From: a virus
Length of the DNA: 63,349 nucleotides
Reading direction: 5' to 3' (one strand)
Virus record (IMG/VR): IMGVR_UViG_3300020129_000380
Coordinates: 1 to 63,349 of that record
A program made the position numbers and the translations under genes. Below the pieces are notes generated by a model that saw only the letters and a program-made list of their open reading frames with translations, ran no database searches and was not told the DNA's origin. Position 1 is the stretch's first letter. Every line of letters begins with the position of its first letter. Positions 1 through 63,349 of the stretch are shown in pieces.

Positions 1-127
1 CGATTCCATGCTGAATGTCTTTCCCTTGTTCTGTTGCAGAGCGTACTGGTAGGCGGCTTCGTCAATCATCCCCCAGCCCCTTTGAACGCGGTGCGGATGA
101 TGCTTTGCACGTCACTGAGCTTTACCC
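1..127. repeat. Left copy of 127-bp terminal overlap (circular join)
   Basis: Bases 1-127 are identical to 63223-63349. The exact odd length 127 is a usual maximum k-mer of short-read assemblers, so this is best read as a closed circle with one overlap duplicated. Removing one copy gives about 63,222 bp. A coding frame passes straight through the join: the gene at 63094-63291 starts inside the right copy. Confidence 0.93.
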
Positions 128-920
128 ATTCGCGTTTACGCTTTGTGCTCGGGGAATAGCCTAACGATTCTAATGTCGCCTCCAGCCCCTTCATATCGAC
201 GGTGGCGGGGAATTGTATCACGCCATCATCCTTTTGCTTGTCGCTACTCGATTTGTCGCAAGTGGGCTTTATGCTAGCCGAAGAACACGCCGCACCTTCT
301 TTCGATTGGTGGGGGATGGTGTCGTAGTTGGCGGAGGGGTTCTGGCTGCCAGATTCGACCTCATCCTTACGGGTAGAGACACCCTCCATATTATTATCCC
401 CCGCAAGAACGTGTCCCAAAGCATCTTCAAGCTTCGACTGCGCCCATTCAACGATATGCTTAGGAATGACGTTACGATGATTCATGATTACGCCGAGGGC
501 GGTGTTCATGGTTTTAAGCGTTTCAATAGAAGCCGCAGGAACGTGTCCCATCTCGACGACATTTGTGTCGTGAACATCTGGCAAGCTATTGGCTTTGCTT
601 GATTCACTACTGGCAGGAACGTGTCCCAGGGCGGCGATAGCGGCGACTTCCGCCCAGTATTTAAGATTCGTGTCAAATGGATACTTGTCGAACGGTATTC
701 GTGACCATGCCAATGATATTTTCTGTCTGACAGCATCAATGTCCTCATCACCCCGGCCTTCCATGGCGGATTTCCAACCGGCTACAAAATGGTCGCGTGC
801 ATATTCAGCCCCTTGCTGCTCCCAATCAAGACCGGATTCACGTTCAAACGCCTCTCGGCACCGAATCAACTCATCACCGTCCGTGGTGGGGTTAGTGGGG
901 GTTGGGCTACTCATTGTCAT
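66..920 (-). CDS. Phage early hypothetical protein
   Basis: I do not recognise this 284-residue protein. It is hydrophilic, without membrane segments. The N-terminal third has the pattern of an acidic helical domain (EAFERESGLDWEQQGAEYA), and the middle carries several short repeats containing LGHV(P/L)A, read from the DNA motif gaacgtgtccca seen four times on the plus strand. ATG 920 is preferred over GTG 926 because GGAG lies 8 bases before it. Its stop TGA overlaps the ATG of the next gene, which is reached across the circular join (ATG at 69, equal to 63291). Confidence 0.75.
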   Translation of the reverse strand: MTMSSPTPTNPTTDGDELIRCREAFERESGLDWEQQGAEYARDHFVAGWKSAMEGRGDEDIDAVRQKISLAWSRIPFDKYPFDTNLKYWAEVAAIAALGHVPASSESSKANSLPDVHDTNVVEMGHVPAASIETLKTMNTALGVIMNHRNVIPKHIVEWAQSKLEDALGHVLAGDNNMEGVSTRKDEVESGSQNPSANYDTIPHQSKEGAACSSASIKPTCDKSSSDKQKDDGVIQFPATVDMKGLEATLESLGYSPSTKRKREWVKLSDVQSIIRTAFKGAGG

Positions 921-1191
921 GCTCACGTCTCCATTTTAACTCAGCTTCAAGCTGCACCTTCAATCGCTCATGCTCTTCAAGAAGCTTACGCATCTCGAAA
1001 TCTTGAGGCCGCACTTCACAAACAGTACCCATGCCGAAAGTGGCAAGCTTATATCCTTCTTTCTCATCAAAGCAGATAAACCAATCGCCTATCTTTTCCG
1101 CCTGCATCATGACGTATCGGCCTTGGCAGAATATCTCGCGCTTATTTATCGCATCCATACCATCTCTCCTCGTGGGTGAATTATCGTCCAT
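907..1191 (-). CDS. Small hypothetical protein
   Basis: 94 residues with a charged helical C-terminus (EEHERLKVQLEAELKWRRE) that could form a coiled coil. An upstream in-frame ATG at 1209 exists, but ATG 1191 has AGAAGGG at normal spacing. It overlaps the small membrane peptide gene upstream by 11 bases and the next gene by 14, so it is translated as part of the left operon. Function unknown. Confidence 0.7.
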   Translation of the reverse strand: MDDNSPTRRDGMDAINKREIFCQGRYVMMQAEKIGDWFICFDEKEGYKLATFGMGTVCEVRPQDFEMRKLLEEHERLKVQLEAELKWRREHDNE

Positions 1192-1306
1192 AACCTTTTC
1201 CCTTCTCATTATCCATCACCACTTGCATCATCACCACCAACGCCGCTAGGAACGCAGCCGTTACGGCTAGGTCGCCGGGTGGGAAATGGCTGGGGTTACT
1301 CGGCAT
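1181..1306 (-). CDS. 41-residue single-pass membrane peptide
   Basis: Short frame with GGAG seven bases before its ATG. It has one hydrophobic stretch (residues about 13-31, LAVTAAFLAALVVMMQVVM) and a short basic C-terminus. It overlaps both neighbours by 11 bases, which fits the packing of this operon. Function unknown. Confidence 0.55.
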   Translation of the reverse strand: MPSNPSHFPPGDLAVTAAFLAALVVMMQVVMDNEKGKGYGR

Positions 1307-1583
1307 GGGGCGGCTCCAGCAGCTTAAGGGTTTCACGAGCTACCCGCCCCTCGTTCCAACGCTTAGTGCCAATATATTCTCGATAGGCGTAGTATTCCAA
1401 CGCCTCCACCACCTTATCGAGATGCACGAGCGATGAGGCGTCGAAGGCGGCTTGGGCTAAACTCATGCTCTCGTGAAAAGCTAGAGATGATTTCGGGTAA
1501 TCGTCAGCCAATTCACCAAACCGGTTGTCATGAATATTATCAGCCATTGCGCGAATCTGAGAGTTGCGGAAGTGGGCGGTCAT
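1296..1583 (-). CDS. Hypothetical protein
   Basis: 95 residues, soluble, helical. The start at 1583 is chosen because its ATGA overlaps the stop of the gene upstream; a longer frame to 1616 only extends into that gene. No known domain recognised. Confidence 0.7.
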   Translation of the reverse strand: MTAHFRNSQIRAMADNIHDNRFGELADDYPKSSLAFHESMSLAQAAFDASSLVHLDKVVEALEYYAYREYIGTKRWNEGRVARETLKLLEPPHAE

Positions 1584-1780
1584 GGCTTTATCCTTTGCTC
1601 TTCCGCTACTATGCATCCTTCAACCGGATTAGGCCATACACGCCCCTCATAATCGTAGAATTGCGGAATGCCTAAAATATTCTTATGTTCGGATTCAAGT
1701 AGCTTATCCATATCTTCCGAATCACGTTGCACAAGCTCGTGAACGAATGCTGTAGCTGGTATTATTGCAAATCGTCGCAT
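1580..1780 (-). CDS. Hypothetical protein
   Basis: 66 residues. ATG 1780 has GGAG seven bases upstream; the GTG at 1783 is too close to that site. The C-terminal half (NPVEGCIVAEEQRIKP) is polar. No domain recognised; it belongs to the left early operon. Confidence 0.65.
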   Translation of the reverse strand: MRRFAIIPATAFVHELVQRDSEDMDKLLESEHKNILGIPQFYDYEGRVWPNPVEGCIVAEEQRIKP

Positions 1781-1782
1781 CA

Positions 1783-1977
1783 CTATTCTCCTTCCGTCTT
1801 TGTTTCAGTAGGGGGCTTTATTTTCAACGCTCGGCAAATATCGGCGCGTCCGGCTGTAAATGATGCCGTCACCCGTCCGCCGCCCCAAGGCTTGTTTCCG
1901 GCTATTCTATAATCGTTCATATATACCGATGCCCCTTCTACGCCCGATACAATCTCAATTGTTACAATGTCGCCCAT
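1783..1977 (-). CDS. Hypothetical beta-rich protein
   Basis: 64 residues. AGGGGA just upstream of ATG 1977 favours this start over 2013. The sequence reads as alternating strands with a Gly-rich turn (NKPWGGGRVTASFTAG). The stop TAG precedes the next gene start by two bases. Function unknown. Confidence 0.65.
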   Translation of the reverse strand: MGDIVTIEIVSGVEGASVYMNDYRIAGNKPWGGGRVTASFTAGRADICRALKIKPPTETKTEGE

Positions 1978-1978
1978 A

Positions 1979-2161
1979 TCACTTCCCCTCGCTGGTGGTT
2001 GTGGGTGGTTCATCGCCCATTATTTTCCATGCAGACGCAGCTATGCGTAAATCCTGTCGAACGGCCTCTTTGTAACGCTCCAGGCTTCCACCCGTTATTT
2101 GAAGCGGTTTTGCGTCGAGTATACGTTGCAAGGCCATCTCTATCTTGTCTTTTCGTGTCAC
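1979..2161 (-). CDS. Hypothetical protein
   Basis: 60 residues, starting at GTG 2161, whose GTGA overlaps the stop of the upstream gene. It is lysine- and arginine-rich near the N-terminus (MTRKDKIEMALQRIL) and mostly helical. No domain recognised. Confidence 0.65.
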   Translation of the reverse strand: MTRKDKIEMALQRILDAKPLQITGGSLERYKEAVRQDLRIAASAWKIMGDEPPTTTSEGK

Positions 2162-2565
2162 GCCTCATCTCCCTTCAAAATGCTCCGATACCGGCGGCTG
2201 GAGGCTTGCCATCCTATCCACGCCTGATGATGCCCAAATTCCTCATATAAATTGCGTTCAGGCACCCATATTAACTCTTCTTGAAACCTCTCATAATGCC
2301 ACTCCTCAAACGCCTTCCGTTCATCCACGTCGTCTATGGTGGAGGCTAGATGGGTTACAACCAAATCCGCCACATCAGCACTTATATGCCGTGCAACATC
2401 CTCTCTTAAATCTGCCTCTGTAGGCTCATTGGAATGGTAGGTCTGCCTCGCGGTGAGAAATACCTTACGCATTCTAAACTCACTGTCGAACAGAAACTCC
2501 TGTACAGCTTTTCTCGCCCTATCGTCCGCGTCGGCCTTGATGGTTTTGATGTCGGGTGGGGTCAT
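2158..2565 (-). CDS. Hypothetical phage protein
   Basis: 135 residues from ATG 2565, which forms an ATGA overlap with the small gene upstream; the frame stays open to 2637. The C-terminal part (FGHHQAWIGWQASSRRY) resembles the short tail seen on many unnamed phage early proteins whose end places them as substrate-like W-x-W motifs, but no function is known. Acidic and soluble. Confidence 0.7.
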   Translation of the reverse strand: MTPPDIKTIKADADDRARKAVQEFLFDSEFRMRKVFLTARQTYHSNEPTEADLREDVARHISADVADLVVTHLASTIDDVDERKAFEEWHYERFQEELIWVPERNLYEEFGHHQAWIGWQASSRRYRSILKGDEA

Positions 2566-2732
2566 GGCAGCAGCCCAATTCCACAAATAGCCACGCCCAA
2601 CAAGCTTATCTCGAAAACGAATGAGAACAAAGCCCATCGAAAATCAGCCGATTTGAAATATACTTTACAGTCCATCACCCTATCTCCCATTCCCCCTCCT
2701 CGGCGTGTTGCTGGTTGCGGTTTGTTGGTCAT
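2562..2732 (-). CDS. 56-residue membrane protein
   Basis: Coupled to the upstream stop by ATGA at 2732, with an internal alternative start at 2690 preceded by GAGGAGGGGG. The C-terminal half is one hydrophobic helix (WALFSFVFEISLLGVAICGI). Its stop overlaps the next gene. Probably an inner-membrane peptide of unknown role. Confidence 0.6.
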   Translation of the reverse strand: MTNKPQPATRRGGGMGDRVMDCKVYFKSADFRWALFSFVFEISLLGVAICGIGLLP

Positions 2733-2962
2733 AAGCCGTACTTAATCTGGTATGCTTTCCACGCTTTATCGCCCTCGGCACAGCTTACCCGTCGATATTT
2801 ACGCACGACAAATTCCAACTCTGATACCCGCTTCCTCTCCTCCGCACGGGCTTCGGATATGGCGGCGTCAATGTATTTGGAAAGTGATAATACTGTATCC
2901 GTCAACATCCTATACCTATACTTGTCAGCAATTTCCTGCCCTTTCGTAATGCTATCTCCCAC
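2729..2962 (-). CDS. Hypothetical protein
   Basis: 77 residues from GTG 2962 (GGGAGGGGG lies just upstream); a longer frame to 3028 would run back through the preceding gene. Helical and highly charged (AAISEARAEERKRVSELE). Such short helical proteins are common in siphovirus early operons. No function assigned. Confidence 0.65.
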   Translation of the reverse strand: MGDSITKGQEIADKYRYRMLTDTVLSLSKYIDAAISEARAEERKRVSELEFVVRKYRRVSCAEGDKAWKAYQIKYGL

Positions 2963-3149
2963 GCCCCCTCCCTTTCCCCGGAACCCGGCTAATTTCAAGC
3001 CCGTCATATTCTTCCGGTTGTAAATCATCAGCCTGGCCCAAGACTCCCGCCAGCCCCGGCTTTATCGCAGCGTCCTCTAGCAGGGATGCGAGTTCCTGCG
3101 TTGTGGGAACGGTAGGGATGAGGGTGTCGATCGGTTTGCGTTCGGTCAT
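2952..3149 (-). CDS. Hypothetical protein
   Basis: 65 residues from ATG 3149, which overlaps the upstream TGA as ATGA. Residues 10-40 are acidic and helical; the C-terminus is basic (PGKGRGRGR), which could contact nucleic acid, but that is inference only. Confidence 0.65.
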   Translation of the reverse strand: MTERKPIDTLIPTVPTTQELASLLEDAAIKPGLAGVLGQADDLQPEEYDGLEISRVPGKGRGRGR

Positions 3150-3292
3150 AACAGCCACTCACTAATAACCACGCCGATGGAGAAGAACAACGCATAAAAC
3201 AGGGGAACCCACTGCCGATAGCAAGCTGCCGTCGCAAAGCCAATTACGACAGCTCCATATATGGCACCCATTTCAAACTCATGTCCCGTCAT
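3146..3292 (-). CDS. 48-residue membrane protein
   Basis: Small frame joined to both neighbours by ATGA overlaps. Two hydrophobic stretches are visible, about residues 9-24 (GAIYGAVVIGFATAA) and 29-48, so it probably spans the inner membrane twice. No family recognised. Confidence 0.6.
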   Translation of the reverse strand: MTGHEFEMGAIYGAVVIGFATAACYRQWVPLFYALFFSIGVVISEWLL

Positions 3293-3393
3293 AAAATCAC
3301 CCACACTAATGCCGCAATATACGGACCAAAGCCACAGATAATCAGCAGGCATAACAGTAAGGGATGTATGGCGTCTGTACCGTCTTTTGTCAT
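3289..3393 (-). CDS. 34-residue membrane peptide
   Basis: Very short frame, ATGA-coupled at both ends. After a polar N-terminus (MTKDGTDAIHP) the rest is one transmembrane-like helix with a Gly/Pro kink. The coupling and the next small membrane protein suggest a pair. Function unknown. Confidence 0.5.
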   Translation of the reverse strand: MTKDGTDAIHPLLLCLLIICGFGPYIAALVWVIL

Positions 3394-3575
3394 GGCAGCC
3401 TCCATGCTTTAACCGCTTCTTTCGCAGCAAGTATATTCGGGTACTCTTTTTGCTCGATAATATGAGGTTCGCGGTATCGCTTGGCGCCGGCAGGAAGCGG
3501 CCTCGAAAGAAACGTTACCACCTTGCTTCCCGGTGGACGTGTGGCGTAGCATTTCAACTTGCTTGAGCCTTTCAT
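3390..3575 (-). CDS. Hypothetical basic protein
   Basis: 61 residues, rich in Lys and Arg, beta-like. It is ATGA-coupled to the upstream gene at 3575 and to the membrane peptide downstream at 3393. No domain recognised. Confidence 0.65.
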   Translation of the reverse strand: MKGSSKLKCYATRPPGSKVVTFLSRPLPAGAKRYREPHIIEQKEYPNILAAKEAVKAWRLP

Positions 3576-3895
3576 GGTGCCTCCTTTAGTGCAACTCGTT
3601 CACTTGCCGCCCGCGTCCGCCAAACATCGACGGATACCCGAGCACTGTCATAACGCACTCGCTTTACATTCGCATCTTTCCTCGCCGCCACCATGCCCCG
3701 GATATGCTTGTCGTACTTATCGTTTCGCAGGGCATATTGTTCCTTGGCAGCCTGTGACCCGTCGATCTCCGTCCCAAGCTGGGCAATCACCGTTTTCCGC
3801 AGCTCCTCAAGCAACTCCGCTTGTTCATTCGCTGCCGCCCATTCCTCGCCAAGCTTGCTTAGCCGCTCGTAAACGTTGTCGGGGGTGATTTGCAT
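3572..3895 (-). CDS. Coiled-coil phage protein
   Basis: 107 residues; helical heptad-like pattern through most of the length (LSKLGEEWAAANEQAELLEE), ending in a conserved-looking WRTRAASERVALKEAP. Proteins of this type sit next to recombination genes in many siphoviruses. ATG 3895 forms a TGATG junction with the upstream stop; GTG 3898 is the alternative. Confidence 0.7.
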   Translation of the reverse strand: MQITPDNVYERLSKLGEEWAAANEQAELLEELRKTVIAQLGTEIDGSQAAKEQYALRNDKYDKHIRGMVAARKDANVKRVRYDSARVSVDVWRTRAASERVALKEAP

Positions 3896-4074
3896 CACGG
3901 AGCCTCGGGTTTGCCTTGCTTGGGCTTATGACGTCCCGAAAATCCCTTGCCCGACTTCGCTGGCCAAGCCGCAAACTCGTTCACTTTGCCGTCGATCTCG
4001 ATGAACCCGCGAAAATGCGGCTTCTTGTTCGAAGTATCCTCGCAGGCGTAGAAATTGATCTTGCCTTCAGCCAT
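3895..4074 (-). CDS. Small hypothetical protein beside recombination genes
   Basis: 59 residues. A beta-rich N-terminus (KINFYACEDTSNKKPHFRGF, IEIDGKVNEFAAWP) is followed by a basic Gly/Lys/Pro tail (KSGKGFSGRHKPKQGKPEA). This layout is seen in small nucleic-acid-binding proteins next to phage annealing proteins, but no family is assigned. Confidence 0.65.
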   Translation of the reverse strand: MAEGKINFYACEDTSNKKPHFRGFIEIDGKVNEFAAWPAKSGKGFSGRHKPKQGKPEAP

Positions 4075-4082
4075 AAGTCCTC

Positions 4083-4769
4083 CTATCTGATTGCAATGGT
4101 TTCTTTCTCGAATATCCGCAAGCCGGGGATTTCCCTTGCTCCGGCACGGATGGCCTGATTGACCTTCACCTGATCGAGCAAGAGATATTCCTTCGGCACC
4201 TGCCCAATATCAACCAGCTCACCCGTCCAGACCTTCTTGACCGTGCTCGTCGCCCCGGTTTGGCCATACGTCGTCGGCTTAAAGCTCGACACCACCGCAG
4301 CGGCAATTACTTCGGCAACGGGCATAGGCGCCCGGTCAAGTTCATCGCCAGATTCGTCCACGGCACGAGCATTCTCTTCCTCTTGCTTCTTTCGAGCCTC
4401 TTCCTCGCGTTGACGCTGTTCCGCTTCCAGCCTCTTGCGTTCCTCTTCCGCTTCCAGAGCCTCTTTTTGCTGGAAGGTCAACATCTTTGCTTTCAATACT
4501 GATTCCGCTTCGAGCAACGGCGCCCGCATCGCCTTAAACCGGCCATTGATAGCATCAACCCCGTCGTTAAACGGCTTCACCAGTCGCTTGCGTTCATCCT
4601 CGATGTCCCTGGCCCTGTCCTTGATGGCCTTCACCAAGTCCGTTGCATGGCTCAGGTCTGGCCGGGTGAAGATTGCAACGCTATCCGCAGCCTCGCAAAG
4701 CTCCGTAACCGTTGACCTCAGTTGCACTTCCGTATCGTTTTCATCCGTGATTAATGCTAGATTTGGCAT
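4083..4769 (-). CDS. Coiled-coil protein of recombination operon
   Basis: 228 residues. Residues about 45-85 are helical (KAIKDRARDIEDERKRLVKP), followed by a long charged coiled coil (about 95-140, many E/K/R/Q) and a C-terminal beta-like domain ending in EIPGLRIFEKETIAI. Proteins with this architecture are common directly downstream of phage RecT-like genes and are thought to act with them. Function is inferred from position only. Confidence 0.75.
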   Translation of the reverse strand: MPNLALITDENDTEVQLRSTVTELCEAADSVAIFTRPDLSHATDLVKAIKDRARDIEDERKRLVKPFNDGVDAINGRFKAMRAPLLEAESVLKAKMLTFQQKEALEAEEERKRLEAEQRQREEEARKKQEEENARAVDESGDELDRAPMPVAEVIAAAVVSSFKPTTYGQTGATSTVKKVWTGELVDIGQVPKEYLLLDQVKVNQAIRAGAREIPGLRIFEKETIAIR

Positions 4770-4778
4770 GTTCTCCTC

Positions 4779-5573
4779 CTATTTCAATGCGTTTGCCATT
4801 TTGTTAAACTCGTCTCCAATCGCCTTGAAAAGATCGGGACGTTCCTTCTCCATCACCCGCAGCGTCTTGGCATTCGCCCGGTTCCACAAAGAGATTTCTT
4901 GCAGGTTTTTTGCTCCTTGGATTTTCACTTCCAGAATCGTGGCGAACTCATCAAAATCCAAATCCCCGCTGGCAGTTACCGGAGCCGGGATGACATATTC
5001 ATCCTTATAAGGCCGCAGGGGGTCGCTAGGCCGATACTCCGCTTTAGCCACTTCTTGCACTTCAGCCAGCACCTCACCAGCCACCTTCGCAGCCGCCGGG
5101 ATACTCTCGACTTCCGTTTCATCGAGCATCCCAAGCCCGCAGATTGAAAGCGTCACACGCCGTTTTGCTTTCGTTACGGCCTTGAGAATCGCATTTACCC
5201 GTGCCTCGCCTTTTAGGCTTTCAGGCAAAGGCACCGCCCCGAAATCTTCATCCTGCCGACCATCGCCACCCTTCGCCCGGACATGAATGATGAGCAAATC
5301 GTTTTCAAACTTCTGATCGACGATTTCCAGGGATATGTTGTTTATCTTCCGAAGCTGTTCCGTTGCTCCACGCAATGCGTAAAGCACCAGCTTGCCATTC
5401 AACGTGATATACTCGAAAGGCTTTGTCAGCGGATTAAGCCCGAGGCTTTCGCACACGTTCTTGTAATACATCACCCGGTCTTGCTCTGATAAGAGTGCCA
5501 GGTTGCCCTTCGTAATTACTTGTTCGAGAACCGCCCCCGCGTTTTGTGTTGCTTGTGCTACTGCGTTTGTCAT
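4779..5573 (-). CDS. RecT/Red-beta-like single-strand annealing protein
   Basis: 264 residues. The core contains YYKNVCESLGLNPLTKPFEY and a later segment with TKAKRRVTLSICGLGMLDET, a pattern I associate with RecT/Bet-type single-strand annealing proteins, which pair complementary strands during phage recombination. The C-terminal third is probably a linker and helical tail. ATG 5573 is chosen because AAGGAGG lies just upstream; the frame is open to 5639. It is the promoter-proximal gene of the left operon. Exact subfamily uncertain. Confidence 0.75.
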   Translation of the reverse strand: MTNAVAQATQNAGAVLEQVITKGNLALLSEQDRVMYYKNVCESLGLNPLTKPFEYITLNGKLVLYALRGATEQLRKINNISLEIVDQKFENDLLIIHVRAKGGDGRQDEDFGAVPLPESLKGEARVNAILKAVTKAKRRVTLSICGLGMLDETEVESIPAAAKVAGEVLAEVQEVAKAEYRPSDPLRPYKDEYVIPAPVTASGDLDFDEFATILEVKIQGAKNLQEISLWNRANAKTLRVMEKERPDLFKAIGDEFNKMANALK

Positions 5574-5660
5574 TTCACTTCCTCCTTGACTGAACGTGAT
5601 TACTCTGCCAGTCTTAGCACCAACAAATCCTTCGCGCAACAGAAAAGTGAAAGAACTGAA
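5574..5660. promoter_or_regulatory. Divergent control region between left and plus-strand early operons
   Basis: 87 bases separate the starts of the annealing-protein operon (leftward) and the small HTH gene (rightward). A TTGACT at about 5593 may be a plus-strand -35 box, but no convincing -10 could be fixed. Position and the flanking Cro-like gene suggest the operator region of an early genetic switch. Confidence 0.5.
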
Positions 5661-5834
5661 ATGATGATAGATTGCAAGGAAATGATTAGGCTTGCTACGG
5701 TTAAATGGGGCGATGATTACAAAATCAGAAAGGCGACTGGCATCAGCCTAACAACCATATGGAGGATGCGACGCGGTGATTTCAATTTCCATGCAAAGAC
5801 GGTTGGAAAGCTGGTGAAAGCCCTCAACGAATGA
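5661..5834 (+). CDS. Small Cro-like HTH regulator
   Basis: 57 residues. A helix-turn-helix is visible at about residues 18-45 (YKIRKATGISLTTIWRMRRG), with the recognition helix around LTTIWRM. The size and place, divergent from the recombination operon, fit a Cro-type repressor. The open frame begins earlier (5520), but this would run back through the control region, so ATG 5661 is preferred. ATGA overlap with the next gene. Confidence 0.7.
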   Translation: MMIDCKEMIRLATVKWGDDYKIRKATGISLTTIWRMRRGDFNFHAKTVGKLVKALNE

Positions 5835-6124
5835 CCGACGCACCCGATAACCTCACGCTCGACGAAGTAGAATCATGGAGAGTCAATGCCAAGCTTCCAA
5901 TTGTTATCCAGCTGGCAACGCAACTCGCCGACACCATGCGTGAGAACGAGCGGTTGAGACTCGATTACAATATGGCAATGATGACTGTCGAGCATTCTCT
6001 CAAACCACACAAATATTTGATGGACGGCGGATGCCAAATGCCAAAAACAGTCATTAATGGCCATTGTGCTGTATGTGGCTCCCCTAAAAGAACCTGTCAG
6101 CCTCAGCCGCTGGTTTCCAAATGA
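5831..6124 (+). CDS. Hypothetical protein with C-terminal Cys pairs
   Basis: 97 residues. A helical body (residues 15-55) precedes a possible zinc-binding tail with CQMPKTVINGHCAVCGSPKR. ATGA overlaps on both sides tie it to the early plus-strand operon. Function unknown. Confidence 0.65.
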   Translation: MTDAPDNLTLDEVESWRVNAKLPIVIQLATQLADTMRENERLRLDYNMAMMTVEHSLKPHKYLMDGGCQMPKTVINGHCAVCGSPKRTCQPQPLVSK

Positions 6125-6447
6125 CCAAGCTCCCCCGCCCCCTCTCCATCGGCGAAGAACTGCTTGCCCAGCAGCTCAAGGCGTATGGCGTCGAGTTTAA
6201 CCGTCAATATGTTTTTCACCCCGGCAGGAAATGGAGATTCGATTTTCAACTTCCACTTAGATACATCGCAATCGAGGTGGAGGGCGGATTATTCGTGAAA
6301 GGCCGCCATTCTCGCGGCAAATCTTATGAGGCCGATCTTCGTAAATATAATCAAGCCACCATCAATGGATACCGCCTTCTGAGGTACTCAACCGACATGG
6401 TGAAGTCCGGCGAGGCCATCAAGCAAATAATGGAGTTCATCGAATGA
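6121..6447 (+). CDS. DUF559/Vsr-like PD-(D/E)xK endonuclease
   Basis: 108 residues. It has the order of a small restriction-fold nuclease: E12 in SIGEELLAQQL, D in WRFDFQLP, the pair IEVEGG, then GRHSRGKSYEADLRKYNQAT and GYRLLRYS. This matches phage proteins of the DUF559/Vsr-like group, likely cutting DNA during recombination or replication. The catalytic D and ExE are present, so it appears intact. Substrate unknown. Confidence 0.8.
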   Translation: MTKLPRPLSIGEELLAQQLKAYGVEFNRQYVFHPGRKWRFDFQLPLRYIAIEVEGGLFVKGRHSRGKSYEADLRKYNQATINGYRLLRYSTDMVKSGEAIKQIMEFIE

Positions 6448-6680
6448 CACAATGCCCCACATGCCACCAGCCACTACCCCTTGCCGCGGCCTTCCCCCGC
6501 GATTTGCCGCCTGTCGTGCAACTCGCACCCCCCTGGACACCCTATGAGGCCGACCGTCCGCCGGCATCACCCGAGGAACTCGCCCACACTAGCCGCACAC
6601 TGGAAGCTTACGAAGCAGGCCGCCCTGGAGGCCACTGGCAAGCCCACTTATTCAACCAGAAAACCGGAGAAGTCCTATGA
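6444..6680 (+). CDS. Hypothetical protein with N-terminal CxxC
   Basis: 78 residues, Pro-rich, beginning MTQCPTCHQPLPL. The single CxxC could be half of a zinc site. ATGA overlaps join it to both neighbours. No family recognised. Confidence 0.6.
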   Translation: MTQCPTCHQPLPLAAAFPRDLPPVVQLAPPWTPYEADRPPASPEELAHTSRTLEAYEAGRPGGHWQAHLFNQKTGEVL

Positions 6681-6823
6681 AGCCCTTTCTGAAACTTTGC
6701 CTCATTCGTATGCCTATAAGCCTTGTTACTATCGTGGCACTCGCTGCCACCCTACAGCCGCCTGATGGCTGGCAATTCATCTGCCTCATATCCTTCAGTT
6801 TTTGCCTGGGCTGGGCATCATGA
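6677..6823 (+). CDS. 48-residue membrane protein
   Basis: Short frame starting in an ATGA overlap. Two hydrophobic segments, about residues 6-26 and 33-47, suggest a two-pass inner-membrane peptide. Function unknown. Confidence 0.55.
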   Translation: MKPFLKLCLIRMPISLVTIVALAATLQPPDGWQFICLISFSFCLGWAS

Positions 6824-6891
6824 CCGAACCCCGAGCACCAAAGTTCAGCTCCCTCCATCTCCGCTCCCACGATCCCAAGACCCTGGCATAA
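6820..6891 (+). CDS. Possible 23-residue peptide
   Basis: Begins in an ATGA overlap with the gene before it and encodes a short His/Ser/Pro peptide. Only the coupling supports it. Confidence 0.25.
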   Translation: MTEPRAPKFSSLHLRSHDPKTLA

Positions 6892-7055
6892 AACCGCGAT
6901 AAATAGTCGTTGCAAAGTTATAAAAACGGCGTATTGTGGTCGGACTGTTTACTGTTGGAGGCAGATTCATTGTGAAACGTCCCTTAATTCTCTGACCTTA
7001 TGGCCGTGCGGCAGCACGTCCAACAGCGTGTTGTCGCCCGGTCACCAAGGCGTTT
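6892..7055 (+). promoter_or_regulatory. Intergenic region before replication genes
   Basis: 164 bases without a gene. TTGCAA (about 6912) followed by TATTGT about 17 bases later looks like a sigma70-type promoter for the replication genes. No clear Shine-Dalgarno sequence precedes ATG 7056. Confidence 0.35.
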
Positions 7056-7856
7056 ATGGCAGAATTTCCCGCGCTACCGCTTTTTACGGACGCGCTTTTG
7101 GCGGACACCGCCCACCTATCCCATGAAGAATTTGGGGCTTACCTTCGCTTGCTGATTCTTGAATGGCGTACTGCCGGGTGCAAACTTCCGGCAGATGCCA
7201 TGTGGCATATGCGGCGGCTTGGGGCAAATGAAAGCGAATACAAACGGTTATTTGAACCGCTCCTAAACGAGTTCTTTCAAGGTGACGGCAACTACCTATT
7301 CCAGAAGCGACTCATCAAAGAGTTCAACTACCTCCGCGACCAAAGTCAAAAACAGAGCGCTCGGGCTAAGTCACGGTGGAATAAGCATAAGACATCATGC
7401 CGCAGCGATGCCGCAAGTGGCAATGCCCCCCACCCCACCCCACCTATACCACTTAAAGAAAGTAAGAAAGAACCCCCTTTATCCCCCAGTGATGAACCAT
7501 TTGAACAATTCTGGAAAGAATTCCCTCCCCAGAGAAAAGGAAACAAGCAAAAAGCACGAACTGCTTGGGTAGCCGCTTTAACCCGTGCATCAAAGGAGAA
7601 AATCTATGAATCAGCCAAAAGTTATGCAGCCTCCGATGAGGTTGCCCGAGGTTTCGCCAAAGGTGCAGCCGCATGGCTTGCCGACGATCGATGGGACGTT
7701 GACTACGGAACACGAACGAGTCCTAGGAGCACTGGAAACAGCGATGATACCCGACCCAACGCTAAAGACTCTGGGCGAGACGTTGCCAGCCCTGCCAAGT
7801 CAAAATGGGTCTCAGCAGCAGACGAATACATCGCCAAGCACTCACAACCAGGCTGA
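7056..7856 (+). CDS. DUF1376 phage replication protein
   Basis: 266 residues. Residues about 5-100 match the DUF1376 domain: LPLFTDALLADTAHLSHEEF, then GAYLRLLILEWR, typical of phage replication-initiator or helicase-loader proteins. A Pro/Ser linker follows, then a C-terminal helical domain (FEQFWKEFPPQRKGNKQKAR, GAAAWLADDRW) that is common in phage replisome proteins. A second gene begins inside its last quarter in another frame. The role in initiating phage DNA replication is inferred from the family. Confidence 0.8.
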   Translation: MAEFPALPLFTDALLADTAHLSHEEFGAYLRLLILEWRTAGCKLPADAMWHMRRLGANESEYKRLFEPLLNEFFQGDGNYLFQKRLIKEFNYLRDQSQKQSARAKSRWNKHKTSCRSDAASGNAPHPTPPIPLKESKKEPPLSPSDEPFEQFWKEFPPQRKGNKQKARTAWVAALTRASKEKIYESAKSYAASDEVARGFAKGAAAWLADDRWDVDYGTRTSPRSTGNSDDTRPNAKDSGRDVASPAKSKWVSAADEYIAKHSQPG

Positions 7857-8292
7857 CAAGAACGAACTGGCAAAAACCTTGGCTATCGTCTGCGCCCTGC
7901 AAAAGCAATACGGCAAAACTCCAGCCGAGTTTGAATTGCTGGTTGAAGGCTTCTCTCGCGTTTTGAAGTATTATCCGATGAAGCAAATCATCGAAGCTAT
8001 CGACAAATTCACCCTGAAGAACCCCGGCATTCCTTCCCCGGCTGACATCGAAACCATAATCAATCCGCCATTACCGAAAATCGATTGGCCGTTCTATATT
8101 ACCTTGAATAAAAAGCGGATTGATAGTAATTATAACTATTACCTAAGCCCGGAGGAAAAACAATTCATGCGAAACTGCGAAGATTTGGCAATCCTTCGTC
8201 AGCGTGGCGAAATGGAGAATTACGACAACGCCCAGCGGCAGATTGAGCAGCACAAAGCCTTGATGATTACGAGCGATGGAGATGCGGCATGA
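7606..8292 (+). CDS. Replisome-organizer-like protein, overlapping start
   Basis: 228 residues. ATG 7606 lies 250 bases inside the DUF1376 gene and has AAAGGAG seven bases upstream. Residues 1-80 are Pro/Gln/Thr-rich and the folded part begins near KNELAKTLAIVCALQKQYGK, followed by helical segments ending in PSPADIETIINPP, a pattern of phage helicase-loader or replisome-organizer proteins. ATG 7744 is an alternative start that would reduce the overlap. ATGA joins it to the next gene. Confidence 0.65.
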   Translation: MNQPKVMQPPMRLPEVSPKVQPHGLPTIDGTLTTEHERVLGALETAMIPDPTLKTLGETLPALPSQNGSQQQTNTSPSTHNQADKNELAKTLAIVCALQKQYGKTPAEFELLVEGFSRVLKYYPMKQIIEAIDKFTLKNPGIPSPADIETIINPPLPKIDWPFYITLNKKRIDSNYNYYLSPEEKQFMRNCEDLAILRQRGEMENYDNAQRQIEQHKALMITSDGDAA

Positions 8293-8474
8293 GTGATTAT
8301 TATGCAAAGTTCGATGGTTTGCTAATGACTCTGCTTGCTATCAGGGACGCTCACCCGGACATGAAATTACGCGCATTGATTAATCAACAGCTTGAGAAAT
8401 TCTGCCCCGACGAGCTTTCTGAATGCAATGAAACGATCAAGGCAATGAATGAATGCCAAGGCGGCATCACATGA
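8289..8474 (+). CDS. Hypothetical protein
   Basis: 61 residues, helical and acidic, in an ATGA-coupled chain. No domain recognised. Confidence 0.65.
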   Translation: MSDYYAKFDGLLMTLLAIRDAHPDMKLRALINQQLEKFCPDELSECNETIKAMNECQGGIT

Positions 8475-8650
8475 AAACCAAATCCCCCATCCTCTCCCCC
8501 GAACAGCTTGCGTTCTACAAGTCAATCTGGAAGGCCGACGACATGGACGTTCCGGAAATCGGCATTCGTCCGCAAGTCCAGCTAACCTCTAAATCCCTTG
8601 CAAAGCTTACTCCCGAGAGATTTTGCGAACAGCGATATGACCGATTCTAA
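8471..8650 (+). CDS. Hypothetical protein
   Basis: 59 residues from ATG 8471 (ATGA overlap); the open frame starts at 8453. Polar, no domain recognised. Confidence 0.6.
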   Translation: MKTKSPILSPEQLAFYKSIWKADDMDVPEIGIRPQVQLTSKSLAKLTPERFCEQRYDRF

Positions 8651-9017
8651 CGCTCACAAACTCATTTACTGGCTTCGTCATGCCTGGTCTCGCCCTGACG
8701 CCAAATACAAATACATCACCTATCCAGAGGTCGATTGTATAAGACTTACTCTTCAACGTATTGCCTTCCCTGAAGAGAAACGTCTCAAACAAAACGCCAA
8801 GGCACGGCGAGATGCCCTGCAATTCTCGTTAGCCGATCCCATTCACGGGCATCTTGCAAGACACCGCCTAGCTGCAAAATGGTACAACAAGGGCTTTATC
8901 AGCCAACCAAATGTAAACGGCAAATATCGAGAGATACGCCGTAATGGGAAGTGGGAACTAACCGAATTTGGGAAACAATGTGCTTCCTACCGAGACAGCC
9001 GGGGTAAGGCCGCATGA
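8637..9017 (+). CDS. Hypothetical DNA-associated protein
   Basis: 126 residues from ATG 8637; overlaps the previous gene by 14 bases. It is basic, with a run of Arg/Lys/Gln helices in the middle (FPEEKRLKQNAKARRDAL) and a C-terminal winged-helix-like end (REIRRNGKWELTEFGKQC). The latter pattern resembles the last strand of small winged-helix domains. Function unknown. Confidence 0.65.
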   Translation: MTDSNAHKLIYWLRHAWSRPDAKYKYITYPEVDCIRLTLQRIAFPEEKRLKQNAKARRDALQFSLADPIHGHLARHRLAAKWYNKGFISQPNVNGKYREIRRNGKWELTEFGKQCASYRDSRGKAA

Positions 9018-9331
9018 CCGATGACCTCGACGACCTTCTTAAGCTTGCCCGCCTCAAGGGAGCCGAGAGAAAGTACCTTGACTGGCTGAAAACCCAAAAG
9101 AGCGCTCTTTCCGGGCAGTTCAGCTGGGATGAAGGAACGCCGTTTTGCGAACCTGCCCATTGGCGAACATCCCGCTACTCAGGGGTTGCCCAGAAGCCCG
9201 AGTTTTTGGCGATACCGCTGACTCACGAAGAGCACGCCCTGCAACACCAAAAAGGGCAGAGCGTTATCGGAACCTGGGATTGGTGGAAATACCAGTGCAT
9301 GAAATACTTACGTTTGTGGATCACGTCATGA
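9014..9331 (+). CDS. DUF968-like HNH-type nuclease
   Basis: 105 residues. The segment CEPAHWRTSRYSG, then QKPEFLAIPLTHEEHALQHQ, follows the DUF968 pattern (His-x-x-Arg, Gly-x-x-Lys-Pro, Pro-Leu, His-x(3)-His), a small His-Me finger group in phage genomes. It probably handles recombination or replication intermediates; this is from family context. ATGA overlap with both neighbours. Confidence 0.65.
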   Translation: MTDDLDDLLKLARLKGAERKYLDWLKTQKSALSGQFSWDEGTPFCEPAHWRTSRYSGVAQKPEFLAIPLTHEEHALQHQKGQSVIGTWDWWKYQCMKYLRLWITS

Positions 9332-9690
9332 CCATCTGGAAAACCGACCCCGAGTGGCATCATTGGCACACCCGCAAGGAGTTCTGGCCGGAACGAAATG
9401 TATGGGTTCGCAAGAAGGACTGCCTCATCGCCGAGCTTATGGGCTATCGCTGGCTTCCGCATAATCCCAAGCAGGATTTCTGCGGCTACACTTTCCACAA
9501 CGTCCTGACGCCTTCATGGTCGGAACTCGATGCCGCTTATATCCTTGAGCCGGATACCCGCGTTCCTAATTTCACGACAAGATGGGAAGACGCCTTGAAA
9601 ATCCCCCGTTACTTTGGTTGGGAAACCATCGCCGTGCTGCCAACGGACCAGGAAATGATCGACTGGATTTGCAACAAAGCTCTCGCGTGA
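9328..9690 (+). CDS. Hypothetical protein, Trp-rich
   Basis: 120 residues from ATG 9328 (ATGA overlap). Trp and aromatic residues are frequent (MTIWKTDPEWHHWHTRKEFW). The C-terminal segment ends in DQEMIDWICNKALA. No family recognised. Confidence 0.65.
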   Translation: MTIWKTDPEWHHWHTRKEFWPERNVWVRKKDCLIAELMGYRWLPHNPKQDFCGYTFHNVLTPSWSELDAAYILEPDTRVPNFTTRWEDALKIPRYFGWETIAVLPTDQEMIDWICNKALA

Positions 9691-9692
9691 TT

Positions 9693-9830
9693 ATGAAAAA
9701 GCCCATCGTCGAATACCGCTCTTTGCCCGATAAGCCGAAGCCACCCGACAAACCACCTCCGCCGGAGAAGCCAAAGCGGAAGCCCAGCCAGGGCATTGCT
9801 TATCTACTTTCATGGAAGCCAGAAAGATGA
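9693..9830 (+). CDS. Pro/Lys-rich small protein
   Basis: 45 residues, with a Pro-Lys segment (DKPKPPDKPPPPEKPKRKP) likely to be extended and disordered. Starts two bases after the previous stop. Function unknown. Confidence 0.5.
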   Translation: MKKPIVEYRSLPDKPKPPDKPPPPEKPKRKPSQGIAYLLSWKPER

Positions 9831-9876
9831 TTGCCAACCACGATTCGCTCTGATACACCCAACAAAGGAGCCGAGC

Positions 9877-10089
9877 ATGAAGCACATTTACCTGACTATC
9901 CTCAGCATAGTTACACATTCTATCACGAAATACCTGGCTCTGATGTTTGTTTACATAGCCTTTCTTGTGTTTTTAGCTGATGGCGTATTCGGCAACCCGT
10001 CGATGGGACGCGACCTCACTCTCATGCTCGGCACGGGCACATGGGTATGGGCTGGTTGCTTCGGTTTCATCAAAATGCCTACGGTATAG
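9877..10089 (+). CDS. Two-pass membrane protein
   Basis: 70 residues from ATG 9877, preceded by AAAGGAG. Two hydrophobic helices (residues about 15-38 and 48-66). The longer open frame to 9796 lacks a better ribosome site. Unknown inner-membrane protein of the early operon. Confidence 0.65.
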   Translation: MKHIYLTILSIVTHSITKYLALMFVYIAFLVFLADGVFGNPSMGRDLTLMLGTGTWVWAGCFGFIKMPTV

Positions 10090-10091
10090 CC

Positions 10092-10487
10092 ATGACCCGC
10101 ATCATTCTCGCCCTTCTCCTCTCAGCGATAGCGTTCCCGGCGTGGGCGGGGCGATTGCCCCTATGCGAAACCATTTGCCCCAAGCAATACTGGCTTGGTA
10201 TGTGCATGGGACTGATGGCAAAAAACATCGACGGCACAACAAACGAAAACGCCCACGGCGGCGAAAAGTGCCAAATGGCGGTCAACCACCAGCCGCCTCT
10301 TATCCGTCGGCAACAAACACCTCCCGTGCAAATAGCCCCCAACACTTATCAAACTAACATCTTAGTTGTGCATGGTGACACAAATACGGTGAACGGGCGC
10401 TGCGAGAACTCACTACAAGGCCTGATAATAAACTACCATGAAGAATGCCGATGGATTACAACGGGCAAATGGGGAGATAGCAAATGA
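10092..10487 (+). CDS. Secreted Cys-containing protein with signal peptide
   Basis: 131 residues from ATG 10092. The N-terminus (MTRIILALLLSAIAFPAWAG) is a clear Sec signal peptide with cleavage likely after AWA. The mature part has six or more Cys residues and no membrane segment, so a disulfide-bonded periplasmic protein is likely. Function unknown. Confidence 0.7.
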   Translation: MTRIILALLLSAIAFPAWAGRLPLCETICPKQYWLGMCMGLMAKNIDGTTNENAHGGEKCQMAVNHQPPLIRRQQTPPVQIAPNTYQTNILVVHGDTNTVNGRCENSLQGLIINYHEECRWITTGKWGDSK

Positions 10488-10549
10488 GCATAACATTCTC
10501 TGCCGGAGAAAAGCCGGTAGTGTTCCACTGCAAAGGAGATAGCAAATGA
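10484..10549 (+). CDS. Possible 21-residue peptide
   Basis: Starts in an ATGA overlap and ends in another. The same 15-base block (GGAGATAGCAAATGA) closes both this frame and the gene before it, so the frame may simply be the product of a short local duplication. Confidence 0.3.
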   Translation: MSITFSAGEKPVVFHCKGDSK

Positions 10550-10776
10550 AACGCCTAATCGCCCTCATTCTCACACTTTCTCTGACCGCCTGCGCTCAAG
10601 GCCACTGGCTACGCGATGATCGTACATGGGACATGAACGACGACCGAGAATGCAGATGGGAAGTTGCCAAAGTCACCGCCCCTATGACTGACGCTTTCAA
10701 GCAAGGCTGGATGGAAGCGGACTTATACCGCCAGTGCCTCATCTCCCGCGGTTATCACTTTGAGCGGGGCCAATAA
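10546..10776 (+). CDS. Lipoprotein
   Basis: 76 residues. A signal peptide with lipobox (LTLSLTAC, Cys at residue 17) predicts a lipid-anchored protein. The mature part is charged and carries two further Cys residues. It is in the early/replication operon rather than the lysis region, so a role at the cell envelope during infection or lysogeny is likelier than lysis. Confidence 0.7.
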   Translation: MKRLIALILTLSLTACAQGHWLRDDRTWDMNDDRECRWEVAKVTAPMTDAFKQGWMEADLYRQCLISRGYHFERGQ

Positions 10777-10840
10777 CTGAATGCTACTTGCCCACCAGTC
10801 GTCGGCCGTGCTATCATTTGGAAACCAAGCACGCCGCCCG

Positions 10841-11413
10841 ATGAACGATGACCCGCCGAATAAATCCCTCCAGCTTCCTGACAAGGAGCCTGTACTGCTC
10901 ACCCGGAAGATTAAGCACCCCGGAGACCCCAAGAAATACCGCACCGTGACCATCCGCCGGGATGTGCTTATCGAAGAAGGTAAAAACGGGGGAGTTCAAT
11001 ACGTCGCCAAGAACATGCCCCTCGATCTCTACCTCAAACGCTGCCAGATCACCGTCAAGCAACACCGTGCCGGCGAAAAACTACACGCCCTCTGGCGCCG
11101 CGGCTACCACGCCCCCTTCGCCCAGCACAACTACTCCGAACGCAACGGCGGAGAAGCCCGCACCGAGTTCCTTCCCCCAGGATTCCTTGCCACTGAGTAC
11201 CGGGAAGCCATCAACGCCATCGACGGCGACCTTGAACGCTCAATCGCTTTCAACGTCTGTTGCATCGGCTACCCCGCAAGCCAGGCCGCTATCTACGCCA
11301 GCGTCCGCACCGCTGAGAGGAATGGCATCGCATATCTCCGCTCCGCCCTCGAAGACCTGATTGAGCATTTCAAGCGACTCCGGAACCGAAATCCCAAGGA
11401 TGCCAAGCAATGA
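10841..11413 (+). CDS. Hypothetical protein before terminase, late-regulator position
   Basis: 190 residues from ATG 10841; the frame is open from 10781 and neither start has a good ribosome site. The C-terminal part (VCCIGYPASQAAIYASVRTA, then LRSALEDLIEHFKRL) resembles the helical C-terminus of DUF6456-type proteins of alphaproteobacterial phages, which sit just before terminase genes. A role in switching on late genes is possible but unproven. Confidence 0.6.
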   Translation: MNDDPPNKSLQLPDKEPVLLTRKIKHPGDPKKYRTVTIRRDVLIEEGKNGGVQYVAKNMPLDLYLKRCQITVKQHRAGEKLHALWRRGYHAPFAQHNYSERNGGEARTEFLPPGFLATEYREAINAIDGDLERSIAFNVCCIGYPASQAAIYASVRTAERNGIAYLRSALEDLIEHFKRLRNRNPKDAKQ

Positions 11414-11565
11414 ATACTCCAGCTTTCAACCCAGGTGATTACATATCCTTTAGCCGCCCAATCTATCGCCGCAAATGGTGGTTTTTTGGCCCATGGTTAT
11501 CTATCGGCACAGTCGAAACCACCTTCAGAATACCGGAAGATGCCGCCGTCAAAAATCCCGATTGA
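11410..11565 (+). CDS. 51-residue hypothetical protein
   Basis: ATGA-coupled to the gene before it. Basic aromatic middle (RRKWWFFGPW), otherwise polar. Last gene of the early plus-strand block. Function unknown. Confidence 0.5.
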   Translation: MNTPAFNPGDYISFSRPIYRRKWWFFGPWLSIGTVETTFRIPEDAAVKNPD

Positions 11566-11679
11566 TAATTTATCTTGCGCTTGTGGCGGGACTAATATAA
11601 ACTTCAGGTATGTTTTTAGTTTTGTCTCTGCCAGAGACCTAAGTCACAAAGCTGACTTCCAAAGTAGACGAAAGTAGAT
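11566..11679 (+). promoter_or_regulatory. Probable late promoter region
   Basis: 114 bases between the early block and the terminase. TTGCGC at 11573 and a TATAAA-containing stretch about 15 bases on could form a promoter. A small perfect dyad GTCTCT-GCC-AGAGAC lies downstream and may be an operator or the start of a late leader. No packaging site could be defined by eye. Confidence 0.4.
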
Positions 11680-12009
11680 ATGGCCAAGGGAATCAAAACC
11701 GGCGGCAGGGTAAAGGGAACCCCCAACAAAAGCACCGCCCAAGTAGCGGACATCCTCGCCAAGCTTAAATGTGACCCCATCGAAGGACTCGCCCGCATAG
11801 CCAATGGCGAGCCTTTGCTTTGCGGAGTATCTACAATTGCCGGCTACGTGGACATCAAACATCGCCCAACACTTTCCCAACGACTCAAAGCTTATACCGA
11901 ATTGGCCGAATACGCCGCGGCCAAACGAAAGGCTTTAGAGCTATCCGGCCAGGACGGTACGCCAGCCGCATTTACCATCAACATTGGCGATGTCGGCGAC
12001 CGCTCTTAA
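11680..12009 (+). CDS. terS: Terminase small subunit-like protein
   Basis: 109 residues. The N-terminus has the GRVKGTPNKSTAQV motif of phage small terminase-type proteins, followed by helices ending in RLKAYTELAEYAAAKRKALE. It precedes and overlaps the large terminase. The small subunit recognises phage DNA for packaging. Assignment rests on motif and position. Confidence 0.75.
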   Translation: MAKGIKTGGRVKGTPNKSTAQVADILAKLKCDPIEGLARIANGEPLLCGVSTIAGYVDIKHRPTLSQRLKAYTELAEYAAAKRKALELSGQDGTPAAFTINIGDVGDRS

Positions 12010-13189
12010 TTACACTCGGCCCTGGGTTTACCCGAAGCAACGAGCCGCAATCTTCAATGACTGCCGTTATTCCTTAATCGAAGCCAGCACCAAGACTGGT
12101 AAGACGGTCGGTTGCATCATTTGGCTTGCCGAACAAGCGATGAAGGGAAAGCCCGGCCAGAACTTTTGGTGGGTAGCTCCCGTCTTCCCCCAAGCAAAGA
12201 TCGCCTATTCTCGATTGAAGCGTGGCCTTCCCCGCGAAGTGTTCACGACCAACGAGAGTGACCTTTTCATCCGCCTGGCCAACGACACGAAGATCTGGTT
12301 CAAATCCGCCGACAAGCCTGACAGCCTCTACGGGGAAGACGTTTACGCCGCCGTCATTGACGAAGCCAGCCGCGTTAAGGAAGAGGCTTGGTATGCTGTC
12401 CGCTCCACTTTAACCGCCACGCAAGGCCCTGTGCGGCTCATCGGGAACGTCAAGGGCCGCACAAACTGGTTTTACCAGCTCGCCCGCAAGGCCGAATCCG
12501 GCGAACCGGGCATGAGCTACCACAAGCTCCTCGCCTACGACGCCGTTGAGGCAGGAGTTCTTTCCGCCGCCGAGGTGGAAGACGCCCGCCGCACACTACC
12601 CGACCAAGTATTTCGCGAACTTTACCTCGCCGAGCCTTCTGATGACGGCGGAAACCCCTTCGGCCTCAAGGCGATTCGCGACTGCATCGCTCCGCTCTCC
12701 ACACTCGATCCCGTATGCTGGGGCATCGACCTCGCCAAAAGCATCGACTGGTGCGTTGCCATCGCCCTTGATGTTACAGGAAAAGTCTGCCGCTTTGAAC
12801 GCTGGCAATCGCCATGGCCTGAGACGAAAGCCCGCATCACCACCCTGGTAAACAACGGCCATGCCCTTGTAGACTCAACCGGCGTGGGCGACCCTGTGGT
12901 TGATGATCTCCAGCGAAACACCCACGGGTCATATGAGGGCTTCAAATTCACTTCCCAGAGCAAACAAATGCTTATGGAAGGTTTGGCGGTGGCAATCCAG
13001 CAAAAGCAAATCTCTTACCCGGATGGAATCATCGCCATGGAACTCGAACAATTCGGTTACGAATATACACGCAGCGGCGTGAAATACACGGCACCCTCAG
13101 GACTCCACGACGATTGCGTTTGCGCCCTTGCGTTGGCCGTAAGCAAATTCTCCGTCCCGCAGCCGCAATTCCGCATCCGCAGCCTCTAG
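11990..13189 (+). CDS. terL: Terminase large subunit
   Basis: 399 residues from ATG 11990. The ATPase domain shows a Walker A-like EASTKTGKT (about residues 31-39) and Walker B VIDEAS (about 124-129). The nuclease domain has acidic residues in GIDLAKSIDW, VDSTGVGD and LHDDC, as expected for the RNase H-like fold. It cuts and pumps DNA into proheads. Length is on the short side of the family. It overlaps terS by 20 bases; TTG 11984 is a possible alternative start. Confidence 0.93.
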   Translation: MSATALNYTRPWVYPKQRAAIFNDCRYSLIEASTKTGKTVGCIIWLAEQAMKGKPGQNFWWVAPVFPQAKIAYSRLKRGLPREVFTTNESDLFIRLANDTKIWFKSADKPDSLYGEDVYAAVIDEASRVKEEAWYAVRSTLTATQGPVRLIGNVKGRTNWFYQLARKAESGEPGMSYHKLLAYDAVEAGVLSAAEVEDARRTLPDQVFRELYLAEPSDDGGNPFGLKAIRDCIAPLSTLDPVCWGIDLAKSIDWCVAIALDVTGKVCRFERWQSPWPETKARITTLVNNGHALVDSTGVGDPVVDDLQRNTHGSYEGFKFTSQSKQMLMEGLAVAIQQKQISYPDGIIAMELEQFGYEYTRSGVKYTAPSGLHDDCVCALALAVSKFSVPQPQFRIRSL

Positions 13190-13190
13190 C

Positions 13191-14594
13191 ATGTGGCCAT
13201 TCACCCGCAAGGACGCGACCCCTCAAGGGCAAAAGAGCGCTGCATTCCTCCTTGGCATGGGGCAGGGCAAGGGAACGCTCACAGGGGCAGGCTTCACCCA
13301 GCTTTCCACGGAAGGCTACGGCCAGAACGCGGTAGTAAACGCTTGCATCAACAAGATCGCCAACGCGATAGCCTCGATTGACCGCAGGCTTTACCAGAAG
13401 AAGGGTTCAAAGCTCGTTCTGCTTGAGACCCACCCGCTGCTCGATTTACTTGACAAGCCGAACCCTACGCAATCAGGCGATGAGTTCACCCGAGCCTTAA
13501 TCGCTTACAGGCAGATCGGCGGCAACGCATATATCCGCGGGGCAGGAATCAACTACCTCTCGAAAAAGTCAAAGCCGCCCACTGAATTGACCCTCCTCAA
13601 TCCCGGCCAGGTCAAGGTCGAGCCGAGCAAAGATAGTTACTTCCCGAAATGGTTTGAGTTCAAGCCTGACGCATCTACGGTTTATACCTACCCCGTTGAA
13701 AAGATATCTGGACGGTCGGAGATTCTTCAGCTCAAGACGTTCAATCCGCTCAATCCGTGGTATGGGCTGCCTCCAATGCTCGCCGCCGCGTATGGCATCG
13801 ACATCAACAACGCCAGCCAGAAATGGAACAAAAAACAACTCGATAATGATTGCCGCCCTTCAGGCGCCCTGACTGTTAAGGCCGCCGATGGCAAACCGGC
13901 CATGATAACCGACGATCAATACCAGCGTTTGCAGGAAATGATTGACAACACCTTCTCCGGCTCAAACAACGCCGGCAAACCGCTTCTCCTAGAAGGCGGG
14001 CTGGAATGGCAGCAAATGTCGATGACCGCCAAGGATATGGACTTCATGGAAGCCATGAACACCTCGGCACGCAATATCGGGCTTGTATTCGGAGTCCCGC
14101 CGCAAATCCTAGGGATTCCCGGCTCACAGACATTCGCAAACTACGAACAAGCCAACCTGTCATTCTGGACCGACACCGTCCTGCCGCTCAATGAATTGCT
14201 GCTCGACGCTTATAACCGCTGGCTCATCCCGTTCTACGGCGATGACCTCGTTCTCAAATACGACCATGACTCGATTGACGCTTTAGAGCCTATCCGCAAG
14301 CAAAAGGCCGACCGCATCAAAGAAGCCAACTACATGCAAATCGGCGAGAAACGCAAGGCCATGGGCCACGACAGCCTAAAAAACAAGGAAATCAACGACT
14401 CCCTCCTGCTCGACGGCCGCGGCATCCTGCTTGGCATGGACGGTCAGGTGATAAGCCTTGCGGGGGCGCCCGTTACCCCTCCCGAGCCGACCGCCGACCC
14501 TATGGCGGCAGCCAAGCATCAGGAATGGCTCGAATCGCAAGGATACACGAAAGAACGTGCCGAGAGGTTAACCAAACTGATTTATGCCGAGTAG
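13191..14594 (+). CDS. HK97-family portal protein
   Basis: 467 residues, near the family length. Features include an N-terminal region with NACINKIANAIASI, the HPLLDLLDKPNP segment, LNPWYGLPPMLAAAYGIDIN and the VFGVPPQILGIPG loop, all typical of HK97-type portals. It forms the dodecameric DNA gate of the head. It begins one base after terL and overlaps the next gene by 11 bases. Confidence 0.93.
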   Translation: MWPFTRKDATPQGQKSAAFLLGMGQGKGTLTGAGFTQLSTEGYGQNAVVNACINKIANAIASIDRRLYQKKGSKLVLLETHPLLDLLDKPNPTQSGDEFTRALIAYRQIGGNAYIRGAGINYLSKKSKPPTELTLLNPGQVKVEPSKDSYFPKWFEFKPDASTVYTYPVEKISGRSEILQLKTFNPLNPWYGLPPMLAAAYGIDINNASQKWNKKQLDNDCRPSGALTVKAADGKPAMITDDQYQRLQEMIDNTFSGSNNAGKPLLLEGGLEWQQMSMTAKDMDFMEAMNTSARNIGLVFGVPPQILGIPGSQTFANYEQANLSFWTDTVLPLNELLLDAYNRWLIPFYGDDLVLKYDHDSIDALEPIRKQKADRIKEANYMQIGEKRKAMGHDSLKNKEINDSLLLDGRGILLGMDGQVISLAGAPVTPPEPTADPMAAAKHQEWLESQGYTKERAERLTKLIYAE

Positions 14595-15333
14595 GCACGC
14601 CATTTTCCTCGCCACCATGGACCGGTTCGAGGCTAAGCTGCATCCGCATATCGTCAACGACAAAAACGAATTTATCCGGGCTGCCGCCACACGCTACGCC
14701 GAGCATCATCAACCGGACTTCTTCGATCTCGTCGATAAGCACCAACAACAACTCTTTGAGACCCTCTCCGCTCATTACCGGAAGGTTATCCCCGCCTTTG
14801 GGGCTTTGACCCTGACACAGGTCAAGTCCCGCCAATTCAAGTCCACTGAAGAAGATTCCATCTTCACCACGCTAACAAACGACTGGATTCACACCGAAGG
14901 GCTAAAACGCTCAAAACTGATAGCCGACACGACCGAGGCTGATGTCCTTGCTGCGATATCCGCTGGCATGGATGCCGGAGACGGCGCCGCTGCTATAGCC
15001 CGCTCCATCATGAGCGTCACCGATCTCTCTGATTGGCGGTCGGAACTCATTGCCCGGACGGAAACCCACGCCGCCGCCAATTACGCCAACGCCGAGACGG
15101 CACGTCAGGCTGAAAAGAAGCTAGGAATCGCACTCGAAAAGGCATGGTCGCCCACGATAGACGACCGCACGAGACCCGACCACGCGGCCATGGACCCGAA
15201 TAACTACATCCCGCTTGACGAGATGTTCATTGTGGGAGGCAACCAAGCAGACCGCCCCGGCGACCCGTCACTTCCAGCCGACGAAGTTATCGCATGTCGT
15301 TGCATCCAGCTTCAAAGAGAAACCGAGCAATAA
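14584..15333 (+). CDS. Mu gpF/SPP1 gp7-like head morphogenesis protein
   Basis: 249 residues. The C-terminal half has the family signature: RTETHAAANYANAETARQAE, then a zone with DDRTRPDHAAMDP, and the Arg-Cys end DEVIACRCIQL. Such minor capsid proteins enter the prohead and help DNA delivery or head assembly. Placed between portal and protease, as usual. Confidence 0.85.
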   Translation: MPSRHAIFLATMDRFEAKLHPHIVNDKNEFIRAAATRYAEHHQPDFFDLVDKHQQQLFETLSAHYRKVIPAFGALTLTQVKSRQFKSTEEDSIFTTLTNDWIHTEGLKRSKLIADTTEADVLAAISAGMDAGDGAAAIARSIMSVTDLSDWRSELIARTETHAAANYANAETARQAEKKLGIALEKAWSPTIDDRTRPDHAAMDPNNYIPLDEMFIVGGNQADRPGDPSLPADEVIACRCIQLQRETEQ

Positions 15334-15573
15334 ATGTCCCGCATCCTTCTATTGCGCCTCTTCCTCTGGACGCTCTTCCATCGTGGATACAGCGCATATG
15401 CGTTTTACCGCGATGGCGATTGGTGCTGGAAGTATCTCGGCCACGACATGCGGAGCGCATATCCTTCGATCCCGACCAGTCGGTTCGTAGACGATGAAAC
15501 CTTTGGCTGGTGCGTCATCACGGCCGCCCGACAAGTGAAGAAACTTGAGTTGTGGTGGTGCAGACTTCGATGA
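15334..15573 (+). CDS. Hypothetical protein
   Basis: 79 residues, aromatic and Arg-rich, start directly after the previous TAA. Inserted between head genes; no family recognised. Might be a moron. Confidence 0.6.
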   Translation: MSRILLLRLFLWTLFHRGYSAYAFYRDGDWCWKYLGHDMRSAYPSIPTSRFVDDETFGWCVITAARQVKKLELWWCRLR

Positions 15574-15779
15574 CCCGCATCCTCTCCCAAAAAGGCAACA
15601 TTATCGTTGCCGACTTCGGAAAGCTGCGTCTTAAAACCATCGGCCTCGATTTCAAAACCGACATTCTCTACGCCGACGACTACATTGCACTCAGCCGCAT
15701 CTCTTATCTGCTCAATGGCAAGCTCATCGGCCGCCAGCACGTCATGACTGACCTTTCAACAACTACGGAATCCGTATGA
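15570..15779 (+). CDS. Hypothetical beta-rich protein
   Basis: 69 residues from ATG 15570 (ATGA overlap); the longer frame from 15552 is not needed. Alternating strand pattern (NIIVADFGKLRLKTIGLDFK). ATGA joins it to the protease gene. Function unknown. Confidence 0.6.
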   Translation: MTRILSQKGNIIVADFGKLRLKTIGLDFKTDILYADDYIALSRISYLLNGKLIGRQHVMTDLSTTTESV

Positions 15780-16411
15780 AGAAGATTCTCCACAAATCAT
15801 TCCCCCTCCAGATTAAAGCGGACGGGGGCGACCGCACTATTGAGGGCTTCGGATCGACCTTTGGTAACGTCGATCAACAGGAAGATATCGTTCTCCCCGG
15901 CGCCTTCACCAAATCCCTTCAAACCCGCATGCCCAAGATGCTCTGGCAGCACAACCAAACTCAGCCCGTGGGCGTATGGGATTCCGCGACCGAAACACCA
16001 GAAGGGCTTTATCTCAAGGGCAGAATCTTAGAGACCACGCTCGGCAATGACGTTTATACCTTAGCCAAAGCAGGCGCCATCGACTCGATGAGCATCGGGT
16101 TTAGCACCAAAGAATCCGTTTTCGACAAGAAGACCGGCGTAAGGTCGCTTAAGACGCTCGACCTTCACGAAGTATCACTTGTCACTTTCCCCGCCAATGA
16201 GATGGCCAGGATTACGACAGTCAAATCAGAGGACGGCGCTCTCATGACCGAGCGCGAGTTCGAGAAATTCCTACGGGATGTAGGAAACCTAAGCCTGAAA
16301 GAAGCCCAGACAGTGGTTTCCAAAGGTTACAGATCACTTCTGCCTTGCCGGGATGGCGATGCCCAGAAGCTCACTTCAATCATCGACATTTTCAACCAAA
16401 TCAAATTGTAA
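15776..16411 (+). CDS. HK97-type prohead maturation protease
   Basis: 211 residues, the usual size. N-terminal FGSTFGNVDQQEDIVLPGAF, then MLWQHNQTQPVG (catalytic His), DSMSIGFST (catalytic Ser) and LHEVSLVTFPANE are diagnostic. It digests the scaffold part of the capsid protein during head maturation. Directly upstream of the capsid gene. Confidence 0.93.
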   Translation: MKKILHKSFPLQIKADGGDRTIEGFGSTFGNVDQQEDIVLPGAFTKSLQTRMPKMLWQHNQTQPVGVWDSATETPEGLYLKGRILETTLGNDVYTLAKAGAIDSMSIGFSTKESVFDKKTGVRSLKTLDLHEVSLVTFPANEMARITTVKSEDGALMTEREFEKFLRDVGNLSLKEAQTVVSKGYRSLLPCRDGDAQKLTSIIDIFNQIKL

Positions 16412-16419
16412 GGACAACT

Positions 16420-17721
16420 ATGCCCGATATCACGTTAGAGGACGTAAACACCTCCGCCCAGAACGCCCAGAAAGCGTTTGAAGCAATGAAGACCGATATC
16501 TTGCCGCTCGGCAAGAAGTTCGAAGACCTCGAAGGTACTACCAAAGACACCTTCAAAAAGATGGAAAAATCTATCTCCGATGGCATGCAGGCCACACAAA
16601 ATGCCGAAGCCAAGGCCCAAGCTGCCCTCGAAGGCCAAAAAGCCCTAGAACAGGGGATGGAGAAGATCACCACCGCTCTCAATCGCCATTCTCCTGGCGC
16701 CACGAAAGACGATGCCAAAGCATTTTCTGTAAAGCGTAACAAGCTTTTCAACGACTTCGTTCGCCTGACCCGCGGCAATGGCAAGCTCTATTTCGACGAG
16801 TATCTGGTCGAAAAGTCCGCCAATGACCCGGAACTGAAGGCCATGTCGGTCGACAGCGATCCGAACGGCGGCTTCCTTACTATGCCGGAATGGGGTGGTT
16901 TCATTCAAACCAAGGTGTTTGAATCCTCGCCCATGCGTCAGCTCGCCAACGTCACCACGGTCGGGTCGGACACGCTCGAAATCGTCGTCGATTACGATGA
17001 ATCCGATGCGAATTGGGTTTCGGAACGCCAGACACGCTCTAACACCACCACGCCCACCATTGGCAAAATCAACATCTATGCCAATGAACTCGAAGCAATG
17101 GCCCCGCTGACTCAGAAATTCCTTGATGATGCGGTCATTGACGCCGAGGCATGGATTCTGAACAAAATTGCCGACAAGTTCGCCCGCAAGGAAGCCACCG
17201 CGTTTATTACCGGCTCCGGCTCTGGCCAGCCCAAAGGCATCATGTCCTACACGTCAGGCACGACCTTAAGCTCCGGCCAGGTCGAACAGGTTGTTACCGG
17301 CAATGCTTCCGCTGTTACCCTAGATGGTTTCGTCAACACCCAGAACGCCCTGAAAGAGCCTTACCAGGCGAATGCTACCTGGCTTTATCAGCGTGCCACC
17401 AACGCCCTCGTCATGTTGATTAAGGACGGCGAATCCCGCCCCATCTTCAACATGAACTACGACAAAAACGTAGGCTTGGAACCCTCGCTTCTGGGCAGAC
17501 CCGTCCGCTTTGCCGCAGATGTTGCAGCCGTGACTGCGAGTGCTCTTGCAGCCGCTTATGGCGACTTCAAGCAAGCCTACCAGATCATCGACCGCAATAG
17601 CCTCCGCTTGCTGCGTGACCCGTATTCGAGCAAGCCGAACGTCCTCTTCTATGCCACGCGCCGCGTCGGAGGGGAGACCGTAAATTTCGAGGCTTATAAG
17701 GTCATGAAGATATCGACCTAA
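16420..17721 (+). CDS. HK97-fold major capsid protein
   Basis: 433 residues from ATG 16420. Residues 1-110 are a helical delta domain that the protease should remove. The mature part contains NGGFLTMPEWGGFIQT, the ALTQKFLDDA-type helix and TGSGSGQPKGIM, all typical of HK97 capsids. It builds the icosahedral shell. The in-frame extension upstream to 16345 overlaps the protease gene and is rejected. Confidence 0.95.
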   Translation: MPDITLEDVNTSAQNAQKAFEAMKTDILPLGKKFEDLEGTTKDTFKKMEKSISDGMQATQNAEAKAQAALEGQKALEQGMEKITTALNRHSPGATKDDAKAFSVKRNKLFNDFVRLTRGNGKLYFDEYLVEKSANDPELKAMSVDSDPNGGFLTMPEWGGFIQTKVFESSPMRQLANVTTVGSDTLEIVVDYDESDANWVSERQTRSNTTTPTIGKINIYANELEAMAPLTQKFLDDAVIDAEAWILNKIADKFARKEATAFITGSGSGQPKGIMSYTSGTTLSSGQVEQVVTGNASAVTLDGFVNTQNALKEPYQANATWLYQRATNALVMLIKDGESRPIFNMNYDKNVGLEPSLLGRPVRFAADVAAVTASALAAAYGDFKQAYQIIDRNSLRLLRDPYSSKPNVLFYATRRVGGETVNFEAYKVMKIST

Positions 17722-17751
17722 TAATTCAAACACTTACGAAAGGATTTTAAT

Positions 17752-18201
17752 ATGGTTTCTCATACCAACTTACACAGCGGGACGGACTTCGTTACGATGC
17801 TCGTGCCGCTCATCCGCAACGCTGACGCCCAGTCTCTTACTCTTGACCTTGCTGACTGCGACGCGGCTGAAATCTACGCCATGATCGGTACGAACGCGGA
17901 TACCTATTCTTCCACGGACAATCTCCAGCTGGAACTTCAGGAATCCGCCGACGACGTTACCTATACGGCGTGTGCTGATGCCGACCTCACCAATTTCGTT
18001 GCCGGCACTAATACGGGAACGTTTAAGAAGCTCACTGCCAATGCTGATTGCTCGCAGACCTACGCTGTAGGCTATCGCGGCTCGAAGCGTTATCTGCAAG
18101 TGGCGGTAAACTTCGGCGGTACGCACTCCACCGGCACCTCGATTGCTATCTTAGGTGTACGCGGCCGCAAGCGTATCCAACCCGCACAGAGCTTCACTTA
18201 A
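17752..18201 (+). CDS. Capsid-adjacent structural protein (decoration candidate)
   Basis: 149 residues following the capsid gene. It reads as a beta-sandwich (LELQESADDVTYTACADADL, YRGSKRYLQVAVNFGG), like small head-decoration or head-fiber proteins in the same position in other siphoviruses. A strong hairpin follows, as is common after highly expressed capsid genes. Role inferred from position and composition. Confidence 0.65.
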   Translation: MVSHTNLHSGTDFVTMLVPLIRNADAQSLTLDLADCDAAEIYAMIGTNADTYSSTDNLQLELQESADDVTYTACADADLTNFVAGTNTGTFKKLTANADCSQTYAVGYRGSKRYLQVAVNFGGTHSTGTSIAILGVRGRKRIQPAQSFT

Positions 18202-18208
18202 GCAACTT

Positions 18209-18240
18209 ATGGGGAGGTGGAAACATCTCCCCATTTATTT
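18209..18240 (+). terminator. Hairpin terminator or attenuator after capsid genes
   Basis: Perfect 8-bp stem ATGGGGAG (18209-18216) and CTCCCCAT (18227-18234), 10-base loop, followed by TTATTT. Likely trims expression of genes downstream of the capsid. It ends just before the GGAG ribosome site of the next gene. Confidence 0.7.
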
Positions 18241-18251
18241 GGAGAATACCC

Positions 18252-18881
18252 ATGAAAAGACTTATTTTGGCGGCAATGGCGGTTCTCTTCGCCTACCCCG
18301 CCCTCGCCTTCCCGCCATGCTATAATACCAGCACTACCCGAGTCGTGGATAGCGGCTGTACCCAAAATGTCAAAAGCGGCGGTACGTTCACTGCCGATAG
18401 TGGTTCTACCGTAACTCTTTCCGGCACTACCACCATCGGAGGCACGCTAAATACGAGTAGTGTTACGATGAGCACTTCCCTTACCGGAAACCCGTTGATG
18501 CAATTTACTCGTAAAGACCTTACGGTTTCTACGGACATTGCCAGCACTGCCCTTACGACCATTCTGGCTTCCGTGGCTGGTAAAACGATTTACCCAGACC
18601 TCGGCGGCATTTCCATCATGGTAAGCGGTTCCGCGGCATCAGCCACCTCCCTTGCCCTGGAATGCGGTGACGGTACTCTCATTGCCTCATGGCCCATCGC
18701 CGACCTGACTGACTTAAAACCAATCGGCGTCGGCCTTTACCTCTCCACCCAAAGCACCATCACGACGGGTGCCGGTGGAATGGGATGTGCCGCCAGCTCC
18801 GGCATTTATCTGTCGAACGTCGGCACGAAAATCACAACGACCACTCACGTTTACGTCAGCGTACCCTACATCGTTCAGTGA
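18252..18881 (+). CDS. Signal-peptide-bearing beta-rich protein in virion operon
   Basis: 209 residues from ATG 18252 (GGAG upstream). Residues 1-18 are a clear Sec signal peptide (MKRLILAAMAVLFAYPALA). The mature part is Ser/Thr/Gly-rich and beta-repeat-like (SGSTVTLSGTTTIGGTLNTS), resembling phage fiber or tailspike material. A Sec signal on a likely virion or surface protein is unusual. It might be exported to the envelope instead. Confidence 0.65.
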   Translation: MKRLILAAMAVLFAYPALAFPPCYNTSTTRVVDSGCTQNVKSGGTFTADSGSTVTLSGTTTIGGTLNTSSVTMSTSLTGNPLMQFTRKDLTVSTDIASTALTTILASVAGKTIYPDLGGISIMVSGSAASATSLALECGDGTLIASWPIADLTDLKPIGVGLYLSTQSTITTGAGGMGCAASSGIYLSNVGTKITTTTHVYVSVPYIVQ

Positions 18882-19924
18882 TTCCTGCTTTACTACACGC
18901 CATTGCCCTGGCGATTGCGCTATCGGTTCAATATATCGCATCGCCTCTCGCCGGGACGTGGCTCTTCTTTCACCTCGCGGGATGTGCCGTACTTTTAATA
19001 GATGGTTATCCTAAGAGGGACATACTTTGGTATTGTTCCCTTGCATGGTTACTCGCTATAGGGGACTCTGCCTTCATCTTGGCGCCTGTAATAACTGCAA
19101 GCCCTTATATGTGGGTTCTCGCCGCCGCTCCCATGATGGCGCTTTGCCTTCATCCTAAACATCTGAAACCCTACATAATCTCCTTCGGAACGGTTATCGG
19201 ACTCTTTTCCGCCGGGTTAGTCGTTCAATGGTTATTACAAGTCCATTACACCGCCACCCATGTTGAGTCAGGTTATGCATGGCCGCTACTCGATCCGAAC
19301 AACGCCGCCGCAGTTATAAACTGCGCCCTCATTCCCGCATTCGCTTTGGGGATGAAGAAACCGAAATACCTTTTTCTCGCCGGGTTCTTTGCTTTAGCCC
19401 TAGCCCTCACGCAAAGTAAAGCCGGTGTGGCGATGGGGATTCTAGGATGTACGCTGGTTTCGGGGATGCCTTTCCTGATTCTTAATGTCATTGGCTTCTC
19501 ACTCGTCCTTTCGACCCCCTTTTGGGATTGGCAGGCCGGATATAATCATCTCCTGCATTCCTTCGCTGATAGGTTTCCAATCTGGGAAGCAAGTGCCAAA
19601 TTACTCTTCGTCGCCCCATGGACCGGCTTAGGAATAGGGTCGTTTAGTTTTTATTACGCCCAGGTACGAACAGAAACCTTTACCGCAGGGAGCTTCGCCC
19701 ACAATGACCTTTTGCAATTCGCTATCGAATTAGGCTTCCCGCTTGCGATGGCCTTTGTCGTCCTCATGTTCGCCGTTCTTTTAACCACACGCAAACACAA
19801 CCTAGTATCTTTCGCTGTCATGCTTGCCGTCTTCATGCAGGCGATGATTGAGTTTCAATTCTACATCCCGTCCATCAGCCTTTTAATGGGCTTAGCCCTC
19901 GCTTATCAAAGGAAACCCGCATGA
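18878..19924 (+). CDS. O-antigen polymerase/ligase-like membrane protein (Wzy/WaaL type)
   Basis: 348 residues from GTG 18878, coupled by GTGA to the gene before. About ten hydrophobic helices are visible. A periplasmic loop is followed by WTGLGIGSFSFYYAQ and FAHNDLLQFAIELGFPLAM, the signature of the Wzy_C/O-antigen ligase family (Gly-x-Gly, then His-Asn-Asp-x-Leu-Gln). Such enzymes join O-antigen or related glycan units on the outer inner-membrane face. In some temperate phages a Wzy changes the surface glycan of lysogens and blocks further phage. Finding it inside the head-tail gene cluster is odd. Confidence 0.8.
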   Translation: MIPALLHAIALAIALSVQYIASPLAGTWLFFHLAGCAVLLIDGYPKRDILWYCSLAWLLAIGDSAFILAPVITASPYMWVLAAAPMMALCLHPKHLKPYIISFGTVIGLFSAGLVVQWLLQVHYTATHVESGYAWPLLDPNNAAAVINCALIPAFALGMKKPKYLFLAGFFALALALTQSKAGVAMGILGCTLVSGMPFLILNVIGFSLVLSTPFWDWQAGYNHLLHSFADRFPIWEASAKLLFVAPWTGLGIGSFSFYYAQVRTETFTAGSFAHNDLLQFAIELGFPLAMAFVVLMFAVLLTTRKHNLVSFAVMLAVFMQAMIEFQFYIPSISLLMGLALAYQRKPA

Positions 19925-20319
19925 AAAGACTTCTTTTTGTCCTCATTTTCACCTCTTTCCCCGCCTTTGCGGACGTAAACAGCTATATCGACCCCCGCCA
20001 GCAACTTACGGCTACTTTTGCTTCCGGCGCCACCACCGCAACGGAACTCGACCTCGGCGGCACAATGATCGTCGGAATCCAGCTCCCCGCCACTTTCACC
20101 GGCACCGCCTTAACCTTTTCAGCGGCCACTACTTCAGGAGGGACATCCCAGCTCGTAAAGGATGGCGCCGGCAACTCGATAAGCAAGACCGTCGCCCAGG
20201 GACAATACATCGCCATTGATCCTACCCTCTTCAAGGGTATCCGCTTCGTCAAAATTATTAGCGGTTCAACGGAAGCCGCCGCCCGTACCGCAACCGTCAT
20301 CACCATCCCCGCACAATGA
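19921..20319 (+). CDS. Second signal-peptide-bearing beta protein
   Basis: 132 residues. N-terminus MKRLLFVLIFTSFPAFADV is a Sec signal peptide with cleavage after AFA. The rest is Thr/Ala/Gly-rich, a beta domain (LDLGGTMIVGIQLPATFTGT) like phage or pilus surface proteins. ATGA-coupled to the polymerase gene. Function unknown. Confidence 0.65.
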   Translation: MKRLLFVLIFTSFPAFADVNSYIDPRQQLTATFASGATTATELDLGGTMIVGIQLPATFTGTALTFSAATTSGGTSQLVKDGAGNSISKTVAQGQYIAIDPTLFKGIRFVKIISGSTEAAARTATVITIPAQ

Positions 20320-20326
20320 GGACATC

Positions 20327-20542
20327 ATGAAACCGCACAAAATCCTAAAGACGTTCAAAGGCACCCAAACCGGCCATGGGGACGGGGAGACTTTTGAAGA
20401 AGGTACCGTCCGCGACCTTTCCAAACATCTTGCTGAAGTGGTTGTCCCCGCCGGCTTCGCAGAACCCGTCATAGAAGCCCGCGAAACCAAGGTAGTTGAG
20501 GTTCAGGAAACCAAGCCCGCGAAAGCCCCGCGTAAGAAGTAA
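20327..20542 (+). CDS. Small hypothetical head-tail region protein
   Basis: 71 residues from ATG 20327. It has a KTFKGTQTGHGDGETFEEGT start, like small proteins preceding connector genes in many siphoviruses, and a basic Pro/Ala/Lys tail. Stop is followed immediately by the next ATG. Role unknown. Confidence 0.7.
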   Translation: MKPHKILKTFKGTQTGHGDGETFEEGTVRDLSKHLAEVVVPAGFAEPVIEARETKVVEVQETKPAKAPRKK

Positions 20543-21181
20543 ATGCGCCAATCCTACACCCTTTCCGCCGCTCCTACCACGGAGCCGGTCACACTCGCGG
20601 AAGCGAAATCATGGGCGAAGATTGACGCAGACGATGATGATTCCCTCGTTCAACAATTGATAACCGCCGCAAGGAACTCCGCCGAAGAGTATATGAGGCG
20701 GTCTCTTATCACCCAGACATGGAAGCTCACGCTCGACCGCACCCCGAACAGCCTTTATAACGCTCTTGGCTCAGGGGTTTTCGATATGCCCCTTTCCGCC
20801 CTCTATGACGGGATTTCAAACTGCATCGAACTCCCGCGAGGTCCGGTTCAATCGGTCACGTCGATAACGACTTATGATACTACGAACACCGGAACGGTTT
20901 TCGATAGCTCAAATTACTTCGTCGATCTCGCCGGATGGAGAGTTACACTTAATTCCGGCTGCACCTGGCCGACAAGCGTACGCCTAACGGCAGCCGTTGA
21001 GGTTCTTTACGTCACCGGATATGGCGCAAGTGCCTCTTCCGTCCCGCAGCCGATTAAAACCGGCATTTTGATTCATATCGCTTCGATGTACGAACAAAGA
21101 GGCCAGACGGATGATGCCATGGATATTCCACCGGGTGCGAAACAACTCTACAACCAATTCCGCGTCATGGGCAAACGGTGA
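20543..21181 (+). CDS. Head-tail connector (HK97 gp6-like adaptor)
   Basis: 212 residues. The N-terminal EPVTLAEAKSWAKIDADDDD and LITAARNSAEEYMRRSL form the typical helical part of gp6-like adaptors, with a beta insertion and a C-terminal helix (IKTGILIHIASMYEQRGQ). It forms the ring below the portal. Slightly longer than usual because of the beta insertion. Confidence 0.88.
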   Translation: MRQSYTLSAAPTTEPVTLAEAKSWAKIDADDDDSLVQQLITAARNSAEEYMRRSLITQTWKLTLDRTPNSLYNALGSGVFDMPLSALYDGISNCIELPRGPVQSVTSITTYDTTNTGTVFDSSNYFVDLAGWRVTLNSGCTWPTSVRLTAAVEVLYVTGYGASASSVPQPIKTGILIHIASMYEQRGQTDDAMDIPPGAKQLYNQFRVMGKR

Positions 21182-21600
21182 AGTACGTCCGTAATGTCAC
21201 ATTATTCCGGGATAGGCTCACTATCCAGAATAGTTATCTCGACTCTGACGGACAAGGAGGCTCGACCGAAACCTGGGTTGATGGGTCTACTATCTGGGCG
21301 AATATCCAGCCCATGAAAGCCTACGAAAAGTTACAGGCGATGCAAATGCAGACGCCCGTAAGCCACAAGATAACCGTCCGCTATACCACCGAGCTTAATC
21401 CGTCCAGCCGCTTGGTCTCAGGAACCCGGACATTCTGGGTTAAGGAAATAATCAACGACGATGAACGCGGGCGGTTTTTAATCCTCAAAGCTATCGAGCG
21501 CGTGACACCGCCCCAGCTCATCGCCGAAGACGCAGCTTTGGCTGAGGACAGCTCACTTATTCTGCTCGAAGATTCAAAAACTATGTTCATGGAAAGCTAA
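21178..21600 (+). CDS. Head-tail joining (stopper) protein
   Basis: 140 residues, GTG start in a GTGA overlap. The pattern RLTIQNSYLDSDGQGGSTET, then WVDGSTIWANIQPM, and RYTTELNPSSRLVSG matches Phage_H_T_join/SPP1 gp16-like stoppers. Residues after 110 form an extra acidic tail (AEDAALAEDSSLILLEDSK) not typical for the family. Confidence 0.85.
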   Translation: MKYVRNVTLFRDRLTIQNSYLDSDGQGGSTETWVDGSTIWANIQPMKAYEKLQAMQMQTPVSHKITVRYTTELNPSSRLVSGTRTFWVKEIINDDERGRFLILKAIERVTPPQLIAEDAALAEDSSLILLEDSKTMFMES

Positions 21601-21601
21601 T

Positions 21602-22954
21602 ATGGGCGAGAAAGTCAGCGAGCTAGATGCCGTAACCGAAGTAACGGGTGATGATATCCTTTACCTCATCCAGGATGGCGATAGCAAAAAAGCCACCGTC
21701 GATCAGGTTCTCGCCGTCGCTCCGCCTGCTTACAAACCTCAGATCGTCACCACAAGGAACAACCTCCTTAACGCACTCCGTCAAGGCACCGATGATGCCC
21801 GGAACGATATAAGAGTCCAAAACCGCCAGAAATATTATGTCGGTTCACAAGCTGTTTCCCAACTTCAAGTAGGGCAATGCGGGTTTTACCTAAAAAACGA
21901 CAGCACTGCCGAACACGTCCTACCCAATGATTACACATGGGAAGCGGCAATAGAAAGTATTACTCCGTCAACCTATCAGCAAGCCTTCGCCCAAGGGATT
22001 AAGCTACCAGTGATACAAGGCAGTGCCGGCATCCCCCTGGTGCTCAGCGACCCGATTGGGCTGGATCTCGCCGCCGGATCATCGTTTTGGTTGCGTCAAT
22101 CCATCCTGGTTTCCACGAGCAGCCAATATATTCCCGGAAGCACCCACCTCGCCGGGGCTACCGATACCGGCTGGATTTCCCCCGCCGCCACTTCCCAAGT
22201 CCCCGGAACCGGAGATATGACCCTTCCCGCTTCGGGAGCTGGATTCGGCGGGCCGCAAGCGATTATCCTTGGGATTCCAGCCGCCCCGATGGCCTCGGTA
22301 TGCTTCGTAGGGGACAGCATTGCTGACGGTACTTACGACGTGGCGGACGCCACCGGTAATTACGGCTTCTTCGCCCGCGGCCTTAGCAGTGTTAACGGGT
22401 ATCCCGTCCCGTACATAAGCCAAACCATCGGCGGAGACCAGTTCGCCGTCAATACTTATGCCTACGCTCCCAGAAAGAGGGTTTTCTGGCCGTATGTCAC
22501 GCATCTCGTCATTTCGCTTGGCACAAACGACATTTTCTCGAACAACGCCAGTCTTTCAACGCTGCAAACCTATGTAACGGACATGCTAACCGCAGCCAAA
22601 AGGACTATCGGTCCGTATGGGAAACCCCTCCAAACCGCCGTTGTAACCCTGTTCCCGAGGACAAATTCAACCGATTCATGGGCTACGGCCGCGAACCAGA
22701 CAACCCAAACGCACATGGACGTGGGCGGAGTAAGGACAACGTACAACGCATGGCTTGCTTCCATTGCTGGGGGTGATTTACTCGACGCTGTAATCGACGT
22801 GAATACTTACGTCGAAGACCCCTCAAACCCCGGAAAGTGGCTCACCAACGGAACTGCGAATTACCCAACGCCCGACGGCACCCATCCCGCTAGCGCTTTA
22901 CACATTCTGGCTGCCCAGGCCGTCCATAACTGGGCTTTAACCATCACGCCATAG
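21602..22954 (+). CDS. SGNH/GDSL hydrolase with virion-type N-terminus
   Basis: 450 residues. The N-terminus (SELDAVTEVTGDDILYLIQD) is the short anchor found on phage fiber proteins. The hydrolase part has block I VGDSIADG (Ser239), block III LGTNDI (about 307-311) and block V DGTHP (His about 428). It likely removes acyl groups from or otherwise cuts a host surface glycan. It lies three genes after the polymerase-like gene, so this phage appears to both remake and attack surface polysaccharide. Confidence 0.82.
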   Translation: MGEKVSELDAVTEVTGDDILYLIQDGDSKKATVDQVLAVAPPAYKPQIVTTRNNLLNALRQGTDDARNDIRVQNRQKYYVGSQAVSQLQVGQCGFYLKNDSTAEHVLPNDYTWEAAIESITPSTYQQAFAQGIKLPVIQGSAGIPLVLSDPIGLDLAAGSSFWLRQSILVSTSSQYIPGSTHLAGATDTGWISPAATSQVPGTGDMTLPASGAGFGGPQAIILGIPAAPMASVCFVGDSIADGTYDVADATGNYGFFARGLSSVNGYPVPYISQTIGGDQFAVNTYAYAPRKRVFWPYVTHLVISLGTNDIFSNNASLSTLQTYVTDMLTAAKRTIGPYGKPLQTAVVTLFPRTNSTDSWATAANQTTQTHMDVGGVRTTYNAWLASIAGGDLLDAVIDVNTYVEDPSNPGKWLTNGTANYPTPDGTHPASALHILAAQAVHNWALTITP

Positions 22955-22961
22955 GATATTT

Positions 22962-23312
22962 ATGACCGTCTACGCTCGATACAACACCACGACTGGCATC
23001 ATTGATAGCGTCAATAGCCAGCCCATCACCAATGCCGACCAACTTGCCGCCCTCGCCCAACTCAATCAGGCATTCATTGAGGCTCCCGATGGCACTTATG
23101 GCCATAACGCGATGGTCAATCTCGATACTCTCACCGTTGTGCCGATAACTCCCTCGCCTCCGATCCCTGACTTATTCACTCAATACGTCGCCGCCCAGAT
23201 CAACTCCGGTAAGGTTCCCGCCGATGCTTTTCATCCGGTCTCTTTAACGCAAATGAATCTGTCATTAGCATCCGCTCAGCTGGCCATGGTATCTCTTACT
23301 CCGAAGGTCTAA
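22962..23312 (+). CDS. Small structural hypothetical protein
   Basis: 116 residues; ARYNTTTGIIDSVNS at the N-terminus and an extended middle. Resembles small fiber-accessory proteins between hydrolase and fiber genes. Function unknown. Confidence 0.6.
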   Translation: MTVYARYNTTTGIIDSVNSQPITNADQLAALAQLNQAFIEAPDGTYGHNAMVNLDTLTVVPITPSPPIPDLFTQYVAAQINSGKVPADAFHPVSLTQMNLSLASAQLAMVSLTPKV

Positions 23313-23315
23313 GCA

Positions 23316-24431
23316 GTGACCGCGGCACTTTCGGCGGTCGGCGTACAATATGTTAGCATAACGATAGCCGCCGGCAGTACATCCAACACCGCTACAATTA
23401 CCGCTGTTGGCACTGGCGGATTCATCATCTTGATGGGGCAATCCTGCTCCGGCAGCCAAACCTCCGAAACAAAAGGTTTGGCAAGGGTTGAGCTAACCAA
23501 CACGACAACTGTCACTGCTAATCGAAATACCTCCGACGCCTCCTTAACGCTCACCGTAAAAGCCTGCGTTGTTGATGGCGACACGACGAACCTTATTAAA
23601 TCCGTGCAGTCTGGCACGATTGCCCTCTCCACCGTCCAGACGAGCAACACCGCCAGCATCAGTGCTGTAACCAACAATAACACCGCCACGGTCATCCTAG
23701 GCTTCACCATGGGTGGTGATTTGACCGACCAACTTCAGGCTATGCAATGCCGATTAAGTCTTGCAACGACAACCGTCACCGCCACCCGAAACTCTGCACA
23801 ATCAACGGCAATGACCGTGGGCTTCCAGTGCATCGAGTTTCAGGGCGCCGCACTTAATTCCGCCGTCCAGAATATATCCAAAACATGGACGACGGGTACA
23901 TCCGCAACCAGTACGATCACCAGCGTAACGGCAGCTAACAGCTGGCTGGCGAATGCAGGGAATACCTCAAATACCAGCACTTCTGTTAACGCTTTTATAC
24001 CAAACAAGAAGATTACCAACGCCACCACCGTCACTTTCGCTACGAATGCCGACCCCGGCGGCGGGACGAATATTAGCAATTGTACGGTAGTTGAGTTTGT
24101 CGCTGGCGTCCTGACAGCCAATGCTGTCCAGCGCGGAACGGTGTCCTTATCAGCCGCCTCCAGTGGGACATTGACCATTACCAGCGTCACGCAGGCTCAG
24201 GCGATGACCAATTGGCTTAATAACACCACAAGCACAACGAACGTCAACAACGAAACCAGCTTTTACCAATCCGCCTTTACCAACGCCACCACGATCACTG
24301 TAAGTGATACGGCAAGCGTTACTGGTATCGGCTCTATTGAGGTCATTGAATTTAACCCGGTGGCGGCAGGGGGTACGTTTAATCCCGGCTGGGCATATGG
24401 AGCAACTAGAATTATTGGGGGTGTGTTTTAA
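23316..24431 (+). CDS. Four-repeat beta-domain protein
   Basis: 371 residues from GTG 23316. Four related units of about 90 residues begin near residues 7, 90, 188 and 272 with VQ-x(2)-(S/G)-x-(I/T)-x-(I/L)-S/A, followed by TSxTxxIxxVT. Each reads as a beta-sandwich like a phage-type surface domain. It probably forms a head or tail surface structure. It ends in a TAATG overlap with the large fiber gene. Confidence 0.65.
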   Translation: MTAALSAVGVQYVSITIAAGSTSNTATITAVGTGGFIILMGQSCSGSQTSETKGLARVELTNTTTVTANRNTSDASLTLTVKACVVDGDTTNLIKSVQSGTIALSTVQTSNTASISAVTNNNTATVILGFTMGGDLTDQLQAMQCRLSLATTTVTATRNSAQSTAMTVGFQCIEFQGAALNSAVQNISKTWTTGTSATSTITSVTAANSWLANAGNTSNTSTSVNAFIPNKKITNATTVTFATNADPGGGTNISNCTVVEFVAGVLTANAVQRGTVSLSAASSGTLTITSVTQAQAMTNWLNNTTSTTNVNNETSFYQSAFTNATTITVSDTASVTGIGSIEVIEFNPVAAGGTFNPGWAYGATRIIGGVF

Positions 24432-27400
24432 TGTTTCGTAAAAATACCGCCTCGCAATTCATTCATTTTCAGGGTGTTGATGCGACGACCGGCGGCATTA
24501 AAAGCGGCGTTACATGGACAGCCAGGCGTTGTATTGACGGCACCTTTGCAGCGGCGGGCGGTACTGCTACTGAAGACGGTACAACGGGCTGGTATAAATT
24601 CGCCATGACCCAGGCCGACACGAACGGCAATAACATAGGCTTCAATTTTACCGGCACTGGCGCGATACCGCAGACCGTAAATATTATTACTACGGCGGCT
24701 GATCCTACGGATTCAGTACGCTTAGGGCTAACCGCGCTCGCTAATGCAAGTGCTGGTGCATCAGGCGGACTTTTAATATCTGGCTCAAATTCCGGCACAA
24801 CGACGCTTGCGGCTTTGACAGTAACAGGTACGACCACCCTCTCTGATGGCTTGGTGGTAAATCGCAGTACATCGAATGCCGACGCAGTGGCGTTTACCGG
24901 ATCAGGTTCAGGTAACGGCATGACTATCGCGGGTGGGGCAGGTGCCACTACGACCGCAGGCGGTATCGGCGTCAAAATCACCGGAGGTACTGGAGGCACC
25001 ACAGGCGCTTCTGCCGCGGGAATGAGTATTGTCGGCGGCGCAGCGGGATCAACATCCGGTAATGCTTCACCCGGCATCACCACCACCGGAGGTGCAGCAG
25101 CAGCCGGAACAGGCGCCGGTGCTGAAGCTATCAAGGCCACGGGCGGGGCTGCATCGACCACAGCCGCCGGAGGAAATGCCGTCACCGTTACAGGTGGTGT
25201 TGCGGCAACGGGCTTTGCCGGCGGCAAAGGCATCGCAATCACCGGAGGGGCGGCTTCGACCACGGGTGCAGGCGGGGCTGGCGTCACAATAAACGGGGCT
25301 GACGGCGGCACTACAGGCGCAGGCCAAAACGCTATTACGATCACTGGTGGGGCTTCGGGTACAACGTCCGGTGCGGCAGGGCATGGTGTTTCCGTCACCG
25401 CAGGGGCGGCAACCGCAGGCTCAGGTGCAGCGGGAGCCGGATATAACATCGCCGGGGGTGCCGCCACATCGACCGGAGTAGCCGGGATAGGTTTCAAAGT
25501 CACAGGCGGAGCCGGGGCAGCCTCTACCAATGGGGCAGAATCCGCCGTAACTTTCACCGGAGGTGGTACTAATACCGTCGCCAGCAACGCATATGGCCTC
25601 CTCGCGACCGGTGCTAGTACGGGTGATGGCGGAAGATTCTCATCCGGAACCGGTGCGACCGGCACTGGCCTAGTCGCAATCGCAGGCTCGACCAACGGCA
25701 ACGGCATGAGCTGCGTCGGCACAGGCACCGCCCCAGGCATAAGGACGGCGGGCGGTTCAACCGGTCACGGCATACGTGCTATCGGCGGGGCCTCTTCCGG
25801 CCACGGCCTGCAATGCGAAGCCACGGCTGGTTCAGGCGTAAACGCCGCTGGCGGGGGAACGACCCAAGCCGGGATCACGGCAACAGGCGGTGCAACGACT
25901 TCAGCCGGGCTGTCACTCATCGGTGGCGGAACTTCCGGTGCCGGCCTCCTCGTTCGCACCACATCCGGCCATGGCGTCGATATTGCAGCAACCGGCACGT
26001 CCATGCACGGCATTACTACCACTGGAGGCAACGGCGGCACCTCGGATGGCTTTAAGTGCGTTGCGGGAACCGGTGGCGTGGATATACGCGCCAACCGTAC
26101 CGGAAACCTAACGGGAACGGTCGATACCGTCACAACTACGACCACCGCCACCAATTTAACGAACGCCCCTACCAATGGCGATCTCACTTCCACCATGAAA
26201 ACCTCGGTTACGACAGCTTGTACAGCTTCCACCCCCACGGTGACAACGGGAACTATCTCAGCAAATGCCATAAACGCCGCGTCGATAAACGCCGACACAG
26301 GGCTAATCATCCGTGCGAATACTGCCACTAATTCAGCTGCCAGCACCTTAACCCTTGACGGAAGTGCCTCTGCCACTGCGGATTATTACAAAGATTGCTG
26401 GCTCGTAATCACTTCGGGAACCGGTGTTGGCCAAGCCCGCAGAATATCCACCTACTCAACGGGCAGAGTGGCCACGGTGTCCCCCGCATGGGCGACCACT
26501 CCCGCAACGAACTGCACCTTCGCTGTTCTCCCGGCTGGCAGGGTTGATGTTGATGCCATCCTCGGCACTGCATCCCCGGCCGCCGCTGGTTACGTTGCCC
26601 CAGATTGGAACGCCATAAACGCCCCGACAACCACGGTTAACCTGAGCGGCACCACGATTAAAACCGCCACTGACATCGCAACAGCGACAACCAGTATTCA
26701 GGCCGATACCGACGACATTCAAAGCAGGCTCCCCGCAGCCCTTGGCGCAAATGGTAATATCAAGGCCGACATTCGGGACTTCAATGGCACCGCAGGCACA
26801 TTCTCCGCAGGCCGCCCGGAAGTAAATACCACCCACTGGAAGGGAACCGCTGCGGCAACCGTTGACACGGCGGGATACCCCGTCGTCACCGTCAAAGACG
26901 GTACTGGCCAGGGTGAAATCGCCACCACATCAGGTGCCATTGATACGGTAGCCGCTGTCACCACCGTCAACGGCCTCGCTGCGAACGTGATTACCGCCGC
27001 TGCCACAGCAACAGATTTTGGCACCGAAATAGCAAACGCCATTTGGGACACCGACGCCACCGGCCACCAAACGCAAGGAACCTTTGGGCAAGCCATAGGC
27101 GACCCCGGCGCCGATACCGACACTATCTGGGGGCTTACCAACACGAATCTTGATGCCGCTGTTTCCTCCCGCATGGCCACCTATACGCAACCCACCGGAT
27201 TCCTTTCCGCAACGTTTCCTTCCGGCACGATAGCAAATACTACGAACGTCACATCCGCATCAGGGGTGACTCTGACCTCCGCTTACGATCCGGCCAAAAC
27301 CGCAGCACAGGCTGGGGATGCTATGAGTATTTCCACCACCGGACTCGCCCGCATGTTCACACAAGATAGCGGAACAACTTACACTTCTGCCGTGGCCGGT

Positions 27401-27673
27401 TCTGTCGTGAGTGAAATAGCGGCAAATGCCGGGGGATCTGGCTTAACCGCTAATGGAATAGCCGACGCACTTCTCGACCGCACCGATGGCGTGGAAACCG
27501 GTCGCACCGTCCGCCAGATACTCAGGGGCATGGCTTCTGCGTTACTTGGCAAGGTCTCAGGCGGAGGAACAGGAACCGAAACCTTCCGCGACACAAACGA
27601 CTCCAAAAACCGAATTGTGGCCGTTGATGACTCAAGCGGTAACAGGACATCCATTACTCTGGACTTAACCTAA
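24431..27673 (+). CDS. 1080-residue Gly/Ala/Thr repeat fiber protein
   Basis: Domain order: residues 1-95, an N-terminal attachment domain (FIHFQGVDATTGGIKSGVTW, then GTATEDGTTGWYKFAMTQAD) common to phage fibers; about 140-560, short degenerate repeats of 10-15 residues based on GGAxxTxGAGGxGVxITGGA; 560-870, a beta part; then a C-terminal part ending with a conserved-looking LRGMASALLGKVSGG segment. The repeats probably form an elongated, glycine-rich fiber. No catalytic site seen. Confidence 0.8.
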   Translation: MFRKNTASQFIHFQGVDATTGGIKSGVTWTARRCIDGTFAAAGGTATEDGTTGWYKFAMTQADTNGNNIGFNFTGTGAIPQTVNIITTAADPTDSVRLGLTALANASAGASGGLLISGSNSGTTTLAALTVTGTTTLSDGLVVNRSTSNADAVAFTGSGSGNGMTIAGGAGATTTAGGIGVKITGGTGGTTGASAAGMSIVGGAAGSTSGNASPGITTTGGAAAAGTGAGAEAIKATGGAASTTAAGGNAVTVTGGVAATGFAGGKGIAITGGAASTTGAGGAGVTINGADGGTTGAGQNAITITGGASGTTSGAAGHGVSVTAGAATAGSGAAGAGYNIAGGAATSTGVAGIGFKVTGGAGAASTNGAESAVTFTGGGTNTVASNAYGLLATGASTGDGGRFSSGTGATGTGLVAIAGSTNGNGMSCVGTGTAPGIRTAGGSTGHGIRAIGGASSGHGLQCEATAGSGVNAAGGGTTQAGITATGGATTSAGLSLIGGGTSGAGLLVRTTSGHGVDIAATGTSMHGITTTGGNGGTSDGFKCVAGTGGVDIRANRTGNLTGTVDTVTTTTTATNLTNAPTNGDLTSTMKTSVTTACTASTPTVTTGTISANAINAASINADTGLIIRANTATNSAASTLTLDGSASATADYYKDCWLVITSGTGVGQARRISTYSTGRVATVSPAWATTPATNCTFAVLPAGRVDVDAILGTASPAAAGYVAPDWNAINAPTTTVNLSGTTIKTATDIATATTSIQADTDDIQSRLPAALGANGNIKADIRDFNGTAGTFSAGRPEVNTTHWKGTAAATVDTAGYPVVTVKDGTGQGEIATTSGAIDTVAAVTTVNGLAANVITAAATATDFGTEIANAIWDTDATGHQTQGTFGQAIGDPGADTDTIWGLTNTNLDAAVSSRMATYTQPTGFLSATFPSGTIANTTNVTSASGVTLTSAYDPAKTAAQAGDAMSISTTGLARMFTQDSGTTYTSAVAGSVVSEIAANAGGSGLTANGIADALLDRTDGVETGRTVRQILRGMASALLGKVSGGGTGTETFRDTNDSKNRIVAVDDSSGNRTSITLDLT

Positions 27674-27912
27674 TGTTCCGCAGTTTTTATTTTGCATCGC
27701 GTTATTTCCTTGCAAAATATTTCGGAAGCCAAACCCTAACCCCGTCCGGCCTTAATGTCTTCATCATCCCCGCAGATGACCGGGGACTAGCCGTAGATGC
27801 CGACCCACGACTCTTTACGCTCCAATCCGAAGACCGCACCTCACTTCTTCCCGCTGATACTCGGGATGAACCTGTTTCAGATGACAACCGCACACTCAGC
27901 ATCGCACCATGA
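27673..27912 (+). CDS. Small hypothetical protein after fiber
   Basis: 79 residues, overlapping the fiber stop by one base (TAATG). Contains short DR/DP repeats (PADDRGLAVDADPRLFTLQS, DDNRTLSIAP), a pattern seen in small proteins beside phage fiber genes. Function unknown. Confidence 0.65.
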   Translation: MFRSFYFASRYFLAKYFGSQTLTPSGLNVFIIPADDRGLAVDADPRLFTLQSEDRTSLLPADTRDEPVSDDNRTLSIAP

Positions 27913-28181
27913 CCATTTACAGCAAAGATTTTACAAAAGACCCAAACGCCATCAAGGATTACACCCTTGATTGGAGCGAATGGTTAGACGACGACACCAT
28001 CAGCACGTCTTCATGGTCTGTTCCCACGGGCATCACCAAAGTCACCGACAGCACGACTTCTACCACAACCATTATTTGGCTTTCCAGCGGCACGCAGGGT
28101 TCTGATTACGAACTGTTCAACACGATTACCACTGCCGGTGGCCGCACCGAAAGAGCCTTGCTTAAAATACAGATCCGGTAA
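27909..28181 (+). CDS. Fiber-region beta protein
   Basis: 90 residues. KDPNAIKDYTLDWSEWL and SSWSVPTGITKVTDS resemble the phage-fiber adaptor domain that recurs in many tail operons (Ig-like, ending in GRTERALLKIQI). Probably structural. ATGA-coupled to the previous gene. Confidence 0.7.
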   Translation: MTIYSKDFTKDPNAIKDYTLDWSEWLDDDTISTSSWSVPTGITKVTDSTTSTTTIIWLSSGTQGSDYELFNTITTAGGRTERALLKIQIR

Positions 28182-28627
28182 TGGAGTTCTCCGTCAAAAT
28201 AGAAGGCTTGGAAGCCCTCGCAGCCACAAACCAGCGTATCCGCCAGGCCGTAGCCGACGAAATCAATAAAGCCCTTTTCGCCTCTGCTCAACGAGTCAGA
28301 ACAGAAGCCGTCAAATCCATTCAGGACGGGAATAAATCAGGCCGTTGGTACAAACGCCGCTCCGTCTCACATCACGCTTCAGCCCCCGGTGAAGCTCCCG
28401 CGAGTGACACCGGGCGCCTTGTAAACAGCATCACCGCTTATCCGGCAAGCAACGGAGAATCCATGACCGTAGCCGGACGCGGAACAGCTAAATACGCCCC
28501 GCTTCTTGAATTCGGCACCTCTCGTATTGCCCCACGCCCTTTCATGCTCCCCGCCCTTGAAAAGAGCAAAGCATGGATAGCCGCACGCCTTCAGGACGCC
28601 ATGCGTCGGGGCATTGAAAAGAAATGA
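28181..28627 (+). CDS. HK97 gp10-like neck/tail protein
   Basis: 148 residues. Begins MEFSVKIEGLEAL, contains the SAPGEAPASDTGRLVNSI segment and ends near LEFGTSRIAPRPFMLPALE; these mark the gp10/minor tail family at the head-tail joint. One-base overlap with the gene before, ATGA with the next. Confidence 0.9.
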   Translation: MEFSVKIEGLEALAATNQRIRQAVADEINKALFASAQRVRTEAVKSIQDGNKSGRWYKRRSVSHHASAPGEAPASDTGRLVNSITAYPASNGESMTVAGRGTAKYAPLLEFGTSRIAPRPFMLPALEKSKAWIAARLQDAMRRGIEKK

Positions 28628-29052
28628 CGACCCCGAGCAACGCCCTTCAAGCCGCGATTTATCAGGCTTTGCGGGGCAATTCTACGCTCTCCACTTTGCT
28701 GGGGGCCAACACCAAGATATTCGATTTCGTGCCCGAAGCCGCAACCCCTCCTTTCGTTGTCATCGGGGATGACACCGCTACCGATTGGGGAACGAAAACC
28801 AACAACGGATGGGACGCCACCATCACGATTCACTGTTGGGACTTTGAAGCCGCCGGACGGAAGTCGGTCAAAAGCATACTGAGTGCTATTTACGCCGCTC
28901 TCAACCGTCAGGAAGACGCAATAACCATCTCCGGCTTCACGCTCGTCATGCTTCAATTCGACTTTGAAACCACCCAGAAAGACCCCATCGATCCGCAAGG
29001 CGACCGCTGCTACCACGGCATCCAGAGATACCGTGCCTTAATTCAAGATTAA
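28624..29052 (+). CDS. DUF3168 tail completion/terminator protein
   Basis: 142 residues. LQAAIYQALRGNSTLSTLLG, PFVVIGDDTATDWGTK and THCWD-like strand match DUF3168 tail terminators, which cap the tail tube. Normal length and position before the major tail protein. Confidence 0.88.
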   Translation: MTTPSNALQAAIYQALRGNSTLSTLLGANTKIFDFVPEAATPPFVVIGDDTATDWGTKTNNGWDATITIHCWDFEAAGRKSVKSILSAIYAALNRQEDAITISGFTLVMLQFDFETTQKDPIDPQGDRCYHGIQRYRALIQD

Positions 29053-29079
29053 TCAAATAGCCAAGGAGGGCTAAATACT

Positions 29080-29484
29080 ATGGCTGCACAAAAAGGAATT
29101 TCATTCCTGCTAAAACTCGGCGCCGCTGGTGTCGGTGGCACTCTCGCTGCTATGAGAGCGACATCATACAAGCTCGGCATAGAAATGGTGGAAATCACCA
29201 ATAAGGACTCTGCTTCTTTCCGCACGCTCTTGGAAGGTGCCGGCACTAAATCACTGAGCATCAGCGTCAGCGGGCTTGCTTCTACTGACGCTACATTCGA
29301 GACATTCAAAGGACTCGCCCAGGCCGCTTCGCTCAATACTTATCAGCTTGTTGAGCCGGATGGTGATACCATCGAAGCGAGCTTCCTCATTACGAACTTT
29401 GAAGCTTCCGGTGAATATAACAAGGAATTCACCTTCACCGCGACGCTCGAATCGTCCGGCACCCTCACCTTCAGCAATACATAA
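29080..29484 (+). CDS. Major tail protein
   Basis: 134 residues with AAQKGISFLLKL, VEITNKDSASFRTLLEGAG and the NFEASGEYNKEFTFTATLES segment, matching the TP901-1/HK97-type tail tube family. It forms the siphovirus tail tube. AAGGAGG lies upstream. Confidence 0.88.
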   Translation: MAAQKGISFLLKLGAAGVGGTLAAMRATSYKLGIEMVEITNKDSASFRTLLEGAGTKSLSISVSGLASTDATFETFKGLAQAASLNTYQLVEPDGDTIEASFLITNFEASGEYNKEFTFTATLESSGTLTFSNT

Positions 29485-29493
29485 GGATCATTT

Positions 29494-29916
29494 ATGAAAC
29501 ATCTTTGTCTCGCCCTCTTTTTCGTTCTTTTCGCAGGAAGTGCTTTCGCCGCTACCCTTTCCGTCCAAAACCTATCCCTCACCGGACTTATCAGTTCGAC
29601 CCTCGCTTCAGCTTCGACGGGCGATAAGTTCCTAAACAACGGAAACACATTCCTACTGTTCAGCAACGGGAACGCCTCTTCGCGTACTCTCACGCTAACT
29701 GTGCAGAACGCGACCGTGAACACGGCAGGTTACAACCCTCTTACCGTCGGCAACCCGACCGTAACCCTCCCCGGCAGCGGAACGAACGGCGGTTTAGCCC
29801 TTGTAGGGCCTTTCGGTCAGACCCAATTCAATGACGGCACCGGCATGTTGAACTACACCCTTGATAACGCCACGGGCATGAACGTCGCCGTCATCAACAT
29901 GCCCCGCCTGCCATGA
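29494..29916 (+). CDS. Third signal-peptide-bearing protein, in tail operon
   Basis: 140 residues. MKHLCLALFFVLFAGSAFAA is a clear Sec signal peptide. The mature part is a Ser/Thr/Asn-rich beta domain (SSRTLTLTVQNATVNT). It sits between major tail protein and tail chaperones, where virion genes are expected. Its export is puzzling; an envelope or superinfection role is possible. Confidence 0.65.
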   Translation: MKHLCLALFFVLFAGSAFAATLSVQNLSLTGLISSTLASASTGDKFLNNGNTFLLFSNGNASSRTLTLTVQNATVNTAGYNPLTVGNPTVTLPGSGTNGGLALVGPFGQTQFNDGTGMLNYTLDNATGMNVAVINMPRLP

Positions 29917-30389
29917 TCTCTCCCTCCCGCACGATAACCATCGGGGACAAACAATACGTCCTCGATGGCTCTTTCGGCACCCTCCGCACCGTTCAGGAAT
30001 CTTTCAAACGCGACGTCGTCGATCTCGTCATCGGCGTCATGGACATGCGCCTTGATGAGGTTGCGAAGCTCATCGCCCACGCCAGTAACAGCATACAAGA
30101 TGAAATCGGCCAAGCCATTCTCGACAATCTTGGGCAAGGAAATGCTTACGTTCTCCTGAAGACCGAGCTTTACGCATGGCTGATGGTTGCTCTCGCACCC
30201 AAGGCAGAACGCGAAAAAAAAAGCGTTCAAATGGACGAAATCGTTCAGAAGGCCCGAGCAGCTTTCCATGGCCAGACTACCAACGCCTCGCCCTCGGATG
30301 CCTCGGCTGGCAGCCCAGCGAATTCTGGCGAAGCAACGTCTGGGAACTCACCTACGCCTGGGAAGGATACGCCCGAGCCAACGGTATAA
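29913..30389 (+). CDS. Tail assembly chaperone, short form (gpG-like)
   Basis: 158 residues in the zero frame. The N-terminal RTITIGDKQYVLDGSFGTLR and DRVVDLVIGVMD-like helices match GTA-type tail chaperone (Phage_TAC_11-like). After the A9 run the frame continues into a low-complexity Ser/Ala/Gly tail, as expected of the unshifted product. Helps tape-measure and tail-tube assembly. Confidence 0.8.
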   Translation: MISPSRTITIGDKQYVLDGSFGTLRTVQESFKRDVVDLVIGVMDMRLDEVAKLIAHASNSIQDEIGQAILDNLGQGNAYVLLKTELYAWLMVALAPKAEREKKSVQMDEIVQKARAAFHGQTTNASPSDASAGSPANSGEATSGNSPTPGKDTPEPTV

Positions 30390-30460
30390 AGCTGGGCGAG
30401 GAAGAATTCCCCACCCGCGAAGAACTCGACGAACTCATGCAAAGGTTCCCTGACAAATGA
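29913..30460 (+). CDS. Tail assembly chaperone, frameshifted long form (gpG-T-like)
   Basis: A -1 slip at 30213-30221 would fuse the first 103 residues to 79 residues of the other frame, giving about 182 residues. The -1 part contains FPWPDYQRLALGCLGWQPSE and FWRSNVWELTYAWEGY, the Phage_TAC_6/GTA pattern. A stand-alone start at ATG 30176 is possible but its first residues are junk. The G/G-T arrangement is known in lambda and many siphoviruses; here the site is seen, the event inferred. Confidence 0.72.
30213..30223 (+). promoter_or_regulatory. -1 ribosomal slippery site (A9)
   Basis: GAA AAA AAA AGC in the zero frame, with nine As at 30214-30222. A-AAA-AAA fits the X-XXY-YYZ rule for -1 slippage. 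The -1 frame after it encodes the second tail chaperone domain and ends at the tape measure start. Confidence 0.75.
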
Positions 30461-32130
30461 CCGATATAGGCGAACTCGTTGTACGCATCAAAGCAGATGC
30501 CGCACAGCTTCAGGCGGAGATGAATAAGGCTACCGGAACAGTGAAGCAGTCTGCGGGCCAGATGTCTTCCGCTCTACAATCGGTGAAGGGCACCTTAGAA
30601 GCGTTAGGTATTGCATTTGGTGCCGTGGCTATTGCCGAATTTGGGAAAAAATCCATCGAGGCGGCTTTCAACATCCAGAATCTTGCCGACCGAATCGATT
30701 TTTCTGCAAGCAGTTTATACGCCTTAAGGCCGATCCTCGCCAGCACTGGGTCGAGCGTAGATGAGTTTTCCCACTCCGTCTACATGATGAATAACTTCAT
30801 CCAACAGGCAATTGACGGCAACCCAAAAGCCATCGAAACCCTGAATAAACTCGGCTTATCCGCAACTGCCCTCAAAAATCTTCAGCCAGAAGATGCTATG
30901 AACGCCATGGTCGACGCTATTTACCGTCTTGGCAATATCACCGACCAAACCGCCGCTGGCAGGGAGGTCTTCAGTCGCCAATGGGCGACCCTGATACCCC
31001 TAATGCTCAAAAGCAAAGGGCATCTCGAAGACTTTATCAACGAAGAAAAAAAGCTCGCCCCCAATGACGCCGATATCAAGCTTGTACATGATTTCTGGGC
31101 GTCCATAGAGGATGGTGCCCTCCACGCTGAAGCCGCAGTCATCAAATTCGGCGCGGCTTTCGCCCGTGCTTCGCTGCTAACCGTACCAGGTGGTGGTGGC
31201 TCCAATTCCCATGTTTCCAACACGCTCCCTTCCGGCGTAATGAATCTAGGCCCCCATGATCCTAATGCCGTTGCTTGGGCACAAAAACAATATGAAGATG
31301 AGCTTAGTGGCAAAGGCAATAACAACAATCTCAACGGCCCGCCCAAAGTTCAGGTCAATCAACTCCAAACATACATCAAGGGATTGCAAGACGAATCGGC
31401 CGCCCTTGATCTCTCCAAACTCCGTCTCATGGAAGTTAAGGCCGAACGCGAAGGGGCCGCCAAGGCCATCGAAGATTATAACAACGGCCTACGCAAATCC
31501 AAAGACCTCACCACGGACGAAATTGAATCCATCGACGCATCCGTGGACGCTTATAACGCCCGCAAGGAAGCTCTCGACAAAATCCACAAGCAAGAAGAAG
31601 AAGAACTGCACATGCAGGCCCAGCTAAAAGCTGAGATCTCCAGTGCTCTTGCACAAGGAATAATGGATTACAAAAACTTCGGTTCTGCCGTGAAAAGCGT
31701 CTTGAGCCAGATTGTAAAGCAGATTATCGAAATGCAGGTCACAACGCCCCTGGTTAAAGGAATCGGCAACCTGTTCGGCGGATTCAGCGGGGGCGGGTTA
31801 TCATCAGGCGGCATGTCAGCCGAAGCTGATTTCACCGGTATCCCCGCTTTCGCCTCCGGCGGCTCCCCGCCCGTCGGAATGCCCTCCCTTGTCGGCGAAA
31901 ATGGCCCCGAACTCTTCGTGCCCAACACCGCCGGCACCATTGTCCCCAACAGCAAAATGGGTGGCATCAGCGTCCAAAACACCTTCATCATGCAGCCAGG
32001 TCTTTCGGAAACCGTAAATGCGGCCGTCATGCGTTCCGCTCCCACCATCATTCAAGCCTCCCATGACAGCGTCATCGCCGCCCTTCAAAAAGGCGGCAGC
32101 GATTCCCGCGTCGCAAGGTTGCGTGCATGA
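30457..32130 (+). CDS. Tail tape measure protein
   Basis: 557 residues. N-terminal helices (GELVVRIKADAAQLQAEMNK, AATGTVKQSA pattern) and the TAAGREVFSRQWATL segment are typical; the middle is helical; the C-terminus (SGGSPPVGMPSLVGENGPEL) carries the conserved tail-measure end. It sets tail length and guides DNA. Shorter than most, so the tail should be short for a siphovirus. ATGA overlaps both sides. Confidence 0.9.
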   Translation: MTDIGELVVRIKADAAQLQAEMNKATGTVKQSAGQMSSALQSVKGTLEALGIAFGAVAIAEFGKKSIEAAFNIQNLADRIDFSASSLYALRPILASTGSSVDEFSHSVYMMNNFIQQAIDGNPKAIETLNKLGLSATALKNLQPEDAMNAMVDAIYRLGNITDQTAAGREVFSRQWATLIPLMLKSKGHLEDFINEEKKLAPNDADIKLVHDFWASIEDGALHAEAAVIKFGAAFARASLLTVPGGGGSNSHVSNTLPSGVMNLGPHDPNAVAWAQKQYEDELSGKGNNNNLNGPPKVQVNQLQTYIKGLQDESAALDLSKLRLMEVKAEREGAAKAIEDYNNGLRKSKDLTTDEIESIDASVDAYNARKEALDKIHKQEEEELHMQAQLKAEISSALAQGIMDYKNFGSAVKSVLSQIVKQIIEMQVTTPLVKGIGNLFGGFSGGGLSSGGMSAEADFTGIPAFASGGSPPVGMPSLVGENGPELFVPNTAGTIVPNSKMGGISVQNTFIMQPGLSETVNAAVMRSAPTIIQASHDSVIAALQKGGSDSRVARLRA

Positions 32131-32729
32131 CCATCAACATGCCCTCCACGCCCAATTTCACGACCTGCCGCTTCGGCCTTGAGACCAACACGCAGACCTT
32201 TACCAGCCCCCTCACAAAGAACGTCCAGCGTGTTCTCCTCGCTGGTTCCCGTTGGTCGGCTCTTTATTCCCTCCCCGCCATGAAACGCGACCAAGCTGCT
32301 CCATGGAAGGCTTTTTTCGACCTTTGCGAAGGGCAAGCCAACGTCTTCGTCGCCTTCGACCCCGATTGCAAAAACCCTCGTGGGAACGTTGTCGGCAGCA
32401 CGCCGCTTGTCGCCGGGGCATCTCAGACTGGAAGCTCCCTCACAACCGACGGCTGGGCACACAGCACGCTCGTTTTGAAAGCAGGGGATTATTTTACCGT
32501 CAACAGCGAACTCAAGCGCGTCACTTCGGATGTTACGAGCGATGGTTCCGGGAATGCCACAGTTAGTTTCAAGCCCGCCCTTCGTTCAAGTCCTGCCGAT
32601 AATGCTCCGCTAACGGTCACAAACGCCACGACATCAATGGCCCTTCAGGACGACATGCAAGCCATGTTCACTTGTAATCCCAACGGCATTTACCAGCCGA
32701 TGACTTTTGCGGCGATGGAGGTCTTTTGA
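32127..32729 (+). CDS. Distal tail-type protein
   Basis: 200 residues. PLTKNVQRVLLAGSRWSALY, an insertion, and KRVTSDVTSDGSGNATVSF match the common tail-tip protein after the tape measure in proteobacterial siphoviruses. It should form the ring linking tube and baseplate. Confidence 0.8.
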   Translation: MTINMPSTPNFTTCRFGLETNTQTFTSPLTKNVQRVLLAGSRWSALYSLPAMKRDQAAPWKAFFDLCEGQANVFVAFDPDCKNPRGNVVGSTPLVAGASQTGSSLTTDGWAHSTLVLKAGDYFTVNSELKRVTSDVTSDGSGNATVSFKPALRSSPADNAPLTVTNATTSMALQDDMQAMFTCNPNGIYQPMTFAAMEVF

Positions 32730-33301
32730 CGACCGGCAGCAGGGACATCACATCGACGACAGCAGCAGCAGCCGCGGCGTCAACGATCATCCCCGTCATC
32801 TTCGCCAAGCTCGAACTCGACTCCGGCGATATTCTCATGCACACCGGTCTCGGCGACATCACCTGGGGCGGCGATACCTACTCAGGTGTAGGCAAATTAG
32901 GGAGCATCGGCACTGCTGAAGAGGTTTCTGACCTTTCACGCTCGCCAATTACCCTCACACTTTCCGGCATTCCCAACGACCTTATCGCCATTGTTCTCGG
33001 ACAGTATTACCAAGGCCGCTCCGCCACTATTTCCCTGGGGTATTTCGACCTCACCACTCGCATCCTCGTTGATACCCCCACCATCATCTATAAGGGGAAT
33101 ATTGACACTTCCAATATCGCTCAAGACCAAACAGGCACCGTCACCATCTCTGTAGAAAGCCGCTTCTCCGCATGGGATAAACCCAACGTCCGTCGTTATA
33201 ACAACGCCGACCAACAACTTCGCTTCCCCACCGATAAAGGTCTTCAATTCGTCGAAAGGGCAACCGACCAACAAATATTTTGGGGTGGTAAACAGCCATG
33301 A
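32726..33301 (+). CDS. Baseplate hub-like tail protein
   Basis: 191 residues from TTG 32726 in a TTGA overlap. LELDSGDILMHTGLGDITWG and EVSDLSRSPITLTLSGIPND are typical of DUF2163/GTA-type hub proteins. Sits in the usual order tape measure, distal tail, hub, NlpC/P60-like, tail tip. Confidence 0.78.
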   Translation: MTTGSRDITSTTAAAAAASTIIPVIFAKLELDSGDILMHTGLGDITWGGDTYSGVGKLGSIGTAEEVSDLSRSPITLTLSGIPNDLIAIVLGQYYQGRSATISLGYFDLTTRILVDTPTIIYKGNIDTSNIAQDQTGTVTISVESRFSAWDKPNVRRYNNADQQLRFPTDKGLQFVERATDQQIFWGGKQP

Positions 33302-33684
33302 GAGTTCAAAACTGGCCCTCTCTCCTTTATTTGCATTTACAGGATGCTCCGGAATTTGAATGGGGGCAAACCGATTGCGTGCTATGGTGTGCGGATTGGA
33401 TTCAAAAAGCCATCGGCGAAGACCTTACGGATGGCGCCAAGGGACAGTATTCAACTCTCGGCGAGGCTTACGAATACCTAAATGACCTCGGCTTTGAAAC
33501 CCCCGCTGACCTCGCCGACGAACATCTCGACCAAATCCAAATATCCTACGCCCAACGTGGAGATATCGTTCTCCATCCCGACGGACCCTTGGGAATTTGT
33601 GATGGAACATATAGCCACTTTCTCACCGAAACCGGGAAAACCCGATTTACGACCTTGAATTGCCTCCGTGCGTGGAGGGTTTAG
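33298..33684 (+). CDS. DUF6950/NlpC-P60-like tail peptidase
   Basis: 128 residues. WGQTDCVLWCADWIQKAIGE carries the catalytic-type Cys of the NlpC/P60 superfamily; the later RGDIVLHPDG pattern and a His-bearing strand match DUF6950. It probably cleaves peptidoglycan during DNA entry. The second and third active-site residues are less clear. Confidence 0.75.
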   Translation: MRVQNWPSLLYLHLQDAPEFEWGQTDCVLWCADWIQKAIGEDLTDGAKGQYSTLGEAYEYLNDLGFETPADLADEHLDQIQISYAQRGDIVLHPDGPLGICDGTYSHFLTETGKTRFTTLNCLRAWRV

Positions 33685-35865
33685 ATGTGGATTCTCCCGT
33701 TTCTTATTGCGTTCTTTACTCCCACTCCCGCTCACGCTGATCCCGTATCGCTAACCGCCGCAGCCATCGCTGCCGCTGAGTCAATAACCTGGGCCGACGT
33801 TGCCATTTTCGCTCTCAAAACCGTCGCCGCAATGGTCGTGTCTTCGGTCTTGAGCCGCGTCTTTGCCCCGCATCCGAAACAGCCCAACTTCGCCCAAGCT
33901 TCACAGGATTTCGGCGTCATGGTGCGGTCGAGCATCGAAACCCACAAAATCATATATGGCCAGGCGAAAGTCTCTGGTCCGCTGGTCGCCGTCGCAACGA
34001 CAGCCGACACAAATCAGTTCCTACACATGGTCATTGCCCTGGCCGGCCATGAAGTCTCGGAAATCGGCACGATTTACTTTGAAGACGTCCCGCTCAGCGT
34101 CAGCACAGACGGCTGGGTTACGAGCGGAGCCTACCCGAAAACCACTTCCTCAGTTGCCCAATCCATCTCATCCGCCTCCCGCACGGATGGCATAGTCACC
34201 GTCACCACCGGATCTTCGCATGGCTTCAGTGTTGGCGATCAAGTCGTCATCAAAGACCAAAGCGTGGCTTCTTTTAACGGCACGTTCATTATCCTCACCA
34301 CACCCAGCGGAACTACTTTCACCTACGCCACCGGCGGCGACAACGGCTCATCCACGGGCGGGACTGCGACAGATACAACGAACAATTCGGCTACAGACAG
34401 CTACGCCCGCATCAAAAAGTTCCTCGGCGCCGATGACCAGGCTGCGTCGACCGACCTCATCAACGAATTTCCCGGCTGGGATTCCGATCACACACTTTCG
34501 GGAATCGCCTACATCTACATCCGCCTCGAATATAACCGTGATATCTTCACGCAAGGCATTCCAAACGTAAGTGCCGTCGTCAAAGGAAAGAAAGTCTACG
34601 ATCCCCGTACAACCGGCTACGCATGGAGCGACAATGCCGCCCTTTGCATCCGGGATTACCTGACCAGCGATTACGGCTTTAATTGTGACTCAACCGAAAT
34701 CAATGATACCTATTTCACTTCCGCCGCTAACCATTGCGAGGAATCCGTCACCCTCACGACCGGCGGCTCGCAAGACCGTTATACCTGCAACGGCGTACTC
34801 GACACCGCATCCGCCCCAAGCGATAATCTCAATGCCCTCGTTGCCGCTCTGGCAGGAACCGTAACTTACGTTCAAGGCCAATTCCGCTGCCATGCCGGGG
34901 TTTATGACGCTACCGTGGGAGATATCACCACCGCCATGCTCGCCGGGGGAGTCAAGATCCAAGCGAGAACGACGCGCCAGCAACTTTTCAACGCTGTGCA
35001 GGGAACCTACACCGACCCGAACAAGAATTGGCAACCTACCGACTTCCCAGCGGTCACAAATGATACCTACACGGCACAAGACAATCAGCAAATCTTCAAA
35101 GACATCCAACTTCCTTTCACGAACCAGCCCGAAGCTGCCCAACGCATCGCCAAGGTTATTCTCGAACAAGCCCGCCAAGGAATCACCATCGAACTACCTC
35201 TGAAGCATTCGGCGTTGCCCTACGCCGTCTGGGATACCTTTACCTACACCGACCCGGTTTTGGGATGGGACCATAAAGTATTCCGCATCCGCAAACTCAG
35301 CACGACCGGGATAGGACCGATTACCATTTCTGCCCAGGAAGAAGCATCTACCGCGTATGATTGGGATTCCGGCGAAGCGACCACCATTGATTCCGCCCCC
35401 GATACCAACCTTCCAAATCCCTTCTCCGTAAATGTCCCCACCGGGGTTGCGTTCAACTCCCGTGTCATCAGCTCGACTGGCACCGACCAGATTTATGAAC
35501 TCGGCCTCGTCTGGGACAACCACGCCGATTTCTTCGTCTCTCAAGGGGGCAAATTCGAGGTGCAATTCAAGCTTTCCGCCGATTCCGACTGGAAGCCGTC
35601 TTTCGCCGTCGATGGCAACCTCATGTCCACCGATATCGCTGCGGCTTCCATCAACACCAGCTACGACATTCGCATACGAGCACGCAACAATCTCGGCGCC
35701 TCATCTGCATGGGTAACGATTCTCGGAGCAGTCGCAGGCTCATCCGGTGGCGTCGGGACGACCGCCGATTGGACAAATTGGACTAACGCCGTCGGCACAA
35801 CCGCCGATTGGGATAACTGGACGGATGCCGTTGGCACGTCAAATGATTGGGGATTCTTTACATGA
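33685..35865 (+). CDS. Tail tip/receptor protein (gpJ-like)
   Basis: 726 residues. N-terminus has a hydrophobic, signal-like start (MWILPFLIAFFTPTPAHADP), then AQASQDFGVMVRSSIETHK and IYGQAKVSGPLVA, hallmarks of tail-tip hub proteins. A 60-residue insertion (SVAQSISSASRTDGIVTVTT) is a surface beta domain. The C-terminus has a fibronectin-like domain and three WTNWT-type repeats (ADWTNWT, ADWDNWT, NDWGFF). It should bind the receptor and plug the tail. Confidence 0.85.
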   Translation: MWILPFLIAFFTPTPAHADPVSLTAAAIAAAESITWADVAIFALKTVAAMVVSSVLSRVFAPHPKQPNFAQASQDFGVMVRSSIETHKIIYGQAKVSGPLVAVATTADTNQFLHMVIALAGHEVSEIGTIYFEDVPLSVSTDGWVTSGAYPKTTSSVAQSISSASRTDGIVTVTTGSSHGFSVGDQVVIKDQSVASFNGTFIILTTPSGTTFTYATGGDNGSSTGGTATDTTNNSATDSYARIKKFLGADDQAASTDLINEFPGWDSDHTLSGIAYIYIRLEYNRDIFTQGIPNVSAVVKGKKVYDPRTTGYAWSDNAALCIRDYLTSDYGFNCDSTEINDTYFTSAANHCEESVTLTTGGSQDRYTCNGVLDTASAPSDNLNALVAALAGTVTYVQGQFRCHAGVYDATVGDITTAMLAGGVKIQARTTRQQLFNAVQGTYTDPNKNWQPTDFPAVTNDTYTAQDNQQIFKDIQLPFTNQPEAAQRIAKVILEQARQGITIELPLKHSALPYAVWDTFTYTDPVLGWDHKVFRIRKLSTTGIGPITISAQEEASTAYDWDSGEATTIDSAPDTNLPNPFSVNVPTGVAFNSRVISSTGTDQIYELGLVWDNHADFFVSQGGKFEVQFKLSADSDWKPSFAVDGNLMSTDIAAASINTSYDIRIRARNNLGASSAWVTILGAVAGSSGGVGTTADWTNWTNAVGTTADWDNWTDAVGTSNDWGFFT

Positions 35866-36842
35866 CGACAGCGACACAAACACAAATCCGCAGAGATACA
35901 GCGACCAATTTGACTGCCGCCACTCCCGCATCCGGAGAATTAGGTTACGACACCACGAACAAGCGTCTTGTCATCGGGGATGGATCTACCGCGGGTGGTA
36001 TCAAATGCACCATGGCCAAAGACCTGCAAAACCAAACATTCATCGCAGGAACCGTGGGCGGTACAGGCGATGTCATCACTTTGACGAATTCGCCCGCCAT
36101 CACCGCCTACGCTTCAAACCAGAAATTCAGCTTCAAAGCCGGGGCCTCAAATACGACGGCTGCCACCATAAACGTTGATGGACTCGGTGCGAAGAACATC
36201 AAGAAAATGCTCGACAATGCTCTTGCTTCTCTCGTCGCGAACGACATCATCAGCGGCGGCGAATATGAAATCATATACGATGGCACGCAGTTCCAAATAT
36301 TGGGCTTGCCCAACAAAACCCCTTCGGTCGGCGCACTGGTTTATCTCGGCACATTCACGGCCAGCGGCAGCGCAACCCTCGACATCACCAGTGCAATCTC
36401 GTCCACTTACAATGATTATAGACTCGTCCTCGACAATCTCTTACCAGCCAGTGTAGGCGTGAACCTTTTAATCCGGATGAGTTCCGACAACGGATCGAGC
36501 TTCGACAGTGCGGCACATTATGCCGCTGTTACCAGCGGTTTCGTTTCCAGTAGCTCCACTGCTACCATCAACAATCAAAACGGTGCCTCATCCATACGGG
36601 CCGTGACGACCATCGGATCGGGTTCTAAGGTGTCCGGAACTATCGATCTCTTTGCTGTGAACACCGCCACCTTCCAATCAGTTGACATAAATCTAGCTAT
36701 TACTGACGGCACTAACGCCACCGCTTCTAAGGGCGCGGGCATGTGGTCGAATTCCGCCGCTTACAACGCCGTGCAATTCCTCATGTCCAGCGGCAATATT
36801 ACATCTGGTAACGTCAAAATCTACGGCATTGCAAAAGCATGA
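35862..36842 (+). CDS. Tail fiber protein
   Basis: 326 residues from ATG 35862. N-terminal TQIRRDTATNLTAATPASGE and LGYDTTNKRLVIGDGSTAGG form the common peptide linking fibers to the tail tip. The rest is beta-rich with an insertion of Ser/Ala/Thr (FVSSSSTATINNQNGASS). Likely the host-range fiber. ATGA-coupled to the tip gene. Confidence 0.82.
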   Translation: MTTATQTQIRRDTATNLTAATPASGELGYDTTNKRLVIGDGSTAGGIKCTMAKDLQNQTFIAGTVGGTGDVITLTNSPAITAYASNQKFSFKAGASNTTAATINVDGLGAKNIKKMLDNALASLVANDIISGGEYEIIYDGTQFQILGLPNKTPSVGALVYLGTFTASGSATLDITSAISSTYNDYRLVLDNLLPASVGVNLLIRMSSDNGSSFDSAAHYAAVTSGFVSSSSTATINNQNGASSIRAVTTIGSGSKVSGTIDLFAVNTATFQSVDINLAITDGTNATASKGAGMWSNSAAYNAVQFLMSSGNITSGNVKIYGIAKA

Positions 36843-37069
36843 CGCCCAAACAAACCAAATACGCCTTTGCCACTCTTGATCGCCACAAGGAAGCCCTCGG
36901 CAAACACGGCCATGCCATCGGGGGCATCAAATCCCGAATGGGTGTTCTTAACACTTTCATTGACAATCATTCCCTCCGCCTTTCGGCCATGGAGTTCCGC
37001 CTTAAAGCACTTTTGCTTGCACCAGCTATAGCTTGTGTCATAATATTCATCGCTAACTATACGAGGTAG
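36839..37069 (+). CDS. Single-pass membrane protein, lysis region
   Basis: 76 residues. Basic helical N-terminus and one C-terminal hydrophobic helix (LLLAPAIACVIIFIA). Directly after the fiber and before other membrane proteins and endolysin. Possibly a holin partner. Function unproven. Confidence 0.6.
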   Translation: MTPKQTKYAFATLDRHKEALGKHGHAIGGIKSRMGVLNTFIDNHSLRLSAMEFRLKALLLAPAIACVIIFIANYTR

Positions 37070-37075
37070 CTCACA

Positions 37076-37438
37076 ATGAGTAAGGTGAAGTTCGATACCG
37101 GCATTGAAATGGAGCACAAAAACCGTTACTTCCGCTTCGTTCCCACCATTTCCACAGGCCATCTCACCATGGCCGCATCCGTCATCGTCGCTTCGACTCT
37201 CGCCTGGGCGCAACTTCGGAGCGACATTGCGAAGCTCGACAATGAAAACTCCAATCGGAAAGCCGAAATCCAAACCGTAACGGATAAACAGGATAAAGAC
37301 CGTGGTGAACTCTATCGCAAAATAACGGAAAGCCAGGCGACCATGCATGGCGAAATAAAAGACCTCGGCAGCACGATGGCGGCACGCTTCGACCGGCTGG
37401 AAGACAAGCTGGATCGAAAGGCGGATAAAAGGCCATGA
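37076..37438 (+). CDS. Membrane protein with coiled-coil tail, spanin- or holin-like
   Basis: 120 residues. One hydrophobic segment (about 29-46, LTMAASVIVASTLAWAQL) followed by a charged coiled coil (SDIAKLDNENSNRKAEIQTV). This is the layout of an inner-membrane i-spanin: short tail in the cytoplasm, helix, coiled coil in the periplasm. It precedes the endolysin in ATGA overlap. i-spanin is the best guess, but a holin accessory is possible. Confidence 0.55.
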   Translation: MSKVKFDTGIEMEHKNRYFRFVPTISTGHLTMAASVIVASTLAWAQLRSDIAKLDNENSNRKAEIQTVTDKQDKDRGELYRKITESQATMHGEIKDLGSTMAARFDRLEDKLDRKADKRP

Positions 37439-37875
37439 GCGACCGCGATATCACCCATCTCCATCCGGACCTACAACCGCTTTATACCCAGTGGCATGAT
37501 ATGTGTCATCGCCAATCCATTCCCGTCTTTATGGTTGAAGGCTTCCGCTCCATGGCACAACAGGCCCTGGATTACGCCGTTGGCAGGGACGAACACGGCA
37601 ACATCATCGGGAAAATCTTAACTAACGCCAAACCCGGCCAATCCCCACACAATTTTACGATCGATGGTAATCCGGCCAGCAAAGCCTTCGATTGGGCTAT
37701 TCTCAATCCTGATGGCTCAGTTAATTGGAACGCTAATTCCCCGCTTTGGAAAACCGCCGTCACCATCGGCAAGCTCCTCACCCTCAAGTGGGGTGGTGAT
37801 TTCAGCTGGAAGGATAACGACCATTTTGAACTTGAAAACAACCGCTTTGCACTTCAACCATGGAGAACACAATGA
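37435..37875 (+). CDS. M15-family peptidase endolysin (VanY/L-Ala-D-Glu type)
   Basis: 146 residues. VEGFRSMAQQALDYAVGRDE, then SPHNF and AFDWAIL (zinc ligands His and Asp) and DNDHFEL (His) match M15 D,D- or L,D-peptidases used as endolysins. No signal peptide, so release needs a holin. Sits in the middle of a chain of small membrane proteins. Confidence 0.88.
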   Translation: MSDRDITHLHPDLQPLYTQWHDMCHRQSIPVFMVEGFRSMAQQALDYAVGRDEHGNIIGKILTNAKPGQSPHNFTIDGNPASKAFDWAILNPDGSVNWNANSPLWKTAVTIGKLLTLKWGGDFSWKDNDHFELENNRFALQPWRTQ

Positions 37876-37955
37876 ACAGTTTCGTCAACGGATTTGCTAT
37901 GGGGCTAGGCTTCTGTCTCGCCTATTTGATTTTCCACCTCTTGCACCTTCTTTAG
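37872..37955 (+). CDS. 27-residue membrane peptide
   Basis: ATGA-coupled to the endolysin stop. Almost entirely one hydrophobic helix (GFAMGLGFCLAYLIFHLLHL). Could be a holin or pinholin-type peptide, but no family is recognised. Confidence 0.5.
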   Translation: MNSFVNGFAMGLGFCLAYLIFHLLHLL

Positions 37956-38040
37956 CTTGACTTAACTCCGGCAAAGGAGCATTTTATTTACAATGTTCAT
38001 CTTCATCAACAAACGGGAATTTGAAAGGATACTTGATATT

Positions 38041-38238
38041 ATGTCAAACTTCACCGACGCCATGACCGCCCTCCGTGCAAAACTCGATGCTCTCGGCACC
38101 CCCACCGATCCCGCCCACCTCGCCGCCATTGACAAGGCCGTTGCAGACCTGACCACGGCCGAAACCGCAGATGCCGCCAACATCAAGGACATTCAGGACG
38201 GCTTGGCAATCCTGACTGCCCCAACTCCGACCGCATAG
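38041..38238 (+). CDS. Small helical phage protein
   Basis: 65 residues from ATG 38041; an upstream ATG 37993 in frame has an AAAGGAG, so the start is uncertain. Ala/Thr/Asp-rich helices (MTALRAKLDALGTPTDPAHL). Similar proteins accompany lysis genes. Function unknown. Confidence 0.6.
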   Translation: MSNFTDAMTALRAKLDALGTPTDPAHLAAIDKAVADLTTAETADAANIKDIQDGLAILTAPTPTA

Positions 38239-38246
38239 GGGCATAT

Positions 38247-38582
38247 ATGAGCCTTAAACATCTCATTGCTGAAATCGAATCCGTCGTTGCCAAATGGAAA
38301 ACCGTCCCGGTCGTAGGCACCGTAGTCACAGACGTTGAGGAAGCTGGTGCCGCCACCATCAGTTACGTGAAAGCCCATGGCCTACAAGACCTGTATCAGC
38401 TTGCCATTATTGCCGTATCGGCACTAGCACCGGGCGCTTCATGGGCGGCCATGCTGGCTTCGCTCGAGGCACAGGCTCTGGCAGATGGCAAACAGCTTGT
38501 AAAAGGCGCTACGGCGGTTGTAGCAGCCCAGGCTCAAGCAGACCTTATTGCAGCGGGCAAATTACTGCCCCCGGTAGCCTGA
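38247..38582 (+). CDS. Ala-rich helical protein in lysis region
   Basis: 111 residues with amphipathic and hydrophobic helices (LYQLAIIAVSALAPGASWAA) and an Ala-rich end (VVAAQAQADLIAAGKLLPPV). Comparable small proteins occur next to holins. No clear family. Confidence 0.55.
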   Translation: MSLKHLIAEIESVVAKWKTVPVVGTVVTDVEEAGAATISYVKAHGLQDLYQLAIIAVSALAPGASWAAMLASLEAQALADGKQLVKGATAVVAAQAQADLIAAGKLLPPVA

Positions 38583-38583
38583 T

Positions 38584-38760
38584 ATGCCACTCTGGGGAGC
38601 ATTACGTGGCAAAAAGACATATCTTGTTACCGCTATCGGCATTCTCGGCGCCATCGCAGCCTACCTCACGGGAGACATGACCCCACAACAAGCTTTTCAA
38701 ACCATCATGCCCCTTCTCGCGGCAGCCGCATTGAAACATGGCCAGGCTAATCCTCAGTAG
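38584..38760 (+). CDS. Holin-like small membrane protein
   Basis: 58 residues. Two hydrophobic segments (TYLVTAIGILGAIAAYLTGD and MPLLAAAALKHG) after a short basic N-terminus, the pattern of small phage holin-type proteins. Starts one base after the previous stop and overlaps the lipoprotein frame downstream by 23 bases. Confidence 0.6.
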   Translation: MPLWGALRGKKTYLVTAIGILGAIAAYLTGDMTPQQAFQTIMPLLAAAALKHGQANPQ

Positions 38761-38860
38761 CCTTCTTTTCCTCACGGGCTGTTCATCGCCCTGCCATTCC
38801 CTATACGACGACATTCTCCAAGCCGAAAAGGCGGGTTGCCAATGCGAGCAATCCCGCTAA
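38738..38860 (+). CDS. Tiny lipoprotein (o-spanin/Rz1-like)
   Basis: 40 residues. Lipobox LLFLTGC (Cys at residue 15) after a short signal. Only about 25 mature residues, with three more Cys. Size and position suit an outer-membrane o-spanin. Overlaps its neighbours in different frames. Confidence 0.6.
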   Translation: MARLILSSLLFLTGCSSPCHSLYDDILQAEKAGCQCEQSR

Positions 38861-38946
38861 TCCTTCTTCTTTGCGGTTGTCAGGCATTATGCCCAGACGA
38901 TGACCCAGGGTATGTATGCCTGAACCTCACATTCCCCATCGGATAA
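38842..38946 (+). CDS. Second tiny Cys-rich secreted peptide (lipoprotein-like)
   Basis: 34 residues starting inside the end of the preceding lipoprotein gene. LILLLCGC is lipobox-like but lacks the usual small residue order, so lipidation is uncertain. Mature part is acidic with two further Cys residues. Confidence 0.45.
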   Translation: MRAIPLILLLCGCQALCPDDDPGYVCLNLTFPIG

Positions 38947-39086
38947 CATCCCTCCAACGCATCCTCCAGGAACGCCGCAAGGATTGGCAATTCAATCCGG
39001 GGCCGGAGATTACCTTCGGGGCAATCATGACATTGACCGCGTTGTATGCCATTATCGGTGCCATGGCGGCAATCGCAATCCAGTAA
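38916..39086 (+). CDS. 56-residue membrane protein
   Basis: Starts inside the end of the previous tiny gene. Amphipathic N-terminus (RITSLQRILQERRKDWQF) and one hydrophobic C-terminal helix (FGAIMTLTALYAIIGAMAAI). Might work with the spanin-like peptides or as a holin. Confidence 0.5.
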   Translation: MPEPHIPHRITSLQRILQERRKDWQFNPGPEITFGAIMTLTALYAIIGAMAAIAIQ

Positions 39087-39115
39087 TTCCCCCTCCCTCC
39101 CCACTCAAACCGCTC

Positions 39116-39454
39116 ATGCTGTGCGTGCTCGCCCTCGCTACATCAGGCTCGGTCGGGGGCGGCTATTTTATCGCGGAGTACCGCGATGCCGCCAAATACC
39201 CCGACCGACCCCGATTCCGCGACGGCTGCGCAAGACAGACAGGGAATTTCTTGCCAACTCCAAAAAAGCATGGCAAATTCACGCCCATGCCATTCGTGCC
39301 TTTATCGCCTGAAGAGAAAAAGCTCTTTCCCCCATTGTGCCCATCGCCAGAGCACAACCCGCCGGGCATGATTGTCATTACCGAGCCAATCAAATACCGT
39401 TGCCCGAAGTGCGGTCAAGAATCAATCTTGTTGCCATCCTCGATTACCGCATGA
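39116..39454 (+). CDS. Membrane-anchored zinc-ribbon-like protein
   Basis: 112 residues from ATG 39116; the open frame reaches 38984. N-terminal hydrophobic segment (MLCVLALATSGSVGGGYFIA) then a polar region and a single CPKC motif (KYRCPKCGQES). Function unknown. Confidence 0.5.
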   Translation: MLCVLALATSGSVGGGYFIAEYRDAAKYPDRPRFRDGCARQTGNFLPTPKKHGKFTPMPFVPLSPEEKKLFPPLCPSPEHNPPGMIVITEPIKYRCPKCGQESILLPSSITA

Positions 39455-39849
39455 AACAGCCCCTCTGGTATCGCCTCTACGAAGACCCGGCCACAAAAGC
39501 CGTTTACCAAGCCGTTGCCCGCATGGTGGGATACAACGGCATTAGCATGCAGGAAGCATCGGAGAAGGCCCATCACCTCGCCGGCAGCAAAGACCCCCGC
39601 TTCACCCACAAAGCCATTCAAGACGCTGCGGATGAATTGACGGGTCGCAAACCCGGCGTCAAGATTGAACGGCTCGAATTGACACCCGAGGCCCGCAAGG
39701 CATGTTGGCAGTTGCTCGGATTTCCACCAGGGCACGCGAATTACAAACCAAAGCCGGAGGAGCGGGGCGCAGAAAATGGCACCGGGGCGCACGAAACCGG
39801 GGCGGGCCACGCCGCGAAGCTGAAGAAGCCGAGGGGGAGGAGTAGGTAA
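39451..39849 (+). CDS. Hypothetical protein, end of late operon
   Basis: 132 residues from ATG 39451 (ATGA overlap); upstream extension to 39337 is rejected. Helical N-terminal half (YEDPATKAVYQAVARMVGYN), then a basic tail rich in Gly, Lys and Arg. No family recognised. Confidence 0.6.
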   Translation: MKQPLWYRLYEDPATKAVYQAVARMVGYNGISMQEASEKAHHLAGSKDPRFTHKAIQDAADELTGRKPGVKIERLELTPEARKACWQLLGFPPGHANYKPKPEERGAENGTGAHETGAGHAAKLKKPRGRSR

Positions 39850-40032
39850 TCAGCCTGCATTCAGCGAAGATAAATGCCCTTCCACATCCTTTTCTTTCCA
39901 GCGGATCAACTTCCGATTGAAACGGATCGGCTTAGGAAATTCCTTACGTTGAACCATCCTATCGAGCGTCCTTTTATCCACACCTAGCATTGTGGCGACT
40001 TGCTCGCGGGTCAATAATTGCTGCTCAGACAT
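39850..40032 (-). CDS. AlpA/HTH_17-like DNA-binding protein
   Basis: 60 residues. LLTREQVATMLGVDKRTLDR and KEFPKPIRFNRKLIRWKEKD are the two halves of an AlpA-type winged helix, used by phage excisionases and small activators. It is last in the TerD-DUF475 operon; an 8-base overlap with that gene. Could be a second excisionase or a regulator of this operon. Confidence 0.78.
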   Translation of the reverse strand: MSEQQLLTREQVATMLGVDKRTLDRMVQRKEFPKPIRFNRKLIRWKEKDVEGHLSSLNAG

Positions 40033-40936
40033 GGCGATGCCTTATGGACGATATGAGGGATAACGCAATACACGACAGCCCAATCATGCCGGTAATCGGC
40101 TCCGGAACTGGATAAAAGATGTTGGCGAGCATGATAACCGCCAAAGCTCCGATTCCATAATGTGCCCCGTGTTCAAGGTAAATATACTCTTTCAGCGTCC
40201 CGCCCCGGACAAGATACAGCGTTAGTGACCGGATGACAAAAGCACCCATCCCAAGGCCGATCATAATCAGAACGATATTCGTGGTCAGGGCGAAAGCTCC
40301 GATCACCCCATCGAGCGAGCAGCTTGCGTCCAGCACTTCGAGATAGAGAAGCCCCATCAGGCCGCGTTTGTTCTCGCATCCGCCGTCGGTATCGAAAAGG
40401 CCAGTAAAAGCCTCAATCAGCATATATGTGCCAATGCCAAGCAAACCTGACAGCAGGCAAGTCATTCGCCCTTGAAGCGTGGGAATGAAATATTGAATGC
40501 CAACGAGGACAGCTCCGGCAACGATAATTTCCACCCCCTTAAGTAGCCCAAGCGTGGATAGGCGGCTTTCGATCCAATGCAGCCAATGGGTTTCGCGTTC
40601 GTTATCGAACCAAAAGCTCAGGAATACCATCAAAAGGAATATTCCGCCGAAGGTCGAGACGTTGATTCTGGATTCTTCCAAATGTCGGCCATATTCTTCT
40701 GGCGAGTTAAGTGCCATATTGATGACATCGATCACCGGTAGCGAAGCGGCAATTGTGACGATCAAGACCGGGAATACCAAACGCATACCGAATACAGCGA
40801 TCACAATGCCCCAGGTTAGGAATCGACGTTGCCATTTCGCGGACATGCCCTGTAAAATTTTGGCATTGAGAACAGCGTTGTCGAATGAAAGCGATACCTC
40901 CATGAAAGCCAGAAGGATAAGGGTGAAGACGATCAT
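40025..40936 (-). CDS. DUF475/TerC-like integral membrane protein
   Basis: 303 residues from ATG 40936 (ATGA with the peptide upstream). About nine membrane helices. FMEVSLSFDNAVLNAKIL and LEVLDASCSLDGVIGAFALT carry the paired acidic helices of the TerC superfamily, with the length of DUF475 proteins encoded in ter operons. These proteins are tied to metal handling and to tellurite, phage and colicin resistance. Together with TerD it forms a stress cassette on the phage. Confidence 0.85.
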   Translation of the reverse strand: MIVFTLILLAFMEVSLSFDNAVLNAKILQGMSAKWQRRFLTWGIVIAVFGMRLVFPVLIVTIAASLPVIDVINMALNSPEEYGRHLEESRINVSTFGGIFLLMVFLSFWFDNERETHWLHWIESRLSTLGLLKGVEIIVAGAVLVGIQYFIPTLQGRMTCLLSGLLGIGTYMLIEAFTGLFDTDGGCENKRGLMGLLYLEVLDASCSLDGVIGAFALTTNIVLIMIGLGMGAFVIRSLTLYLVRGGTLKEYIYLEHGAHYGIGALAVIMLANIFYPVPEPITGMIGLSCIALSLISSIRHRHV

Positions 40937-41019
40937 TTTCCCCACCACCGAACGAACCTGATGGCTTGATAAAGCAAGAAGCAAACCCCCAGGAATATGA
41001 GTAAATCCAACATAATCAT
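40933..41019 (-). CDS. 28-residue membrane peptide
   Basis: ATGA-coupled on both sides. One hydrophobic helix (LDLLIFLGVCFLLYQAI) and a basic Trp-rich tail (RFVRWWGK). Possibly a small subunit for the DUF475 protein. Confidence 0.55.
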   Translation of the reverse strand: MIMLDLLIFLGVCFLLYQAIRFVRWWGK

Positions 41020-41240
41020 CGGCGGCACTCCCCACCAACAGCCGACAAGGGAAGGCACGACAGCCCCCCTTGCTTGCTATCAGCGTCGAGAAAGCATACC
41101 GCCTCGTAACCGCCGGGCTTGCACACTGCGTATACGCCCGTCAGCGTCACCATACGTTTGAAGCCGCCCGCCCCCATCATGCCCCAGGTGCCGAAAATGA
41201 TGACGAGCACGACAAGACTTAAGGACGCCCAAAGCTTCAT
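41016..41240 (-). CDS. Small exported or membrane protein
   Basis: 74 residues from ATG 41240 (ATGA overlap). N-terminal hydrophobic segment (LWASLSLVVLVIIFGTWG), then a Cys-containing polar domain. Part of the TerD operon. Function unknown. Confidence 0.6.
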   Translation of the reverse strand: MKLWASLSLVVLVIIFGTWGMMGAGGFKRMVTLTGVYAVCKPGGYEAVCFLDADSKQGGLSCLPLSAVGGECRR

Positions 41241-41443
41241 AAACCCGCCGATACCCGTTCTGCCCATTTAACGAGCTTCGGAGCGTACTCTGATATGGTG
41301 TTTTTGACGAATTGATCACGGGTTATAATCATAATCGTGCCGAGGGCGATAATCTCACCACGAGTAGCAAATACTGCCGCCAGAATGACGAATACGCCAA
41401 ACCAGAAGCTCATTTGCATCATTTGCTTAACTAGGTATTTCAT
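41237..41443 (-). CDS. Small membrane protein
   Basis: 68 residues with one long hydrophobic helix (FWFGVFVILAAVFATRG) and a second weaker one (IIALGTIMIIT), then a helical tail (YAPKLVKWAERV). ATGA with the next gene. Second gene of the TerD operon. Confidence 0.6.
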   Translation of the reverse strand: MKYLVKQMMQMSFWFGVFVILAAVFATRGEIIALGTIMIITRDQFVKNTISEYAPKLVKWAERVSAGL

Positions 41444-41467
41444 GGAACCTCCTTGTTTGCTGAGAAA

Positions 41468-41493
41468 GACGGCCCGCAGCGAACCACGGGCCG
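41468..41493 (-). terminator. Hairpin after terD (weak terminator or processing site)
   Basis: Perfect dyad ACGGCCCG (41468-41475) and CGGGCCGT (41486-41493), 10-base loop. In the leftward direction it is followed by TCTTTCTC, a poor U-run. It likely lowers expression of the membrane-protein genes relative to terD. Confidence 0.55.
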
Positions 41494-41500
41494 TAACCAG

Positions 41501-42085
41501 TTATGCCGCAGCCTGAAGGCCGAAACGGTTGGCAAAGCCACCCAGTTCCGATGCGTCGGCATCGCCAATAGCGATGAAGTTCCAATCGATACCATCCCGC
41601 TTCAGCTTGCCGAGAACGAACGATTCATGGCTGCTGTCGGTATCGCTGATCTTGTAATTGGCCAGCTCTTGCTGATTCTCTGCGTTGACAATGCGAATGA
41701 AGGCATTGTCGAGATCGCGAAGGCTCTGGCCTTTGGCTTTGCCCTGGTAGATTGAAGCCACGAACACGATTTCATTCACGTCCGCCGGAACAGTCGAGAG
41801 ATTGACATCAATCACCTCATCGTCGCCCTCGCCTTCGCCGGTCAAATTGTCGCCACGGCTGGCCACCGACCCGCAATCAGAAGCCTTGTGGTTGAAATAG
41901 ACGAAATTGCCCTTGTTCTTGAGCTTGCCATTCGCATCGAGCAAGAAAGCCGCCAGGTCTAAATCCATGGTGGCGCCTTGTTTCTTCATGTCCCATCCGG
42001 CACCCGCAAAGACTTTCTTCAGGCCGGGAGCCTTTTTGGTCAGCGAAACGGTTTCGCCTTTCGTCATTGATACAACGTCGGTCAT
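41501..42085 (-). CDS. terD: TerD-family stress protein
   Basis: 194 residues, the usual length. MDLDLAAFLLDANGKLKN, GDNLTGEGEGDDEVIDVNLS and ISDTDSSHESFVLGKLKRDG are typical of the calcium-binding TerD/TerE family, with the acidic ligand clusters intact. TerD proteins take part in tellurite resistance and in resistance to phage and colicins. Own promoter region upstream. First gene of a six-gene leftward operon. Confidence 0.92.
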   Translation of the reverse strand: MTDVVSMTKGETVSLTKKAPGLKKVFAGAGWDMKKQGATMDLDLAAFLLDANGKLKNKGNFVYFNHKASDCGSVASRGDNLTGEGEGDDEVIDVNLSTVPADVNEIVFVASIYQGKAKGQSLRDLDNAFIRIVNAENQQELANYKISDTDSSHESFVLGKLKRDGIDWNFIAIGDADASELGGFANRFGLQAAA

Positions 42086-42170
42086 AATATATACTCCTTA
42101 GTTGGTTGAGATTGAAATGTATCGGATGTCACCCGATACGGTACGTAAGTACACCATTGTCGCCCAATGT
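42086..42170 (-). promoter_or_regulatory. terD promoter with dyad operator
   Basis: Reading leftward, TTGACA (42172-42167) and TACTTA 16 bases on look like a sigma70 promoter. Just downstream is a perfect dyad GTATCGG-N7-CCGATAC (42119-42139), a likely repressor site. An AGGAG ribosome site precedes ATG 42085. Confidence 0.55.
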
Positions 42171-42173
42171 CAA

Positions 42174-42206
42174 CAAAAAAACCCTCCGGCCAAAAACTGG
42201 AGGGTA
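42174..42206 (-). terminator. Rho-independent terminator, leftward
   Basis: Stem ACCCTCC (42181-42187) and GGAGGGT (42199-42205) with an 11-base loop; read leftward it is followed by seven Us. It stops transcripts arriving from the integrase side before the terD promoter. Confidence 0.75.
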
Positions 42207-42261
42207 GCCTCCCGGCAGAAATCCCGAGCCTTCATCATCGAATAAGGGGCAGGAGGAAAAT

Positions 42262-42567
42262 ATGACCGCGAATGAACTGCGTATTCGCCTGAAAGAAATG
42301 AGCCAAGACGACCGACTTGCTTTTTTGCGGTGCGTCGGCTGGTTCCCGGATTTCGACGACGAGCGTATTTTGGACGCTTTTGTCAAGGAATCCGCGTGGG
42401 AGAAAAAGATTTGCGATGCTTTATCGGTGCCGACTGAGGCGGACAAGGTGGGGCAGGCGTCGATTGATGCCGCACACTACGCACGCTTGGGTTACATTAT
42501 CGGCCTCGTCGCCATCGGTATTGCCGTCATCTCGCTGGTCGTTTCCGGCATCGCATTGGTGAAGTGA
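42262..42567 (+). CDS. Single-pass membrane protein next to attP
   Basis: 101 residues, AGGAGG upstream. Helical acidic N-terminal domain (LRIRLKEMSQDDRLAFLRCV) and a C-terminal membrane helix (YIIGLVAIGIAVISLVVSGI). It lies alone, plus strand, between the ter operon and attP, which suggests a lysogeny or superinfection gene. Function unknown. Confidence 0.6.
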   Translation: MTANELRIRLKEMSQDDRLAFLRCVGWFPDFDDERILDAFVKESAWEKKICDALSVPTEADKVGQASIDAAHYARLGYIIGLVAIGIAVISLVVSGIALVK

Positions 42568-42634
42568 AAGCCCCGTGCCGAACGTGGTTGAGAAGTGGCT
42601 GGAAAGCAGGTAAAAGTCTGTAAATCCGGTGCTC

Positions 42635-42927
42635 GTTTGGTGTCACTTTGTTTGCCAAACCTTGCCCACCGGCGACCATCCACGCCTAGCGATGCCTAAA
42701 CGCCTAGCGGCAAAAACCCGCAAAAAAGCCTGGAAATACGGGCAATATTGACATTTCGTGCCGATTTCGTAGGATATGGCGTGATCTTTTGGGGTATAGT
42801 GTAACGGTAGCACAACTGACTCTGACTCATCCCCGACGCATTCAGATTCCGCAGAAAACACTGCAAAAATGAAGATGCTTGCCTAAAGATGCCTAAACGG
42901 TGTCAATTTGGTGTCTGTTTTGAAAAA
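42635..42927. other. Phage attachment site attP with core and arm repeats
   Basis: The core at 42790-42829 (starting tggggtatagtgtaacggta) is the 5-prime half of a tRNA-Gln gene up to the anticodon loop. Flanking it, GATGCCTAAACG occurs at 42691-42702 and 42888-42899, CGCCTAGCG twice at 42683-42709, and TTTGGTGTC at both edges; these look like integrase arm sites. It lies directly beside the integrase gene. Confidence 0.75.
42790..42829 (+). tRNA. Partial tRNA-Gln(CTG), 5-prime half (attP core)
   Basis: Acceptor 5-prime strand, D-arm (GTGTAACGGTAGCAC) and anticodon stem-loop with CTG are visible; similarity stops three bases into the 3-prime strand of the anticodon stem and there is no T-arm. 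It is therefore not a functional tRNA on the phage. On integration it would restore the 5-prime half of the host gene. Confidence 0.65.
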
Positions 42928-44151
42928 CTACCTCTCCCGCTCCCCGTTTTTCTTGAGCCGCAGCTTTTCGGCCAGGCCCCCAAGGACTTCATCCGCCGTC
43001 CGCTTTTTCTCCGTCCCCGTGTAATACCGCATCATGACCTCCGGCGTTACGTCGAATGCCGCCGCGGCCCGTTTTGGGTTGATGTCCGCTTCAGCTGCAC
43101 GAGTGAATGCGGCCTTCCGAAAATCATGGCTGGAAAAATCCCGCCCCGTTTCCTTTTGATACGTCTGCATCGTTTGCTCGACCCAGCGATAGAGCCGACC
43201 TGGAGAGAACTCCGGATTCTGCCGATGGACGGGAAACCCCTTTGCTACATTCGCCGCGATCAATTCGGCAGGATACCTCTCCCAAAGATACGTCTCTCCC
43301 TTGTAAGACTCCAAAGCTGCATAAACATCCTCGGGAAGAATCGCATAGCGTTCTGAGCGATTCTTCGTTACGTCCGCAGGGAAGACAAGCCGCCCGTCTT
43401 GAAGTTGAACAGAGCGAAGGTTGCAAAGATCCTCAAGCCGGCAGCCGGTGAGGGCCTTGACGTCGAAAAAGAGTTGCGGCATCGCCCAGCCGGGATAACG
43501 ATTCCCCAGCCAATCGTAGAAATGTTGCACGTCATCCGAGCTTACGTATTTGACTTCGTGCCGGTCGAGCTTCGGCGCCATGACTTCCGAAAAGGGATTT
43601 TCCTTTACCAGCTTCAGATCCCGAAGCCACGAGAACACCGCCTTTAGCGTGACGACGCGGCTATGGACCGACTTCGCCTCATGTTTCTTTCCATGATGAC
43701 TCTCTGTCGCGTATTTCGTCTTGAAGCGTGCCGCCAACTCCGGCGTCACCTCGGCAGGTCCTTTCGTCGTGAACATCGCCTTGAGCTTGCCCAGCGTCTC
43801 CAGGTAGCCCTTGATCGTATTCGGACGTTTGCCGTCAGCTTCCATTTCTTCCTTCAGCCGCTCTTCCGCCTCTTCCCAGCAGACACCCTCTTGGCTTTGC
43901 ACGACAACCGGCTTCGCTTGTCCGTATGCTTCGAGAATGATTTGCTGTGCCGCGTCGATCGCCGCCGCTTTTTTTACCTGGCCGGTGCCTCGCCGTACTT
44001 GGCCTTCAGGCCCTTTAAAGCGGACATACCAATCGTTAGTACGCTCTGGACGCGAATAAAGTGCGAACCTAATCCGCCGCCCATCGGGCAATACGACATG
44101 ATTTCTTTGCCACATCTTCAACGACTTATACCTATGTGGATTGGGTGTCAA
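42928..44151 (-). CDS. int: Tyrosine-recombinase integrase
   Basis: 407 residues from TTG 44151, which overlaps the excisionase stop (TTGA); ATG 44115 is the alternative and a TTGACA/TATAAG pair between them may be an internal promoter. Arm-binding N-terminus, core-binding domain about 85-190, catalytic domain with Arg238 (TGCRLEDLC), His342-x-x-Arg345 (HDFRK) and Tyr376/377 (MRYYTG). All key residues present. It recombines attP with a host tRNA gene. Confidence 0.93.
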   Translation of the reverse strand: MTPNPHRYKSLKMWQRNHVVLPDGRRIRFALYSRPERTNDWYVRFKGPEGQVRRGTGQVKKAAAIDAAQQIILEAYGQAKPVVVQSQEGVCWEEAEERLKEEMEADGKRPNTIKGYLETLGKLKAMFTTKGPAEVTPELAARFKTKYATESHHGKKHEAKSVHSRVVTLKAVFSWLRDLKLVKENPFSEVMAPKLDRHEVKYVSSDDVQHFYDWLGNRYPGWAMPQLFFDVKALTGCRLEDLCNLRSVQLQDGRLVFPADVTKNRSERYAILPEDVYAALESYKGETYLWERYPAELIAANVAKGFPVHRQNPEFSPGRLYRWVEQTMQTYQKETGRDFSSHDFRKAAFTRAAEADINPKRAAAAFDVTPEVMMRYYTGTEKKRTADEVLGGLAEKLRLKKNGERER

Positions 44152-44339
44152 CTACGGCGAGTGGAAAGATAACGGTCGAGGGCTTCCCGCGTAAACAAGA
44201 GGCGCCCCGGACGCCCAGGCATGGGGAAAATGCGACGGCGTTTCACGAGAGCATACACGGCTTGGACTGTGCACCGTAAATACGCCGCCGTCTCAATCGC
44301 AGTTAAATAGGGGCTTTCAACCCCGATACGCTCTTCCAT
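44148..44339 (-). CDS. xis: Excisionase (HTH_17)
   Basis: 63 residues from ATG 44339. PYLTAIETAAYLRCTVQAVY and GRLLFTREALDRYLSTRR are the parts of a short MerR-like winged helix used by excisionases. Upstream of and coupled to int, so excision and integration would be co-regulated. Confidence 0.85.
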   Translation of the reverse strand: MEERIGVESPYLTAIETAAYLRCTVQAVYALVKRRRIFPMPGRPGRLLFTREALDRYLSTRRS

Positions 44340-44375
44340 CGGATGCCTCCAAAAGGGCATCCATGCCCCTCCTTG

Positions 44376-44471
44376 CTACCGAAACAGTTTGCGGATGCCC
44401 ACCGCGATAAGCATCAACCCCAAAAGCATTTTGAGACCGTAGTTTTCAAACATCCCATCAGCGAATAACAT
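44376..44471 (-). CDS. 31-residue membrane peptide
   Basis: GGGAGG precedes the ATG. One hydrophobic helix (LKMLLGLMLIAVGI) and a basic tail. Part of the run of small membrane genes between coupling protein and integrase. Confidence 0.5.
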   Translation of the reverse strand: MLFADGMFENYGLKMLLGLMLIAVGIRKLFR

Positions 44472-44518
44472 TGGACTACCCTCCCTTTGGTGATGTAAAA
44501 GCTTCTTCTCGTTCCGGT

Positions 44519-44893
44519 TTATCGGGGCGGCGCCACAAGCTGTGTGCCATTCTGGCTTGTCCTGTCGAGCCAAATACAAATTCCCATTACCACCGCGCAG
44601 CCGCACATAACAATCCAAGGCGGCACGCCAAATTCGTTCAGAGCCAGCCCGATGCCGACGCCGGTCGCAAACCTCCCTACCAGATAGTTCCCGAAGCTCT
44701 CGTCCTTCTCCGGGTTGAGTCTTTCAAGAATCTTTCCCACCATAATCCATGTGAACAGGGCTGCCGGGATACCGGCAACGAAAGCCTCCATTACTGGTTC
44801 ACGAAGGCCGAAATAGCCGAAGATGAAACCAACACACCAGGTCACGGCGAAATACGCCGCATACGTTGCACTAATTCTCGCTGCAAGGTTCAT
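44519..44893 (-). CDS. Polytopic membrane protein
   Basis: 124 residues from ATG 44893 (44905 also in frame). About four hydrophobic helices, for example TYAAYFAVTWCVGFIFGYFG and PWIVMCGCAVVMGICIWL, and a charged loop (LERLNPEKDES). No family recognised. Lies in the coupling-protein operon. Confidence 0.65.
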   Translation of the reverse strand: MNLAARISATYAAYFAVTWCVGFIFGYFGLREPVMEAFVAGIPAALFTWIMVGKILERLNPEKDESFGNYLVGRFATGVGIGLALNEFGVPPWIVMCGCAVVMGICIWLDRTSQNGTQLVAPPR

Positions 44894-44912
44894 GAGATAC
44901 TCCAAACAAGGG

Positions 44913-45002
44913 TTACTTTTTCGTCACTGAGGCAAACAATGCACTCAGCAACATCAAACACACTATGGTCACAGAAAGACCAACAATTCCGTCGTCTGTC
45001 AT
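44913..45002 (-). CDS. 29-residue membrane peptide
   Basis: AAGGAA upstream of ATG 45002. One hydrophobic helix (IVGLSVTIVCLMLLSALFAS) with a short polar N-terminus and Lys-Lys at the end. Same run of small membrane genes. Confidence 0.5.
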   Translation of the reverse strand: MTDDGIVGLSVTIVCLMLLSALFASVTKK

Positions 45003-45031
45003 AGTACGTTCCTTAAAAGACGCTCTGGGAT

Positions 45032-45235
45032 TCACCGCTTGAAAAACAGGCTGGCGACCTTCAAGCCGCCCATCGCAGCCTTGCCCATCATCTCCCGGCG
45101 TTTGGCGCCTTCTTCAGCCTCTTGGGCTTTCAGCCGTTGGTAGGCTTCAGGTTCTTTCAAGAGCAGGTAAAGGGGAAACACCACCTTGACCGCCACGATG
45201 ACCAAAATAATCAAAATCACAAGTCCCGCTTCCAT
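45032..45235 (-). CDS. Small membrane protein with charged tail
   Basis: 67 residues from ATG 45235. N-terminal hydrophobic helix (AGLVILIILVIVAVKVVFPL) followed by a charged helix (EAYQRLKAQEAEEGAKRREM). It might be a bitopic partner of the coupling protein, from position only. Confidence 0.6.
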   Translation of the reverse strand: MEAGLVILIILVIVAVKVVFPLYLLLKEPEAYQRLKAQEAEEGAKRREMMGKAAMGGLKVASLFFKR

Positions 45236-45302
45236 CGCTCTATCCCTCAAGATGCCCGAGGCCAGTTCGCCTACACAGCTAGTGACCCCGGGCGACCATG
45301 TG

Positions 45303-45617
45303 TTACATTGACATTCCGCCCCGACTCATTTCGGGCTGATCGATTTCGTGTGATTGCGAAATCTCGGGTTGTTGCACTTCGACGCTCGGCTGCCCTACTT
45401 GATGCGGATACATGACGAATCCACTTCCATTGAACAGCCCGGCGGCGATCTCCGACGCCCCGAGGGGAATCAGGTGGTCGGCTGCCTGTCCCATCCCCTC
45501 AAAAAGCGTTCCCGCGACTGTGGCGACACCGCCCAGAAACGCCCCCACACCCTCCTTGATACCCTCCGTCACAGCTTCCGTTGCCGTGATGCTCTGAAAT
45601 TCCTCTTGCGGACTCAT
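45303..45617 (-). CDS. Gly/Ala-rich amphipathic protein
   Basis: 104 residues from ATG 45617 (ATGA with the coupling-protein stop). The centre (GVGAFLGGVATVAGTLFEGM) is Gly-rich and membrane-active in look; the C-terminus is Gln/Glu/Ser-rich and extended. No family recognised. Being co-translated with the coupling protein suggests a shared role. Confidence 0.6.
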   Translation of the reverse strand: MSPQEEFQSITATEAVTEGIKEGVGAFLGGVATVAGTLFEGMGQAADHLIPLGASEIAAGLFNGSGFVMYPHQVGQPSVEVQQPEISQSHEIDQPEMSRGGMSM

Positions 45618-47317
45618 CGAAACCCTCCCTTCATGAAATGCGTGGCCATGGCAGTGCCTACGAGGCACAAAAACACCGTGCCAAGCATCAACAGAAACGA
45701 CCCAAACATATGCGACTTTTGCCCTTTGAGCAGCCATTTGTCGCTGTAGTATTTCACGAGCTTAACTTTTATCGGCCGCGTCGAGGGGCAGAACACTATG
45801 GCCTCATCCGCCGGCGTTTGCAGCACTTCGTCAGCGGTTGCCAGCTCCCTCTTATGCTGAGTAAGTGTCTCAGACTTATTCTTGCCCCAGTTCATCCCCC
45901 AGCTCACATCCCTGCCATTTGACGATGAGCTTCCCGAGCTACGGCCATTCTGCCACGACTCACATAAAACCGTAGCGGAGCCTAGGCGCTTGCTTATATA
46001 TTCCGCCGTGCCGTTGTTTTTCTCGATTCCCATCGAGTTCACGCCGAAGAAAATCTGCGTCACGTTCGACATAAACGTTTCTTCCTGGCCAGGGAAACAT
46101 TTAGCCACCTGATTCACGCTCTGAAAAAACCAGTGGCAACGCACACCGTAACCTGCACCTTTATCAAGAGCCTCATCCACCACATCCATATGGCCGAGCT
46201 TCGCCGCCTCATCGAAGATGAAGTGCGTTTTACGCCTCTCCTGAAGCCCCCCTCTCATCGCCGCCTTTAACATCACACCTATGACCATCCTCACCCACGG
46301 CTCCAGCACTTTGGAATGCTCTAACGACGGCACAATGTAGACCGTCATGGGTTTTGACAGGGGAACGAACGAACTCGTCCGGGAGTTTTCGGCGATTCTC
46401 TCAGAGTCCAAAAACCGCATAAACCTCGCCGTCGTCGTTAATGTCGAGCCCTTTTCCTCCCCCATGAAAAAAGACAATTGATTGCCCATTCTCTGCAACA
46501 TTCCTCCGGATCGTTTCATTACCTCGATGGCGATTTTTAGCTTTTCCGGGCTGGTGAGTATGTCCTGCACGGCCTGTAGGTTCCTGTGACTCTGGTCAGC
46601 GTGAGTCATGGTGGTCGCGATAATGGCCGATATGAACATCTCCGCCGTATCCTTGAAATGGCCGGAATTTCCGTCTTCTTTTTCCTCCCGGATGACAAAG
46701 CTTTTCGCCAGATCCTTGGCGTCATCGAGTTCCTTTGCGAAGCTCAATGGGTTTAACGTCGCCGATTCAAAGGGAATCTTGCCGTGTAGTGTCCTATGGG
46801 GGTCGATAACATGCACCTCACCGAACCGGCGCCGGTAGGCCGCTGTAAGGAGGGCGAGTTCGCCCTTGTAATCAATCACCACTTGCGAATCCGGGCAGGT
46901 CAAAAGATGAGGCAATATGATCGACACACCCTTCCCCGACCGGGTTGGCGCACACGTACAGGTGTGAATCGCCTTGGTTAACCGTACAACCAGCTTGTCC
47001 TTGTTAAACGCGGCGATGGCCTCCCTGTTGGGAATACTCATATCCAAAAGCCCCAGCACCGCCGATTTGCGGGGAGCATGGGGGAGCGCTCCCACAATCA
47101 ACCCTTCCCTTGCGTTAATCATCCCCCGCAAATCCTTCCGCTCCGCCCACCTCGCTGTCCCATGTTTCCACCAGTTGGCCTTTGGTTTCACCAGGGCGAC
47201 TATCCCCGCCAGCACGAAGATAAGCGACCATGGCAACCCCACCACACCGGCGATGGTCACGAGGTAAATCATGCCCAAAACGTAAACCTGAAGCATCTTT
47301 CGTGAAATCCAGAACAT
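45614..47317 (-). CDS. VirD4/TraG-type type IV coupling protein
   Basis: 567 residues, family length. Two N-terminal membrane helices (about 9-26 and 30-46), Walker A APTRSGKGVS (123-131), Walker B HFIFDEAAK (365-373) and the later FFQSVNQVAKCFPGQEE segment. Coupling proteins bring a relaxase-DNA complex to a type IV secretion channel. Odd: an extra hydrophobic C-terminal helix (about 538-560, MFGSFLLMLGTVFLCLVGTA). Works presumably with the MobF relaxase at 51532-54426. Confidence 0.92.
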   Translation of the reverse strand: MFWISRKMLQVYVLGMIYLVTIAGVVGLPWSLIFVLAGIVALVKPKANWWKHGTARWAERKDLRGMINAREGLIVGALPHAPRKSAVLGLLDMSIPNREAIAAFNKDKLVVRLTKAIHTCTCAPTRSGKGVSIILPHLLTCPDSQVVIDYKGELALLTAAYRRRFGEVHVIDPHRTLHGKIPFESATLNPLSFAKELDDAKDLAKSFVIREEKEDGNSGHFKDTAEMFISAIIATTMTHADQSHRNLQAVQDILTSPEKLKIAIEVMKRSGGMLQRMGNQLSFFMGEEKGSTLTTTARFMRFLDSERIAENSRTSSFVPLSKPMTVYIVPSLEHSKVLEPWVRMVIGVMLKAAMRGGLQERRKTHFIFDEAAKLGHMDVVDEALDKGAGYGVRCHWFFQSVNQVAKCFPGQEETFMSNVTQIFFGVNSMGIEKNNGTAEYISKRLGSATVLCESWQNGRSSGSSSSNGRDVSWGMNWGKNKSETLTQHKRELATADEVLQTPADEAIVFCPSTRPIKVKLVKYYSDKWLLKGQKSHMFGSFLLMLGTVFLCLVGTAMATHFMKGGFR

Positions 47318-47502
47318 CAGTTCCTCCCCGGATCAAGCCGTGAATCACCCCGTCCTCGTTTGGTTTCGTAACACTCCAAACCCGCTTTGATAATTTCGTA
47401 GAGCCGTAAGAACGCCTCTCTATAGTCCCCCTCGGGATCGGTCACGACCATCACATTATGCGTTAACACGAAGGCGCAATCGTGCAACAAGGACTGGCTC
47501 AT
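47317..47502 (-). CDS. Small hypothetical protein of coupling-protein operon
   Basis: 61 residues from ATG 47502 (ATGA overlap with the ParB-like gene) and TGATG junction with the coupling protein. HDCAFVLTHNVMVVTDPEGD and YREAFLRLYEIIKAGLECYE suggest a small alpha/beta protein. Function unknown. Confidence 0.65.
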   Translation of the reverse strand: MSQSLLHDCAFVLTHNVMVVTDPEGDYREAFLRLYEIIKAGLECYETKRGRGDSRLDPGRN

Positions 47503-48278
47503 GGCGTGGCCTCCAGCTTCTTCTTTTGATCCGACACAAATTGCTTGATGTCCTTTTTCCCAACGTCCCGCCGCCACGACTTGATGAGTTTTTCGAGCAG
47601 ATCCAGCCCGATGACCATATCCAGCTCCTCGGCGGAGATCGTCACCGTCCCGCCGGGAAGGGGGATGGACGCACGTTTGCACTTCGATTCGGTGAAGCCG
47701 TTGCGGGCAGCCCGACCCTTGGTAACGATGTCATCCCGCGTCGCACCGTTCAGGGCAGCGAGGAGCATGTCATGTTGCTTCTGGGCGTCCACCTTGCTGA
47801 TTTCGTTCCACATCGAGATGCCGATTCGACCAGCCGCCGCCGCGTCCTTTACGGCATCGATGGTGTCCTTAAGGCTAAAAATCTTGGAAATCATGCTGGC
47901 GTCATAGCCCGTGCGGATAGCCAAATCCTTGGCCGTGCCATTCGGGTTCTCCTCGAACCATTTGTCAATCCGCATGAACTGGTCGATGGGGGAAAGCGTT
48001 GCTTTGTGCCAGCTTGTGATTAAATGCACCTCGCTTGCGGACAGCGGTTCGTCCGTTAAGATGCCGAACAGCTTTTCCGGCTTCCCATTCTTTCGGGCAA
48101 TACGCAGCCGCCGGCCACCGTCCTTCACCACGCCCGACATATCGGCCAAAAGAGGCTCCAATTGCCCCCTCGCCAAGCTCACGCCGAGCCGTTGCTCATC
48201 CTCCGGGTTCTCGAACAACCGCACGTTGTTCGGATCTTCTTTCCAAAACGACAGGCATTCTTCGACGAATTTACGCAT
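47499..48278 (-). CDS. ParB/KorB-like protein
   Basis: 259 residues from ATG 48278. N-terminal ParB/Srx-like part (VRLFENPEDEQRLGVSLARG, then QLEPLLADM), then an HTH region (LSPIDQFMRIDKWFEENPNG, then KDLAIRTGYDASMISKIFSL) and a C-terminal helical domain with basic end. ParB proteins bind centromere-like sites and KorB-types repress transfer genes. No ParA partner is seen, so regulation of the transfer operon is the likelier role. First gene of that operon. Confidence 0.75.
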   Translation of the reverse strand: MRKFVEECLSFWKEDPNNVRLFENPEDEQRLGVSLARGQLEPLLADMSGVVKDGGRRLRIARKNGKPEKLFGILTDEPLSASEVHLITSWHKATLSPIDQFMRIDKWFEENPNGTAKDLAIRTGYDASMISKIFSLKDTIDAVKDAAAAGRIGISMWNEISKVDAQKQHDMLLAALNGATRDDIVTKGRAARNGFTESKCKRASIPLPGGTVTISAEELDMVIGLDLLEKLIKSWRRDVGKKDIKQFVSDQKKKLEATP

Positions 48279-48608
48279 GGACGTACCTTTCACGATGCGG
48301 GCGCACGATGGACGTGACCCTAGACAAAGGGAAAAAGACTTCGGTTAATTCAGGGAACTTTTAGCCGAGCAGGAAATGGCGCACGGGGATTCTCCTTTGA
48401 CGTTGCACACGTCATACAAAAGAACGCTAGGACACTTGGAGAGCTGTACTTGGTAGACTTCTCAATCGTATACCGCTCATCAGAGCAAAGATAAAAAACG
48501 ATTTTTTTTTTCGTTTTTTCTTCCGATCTGTACATCCGTTCTACCCCGCTACTTGACATCCGCCTGAATTTGTGACTTAGCTTCCCTAAACCACAACGGG
48601 AGGGCAAA
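48279..48608. promoter_or_regulatory. Divergent control region of transfer operon
   Basis: About 330 bases without a gene. A rightward TTGACA (48553) with TTAGCT 18 bases on is a fair promoter for the next gene. At 48493-48519 lies a perfect dyad AAAAAACGA-T9-TCGTTTTTT, an A/T-tract structure likely bent or melting-prone. Suitable for ParB-like binding, but no repeated parS sites were found. Confidence 0.5.
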
Positions 48609-49091
48609 ATGGCATCACGCCGCAAGACTCAAGAGGAACCGCAAACACTTCAGGAAGCAGTGACCGAGCAGGCCGCGACCGCGACGGAGCCGCAAACGTT
48701 TCAAGAAGCCTTGAAAAAAGAAGGCAAGGAGCTTGAGAAAAAGAAGTCCTACACCCTCCTTGAAGGCCGTGCCCACGACAACCCGACCGGCGTGGAAATC
48801 GACAAATACGCCAGCACCGAAAACGGTCATTTTGAATGGCGGATGTACTTCCGCGACGGCGATCCCGGCCCGCAGGTCAGGGCATACTTACGCCAAAACG
48901 GCATGGATTTTGATAAGTTCGGAGAACGCGAAGCCAGCAACCATTATCAGGCAACAAAGCCTTGGTTCAAGCCGGTCCCGTATCGGGCGGAAGGCGCCTA
49001 CGATGATGCCCAACGCATCTATTACGCTGTCGTGCAGATGATGAAGCGGGAAAAAGGGCTGGAAGTGGACGATTCCAAAGGCCGCTTCTAA
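48609..49091 (+). CDS. Hypothetical protein opposite ParB-like gene
   Basis: 160 residues. N-terminal third has a repeat (QTLQEAVTEQAATATEPQTF, QEALKKEGKELEKK); the rest is a beta-alpha domain (HFEWRMYFRDGDPGPQVRAY). A terminator follows. Soluble, no family recognised. Confidence 0.7.
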   Translation: MASRRKTQEEPQTLQEAVTEQAATATEPQTFQEALKKEGKELEKKKSYTLLEGRAHDNPTGVEIDKYASTENGHFEWRMYFRDGDPGPQVRAYLRQNGMDFDKFGEREASNHYQATKPWFKPVPYRAEGAYDDAQRIYYAVVQMMKREKGLEVDDSKGRF

Positions 49092-49128
49092 AAGGCTCCG
49101 CCCACCCTTTGCGGGCAGAACGGAGCCT
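49092..49128. terminator. Bidirectional terminator between convergent genes
   Basis: Dyad AGGCTCCG and CGGAGCCT with an inner CCC-GGG pairing, located between the ends of the convergent genes at 49091 and 49132. Rich in GC, T-run weak on both sides. Confidence 0.65.
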
Positions 49129-49131
49129 AAA

Positions 49132-49794
49132 TCACTTCCAGCATACGCGACACGTCGCACAGGTCACGCCGCGAGCCTTTCCTTCCGGAGTATCGGTAGG
49201 GCAAACTTTCCCCACGACATCGAGCGGGATACGTTCCTTTCGCAGGGGATTGTCGAGAAAGACCAAATCGGCCTGCTCTACATCTTCCCATGCTTCGGTT
49301 TGCATCCACGCCACTCTCGCTCCGTCCGGAACCTCGTCGGGATAACCCGTTTCTGCGTCCGCCGACAGCCACAACTTCATATTGGGCATTAAGCTGATGG
49401 CTTTCAGTATCGGAAAGATGGTCTTCACACGCCAGCTTCGGGTATACGCCCAAAACATCGTGTGTGACGACCTACCGATAACCTCCAGCATCTTGCGGGC
49501 ATACGCCGGGCTGAATACATCCCCAGAAATATGCCACCGCATTAACAGGATTCCCATACGATACAACTCGTCGGTCATCCTATCCGCGAAATCGCCTCGC
49601 TTTGCCTGCTCGTAATTCCAACGTAACCGTTCCTTCACTTGTCGAAACAAGAAGCGTCTTTTACGGGCATAGCATCGCCTCAGACATAGCTGACTTTTGC
49701 CGGGGCAGGTGATTCCTGCCTCAAGATCGAAATGGGCAACTGATGGACTCAGTTTTTCATTCCCCATTACAATCAGACTTCGTACACATTTCAT
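49132..49794 (-). CDS. GP88-family protein
   Basis: 220 residues. MGNEKLSPSVAHFDLEAGIT, CPGKSQLCLRRCYARKRRF and RWHISGDVFSPAYARKMLEV match the Gene product 88 family (PF17338) of phages and plasmids; the C-terminus carries a four-Cys set (CPTDTPEGKARGVTCATCRVC). The Cys clusters may hold a metal or Fe-S cluster. Function of the family is unknown to me. ATG 49794 has AAGGGG upstream; ATG 49767 is the alternative. Confidence 0.8.
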   Translation of the reverse strand: MKCVRSLIVMGNEKLSPSVAHFDLEAGITCPGKSQLCLRRCYARKRRFLFRQVKERLRWNYEQAKRGDFADRMTDELYRMGILLMRWHISGDVFSPAYARKMLEVIGRSSHTMFWAYTRSWRVKTIFPILKAISLMPNMKLWLSADAETGYPDEVPDGARVAWMQTEAWEDVEQADLVFLDNPLRKERIPLDVVGKVCPTDTPEGKARGVTCATCRVCWK

Positions 49795-49936
49795 CCATCA
49801 CCCCTTTACGAAATGAAGACCCGAAATGCCTAGTTTCACGAATGAAACAAGTAACGCGTGGATGATGAATGAGAACGCTTGAACGCGCAAGCAAATACTT
49901 CTTGCAATGACTTGTGACTTGTACTAACGTCCGCTT
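49795..49936. promoter_or_regulatory. Divergent region with dyad operator
   Basis: 142 bases between the GP88 gene and the HTH gene. Perfect dyad GTTTCA-CGAA-TGAAAC (49833-49848) is a likely operator for the HTH regulator. TTGCAA (about 49904) and TACTAA downstream could be a rightward promoter. Confidence 0.5.
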
Positions 49937-50188
49937 ATGAGCGAATTGGTCAAACAAATCATCAAAGATACAGGCCTTTCCCAAAAGGATGCCGCCGCCG
50001 AGCTTGGCATAAGTGCAGCGTATTTATGCGATGTGTTGAATGGGCGCCGCCAAATAAGCATCGACCTCGCCTTGAGATTGGAAAAAGCATTCGATGCGGA
50101 CGCCGAGGGCTTGCTATACGGCCAACTCGTTGACCAGATGCGGGCACACAGGAAGAAGGGTAAATGGCAACGGGAGGTAACAAAATGA
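49937..50188 (+). CDS. XRE-family HTH regulator (HigA-like)
   Basis: 83 residues. IIKDTGLSQKDAAAELGISA, AYLCDVLNGRRQISIDLALR is a classical XRE helix-turn-helix. The C-terminal tail resembles HigA-type antitoxins, but no toxin gene lies beside it. Probably regulates the divergent pair. Confidence 0.8.
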   Translation: MSELVKQIIKDTGLSQKDAAAELGISAAYLCDVLNGRRQISIDLALRLEKAFDADAEGLLYGQLVDQMRAHRKKGKWQREVTK

Positions 50189-50346
50189 GCGATGACATGA
50201 ATACAGAAATGCAGGCTAGTTTTATACTATTCCTAGTAGCTATACTTGGATTTGCCTTTATACTGATTCTCCCACTTGCCCAGGTATTCGTCGGAGTTGG
50301 AATACTGCCGCCTTCCGTCTTAGACACGCTAGGTATTCCGAAATGA
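50185..50346 (+). CDS. Membrane peptide
   Basis: 53 residues from ATG 50185 (ATGA overlap). One long hydrophobic stretch (ASFILFLVAILGFAFILILP) and a second weaker one. Function unknown. Confidence 0.6.
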   Translation: MSDDMNTEMQASFILFLVAILGFAFILILPLAQVFVGVGILPPSVLDTLGIPK

Positions 50347-50558
50347 CGGAGTTAGCATTAGCAAACCAAGGTGAGGGGGGTGAGTATGGGCAATGGGCGG
50401 ATAGGCCAGCTATGACTTTGTGGGGCATGTTCACTTGTATTGGAGTAGCCGGGATCTTTGATAATGCCCCATGGAGATTCATCGCCGCCTTCCTTTTTGG
50501 GGGTGTTGTGACCGCACCGCTCTTTCAAGCATTTTGCAAAGGATTATTGGGTTTATGA
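50343..50558 (+). CDS. Two-pass membrane protein
   Basis: 71 residues, ATGA-coupled at both ends. Hydrophobic helices at about 24-39 (TLWGMFTCIGVAGIF) and 45-65. Unknown. Confidence 0.6.
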   Translation: MTELALANQGEGGEYGQWADRPAMTLWGMFTCIGVAGIFDNAPWRFIAAFLFGGVVTAPLFQAFCKGLLGL

Positions 50559-50899
50559 CCACAACCACCATCTCCCACCCCACCCTCTCAGAACGCATAG
50601 AGCACGTCAAAAAGCTTGATGCGACCAGGATGCCAGGACAATTGGTCGCGGCGTTTGGCGAGGATGAAAGCATTGTGTGTTTAAGGCATTCTCCACCCTT
50701 TGAAGTCATTGCCAAGTGCAACCATTTAAACCACCCCGCCGATGCCCGCTTCCTTGCCCAAGCCCCCGCCATGATGGAAATCATAACGGAATTGACGCAG
50801 AGGCTGGAGGTGGCTCGGCAAGGCGTGTGGCCGCCACGAGGCGAATGTTATAACGCCGCGGATTTGGCCAAGCCCTTCTCCCCTTCGGAGTCAGCATGA
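50555..50899 (+). CDS. Hypothetical protein (Ead/Ea22-type pattern)
   Basis: 114 residues from ATG 50555. HPADARFLAQAPAMMEIITE and LTQRLEVARQGV are a recurring pattern in phage early proteins of unknown role, in which an NGADARFIA-like segment precedes a helix. Soluble. Confidence 0.65.
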   Translation: MTTTTISHPTLSERIEHVKKLDATRMPGQLVAAFGEDESIVCLRHSPPFEVIAKCNHLNHPADARFLAQAPAMMEIITELTQRLEVARQGVWPPRGECYNAADLAKPFSPSESA

Positions 50900-51093
50900 C
50901 CCCCTTCAGCATATTTGATGTCCAAAAGCCGCCCTTCGACTTCTGGCTGTCCATTGCCCCCAACGGAGGAGTTGCCGTATTATCGGAAACGCTTGCTAAA
51001 CGCCTGGCGAATGTTGATTCTGGAGTATTCGCCCGGCGGCTCTCTTGGGATGGCCAGAAACTCGTTGATAGCACTCCAGATGAGGCACCCTAA
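50896..51093 (+). CDS. Hypothetical protein
   Basis: 65 residues, ATGA-coupled. FDFWLSIAPNGGVAVLSETL pattern; no domain recognised. Its end overlaps the end of the convergent gene at 51090. Confidence 0.6.
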   Translation: MTPFSIFDVQKPPFDFWLSIAPNGGVAVLSETLAKRLANVDSGVFARRLSWDGQKLVDSTPDEAP

Positions 51094-51548
51094 TCCTTCA
51101 ATGCCTTCGGCGTGACATCGACGATCTCCACTTCCGTAAACACGACGCCTTTCTCCGCCGCCTTCATTGCGTCGTTGGCGAAGTCTCGCGTCACCTCCCG
51201 AATGTAGGGCCACCGCTTGAGCGTGCAATAATCGTACGCCCGCCATAACATCTCGCCGTAGCCCTTCACCCGCAATTCCCAATGCTTCGCCCCCGTGAAG
51301 GGAATCATGAACCCATTGCCGTAGAAGGCACTCTTCACATCGAGGTGAATGTTCTGAAGCGTCTCAATCGAGCCGTCCCGCTTAATCACATGCAAGCGTG
51401 GCACTTCTTTGTTAGTCGGCCGCATCGCCGTGGAATCGCCCCGCATCTCTGCGATTGAAATCGGGAATACATCCTCATCCGGCGTGGCCGACACACGCTT
51501 TCTGGCCTGGTCGTTCTCAGGCTCGGGAATCTCAGTATGACCGAACAA
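51090..51548 (-). CDS. Hypothetical protein co-transcribed with relaxase
   Basis: 152 residues, overlapping the relaxase end by 17 bases. Acidic disordered N-terminal third, then a folded alpha/beta part (LHVIKRDGSIETLQNIHLDV, SAFYGNGFMIPFTGAKHWEL). No known family. Coupling to the relaxase suggests a role in transfer. Confidence 0.65.
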   Translation of the reverse strand: MFGHTEIPEPENDQARKRVSATPDEDVFPISIAEMRGDSTAMRPTNKEVPRLHVIKRDGSIETLQNIHLDVKSAFYGNGFMIPFTGAKHWELRVKGYGEMLWRAYDYCTLKRWPYIREVTRDFANDAMKAAEKGVVFTEVEIVDVTPKALKD

Positions 51549-54426
51549 GCTCGCGATTTCCTCTGTGGTTGGAATGTTGCACCTCGGGTTTCATAACATC
51601 GATGTAACGTTGGTTCAATAATTTCTGCTGATGCATCATGCGGCGCCGCCGATAAAAAGCGTCCATGGGATGGATTGCGGGCTTGCGGTTCATTAGCTCC
51701 GAAGCCGATTTCTTCGAGTCGGTTTTCTGGATATGTTTGCGGAGTTCATCGGGGGAAAGGTCGGAATAAATCCTCGCCCCAAACTTGCCGCGGGAGAGCG
51801 TCACATAATCCTGGGCAGCGTTCATTGCTCCGATGGAATCACGCCCCATTGCAGCCAGAACGTAATCGGAAGTAGCCCCTTGCACGGCGTAGGACGTTGA
51901 GACGTAGGCGTGTTTCAGATGGCCGAATCGCTGCGAGACAATCCACCCATTATTAAGCTTAATGTCGCCTTCTTTGGTGAATCCGGACACGGTGTACTCA
52001 TTTCCGTTGTCGAGGCGATGCTTGTTTCCTTTACTGTCACATGCCACACCCCCGTTGGTGATTCGTATGGCTTCTCCAGCAGCGAGTCTAATCTCCTCTC
52101 GTTTGAAGACGCTAAAATGTTCAGGGCGGAGATTGCCGACTCCGCCTGCAACATCAGCGACGTTAACTCTGTCACCCGCCTTGTAAGCTCCGCTATTTCG
52201 TGTAAATTGCAGTACTTCGGTTCCATCATAGGAGTGCCTATCACCTTTTTGGGCTGGCGTGAGATGAAGCGGGATAAGCCTTTCAAACGGTCTCTCATCC
52301 TTTAGTTTCCCTTGCTCTTTGAGCTTTTCACGGATTGCATCGGTGATTGCCCCGCCAGCCTTATGCGATGGTGCAACCACGAGAACGCTGCGCCCCATAT
52401 CACCCATCCGGAGAAAATCGTCAACCAAAGCATCATAACCTTGTTCCTGTTTCACCCACCCAAGCTTCTCTAAAAGTCCATGCCCGGCGAGTATATTACC
52501 TTTAGCGATTTCTGCAACCGCTTCCTTGTATCCCTTGTGCTTTTGTCGCCAGTTCTCGGTTAATCTTCCAATCGGCAGACCAGCGAACTTGTCGAGGATT
52601 TCAAAGAGGTTTCCACGGGCAACGCTCTTGTGCTGCTTGCGGTCGCCCTGCAAAATGACCCTTGCGTTCAGTTCCTTCGCATACCCGAACACCTTGTCAA
52701 TATCGGAGATACCCGCCAGCGGGGCTTCGTCGATGTAGATGTATCCGTTGCGGGCGCCCTCGCGGAACTTGGGGTCGACGAGGAAGCGGGCGATGGTATC
52801 GGCATTTGAAAAGCCCTTCTCCCTAAGTGTCCCGCGGGAAGCTGAAGCCGATGGAGCAAGGAACACACCGGGCTTGTCGATGCCGGGGATTGTCCGTTGC
52901 ATGGTCTGGGTTTTACCCGTCCCCGCGTCGCCCTCGATCATGATTACGCGGTCGGTGGATTTATGGATGAAGTCACAAATGGCTTGCTGTTCGGCTGAAA
53001 GCGTGGCAATCTCTTTTTGGACGTTTAATCCACGCCCATGGGGGGCGGCTCCATTGGAAACTCCGATGGGAATCGCCCGGCCGGTAGCCGTCCCCCTCTC
53101 ATTTAAGCTCAGGCCGCTATGCTTATTTGAACCGCTGACGCTTTGCCCTGATTTGTCAATGCTTTCCGATGTCCGAATAACAGCTTGCTGTTCGGGGGAG
53201 AGTGTGGCAACCTTCTCGGACGGACTTAGTACACCCGCTAACGGCCGCATTGTCCCTTTCCCCTCACGGGCGAAGTCGATGATGCGGCCTTCCTCTGCAA
53301 GGACTTCGCGAGTGGTGGCTTCTCCGTTCTTGAGGAGCACGCCCTGGCGGAGAGCTTCGGGAATAATCTCCTCTGGTTTGGCCCCGCCCATGCAGCGTTC
53401 CATGGCGGTTATCTCAAGTCTCTTCTGGTCGATGACGCTATCCCGGTAAAACTCATGGCCTATTGCGAAGGAAATGCCCTTTTCAGCGGTGTTTGTCTGT
53501 TTGGGGTTCTTTCCCTTCAAGGCACCTTTAATCGTCTCTGCAAGCCCTTTCCTTTCGCTTTCCGATGCTTTGCCGTTCCAGTAGGACCGGTAATCATCAA
53601 GCGTCATGTCCTCTCGTTTATGGAGCCTGGACGTGGCACCGAGCTTATCCTTTCCTACGGCGGTCTCGACCTTCAGTTCCTTGGCCAGCTTTTCAACCTC
53701 TTGTGACCGGCGGGAATGCTTGGCCTTTAATGTCTCGGGGATGCCTTTGATGTCCCATGAGTAGTATTTGCCTTGCTTGTACGTTGTGTCGATCTGGTAG
53801 CCTAAGTTCGCCAACTTAGTTGACACACGAAGGTCAAACCTTCTATCAAACCATTTTCTCAAATCCATCAGGTTTCTGAACTGTACCGCCTGCCATTGCT
53901 TGGCTTCTTCGCACCAGGTTACGTTTGCTATAAGCCCATGAATGTGGTGGTCGGGATCTGGCATAGCATCTGACTTTGCCGGGCGCGTCTCTGCATGTTC
54001 CTCGGCGTAATAAACGATATTCCCCGTCTGCTTCTTTCCGTCCCGGCCACCTCGCATGTTCGTCACAGCCTCGGCCTGCATATCCGCCATCGTTTCCCGG
54101 AACGCTTCCCAAACAACATCAGTAATCCTCTTATCGTCCCCCTCCATTGCAAGGCTCACGCCCTTAGGAAGGGACGCGGTGATATGCCAGCCGGGGATTC
54201 TTCCGTCGATAAGCTGGGCGGTGAGCTGGTCATTGGTATGAGGATCGCGGCCATTCAACAGCCGAAGGAACTTCTCAAAGTCCGGTTCTGCCAACCCAAG
54301 CCTCTTTGCTCCCTCACCCCCTATCTCGCGATGCAAATCTTCGTTTTGGACGAAATAACCCCCGTCACTCTTTCCCAGGTAGGTACTGAGAGAGCCGACA
54401 TCGGTAATGACTTGAATCCGCCACAT
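51532..54426 (-). CDS. MobF-family relaxase-helicase (TrwC/TraI type)
   Basis: 964 residues. Relaxase domain 1-270: catalytic Tyr candidates Tyr16 and Tyr24 (as in TrwC Tyr18/Tyr26), GWHITASLPKGVSL (80-93) and the metal triad His144, His161, His163 (DPDHHIHG). Helicase domain: Walker A GDAGTGKT (499-506) and Walker B YIYIDEAP (about 555), with RecD-like motifs after. It nicks oriT, stays on the 5-prime end and unwinds DNA for transfer. A duplicated ATLS-x-EQQA motif lies at 407-415 and 474-482. Intact. Confidence 0.93.
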   Translation of the reverse strand: MWRIQVITDVGSLSTYLGKSDGGYFVQNEDLHREIGGEGAKRLGLAEPDFEKFLRLLNGRDPHTNDQLTAQLIDGRIPGWHITASLPKGVSLAMEGDDKRITDVVWEAFRETMADMQAEAVTNMRGGRDGKKQTGNIVYYAEEHAETRPAKSDAMPDPDHHIHGLIANVTWCEEAKQWQAVQFRNLMDLRKWFDRRFDLRVSTKLANLGYQIDTTYKQGKYYSWDIKGIPETLKAKHSRRSQEVEKLAKELKVETAVGKDKLGATSRLHKREDMTLDDYRSYWNGKASESERKGLAETIKGALKGKNPKQTNTAEKGISFAIGHEFYRDSVIDQKRLEITAMERCMGGAKPEEIIPEALRQGVLLKNGEATTREVLAEEGRIIDFAREGKGTMRPLAGVLSPSEKVATLSPEQQAVIRTSESIDKSGQSVSGSNKHSGLSLNERGTATGRAIPIGVSNGAAPHGRGLNVQKEIATLSAEQQAICDFIHKSTDRVIMIEGDAGTGKTQTMQRTIPGIDKPGVFLAPSASASRGTLREKGFSNADTIARFLVDPKFREGARNGYIYIDEAPLAGISDIDKVFGYAKELNARVILQGDRKQHKSVARGNLFEILDKFAGLPIGRLTENWRQKHKGYKEAVAEIAKGNILAGHGLLEKLGWVKQEQGYDALVDDFLRMGDMGRSVLVVAPSHKAGGAITDAIREKLKEQGKLKDERPFERLIPLHLTPAQKGDRHSYDGTEVLQFTRNSGAYKAGDRVNVADVAGGVGNLRPEHFSVFKREEIRLAAGEAIRITNGGVACDSKGNKHRLDNGNEYTVSGFTKEGDIKLNNGWIVSQRFGHLKHAYVSTSYAVQGATSDYVLAAMGRDSIGAMNAAQDYVTLSRGKFGARIYSDLSPDELRKHIQKTDSKKSASELMNRKPAIHPMDAFYRRRRMMHQQKLLNQRYIDVMKPEVQHSNHRGNRELVRSY

Positions 54427-54504
54427 GACACATTATTGCCATCGCTGATTTGCTAAGACAAGCTTTTGCCTTGCGTTTTTTGTGGATTGTGGCAGGATTC
54501 TTTC
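54427..54504. promoter_or_regulatory. Upstream region of relaxase gene (oriT candidate)
   Basis: 78 bases between the relaxase start and a divergent lipoprotein gene. MobF origins of transfer usually lie near the relaxase gene. A stretch reading leftward GCTTGTCTTAGCAAATCAGC has partial likeness to R388-type nic regions, but the match is too short to rely on. Also must hold the relaxase promoter. Confidence 0.25.
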
Positions 54505-54630
54505 ATGAAGCTTGCGATTGCGTTACTCACCGTTGCCCTAGTCACTGGCTGTACCCATTGCAGCCATCACATCAATAGCAAGGGCGACGTAGAATGCCTC
54601 TGTCTAAGCTGCGGTGAAGGAGACTGGTGA
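54505..54630 (+). CDS. Small lipoprotein
   Basis: 41 residues. Signal peptide and lipobox LVTGC (Cys16), then a Cys/His-rich mature part (CTHCSHH, CLCLSC). Divergent from the relaxase; a surface role such as entry exclusion is possible but unproven. Confidence 0.6.
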   Translation: MKLAIALLTVALVTGCTHCSHHINSKGDVECLCLSCGEGDW

Positions 54631-54705
54631 ATGGCCTATAACGATAAAACACCATGGTGGGCTTATCCGATTTCTTGGATAATCGGCATGCTCTGGAAGA
54701 AATGA
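54631..54705 (+). CDS. 24-residue Trp-rich peptide
   Basis: Starts right after the lipoprotein stop. Hydrophobic, five Trp residues (TPWWAYPISWIIGMLW). Plausible membrane peptide; support is only position and composition. Confidence 0.35.
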   Translation: MAYNDKTPWWAYPISWIIGMLWKK

Positions 54706-54733
54706 AGCCCACAGTCATTGAAAGGGGTTGAGG

Positions 54734-54949
54734 ATGACCACAAAACCGACAATTCTCGATAAAGCCTGCTGGGCAGCGTGTCCTTACATCGACCAATGGA
54801 TTGGCAAAGCAAAGCCCAAGCTCAAGACATGCAAGCGTTGCCCCCAATGGGAGCCTGCCGACGATGGATTTGCAGAGAAGATGAAAAGAGCTTGCCGCGG
54901 TATCGCTGAACAGGTTGTGGAGCCGGTTTTGAAGGCAATTGAGAAGTAG
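54734..54949 (+). CDS. Small Cys-containing protein
   Basis: 71 residues from ATG 54734. CWAACPYIDQWIGKAKPKLK and TCKRCPQWEP suggest a zinc-binding module, followed by a basic helix. No family recognised. Confidence 0.6.
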   Translation: MTTKPTILDKACWAACPYIDQWIGKAKPKLKTCKRCPQWEPADDGFAEKMKRACRGIAEQVVEPVLKAIEK

Positions 54950-55007
54950 CCCGCCTATCAGGGGAGAAGAGGACGCACACAGGATTAGGGCGATGGCCGG
55001 GCTTCGC

Positions 55008-55502
55008 TTAAACGTGTTTCCACATTTGTCGCGAAATTACCCTTGAGATCGTCGTTGGGCTGCATCCATATTGCACGGCCATCAGATCCTGCGATACTTC
55101 CGCAGCCTTCGCCCTGATCTCCAACACCTTCCTCTCATTCAACTTTGCCTTGCCATGTCGGCTGCCACGATTGCTTAGACCCAGCATCACGGCATGTTGA
55201 CTGTTCTCAAGGTTAGTGAGGTATTCGAGATTACTCGCCCAATTCAATCCCTTTCGGCCATTGCGGTGATTGATCGTAAGCCCTAATGGACGCGGCCCGA
55301 TGAAAGCAAACGCCACAAGTGCGTGAACAAGGTGATGTTTTTGCTGATTACGACTATTCAGACAGACACGCTCGTACCCGCAATTCTTATAGGTACGCAT
55401 CGGCTTTCGTCGTTTTATTGATTCGACACGTCCGGTATTCGATACGGCATAAAGGTGTTCATAGCCCACAACGGGCTTCCAATATTCAAGCAATAGTGGC
55501 AT
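55008..55502 (-). CDS. HNH homing-type endonuclease (NUMOD4 + HNH)
   Basis: 164 residues from ATG 55502, GAGGAG six bases upstream. NUMOD4 part (EYWKPVVGYEHLYAVSNTGR), HNH part (VHALVAFAFIGPRPLGLTIN, then HRNGRKGLNWASNLEYLT) and a C-terminal HTH (VSQDLMAVQYGCSPTTISRV). Catalytic His/Asn positions are present. A free-standing mobile endonuclease. The frame open to 55655 is only a GC-rich structured leader. Confidence 0.85.
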   Translation of the reverse strand: MPLLLEYWKPVVGYEHLYAVSNTGRVESIKRRKPMRTYKNCGYERVCLNSRNQQKHHLVHALVAFAFIGPRPLGLTINHRNGRKGLNWASNLEYLTNLENSQHAVMLGLSNRGSRHGKAKLNERKVLEIRAKAAEVSQDLMAVQYGCSPTTISRVISRQMWKHV

Positions 55503-55508
55503 ACTCGA

Positions 55509-55532
55509 CTCCTCATCTTTGACAATGAGGAG
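55509..55532 (-). promoter_or_regulatory. Hairpin hiding the HNH gene ribosome site
   Basis: Perfect dyad CTCCTCAT (55509-55516) and ATGAGGAG (55525-55532). In the HNH transcript the second arm pairs with the GAGGAG ribosome site, so a long transcript would be poorly translated while one starting inside the hairpin would not. Phage T4 homing endonucleases are controlled this way. Confidence 0.6.
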
Positions 55533-55536
55533 ATTA

Positions 55537-55574
55537 CCCCGTTTCGTGCTTCGGCGCAAGCGGGGTTTTCTTTT
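55537..55574 (+). terminator. Rho-independent terminator, rightward
   Basis: Stem CCCCG (55537-55541) and CGGGG (55561-55565) with an inner GCTT-AAGC pairing, followed by TTTTCTTTT. Probably ends transcripts from the lipoprotein-side genes. Confidence 0.65.
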
Positions 55575-55580
55575 GGCGAT

Positions 55581-55652
55581 ACCGTTCCGGCCGGTTCCCC
55601 TACGGGTTCGCGTCGCTCCGTGCTTCGCACCGGCCAAGAGGCCGCCTACGGT
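55581..55652. repeat. Nested inverted repeats, GC-rich
   Basis: ACCGT (55581) pairs with ACGGT (55648-55652); inside it GGCCGGT (55589-55595) pairs with ACCGGCC (55629-55635). The loop contains cggg/gcttcg-type stems. Could be an origin, an RNA leader or an oriT-like structure. Confidence 0.5.
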
Positions 55653-55708
55653 CAACCTATCGCAAGAAAGTGTTTGACCGGTCCTTCGAGTCGTGCCACC
55701 TTTTCGGC

Positions 55709-55939
55709 ATGACCATCCATCTCTGCCACGCCATCGGGTGCAATGAAGAAGTCCCGCCCGAAATCTTCATGTGCAAACCCCATTGGATGCTTCTGCCGCG
55801 GCCGATCCGCAACCGCATCAAGACCCATTACCGCAAAGGGCAATGCGACGATAAGCGGCCCTCTCCCAAATGGCTTGAATTTGCACGGAAGGCCCAAGAG
55901 TACGTTTACGAGAATGAGCCAGGCAGACGGGGTATGTGA
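55709..55939 (+). CDS. Small phage protein with CxxH
   Basis: 76 residues from ATG 55709. ATGHC-like start (MTIHLCHAIGCNEEVPPEIF) and MCKPHWMLLPRPIRNRI follow a pattern common in phages, in which CxxHW may bind zinc. Function unknown. Confidence 0.7.
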   Translation: MTIHLCHAIGCNEEVPPEIFMCKPHWMLLPRPIRNRIKTHYRKGQCDDKRPSPKWLEFARKAQEYVYENEPGRRGM

Positions 55940-56232
55940 TGAACCCAGACGATTGCCAGCAATGTAAGGGCGAAGGTGAATATTACCACGACGGTGACGC
56001 TCACGAATGCTTCGCTTGTAAACCCCACAGGAAGCCCAAACGGAAACCATTGAGACCAGATGAGCTACCGCCGAATATCAACCAGCAAGCATACCAGAAA
56101 GCGTTAGATGAAGCATATAAGGTCGCACATTTCGATGCCGAGCGGAATAGCTACCTTCTAGAGGGCAGCGTGCGTATCAGCGAAGCCGCCGGGATAGCCG
56201 TGCTTACGTATTTGCTGGAGGCACACAAGTGA
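55939..56232 (+). CDS. DnaJ-zinc-finger-like protein
   Basis: 97 residues from ATG 55939. CQQCKGEGEYYHDGDAHECF and ACKP give two CxxC-type pairs with a Gly motif, as in DnaJ-like zinc fingers. The rest is helical. Possible DNA or protein binder. Confidence 0.65.
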   Translation: MNPDDCQQCKGEGEYYHDGDAHECFACKPHRKPKRKPLRPDELPPNINQQAYQKALDEAYKVAHFDAERNSYLLEGSVRISEAAGIAVLTYLLEAHK

Positions 56233-56255
56233 AACCCTCCGCCAACAAAAATAGC

Positions 56256-56304
56256 AAGTAAGTGGCATTCGGACGCTTCGCGTCCAAGAAAGTAAGTGGC
56301 ATTC
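56256..56304. repeat. Direct repeat pair flanking a hairpin
   Basis: AAGTAAGTGGCATTC occurs at 56256-56270 and 56290-56304; between them lies GGACGC-TTC-GCGTCC (56271-56285). Part of a 242-base gap with no gene (56233-56474). Confidence 0.6.
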
Positions 56305-56407
56305 ATGGGGGCGATTGTGGAGGGTTCGAGTCCTATTTCAAGCACTTTTTTGCGTTGTGAATGAAATTCTTTTCTTGTGCAAAGCATTGAATCTGCTACT
56401 AATAAGA

Positions 56408-56442
56408 AGCCTTCGATGCTCATGAATAAATCACCGAAGGCT
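56408..56442 (+). promoter_or_regulatory. Dyad in leader of next gene
   Basis: AGCCTTCG (56408-56415) and CGAAGGCT (56435-56442), 19-base loop. It precedes the AAAGGAG site of the gene at 56475. May be an operator or an RNA hairpin. Confidence 0.4.
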
Positions 56443-56474
56443 CTTATGTCCAACCTCTCCAAAGGAGAACAGTT

Positions 56475-56714
56475 ATGAACAATACATCTTCAAACACCCA
56501 AGGTCAATCCGTTCCTTTTGCCGTTCACCAGCCCTATCAGGGCGACAAGTTCGTTATCTTCGGCACCCTATCCGCCGACCAGCAACGGGAGCTTATCGAC
56601 CGTGGCTTTCGCCGGGACAAGGTAAACCGTCAGCTTTGGTGGGTTGCCGACAAGAAGGAACCCAAGGCAATTGCAAGCTTCGATGAAGTTGTTGCAACTC
56701 AAGTTGCGGCGTAG
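56475..56714 (+). CDS. Hypothetical protein
   Basis: 79 residues, AAAGGAG upstream. FVIFGTLSADQQRELIDRGF and QLWWVADKKEPKAIASF suggest a small alpha/beta fold. A hairpin follows. Function unknown; neighbour of the adenine methyltransferase. Confidence 0.7.
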   Translation: MNNTSSNTQGQSVPFAVHQPYQGDKFVIFGTLSADQQRELIDRGFRRDKVNRQLWWVADKKEPKAIASFDEVVATQVAA

Positions 56715-56721
56715 TAATGTC

Positions 56722-56753
56722 GGGGTGAGGACGGACAATCCTCACCCCTTCTT
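56722..56753 (+). terminator. Hairpin terminator-like
   Basis: GGGGTGAGGA (56722-56731) and TCCTCACCCC (56739-56748), perfect 10-bp stem, 7-base loop, followed by TTCTTT. Closely resembles the hairpin at 58252-58278. Confidence 0.65.
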
Positions 56754-56778
56754 TAACCGCAAAATGGAGTTTGCGATT

Positions 56779-58008
56779 ATGACCCAAGCTAACCACACTT
56801 TAGAATCTTTATCAACTGCCGTTACCGACCTGGCTCGCCGCCTTGAACGAATCGAGCGAAAAAACGCCCCCAATCATTCCAGCGGATGGACGAATTACGA
56901 GACTTGGGCAGTAAGCCTATGGCTTGATAATGATGTCGAACAATACCGAAAGATTCAAGGCCACGCTGAGACTGACCTCGCCTTTTTTGAAGGCGATAAG
57001 GAAGCCGCCGCCCATTCCTTTGCAACGTGGTTGCAGAAGGAAATTGAAGACAAGATTCCATCCTACCTCAAGGGGCTTTACGCCGACCTATTAAACGGGG
57101 CATTGTCTGCCGTCAATTGGGCCGAAATCGCCACAAACTGGCTGGCATCAATTGACCTGCCGCCGCCTTCGGTGCCTGACTCGCAATGCTCTGTGATGCC
57201 TGAAGGGGGTATCCGTTGCAACTCTAAGCCGACCAGCAAATACATGGTACAAGCCACCCCGGAGATTATCGAAATCATTTCCCGCTCGGTCATCGACGAG
57301 GAGGGCTTGACGCTTCCCGGCGAGATGCTTGAACGGAAGCAATACGAGGATGTTGACGCCTTCTTAAAACTTGCCGGGGCAAAATGGCACAAGGGCAAAA
57401 AACGCCACCTCTTTAAGTCCGAAGCCGCCCGCGAGAAGATTAAAAGCCTATTGACGACTGGCGAGCTTCTAAACGAAAAGAAGCTTTACCAAGCGTTTTA
57501 TACGCCGGAAAGCATCGCTACTGAACTAGCTCGGCTTGCTGATATTGCCTCTGGCATGTCATGCCTCGAACCATCAGCAGGCGCCGGAGCTATCGCCTTG
57601 GCCGCTCAAGCTGCCGGAGCGGTCGTTACTTGTTGCGAACTTAATCCAGACGCAGTGAAAGCTTTGGAAACGCACGGCTTCACGCCGATAACATCCGACT
57701 TCCTCGCACTTTCACCCCCGGATTATCCAGCCTTTGACCGAGTTCTGATGAACCCGCCATTTACCGAAAACCAAGACATCAAGCACGTCCTACACGCTTT
57801 CCAATTCCTCAAGCCCGGAGGGAAGCTCTACGCCATCATGTCGCCCGGCTTCACGACTGGCGACAACAAAACCCGCTCCAACTTCCGAGCCTTCCTTGCA
57901 GACCATGGCCGCATCGTTCAGGACTTGCCGGAAGGCACTTTCAAAGAATCGGGCACCAATGTTCGCACGGTTATCGTTGAAGTGACTCGCGAAGGAGCCG
58001 CCCAATGA
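56779..58008 (+). CDS. DUF7249 + N6-adenine DNA methyltransferase
   Basis: 409 residues from ATG 56779. N-terminal HSSGWTNYETWAVSLWLDND module (DUF7249-like; frequent in plasmid antirestriction proteins), a middle region (EMLERKQYEDVDAFLKLAGA, KWHKGKKRHLF) and a methyltransferase domain with motif I EPSAGAGAIALAA and motif IV NPPF (325-328). It methylates adenine in DNA, protecting transferred or injected DNA. Upstream frame to 56644 crosses the hairpin and is rejected. Confidence 0.82.
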   Translation: MTQANHTLESLSTAVTDLARRLERIERKNAPNHSSGWTNYETWAVSLWLDNDVEQYRKIQGHAETDLAFFEGDKEAAAHSFATWLQKEIEDKIPSYLKGLYADLLNGALSAVNWAEIATNWLASIDLPPPSVPDSQCSVMPEGGIRCNSKPTSKYMVQATPEIIEIISRSVIDEEGLTLPGEMLERKQYEDVDAFLKLAGAKWHKGKKRHLFKSEAAREKIKSLLTTGELLNEKKLYQAFYTPESIATELARLADIASGMSCLEPSAGAGAIALAAQAAGAVVTCCELNPDAVKALETHGFTPITSDFLALSPPDYPAFDRVLMNPPFTENQDIKHVLHAFQFLKPGGKLYAIMSPGFTTGDNKTRSNFRAFLADHGRIVQDLPEGTFKESGTNVRTVIVEVTREGAAQ

Positions 58009-58241
58009 AAACCGTATCCATAGGCTACACCCGCGATGATGGCGACTTCCGCATCCTTGCGACCATCAATAACAATGATGAGGAGTTTACGAGCCACGAG
58101 TTTGCCGCGATTGTTGCCGACATTGCCAAGCTTCTCCAAGACACGCACCGCGACGACATGGGCGAAATTCCAATGCTCGAAACCGTTGCCCGCCAGGACG
58201 CACCGGATTATGTAACGCTTGAAGAAGCCGATGAAGCGTGA
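58005..58241 (+). CDS. Hypothetical protein
   Basis: 78 residues, ATGA-coupled to the methyltransferase. Acidic, alpha/beta pattern (MKTVSIGYTRDDGDFRILAT). Possibly an accessory protein. Function unknown. Confidence 0.65.
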   Translation: MKTVSIGYTRDDGDFRILATINNNDEEFTSHEFAAIVADIAKLLQDTHRDDMGEIPMLETVARQDAPDYVTLEEADEA

Positions 58242-58251
58242 TACCAATTGT

Positions 58252-58278
58252 GGGGTGAAGCCTGTGAAACTTCACCCC
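58252..58278 (+). terminator. Hairpin between methyltransferase genes
   Basis: GGGGTGAAG (58252-58260) and CTTCACCCC (58270-58278), 9-base loop, no strong U-run. Probably an attenuator or mRNA end stabiliser rather than a full terminator. Confidence 0.5.
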
Positions 58279-58308
58279 TAACACCACCAACTGTTGAAAG
58301 GAATGGTG

Positions 58309-59133
58309 ATGCCATATGAAGATACACCCAAAATTCATCCCGAGGCAAGAGGCTTCAGGGTTCTCGACCTGTTCAGCGGAATCGGCGGCTTCTCCCTTGG
58401 CCTTGAACGAGCCGGAATGCGAACCGCCGCCTTTTGTGAAATCGATGCTTATTGCAGAAAAGTCCTCGCCAAACATTGGCCGGACGCTCCAATCCATGAC
58501 GACATCCGCCAGCTCGACGGCAGCCAGTACGCTGGAACAATTGACGTTGTTTGCGGAGGATTCCCTTGCCAAGACCTTTCCATCGCGGGTTATCGCAAGG
58601 GCATTGAAGGCAAAAGGTCTGGGCTATGGTCAGAATTACACAGAATCATTCAGCAAGTACGACCCAGATACGCAATCGTGGAAAACGTCACAAACCTACT
58701 TGCAGGAGAACGGGGGACTTGGTTTGGTCGAGTTCTCGGAGACCTGGCCGAAATCGGGTATGATGCGGAATGGCACTGTGTATCAGCTTCCGCCATCGGC
58801 GCCCCCCATCACCGAGATAGGGTCTGGGTTATTACCTACCCCCAATGCCAGCAACGGATTCGGCCCATTCTCCGAGCAGACCATGTGGCGATGGCTAAAG
58901 AACGAAACTCGACCCAGTGGCGCAAAAATCGGCTTCGATTTGAAATGGCATCCGTTTGTCGTGAAGTTCTTACGGAGAGGATGGTTCAATCCAAAACTAA
59001 GCGAGTGGATGATGGGTTTCCGGCTTGGCCACACCGCCTTAAAGCCTGTGGCAATTCAGTCGTTCCTGCCATTCCAGAACTCATCGGACGAGCAATCATC
59101 GCCTACGAGCAACAGCTAGGAATGGCCGCATGA
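58309..59133 (+). CDS. C5-cytosine DNA methyltransferase (Dcm type)
   Basis: 274 residues from ATG 58309 (GAAAGGA upstream). Motif I DLFSGIGGFSLGLERAG (20-36), motif IV GGFPCQDLS with catalytic Cys87, motif VI ENV, motif VIII HHRDRVW and motif IX/X GNSVVPAIPELIGRAI are all present. The target-recognition part is short (about 65 residues). It methylates cytosine at C5. Almost the whole gene is also read in another frame by the next entry. Confidence 0.9.
   Translation: MPYEDTPKIHPEARGFRVLDLFSGIGGFSLGLERAGMRTAAFCEIDAYCRKVLAKHWPDAPIHDDIRQLDGSQYAGTIDVVCGGFPCQDLSIAGYRKGIEGKRSGLWSELHRIIQQVRPRYAIVENVTNLLAGERGTWFGRVLGDLAEIGYDAEWHCVSASAIGAPHHRDRVWVITYPQCQQRIRPILRADHVAMAKERNSTQWRKNRLRFEMASVCREVLTERMVQSKTKRVDDGFPAWPHRLKACGNSVVPAIPELIGRAIIAYEQQLGMAA
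58316..59119 (+). CDS. Second protein encoded in +1 frame inside the methyltransferase gene
   Basis: 267 residues, ATG 58316, seven bases after the methyltransferase start, likely sharing its ribosome site. It has its own recognisable segments: LTLFAEDSLAKTFPSR, KYDPDTQSWKTSQT, SETWPKSGMMRNGTVYQLPP, GSGLLPTPNAS and LSEWMMGFRLGHTALKP. I know this pattern from phage proteins found at cytosine methyltransferase loci. Function unknown; a specificity or accessory protein for the methyltransferase is a guess. An 804-base dual-coding stretch is exceptional. Confidence 0.72.
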   Translation: MKIHPKFIPRQEASGFSTCSAESAASPLALNEPECEPPPFVKSMLIAEKSSPNIGRTLQSMTTSASSTAASTLEQLTLFAEDSLAKTFPSRVIARALKAKGLGYGQNYTESFSKYDPDTQSWKTSQTYLQENGGLGLVEFSETWPKSGMMRNGTVYQLPPSAPPITEIGSGLLPTPNASNGFGPFSEQTMWRWLKNETRPSGAKIGFDLKWHPFVVKFLRRGWFNPKLSEWMMGFRLGHTALKPVAIQSFLPFQNSSDEQSSPTSNS

Positions 59134-59330
59134 CCAACACGCCCGAAACACCGGATTATCGTCCCGAAGACATTGCCCTTTTACAACGCCACGGCATTGA
59201 AAGGGCGTGGGTCACATTCTGGGAGGAGCAAGGCCACCGTTTTCGTGATGTCGTCCCGGCAGAACAGGGGCATTGGCATTTGTCTCGCCAGAGCTTCCTT
59301 GCGGGGTATCTTTTGGCCAAAGCCATTTAG
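59130..59330 (+). CDS. Hypothetical protein
   Basis: 66 residues, ATGA-coupled to the methyltransferase stop. WVTFWEEQGHRFRDVVPAEQ pattern; soluble. Last gene of the methyltransferase operon. Confidence 0.6.
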   Translation: MTNTPETPDYRPEDIALLQRHGIERAWVTFWEEQGHRFRDVVPAEQGHWHLSRQSFLAGYLLAKAI

Positions 59331-59600
59331 CTGCCCACCTGAGAGGGGAGGGAGGAGGGGGAGGAGATTTTGCCCGAATCCGTAAATTAGTATTCAGTCT
59401 GATGGCTCCCTCATTGCCAGGAGCAAGATTCACCGGGCATTCACCCCATTTCACCCCAAATATCCAGCTAATTACCGCCCGCGACCCGTCACCAGCAAAT
59501 GCTGCTTGGCCAGCTCCATCGCATGATCGGCTTCCATTTCAGCCCTATCAGCGTAATGGACGGCAGAAGGAATGGCGGAGTCGTATTCGACATTGCACTT
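59331..59600. other. Gap between convergent genes, with possible gene remnant
   Basis: About 270 bases. In the leftward direction, the frame of the HNH gene continues past its TGA for 40 codons with protein-like content (EYDSAIPSAVHYADRAEMEA) to a TAA near 59478. No terminator hairpin with U-run was seen. Confidence 0.35.
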
Positions 59601-60239
59601 TCAAACCTGCTTCGGGCATTTCCAAGCGGTGTTTGTCGCCGCCTGCATAAATGCTTCAAACATCCCGATAAACTCCCGCTCGTCCCGATGCCTGCGAAAG
59701 ACATTTACGAACCAATGCACCCATTGCAGATTGCTTATTTCATTCGTGCCTCCCCGTCCTTTCGGCAAGATATGGTCAATTGACGCATCCACTCCCATTA
59801 CCAATCTCACACCGGAATAAGCGCATTTGCCTTCCTGTTGCTGGTAAATAGCCATCAATTCCACCCATTTCTCACGATTGCCCAGCACCGACTTAGCTAA
59901 ACGTTTGCAATGACATGCATCACATATTATTCTCCGCCCTTCGACATCGACCCCACAATCGCCACATAAACCCCTCGCAAGGCGCTTCACCCGACAATGC
60001 CTAACCGTTTTTCTAACCTTATCCCTGCATTCCTTGCAAAACGCATTCCGTTCAATAGGTCTGCCACATCCTACTCGAATACAAACGCCTGCCATAATGG
60101 CTTTCTGCCGCCGCCGCTGGTAACCCGCATTCAGCCTCTTAAAGCAATCGATGCAACGTTGGCGACCACTCACAACCGCTTTCACGCCGCACTCTCTACA
60201 CAGCCCCATAGCTATGCGTTTACGATGCGACTCCCTCAC
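59601..60239 (-). CDS. HNH endonuclease with multiple zinc-ribbon repeats
   Basis: 212 residues from GTG 60239 (GTGA overlap). Four to five Cys-pair units (GLCRECG, RCIDCF, FCKECR, LCGDCG, ICDACH) precede the HNH core (IDHILPKGRGGTNEISNLQW). The Cys repeats resemble those found on free-standing HNH genes in phages. Likely a mobile endonuclease. Confidence 0.8.
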   Translation of the reverse strand: MRESHRKRIAMGLCRECGVKAVVSGRQRCIDCFKRLNAGYQRRRQKAIMAGVCIRVGCGRPIERNAFCKECRDKVRKTVRHCRVKRLARGLCGDCGVDVEGRRIICDACHCKRLAKSVLGNREKWVELMAIYQQQEGKCAYSGVRLVMGVDASIDHILPKGRGGTNEISNLQWVHWFVNVFRRHRDEREFIGMFEAFMQAATNTAWKCPKQV

Positions 60240-60457
60240 CGATCCCGCCCATTTGGCTCACGCCCGACCTTGGTTTGCCAGTCCGAATGGAGCTTATTTG
60301 CCTCTCCAAAGGCATTCAGGAGGTTCGCCAGAGCCATCAGTCTGTCTTGGTGGCCTTTGTAATCGGGATGCGTTAGAGCGTAGGTTTGGAGGCGCTGTAA
60401 TATCATTACTTCGCCGTTTTTCTGGTAGAATTGCTCCAGAGGATTCTTTTCTTTCAC
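60236..60457 (-). CDS. Hypothetical protein
   Basis: 73 residues, helical (HQDRLMALANLLNAFGEANK). GTGA overlap with the HNH gene downstream. No family recognised. Confidence 0.6.
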   Translation of the reverse strand: MKEKNPLEQFYQKNGEVMILQRLQTYALTHPDYKGHQDRLMALANLLNAFGEANKLHSDWQTKVGREPNGRDR

Positions 60458-60507
60458 GCTACCTCCGACCGACCCTTAGCACAATTTCAGATGGTTGTCA
60501 CCCCCAC

Positions 60508-60741
60508 TCATGCGTCCACGACGAGCACCGGCATCTCTCTTTTTACCTTGTACTGCTCGATCCTTTTCAACCGTGCTGCCGGGATATTCCAGATTCTATC
60601 CGCCAGGCTGAACTTGCCCTCCGGCTGAACGTCGTAATGCACATGCTCGCCGTGGCTAATACCCGCCACCCTGCCGACGATCATGTCGTACTTCTGTTGC
60701 AGGGTTACTTTGTCGTGGAGAGAGTAAATATTAAGGGACAT
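60508..60741 (-). CDS. Hypothetical beta-rich protein
   Basis: 77 residues. LHDKVTLQQKYDMIVGRVAG reads as a small barrel; RIWNIPAARLKRIEQYK follows. Soluble. First gene downstream of the tRNA pair. Confidence 0.65.
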   Translation of the reverse strand: MSLNIYSLHDKVTLQQKYDMIVGRVAGISHGEHVHYDVQPEGKFSLADRIWNIPAARLKRIEQYKVKREMPVLVVDA

Positions 60742-60772
60742 GGGATACCTCGTTGTTTACTTGGTTAATATT

Positions 60773-60849
60773 TGGTGCTGATGGATGGACTCGAACCATC
60801 GGCCTTCGGGTTCGGAACCCGATGTTCTATCCAACTGAACTACATCAGC
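60773..60849 (-). tRNA. tRNA-Arg(CCG) with encoded CCA
   Basis: Cloverleaf by eye: acceptor GCTGATG / CATCAGC, D stem GTTC / GAAC, anticodon stem TCGGG / CCCGA around loop TTCCGAA (anticodon CCG), T arm GATGG TTCGAGT CCATC, discriminator A and encoded CCA. All stems perfect. Reads CGG arginine codons. Confidence 0.9.
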
Positions 60850-60922
60850 GTGGCGGCAACAGGCGGGGCTTGATACCCGCTTATGGACGATAGGCGTGGC
60901 ATGAACGCCTAGTTTTACTCCC

Positions 60923-60996
60923 AAGAGGCGGGGTGATTCGAACACCCGACCTTTGCCTTCGGAGGGCAACGCTCTATCTAGCTGAGCTACGCCCCT
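60923..60996 (-). tRNA. Second tRNA-Arg(CCG), no encoded CCA
   Basis: Acceptor AGGGGCG / CGCCTCT (one G-U), D stem GCTC / GAGC, anticodon stem TTGCC / GGCAA around CTCCGAA (CCG), T arm GGGTG TTCGAAT CACCC. Discriminator is T and CCA is not encoded. Body differs clearly from the first tRNA-Arg. Confidence 0.85.
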
Positions 60997-61058
60997 TGCC
61001 ATGCACGGACTCGTTCCATTGATTAGTGTGTCCTTCCACACCGCTGTTGCCATAAACA

Positions 61059-61310
61059 TTATGCTGCCCGTCGTTTAGTAGCCACCTTTACCTCACCCCC
61101 TATCAACGAGACGGCCTTTGGCGTCGCCTTCTGCTGCGTATCCATTGTCAGCTTCATTACATCGAAATCCAGACGTGCGGATTGCAGGATACGAGAACTG
61201 AGGGCGCTAATCGCTTGCGCCTGCCGAGGGTCTACCTTACCCTTGCGTACACCGTTGATCGTTTCCAGCAGCATATTCCGTAGGTCTGCGGTATTCTTTA
61301 CGTTTGACAT
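61059..61310 (-). CDS. Hypothetical phage protein
   Basis: 83 residues; AGGAG seven bases before ATG 61310, which lies inside the end of the preceding gene. LRNMLLETINGVRKGKVDPR and ISALSSRILQSARLDFDVMK are a common pattern in phage early proteins next to zinc-ribbon genes. Function unknown. Confidence 0.72.
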   Translation of the reverse strand: MSNVKNTADLRNMLLETINGVRKGKVDPRQAQAISALSSRILQSARLDFDVMKLTMDTQQKATPKAVSLIGGEVKVATKRRAA

Positions 61311-61656
61311 CAGCTATCTCCTTTTTAAGTGTTTGAGTATTTTCGTGCAGTTTACAAAGCTTTTCATTCCAATTGTACGCAAGCATCAATCCATAGCATT
61401 TCTGGCAATAACCCCTTGTGAATGTCACACCGGTTATCCCGGTGCCTTCCATCCAATAAGGCGATAAGTCCTTCCGTTTCACCTTGCATTTCTTGCATCT
61501 ATCATTCGCCTTTAGCTGCGACCGGTATTGCATTGCGTGCCGATAACAACAAAAGGCATCCTTTACTTTCCCACGCTTGATATCACTCGTTTTCTTCCCT
61601 CCGGCATCTAAGAACATCCGGTTGCAATGCTTGCACCAAAGAAAGGTGTCTTTCAC
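61237..61656 (-). CDS. Multi-Cys zinc-ribbon protein
   Basis: 139 residues. WCKHCNRMF, FCCYRH, CKKCK and YCQKCY suggest two zinc sites, in a HNH- or recombination-endonuclease-like order but without a clear catalytic core. ATGA overlap with the upstream gene; its end overlaps the next gene by 74 bases. Confidence 0.65.
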   Translation of the reverse strand: MKDTFLWCKHCNRMFLDAGGKKTSDIKRGKVKDAFCCYRHAMQYRSQLKANDRCKKCKVKRKDLSPYWMEGTGITGVTFTRGYCQKCYGLMLAYNWNEKLCKLHENTQTLKKEIADVKRKEYRRPTEYAAGNDQRCTQG

Positions 61657-61916
61657 GGATACCCCCTGGCGTCATATGAAGAATCACTCTTAGCAGCGTC
61701 ATCGCATGGGGGCATTGCTATCGATTGCAACCGACATCCGTTCTTCTCCGATATCTTCCAAACGTTATCAACGTCAACGGCATCATACTTATCAAATGGC
61801 AAAAACCCGCTTATAAAGCGCACTTTCGCGTACCCTTCGCTTGACGACACCGTTTCGAACTGAATAAGATGATCCGCATTGACCACAAAATAGATATTGT
61901 CAATCTTGTTGTTCAT
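61653..61916 (-). CDS. Hypothetical protein
   Basis: 87 residues with alternating strands in the first half (KIDNIYFVVNADHLIQFETV), a polar tail. ATGA overlap with the zinc-ribbon gene. Function unknown. Confidence 0.65.
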   Translation of the reverse strand: MNNKIDNIYFVVNADHLIQFETVSSSEGYAKVRFISGFLPFDKYDAVDVDNVWKISEKNGCRLQSIAMPPCDDAAKSDSSYDARGYP

Positions 61917-61920
61917 GATA

Positions 61921-62118
61921 CTACTCCCTCACCCCGTAAAGATAAACAATCTTGTCATTATCACTCATCGTCACCCGCCTTATCAAAGCCGCCTTGGCCG
62001 CTATTTGGGAGGCCGTATAAGAGGGTTCCTCATGATCGATCTTATAATCCAACGTAGCCTTGGTATCGGCGTACCAGCCCGCTGCCATCATGGATAGTCC
62101 TAGAATGAAGTATTTCAT
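61921..62118 (-). CDS. Small signal-like protein
   Basis: 65 residues. MKYFILGLSMMAAGWYADT is a signal peptide or membrane anchor; the rest is polar. Located four bases upstream of the next gene. Function unknown. Confidence 0.6.
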   Translation of the reverse strand: MKYFILGLSMMAAGWYADTKATLDYKIDHEEPSYTASQIAAKAALIRRVTMSDNDKIVYLYGVRE

Positions 62119-62126
62119 AACGCCTC

Positions 62127-62318
62127 CTATTTGATGTTAAGATAAATCCAGTGCATGTAATCGTTATTCAGGCGTTTCGACCATTTGATTTCATCAACGC
62201 CATTCGCATCGAGGATTTCAAAGGCTTCATCCTCTGATATGTCGGAATCTATGGCAAACAAAGCACGTTGCTCTATCTCATCCATTGTCTCTTGGCAGCT
62301 ATGTGCTAATTTGCTCAT
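62127..62318 (-). CDS. Acidic small protein
   Basis: 63 residues from ATG 62318 (ATGA overlap). Acidic helices (AIDSDISEDEAFEILDANGV) ending in an aromatic segment (MHWIYLNIK). Function unknown. Confidence 0.6.
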   Translation of the reverse strand: MSKLAHSCQETMDEIEQRALFAIDSDISEDEAFEILDANGVDEIKWSKRLNNDYMHWIYLNIK

Positions 62319-62458
62319 ACATCGCTCCTCGTTGCTGGGTTTGTTACTACCGGACGCTTGGCCCGCCACTCTTCAAACTCAAGCATCGGCTTGCTCCGGT
62401 CGTTCAGGTACATGTGGTAATCGAGCCTGTCTCTGAATTCGTCGATATCATCGCTCAT
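62315..62458 (-). CDS. 47-residue hypothetical protein
   Basis: ATGA-coupled on both sides. Charged helical start (MSDDIDEFRDRLDYHMYL). Function unknown. Confidence 0.55.
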   Translation of the reverse strand: MSDDIDEFRDRLDYHMYLNDRSKPMLEFEEWRAKRPVVTNPATRSDV

Positions 62459-62628
62459 GCTGCCTTCCCCTCATGTTTAGGATTCACCGCATCCCCGTTG
62501 GCTATCAGCCAATCAGCTAACAACGGATCGAGGTCGTATTCTTCACCGGCCTTCCATTCAAAGTCCGCGTGATAACCCTTTATCTCATAGGACTCTGGGT
62601 TCACGTTATCCAACATCCTTACAAGCAT
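62455..62628 (-). CDS. 57-residue hypothetical protein
   Basis: AGGAGG precedes ATG 62628. Acidic alpha/beta protein (SYEIKGYHADFEWKAGEEYD). First gene of the leftward right-end operon. Function unknown. Confidence 0.6.
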   Translation of the reverse strand: MLVRMLDNVNPESYEIKGYHADFEWKAGEEYDLDPLLADWLIANGDAVNPKHEGKAA

Positions 62629-62715
62629 GGTAGCCTCCTGTTGACATCTAGTAAAATCGGTTATACCATGGCCTTATTACTCGCGCAACAACAAAGTACA
62701 AATAGTTTTACTCAT
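62629..62715. promoter_or_regulatory. Divergent promoter region of right-end switch
   Basis: Rightward TTGACA (62641-62646) with TACCAT 17 bases on is a good sigma70-like promoter for the HTH gene. It lies between the leftward operon and the regulator. With transcription starting near 62677, ATG 62716 is the natural start. Confidence 0.6.
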
Positions 62716-62907
62716 ATGCAACTTGCTGAATACCTTAAACAATCAGGCCAGACATGGGAGCGTTTAGCCGATTCCGCCAGGGTCAGCCGTCAAACCGTCT
62801 GGAATCTGTTACACAAAAACCACAACCCCACCCTTACTACCGTTGATCGAGTTGTGGCAGCTACCGGCGGCCTCGTAACAATCGATGATTTGCGGAAACC
62901 GACATGA
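62716..62907 (+). CDS. HTH regulator (Cro/repressor-like)
   Basis: 63 residues from ATG 62716; ATG 62668 in frame lies in the promoter. LAEYLKQSGQTWERLADSAR and VSRQTVWNLLHKNHNPTLTT form a helix-turn-helix of the XRE type. It probably binds the divergent region. ATGA-coupled to the next gene. Confidence 0.75.
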   Translation: MQLAEYLKQSGQTWERLADSARVSRQTVWNLLHKNHNPTLTTVDRVVAATGGLVTIDDLRKPT

Positions 62908-63113
62908 CCCTCGCCGACGACGTGCTCAAAGGAAAACGCGCCCTCTCCGGTAATCCCTCGTTCGTTTCTCTCACTGATGGTGAGATAGCCATGTGCCAAG
63001 CATTAGAGAAGCGTCTGAGGCAATACCAGAAACGCAAGCTACCCAAAGGCTATGCCCTCGATTACGTCCCGCCGGTGACGGCCAGGGGCAGGTCTAGGAT
63101 TGACGATCTTTAG
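62904..63113 (+). CDS. Hypothetical protein with regulator
   Basis: 69 residues. Helical and basic toward the end (CQALEKRLRQYQKRKLPKGY). Its end overlaps the end of the convergent gene at 63094. Function unknown. Confidence 0.6.
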   Translation: MTLADDVLKGKRALSGNPSFVSLTDGEIAMCQALEKRLRQYQKRKLPKGYALDYVPPVTARGRSRIDDL

Positions 63114-63291
63114 CCTTACTTCTCTCCAGCTTCCGTTTGATGCGGAGTGCTTTTGGGTCATCAACTGATTGCCCACGCTTCGCCTCGTAGCAACTCACGA
63201 AATACCGGAAGCACTCATCAGGCGATTCCATGCTGAATGTCTTTCCCTTGTTCTGTTGCAGAGCGTACTGGTAGGCGGCTTCGTCAATCAT
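63094..63291 (-). CDS. Last gene of left operon (crosses the circle join)
   Basis: 65 residues. Starts within the terminal duplicate, in ATGA overlap with the gene at 66-920 once the circle is closed. CFRYFVSCYEAKRGQSVDDP and a basic C-terminus. Function unknown. Confidence 0.7.
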   Translation of the reverse strand: MIDEAAYQYALQQNKGKTFSMESPDECFRYFVSCYEAKRGQSVDDPKALRIKRKLERSKAKDRQS

Positions 63292-63349
63292 CCCCCAGCC
63301 CCTTTGAACGCGGTGCGGATGATGCTTTGCACGTCACTGAGCTTTACCC
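63223..63349. repeat. Right copy of 127-bp terminal overlap
   Basis: Identical to bases 1-127; see the left copy. Should be removed once to close the circle. Confidence 0.93.

Follow-up and report, generated by a model that had tools for sequence, protein, structure and literature searches.

A Wzy_C/WaaL-superfamily gene in the head operon of a tailed phage, paired with genes for predicted exported virion-type proteins

Introduction

WaaL- and Wzy-type enzymes work on the periplasmic side of the membrane, with undecaprenyl-pyrophosphate (Und-PP) glycans as their donors. Wzy genes found in phages are regarded as genes of lysogenic conversion, through which the host coat is remodelled. We describe here a gene for the same type of enzyme that lies in a virion operon and that, in several unrelated phages, is coupled to genes for exported virion-like proteins.

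Phage-encoded Wzy_C enzymes as such are already known (PMC4815439, PMC9241936, PMC9658991). Those most similar in kind to the enzyme studied here, as phage-encoded membrane enzymes of the Wzy_C type, are Wzy-beta of phage D3 and its relatives PMG1, phi297, PP9W, and VarioGold p25. In D3 the gene lies near attP on the opposite strand, with the tail fibre gene on one side and the endolysin gene on the other; VarioGold p25, likewise in opposite orientation, lies between the lysis genes and attP. WzyPh1, encoded by an A. baumannii prophage, is a glycan polymerase that uses a host-made repeat unit; its gene sits near a prophage end, and it has been shown to change the capsule linkage. Among bacterial enzymes, R215, R288, and H338 have been named as important in WaaL and are conserved in PglL, and PglL genes are known to lie next to the genes of their target proteins (PMC3643930).

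A Wzy_C gene between capsid and connector genes

The stretch of DNA analysed, hereafter the window, is an entire IMG/VR record of 63,349 bp whose phage backbone comprises an HK97 capsid and siphophage tail genes. A tyrosine integrase (42928–44151) identifies it as a temperate phage or an integrated element. Genes for the large terminase (terL, from 11984), portal (13191), head morphogenesis protein (14584), and protease (15776) lead to that for the HK97-type major capsid protein (16417–17721) and, directly 3′ of it, a putative decoration protein (phrog_5707; 17752–18201). An 11-bp hairpin followed by TTATTT (18209–18234), which might be a weak terminator or attenuator bordering the cassette, separates the decoration gene from sp1 (18252–18881), which encodes a predicted exported protein of 209 aa rich in Ser/Thr (32%). 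Then come the 348-aa Wzy_C gene (18878–19924; hereafter wzy) and sp2 (19921–20319), the signal-peptide form of a virion-cluster protein. A small head-module protein (phrog_2616; 20327–20542), a head-tail adaptor (20543–21181), and a head closure protein (21178–21600) follow; from the capsid gene onward, all of these lie on the plus strand. The earlier note had placed the gene between two signal-peptide proteins in the head operon, and this arrangement is borne out, with sp1 and sp2 as its neighbours, capsid and decoration genes on the 5′ side and connector genes on the 3′ side. Its further claim that this position is unusual agrees with the published phage examples, as D3 wzy-beta and VarioGold p25 both lie outside the head operon.

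We verified the open reading frame of 18878–19924 on the plus strand. Although the frame is open from 18785, translation most sensibly begins with the GTG at 18878, within a GTGA that also holds the sp1 stop codon, whereas at the other end the TGA stop of wzy (ending at 19924) overlaps the ATG of sp2 (19921) as ATGA. From these overlapping codons, 4 nt each with sp1 on the 5′ and sp2 on the 3′ side, we infer that wzy is translationally coupled to both neighbours. A promoter of its own was not detectable on the plus strand.

Assignment to the WaaL superfamily

Sequence profiles confirmed the predicted product of 18878–19924 as a polytopic membrane protein of the Wzy_C/WaaL superfamily. This upholds the proposal, made in the earlier note, of a Wzy/WaaL-like enzyme with a Wzy_C signature. 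The window enzyme matches Pfam Wzy_C (PF04932) with an E-value of 7.5e-8 and 32.7 bits, about one bit over the cutoff of 31.7, and its residues 273–285 read FAHNDLLQFAIEL. Four phage homologues reach 38.9–58.3 bits; the second copy in the L099 record, at 25 bits, is under the PF04932 cutoff, and the records of the other relatives are above it. When a profile of seven phage homologues was compared with all PDB sequences, the sole match was WaaL of Cupriavidus metallidurans (7tpg/7tpj; E 2e-10, positions 9–320). Searches of PHROG with the window enzyme gave no match, and those of NCBIfam nothing meaningful; its plasmid matches were weak O-antigen ligases. Compared directly with D3 Wzy-beta, it gave a negligible match (hhalign probability 1%), in which the R...HN motif is nonetheless in register.

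Residues were mapped in an alignment of the window enzyme that included E. coli WaaL and five plasmid-borne proteins of the ligase family. The catalytic Arg and His, whose alignment the earlier note had proposed as a check, were both located: R232 corresponds to WaaL R288 and H275 to H338, and the two are invariant in our alignments A4 and A14. The position of WaaL R215 is more variable, being occupied by K181 in the window enzyme, by Gln in L098, and by Arg in L099, L100, and the bacterial homologues; judged from the alignment, the change to lysine is conservative, though not identical. The window enzyme thus shares with WaaL the superfamily and the equivalents of Arg288 and His338, and differs from it in the Lys at Arg215, in being encoded by a phage, and in its location in a virion operon with apparent coupling to exported proteins. 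With the PglL-type O-oligosaccharyltransferases it has in common the Wzy_C domain and a gene beside those of candidate exported targets (sp1, sp2). Unlike these, however, it matched neither PglL_A (PF15864) nor Wzy_C_2 in a Pfam scan even at E ≤ 10, most PglL-specific residues are absent (the H/E/P motif plausibly retains just its Glu), and no pilin is encoded nearby.

A crude hydropathy scan of the long open reading frame indicated seven trans-membrane segments, while an AlphaFold2 model built on an alignment showed about ten long helices; this model is weak (pLDDT 58, pTM 0.51), and the one built without an alignment reached a pLDDT of 46. For the structural comparison with WaaL that the earlier note had suggested, the weak alignment-based model was used. 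Its top VIA match was 7tpg (238 residues aligned, rmsd 5.5), ahead of FtsW and PglB, at a Z-score of 10.1, a value that helical bundles can reach by chance. Foldseek ranked RodA/FtsW first, without significance, and a BFVD fold search returned no match. Superfamily membership derives from the sequence profile, with which the predicted structure agrees.

Relatives in unrelated phages

When the window enzyme or capsid was used as a single sequence to scan viral and genome contigs, nothing matched; nor did a scan of genome contigs with an alignment (A8) give a match, so that these scans yielded no prophage from any named host, and tblastn against named phage records found no relative of the window enzyme, L110, or L099. 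Alignment-based scans of IMG/VR, in contrast to the single-sequence ones, uncovered relatives with 32–44% identity to the window enzyme in three other, unrelated phages. These are L098 (40% over the full length), whose 38.8-kb contig holds a second wzy copy (L114), L115 (44%), and L102 (32%). L099, L100, and L111 form a more distant group. Two separate Wzy_C genes on one contig were observed twice, in G046 (L098 and L114) and in G047 (L099 and L111).

The backbones of the L098, L102, and L115 phages differ from that of the window in their terminases, portals, or replication genes. The sites of the gene vary as well: it overlaps the portal gene in L098, lies between terL and portal in L102, and is found just upstream of terL in L100, arguing that genes of this kind were acquired by packaging or head modules on more than one occasion. 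We found no Wzy_C in any of the 50 searched records of capsid relatives of the window phage, and wzy is thus no standard part of this head module. The same absence would be expected if wzy were passenger cargo, that is, a host glycan gene caught by chance in the head operon and devoid of present function. We consider this very improbable, however, as the frame is open, the catalytic residues are conserved, the 4-nt overlaps are intact, and homologues are maintained in unrelated phages.

The L115 phage encodes a DNA polymerase, a helicase, and a primase of its own, and neither a tyrosine nor a serine recombinase was matched in its contig, which may be incomplete. Lysogenic conversion is therefore unlikely to be the sole role of the gene there. 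This bears on the classical explanation for phage Wzy genes, according to which the enzyme would polymerise or ligate repeat units of the host's O-antigen or capsule through an altered linkage and thereby modify the phage receptor, sp1 and sp2 being mere operon-mates. D3 Wzy-beta (PMC4815439) and A. baumannii wzyPh1 (PMC9241936), both Wzy proteins, do so, and the window holds an integrase; we regard surface-glycan conversion as almost as probable as the reading preferred below. Against it speak, besides the relative in a phage without a recognisable integrase, the moron positions and opposite orientation near attP of the known examples examined, whereas wzy is tightly embedded in the head operon and has no detectable plus-strand promoter, and a recurrent pairing with signal-peptide genes that conversion leaves unexplained.

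Pairing with signal-peptide genes

At six of nine phage Wzy_C loci (the window, L114, L115, L102, L099, and VarioGold, where p25 follows p26) a signal-peptide gene lies directly upstream, while none does so at the first copy in L098, at L111, or at L100. The upstream stop and the wzy start are joined as TAATG in L114 and as ATGA in L099, and in L115 the start follows 1 nt after the stop; together with the GTGA of the window, this means that in four of the six linked loci no more than 4 nt lie between the upstream stop and the start codon, the gaps in L102 and VarioGold being ~30 nt and 14 nt. Measured against a crude background of 16 signal-peptide proteins among 221 ORFs (7.2%), six of nine corresponds to a binomial probability of 1e-5, and four of seven, with the window and VarioGold left out, to 8e-4—figures that come from small, partly ascertained numbers and a home-made signal-peptide predictor. 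This linkage suggests that the enzyme works with, and perhaps glycosylates, exported phage proteins.

The N-termini of sp1 (MKRLILAAMAVLFAYPALA-F) and sp2 (MKRLLFVLIFTSFPAFA-D) look like textbook Sec signal peptides, as called here and below by a simple home-made script and by eye, and hence crudely. Homologues of sp1 directly 5′ of wzy in L114 and L115 share ~33% identity, two invariant cysteines (C138 and C179 of sp1), and a common C-terminus, Y-(I/T)-(V/I)-Q. In a reciprocal IMG/VR scan the sp1 family matched only in two contigs already known to bear wzy. The upstream proteins of L102, L099, and VarioGold are not recognisably sp1-like. More distant versions of sp1 occur in L037, with a signal peptide, and in L007, the closest capsid relative, apparently without one.

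The sp2 family has members without signal peptides in the head modules of L007 and L028. In L095, with a different virion module, an sp2 relative does carry one in the absence of wzy; signal peptides alone hence do not predict wzy, and we rejected a link by signal peptides as such. Two signal-peptide proteins were observed in the L095 virion module (649–1188 and 6359–6769), which belongs to a phage with a different backbone. A further case in the window is the tail protein of phrog_16194 (29494–29916, plus strand). Its relatives in L006 and L026 begin with MATLTVQ, whereas the window protein has a 19-residue signal peptide, joined at residue 2, and then continues with ATLSVQ. By these predictions, some virion-type proteins of the window phage carry signal peptides that their relatives lack. 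The phages of L114 and L115, the two others with the sp1-wzy pair, have tail-fibre-like proteins that start with predicted Sec signal peptides (L110, 5907–8939 and 9074–9910; L120, 1462–3537 and from 14415 onward). The open-access literature searched held no precedent for exported structural proteins of tailed phages or for phage oligosaccharyltransferases. Signal peptides on ordinary tail and head proteins raise a testable question, namely what role these proteins have outside the cytoplasm.

As a conserved two-gene unit, sp1-wzy might also be read differently, with the exported partner regulating or inhibiting the polymerase of host or phage, in a role like that of D3 Iap or of a co-polymerase of the Wzz type, and both proteins together redirecting host glycan synthesis. 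D3 does pair its polymerase with the inhibitor Iap. Yet sp1, apart from its signal peptide, has no trans-membrane segment, and its likeness is to virion-cluster proteins (L007, L037), not to Wzz or Iap, and the exported partners in L102, L099, and VarioGold are no recognisable sp1 homologues, which makes such a role improbable to us.

A possible role in modifying exported phage proteins

The reading we prefer, and hold tentatively, is that the Wzy_C enzyme acts on, or together with, an exported partner, the acceptor being sp1 and perhaps sp2. In its favour are the recurrent pairing, the Ser/Thr-rich and disulfide-capable nature of the partner, the operon position, the L115 contig without a recombinase match, and the signal peptides that further virion-type proteins in these phages carry. 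Substrate and acceptor are inferred here, as are timing and benefit. The periplasm-facing WaaL/Wzy-type enzyme, of presumed GT-C fold, would draw on the lipid-linked (undecaprenyl-PP) glycans of the host and transfer a glycan to sp1 and possibly sp2, much as PglL-type O-oligosaccharyltransferases do to pilins encoded next to their own genes. The wzy gene and those for the exported virion-like proteins would then form a cassette inside the structural-protein operon. Since we saw no gene for lipid-linked glycan synthesis among the phage ORFs scanned, donor glycans would come from the host whether the enzyme serves an exported partner or the host coat. A possible benefit might lie in a sugar coat on phage proteins, be it at the cell or, once lysis has occurred, on virions.

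Several observations weaken this exported-partner reading. PglL_A is not matched, three loci have no signal-peptide gene directly upstream, L095 and L037 have exported virion-type proteins but no wzy, and the residue at WaaL R215 is Lys in the window and Gln in L098. Moreover, tailed virions assemble in the cytoplasm, which leaves the joining of an exported protein to the particle unexplained. Its most specific form—a phage protein O-glycosylation unit, in which Sec-exported virion-type proteins would be glycosylated in the periplasm by the WaaL-type enzyme encoded next to them, with a host lipid-linked surface glycan, so that host sugars end up on phage proteins of the cell or of released particles—appears rather unlikely to us as a whole. 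Should the enzyme glycosylate exported proteins, phages could dress their own proteins in host sugars, and this would bear on adsorption, superinfection exclusion, and the recognition of phages. In the literature searched we came upon neither the head-operon position nor the conserved sp1-wzy pair of unrelated phages, nor the link to exported virion-type proteins; if the enzyme did glycosylate proteins, the departure from the known phage Wzy_C enzymes would be greater still.

Other features of the window

The head-tail module also encodes a GDSL/SGNH esterase (21602–22954), and MW202897 (L003) likewise encodes one such GDSL protein between its capsid and connector genes. Further downstream, a 1080-aa protein without any family (24431–27673, plus strand) lies in a local GC peak (65% at 25–26 kb), and opposite its gene runs an open frame of 423 aa (24469–25740, minus strand). 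The protein encoded at 35847–36842 has the N-terminal domain of a major tropism determinant (Mtd); since the large window ORFs scanned included no reverse transcriptase, a diversity-generating element is not evident. Close to the integrase, a DUF475/TerC-family membrane protein (phrog_30252, moron category) is encoded at 40025–41038 on the minus strand. Finally, minus-strand genes for a type IV secretion coupling protein of the TraG/TraD type (45614–47317; E 8e-51) and a large helicase/relaxase-like protein (51532–54426) lie beside the integrase, pointing to a conjugative or mobilizable element that abuts, or is fused with, the prophage.
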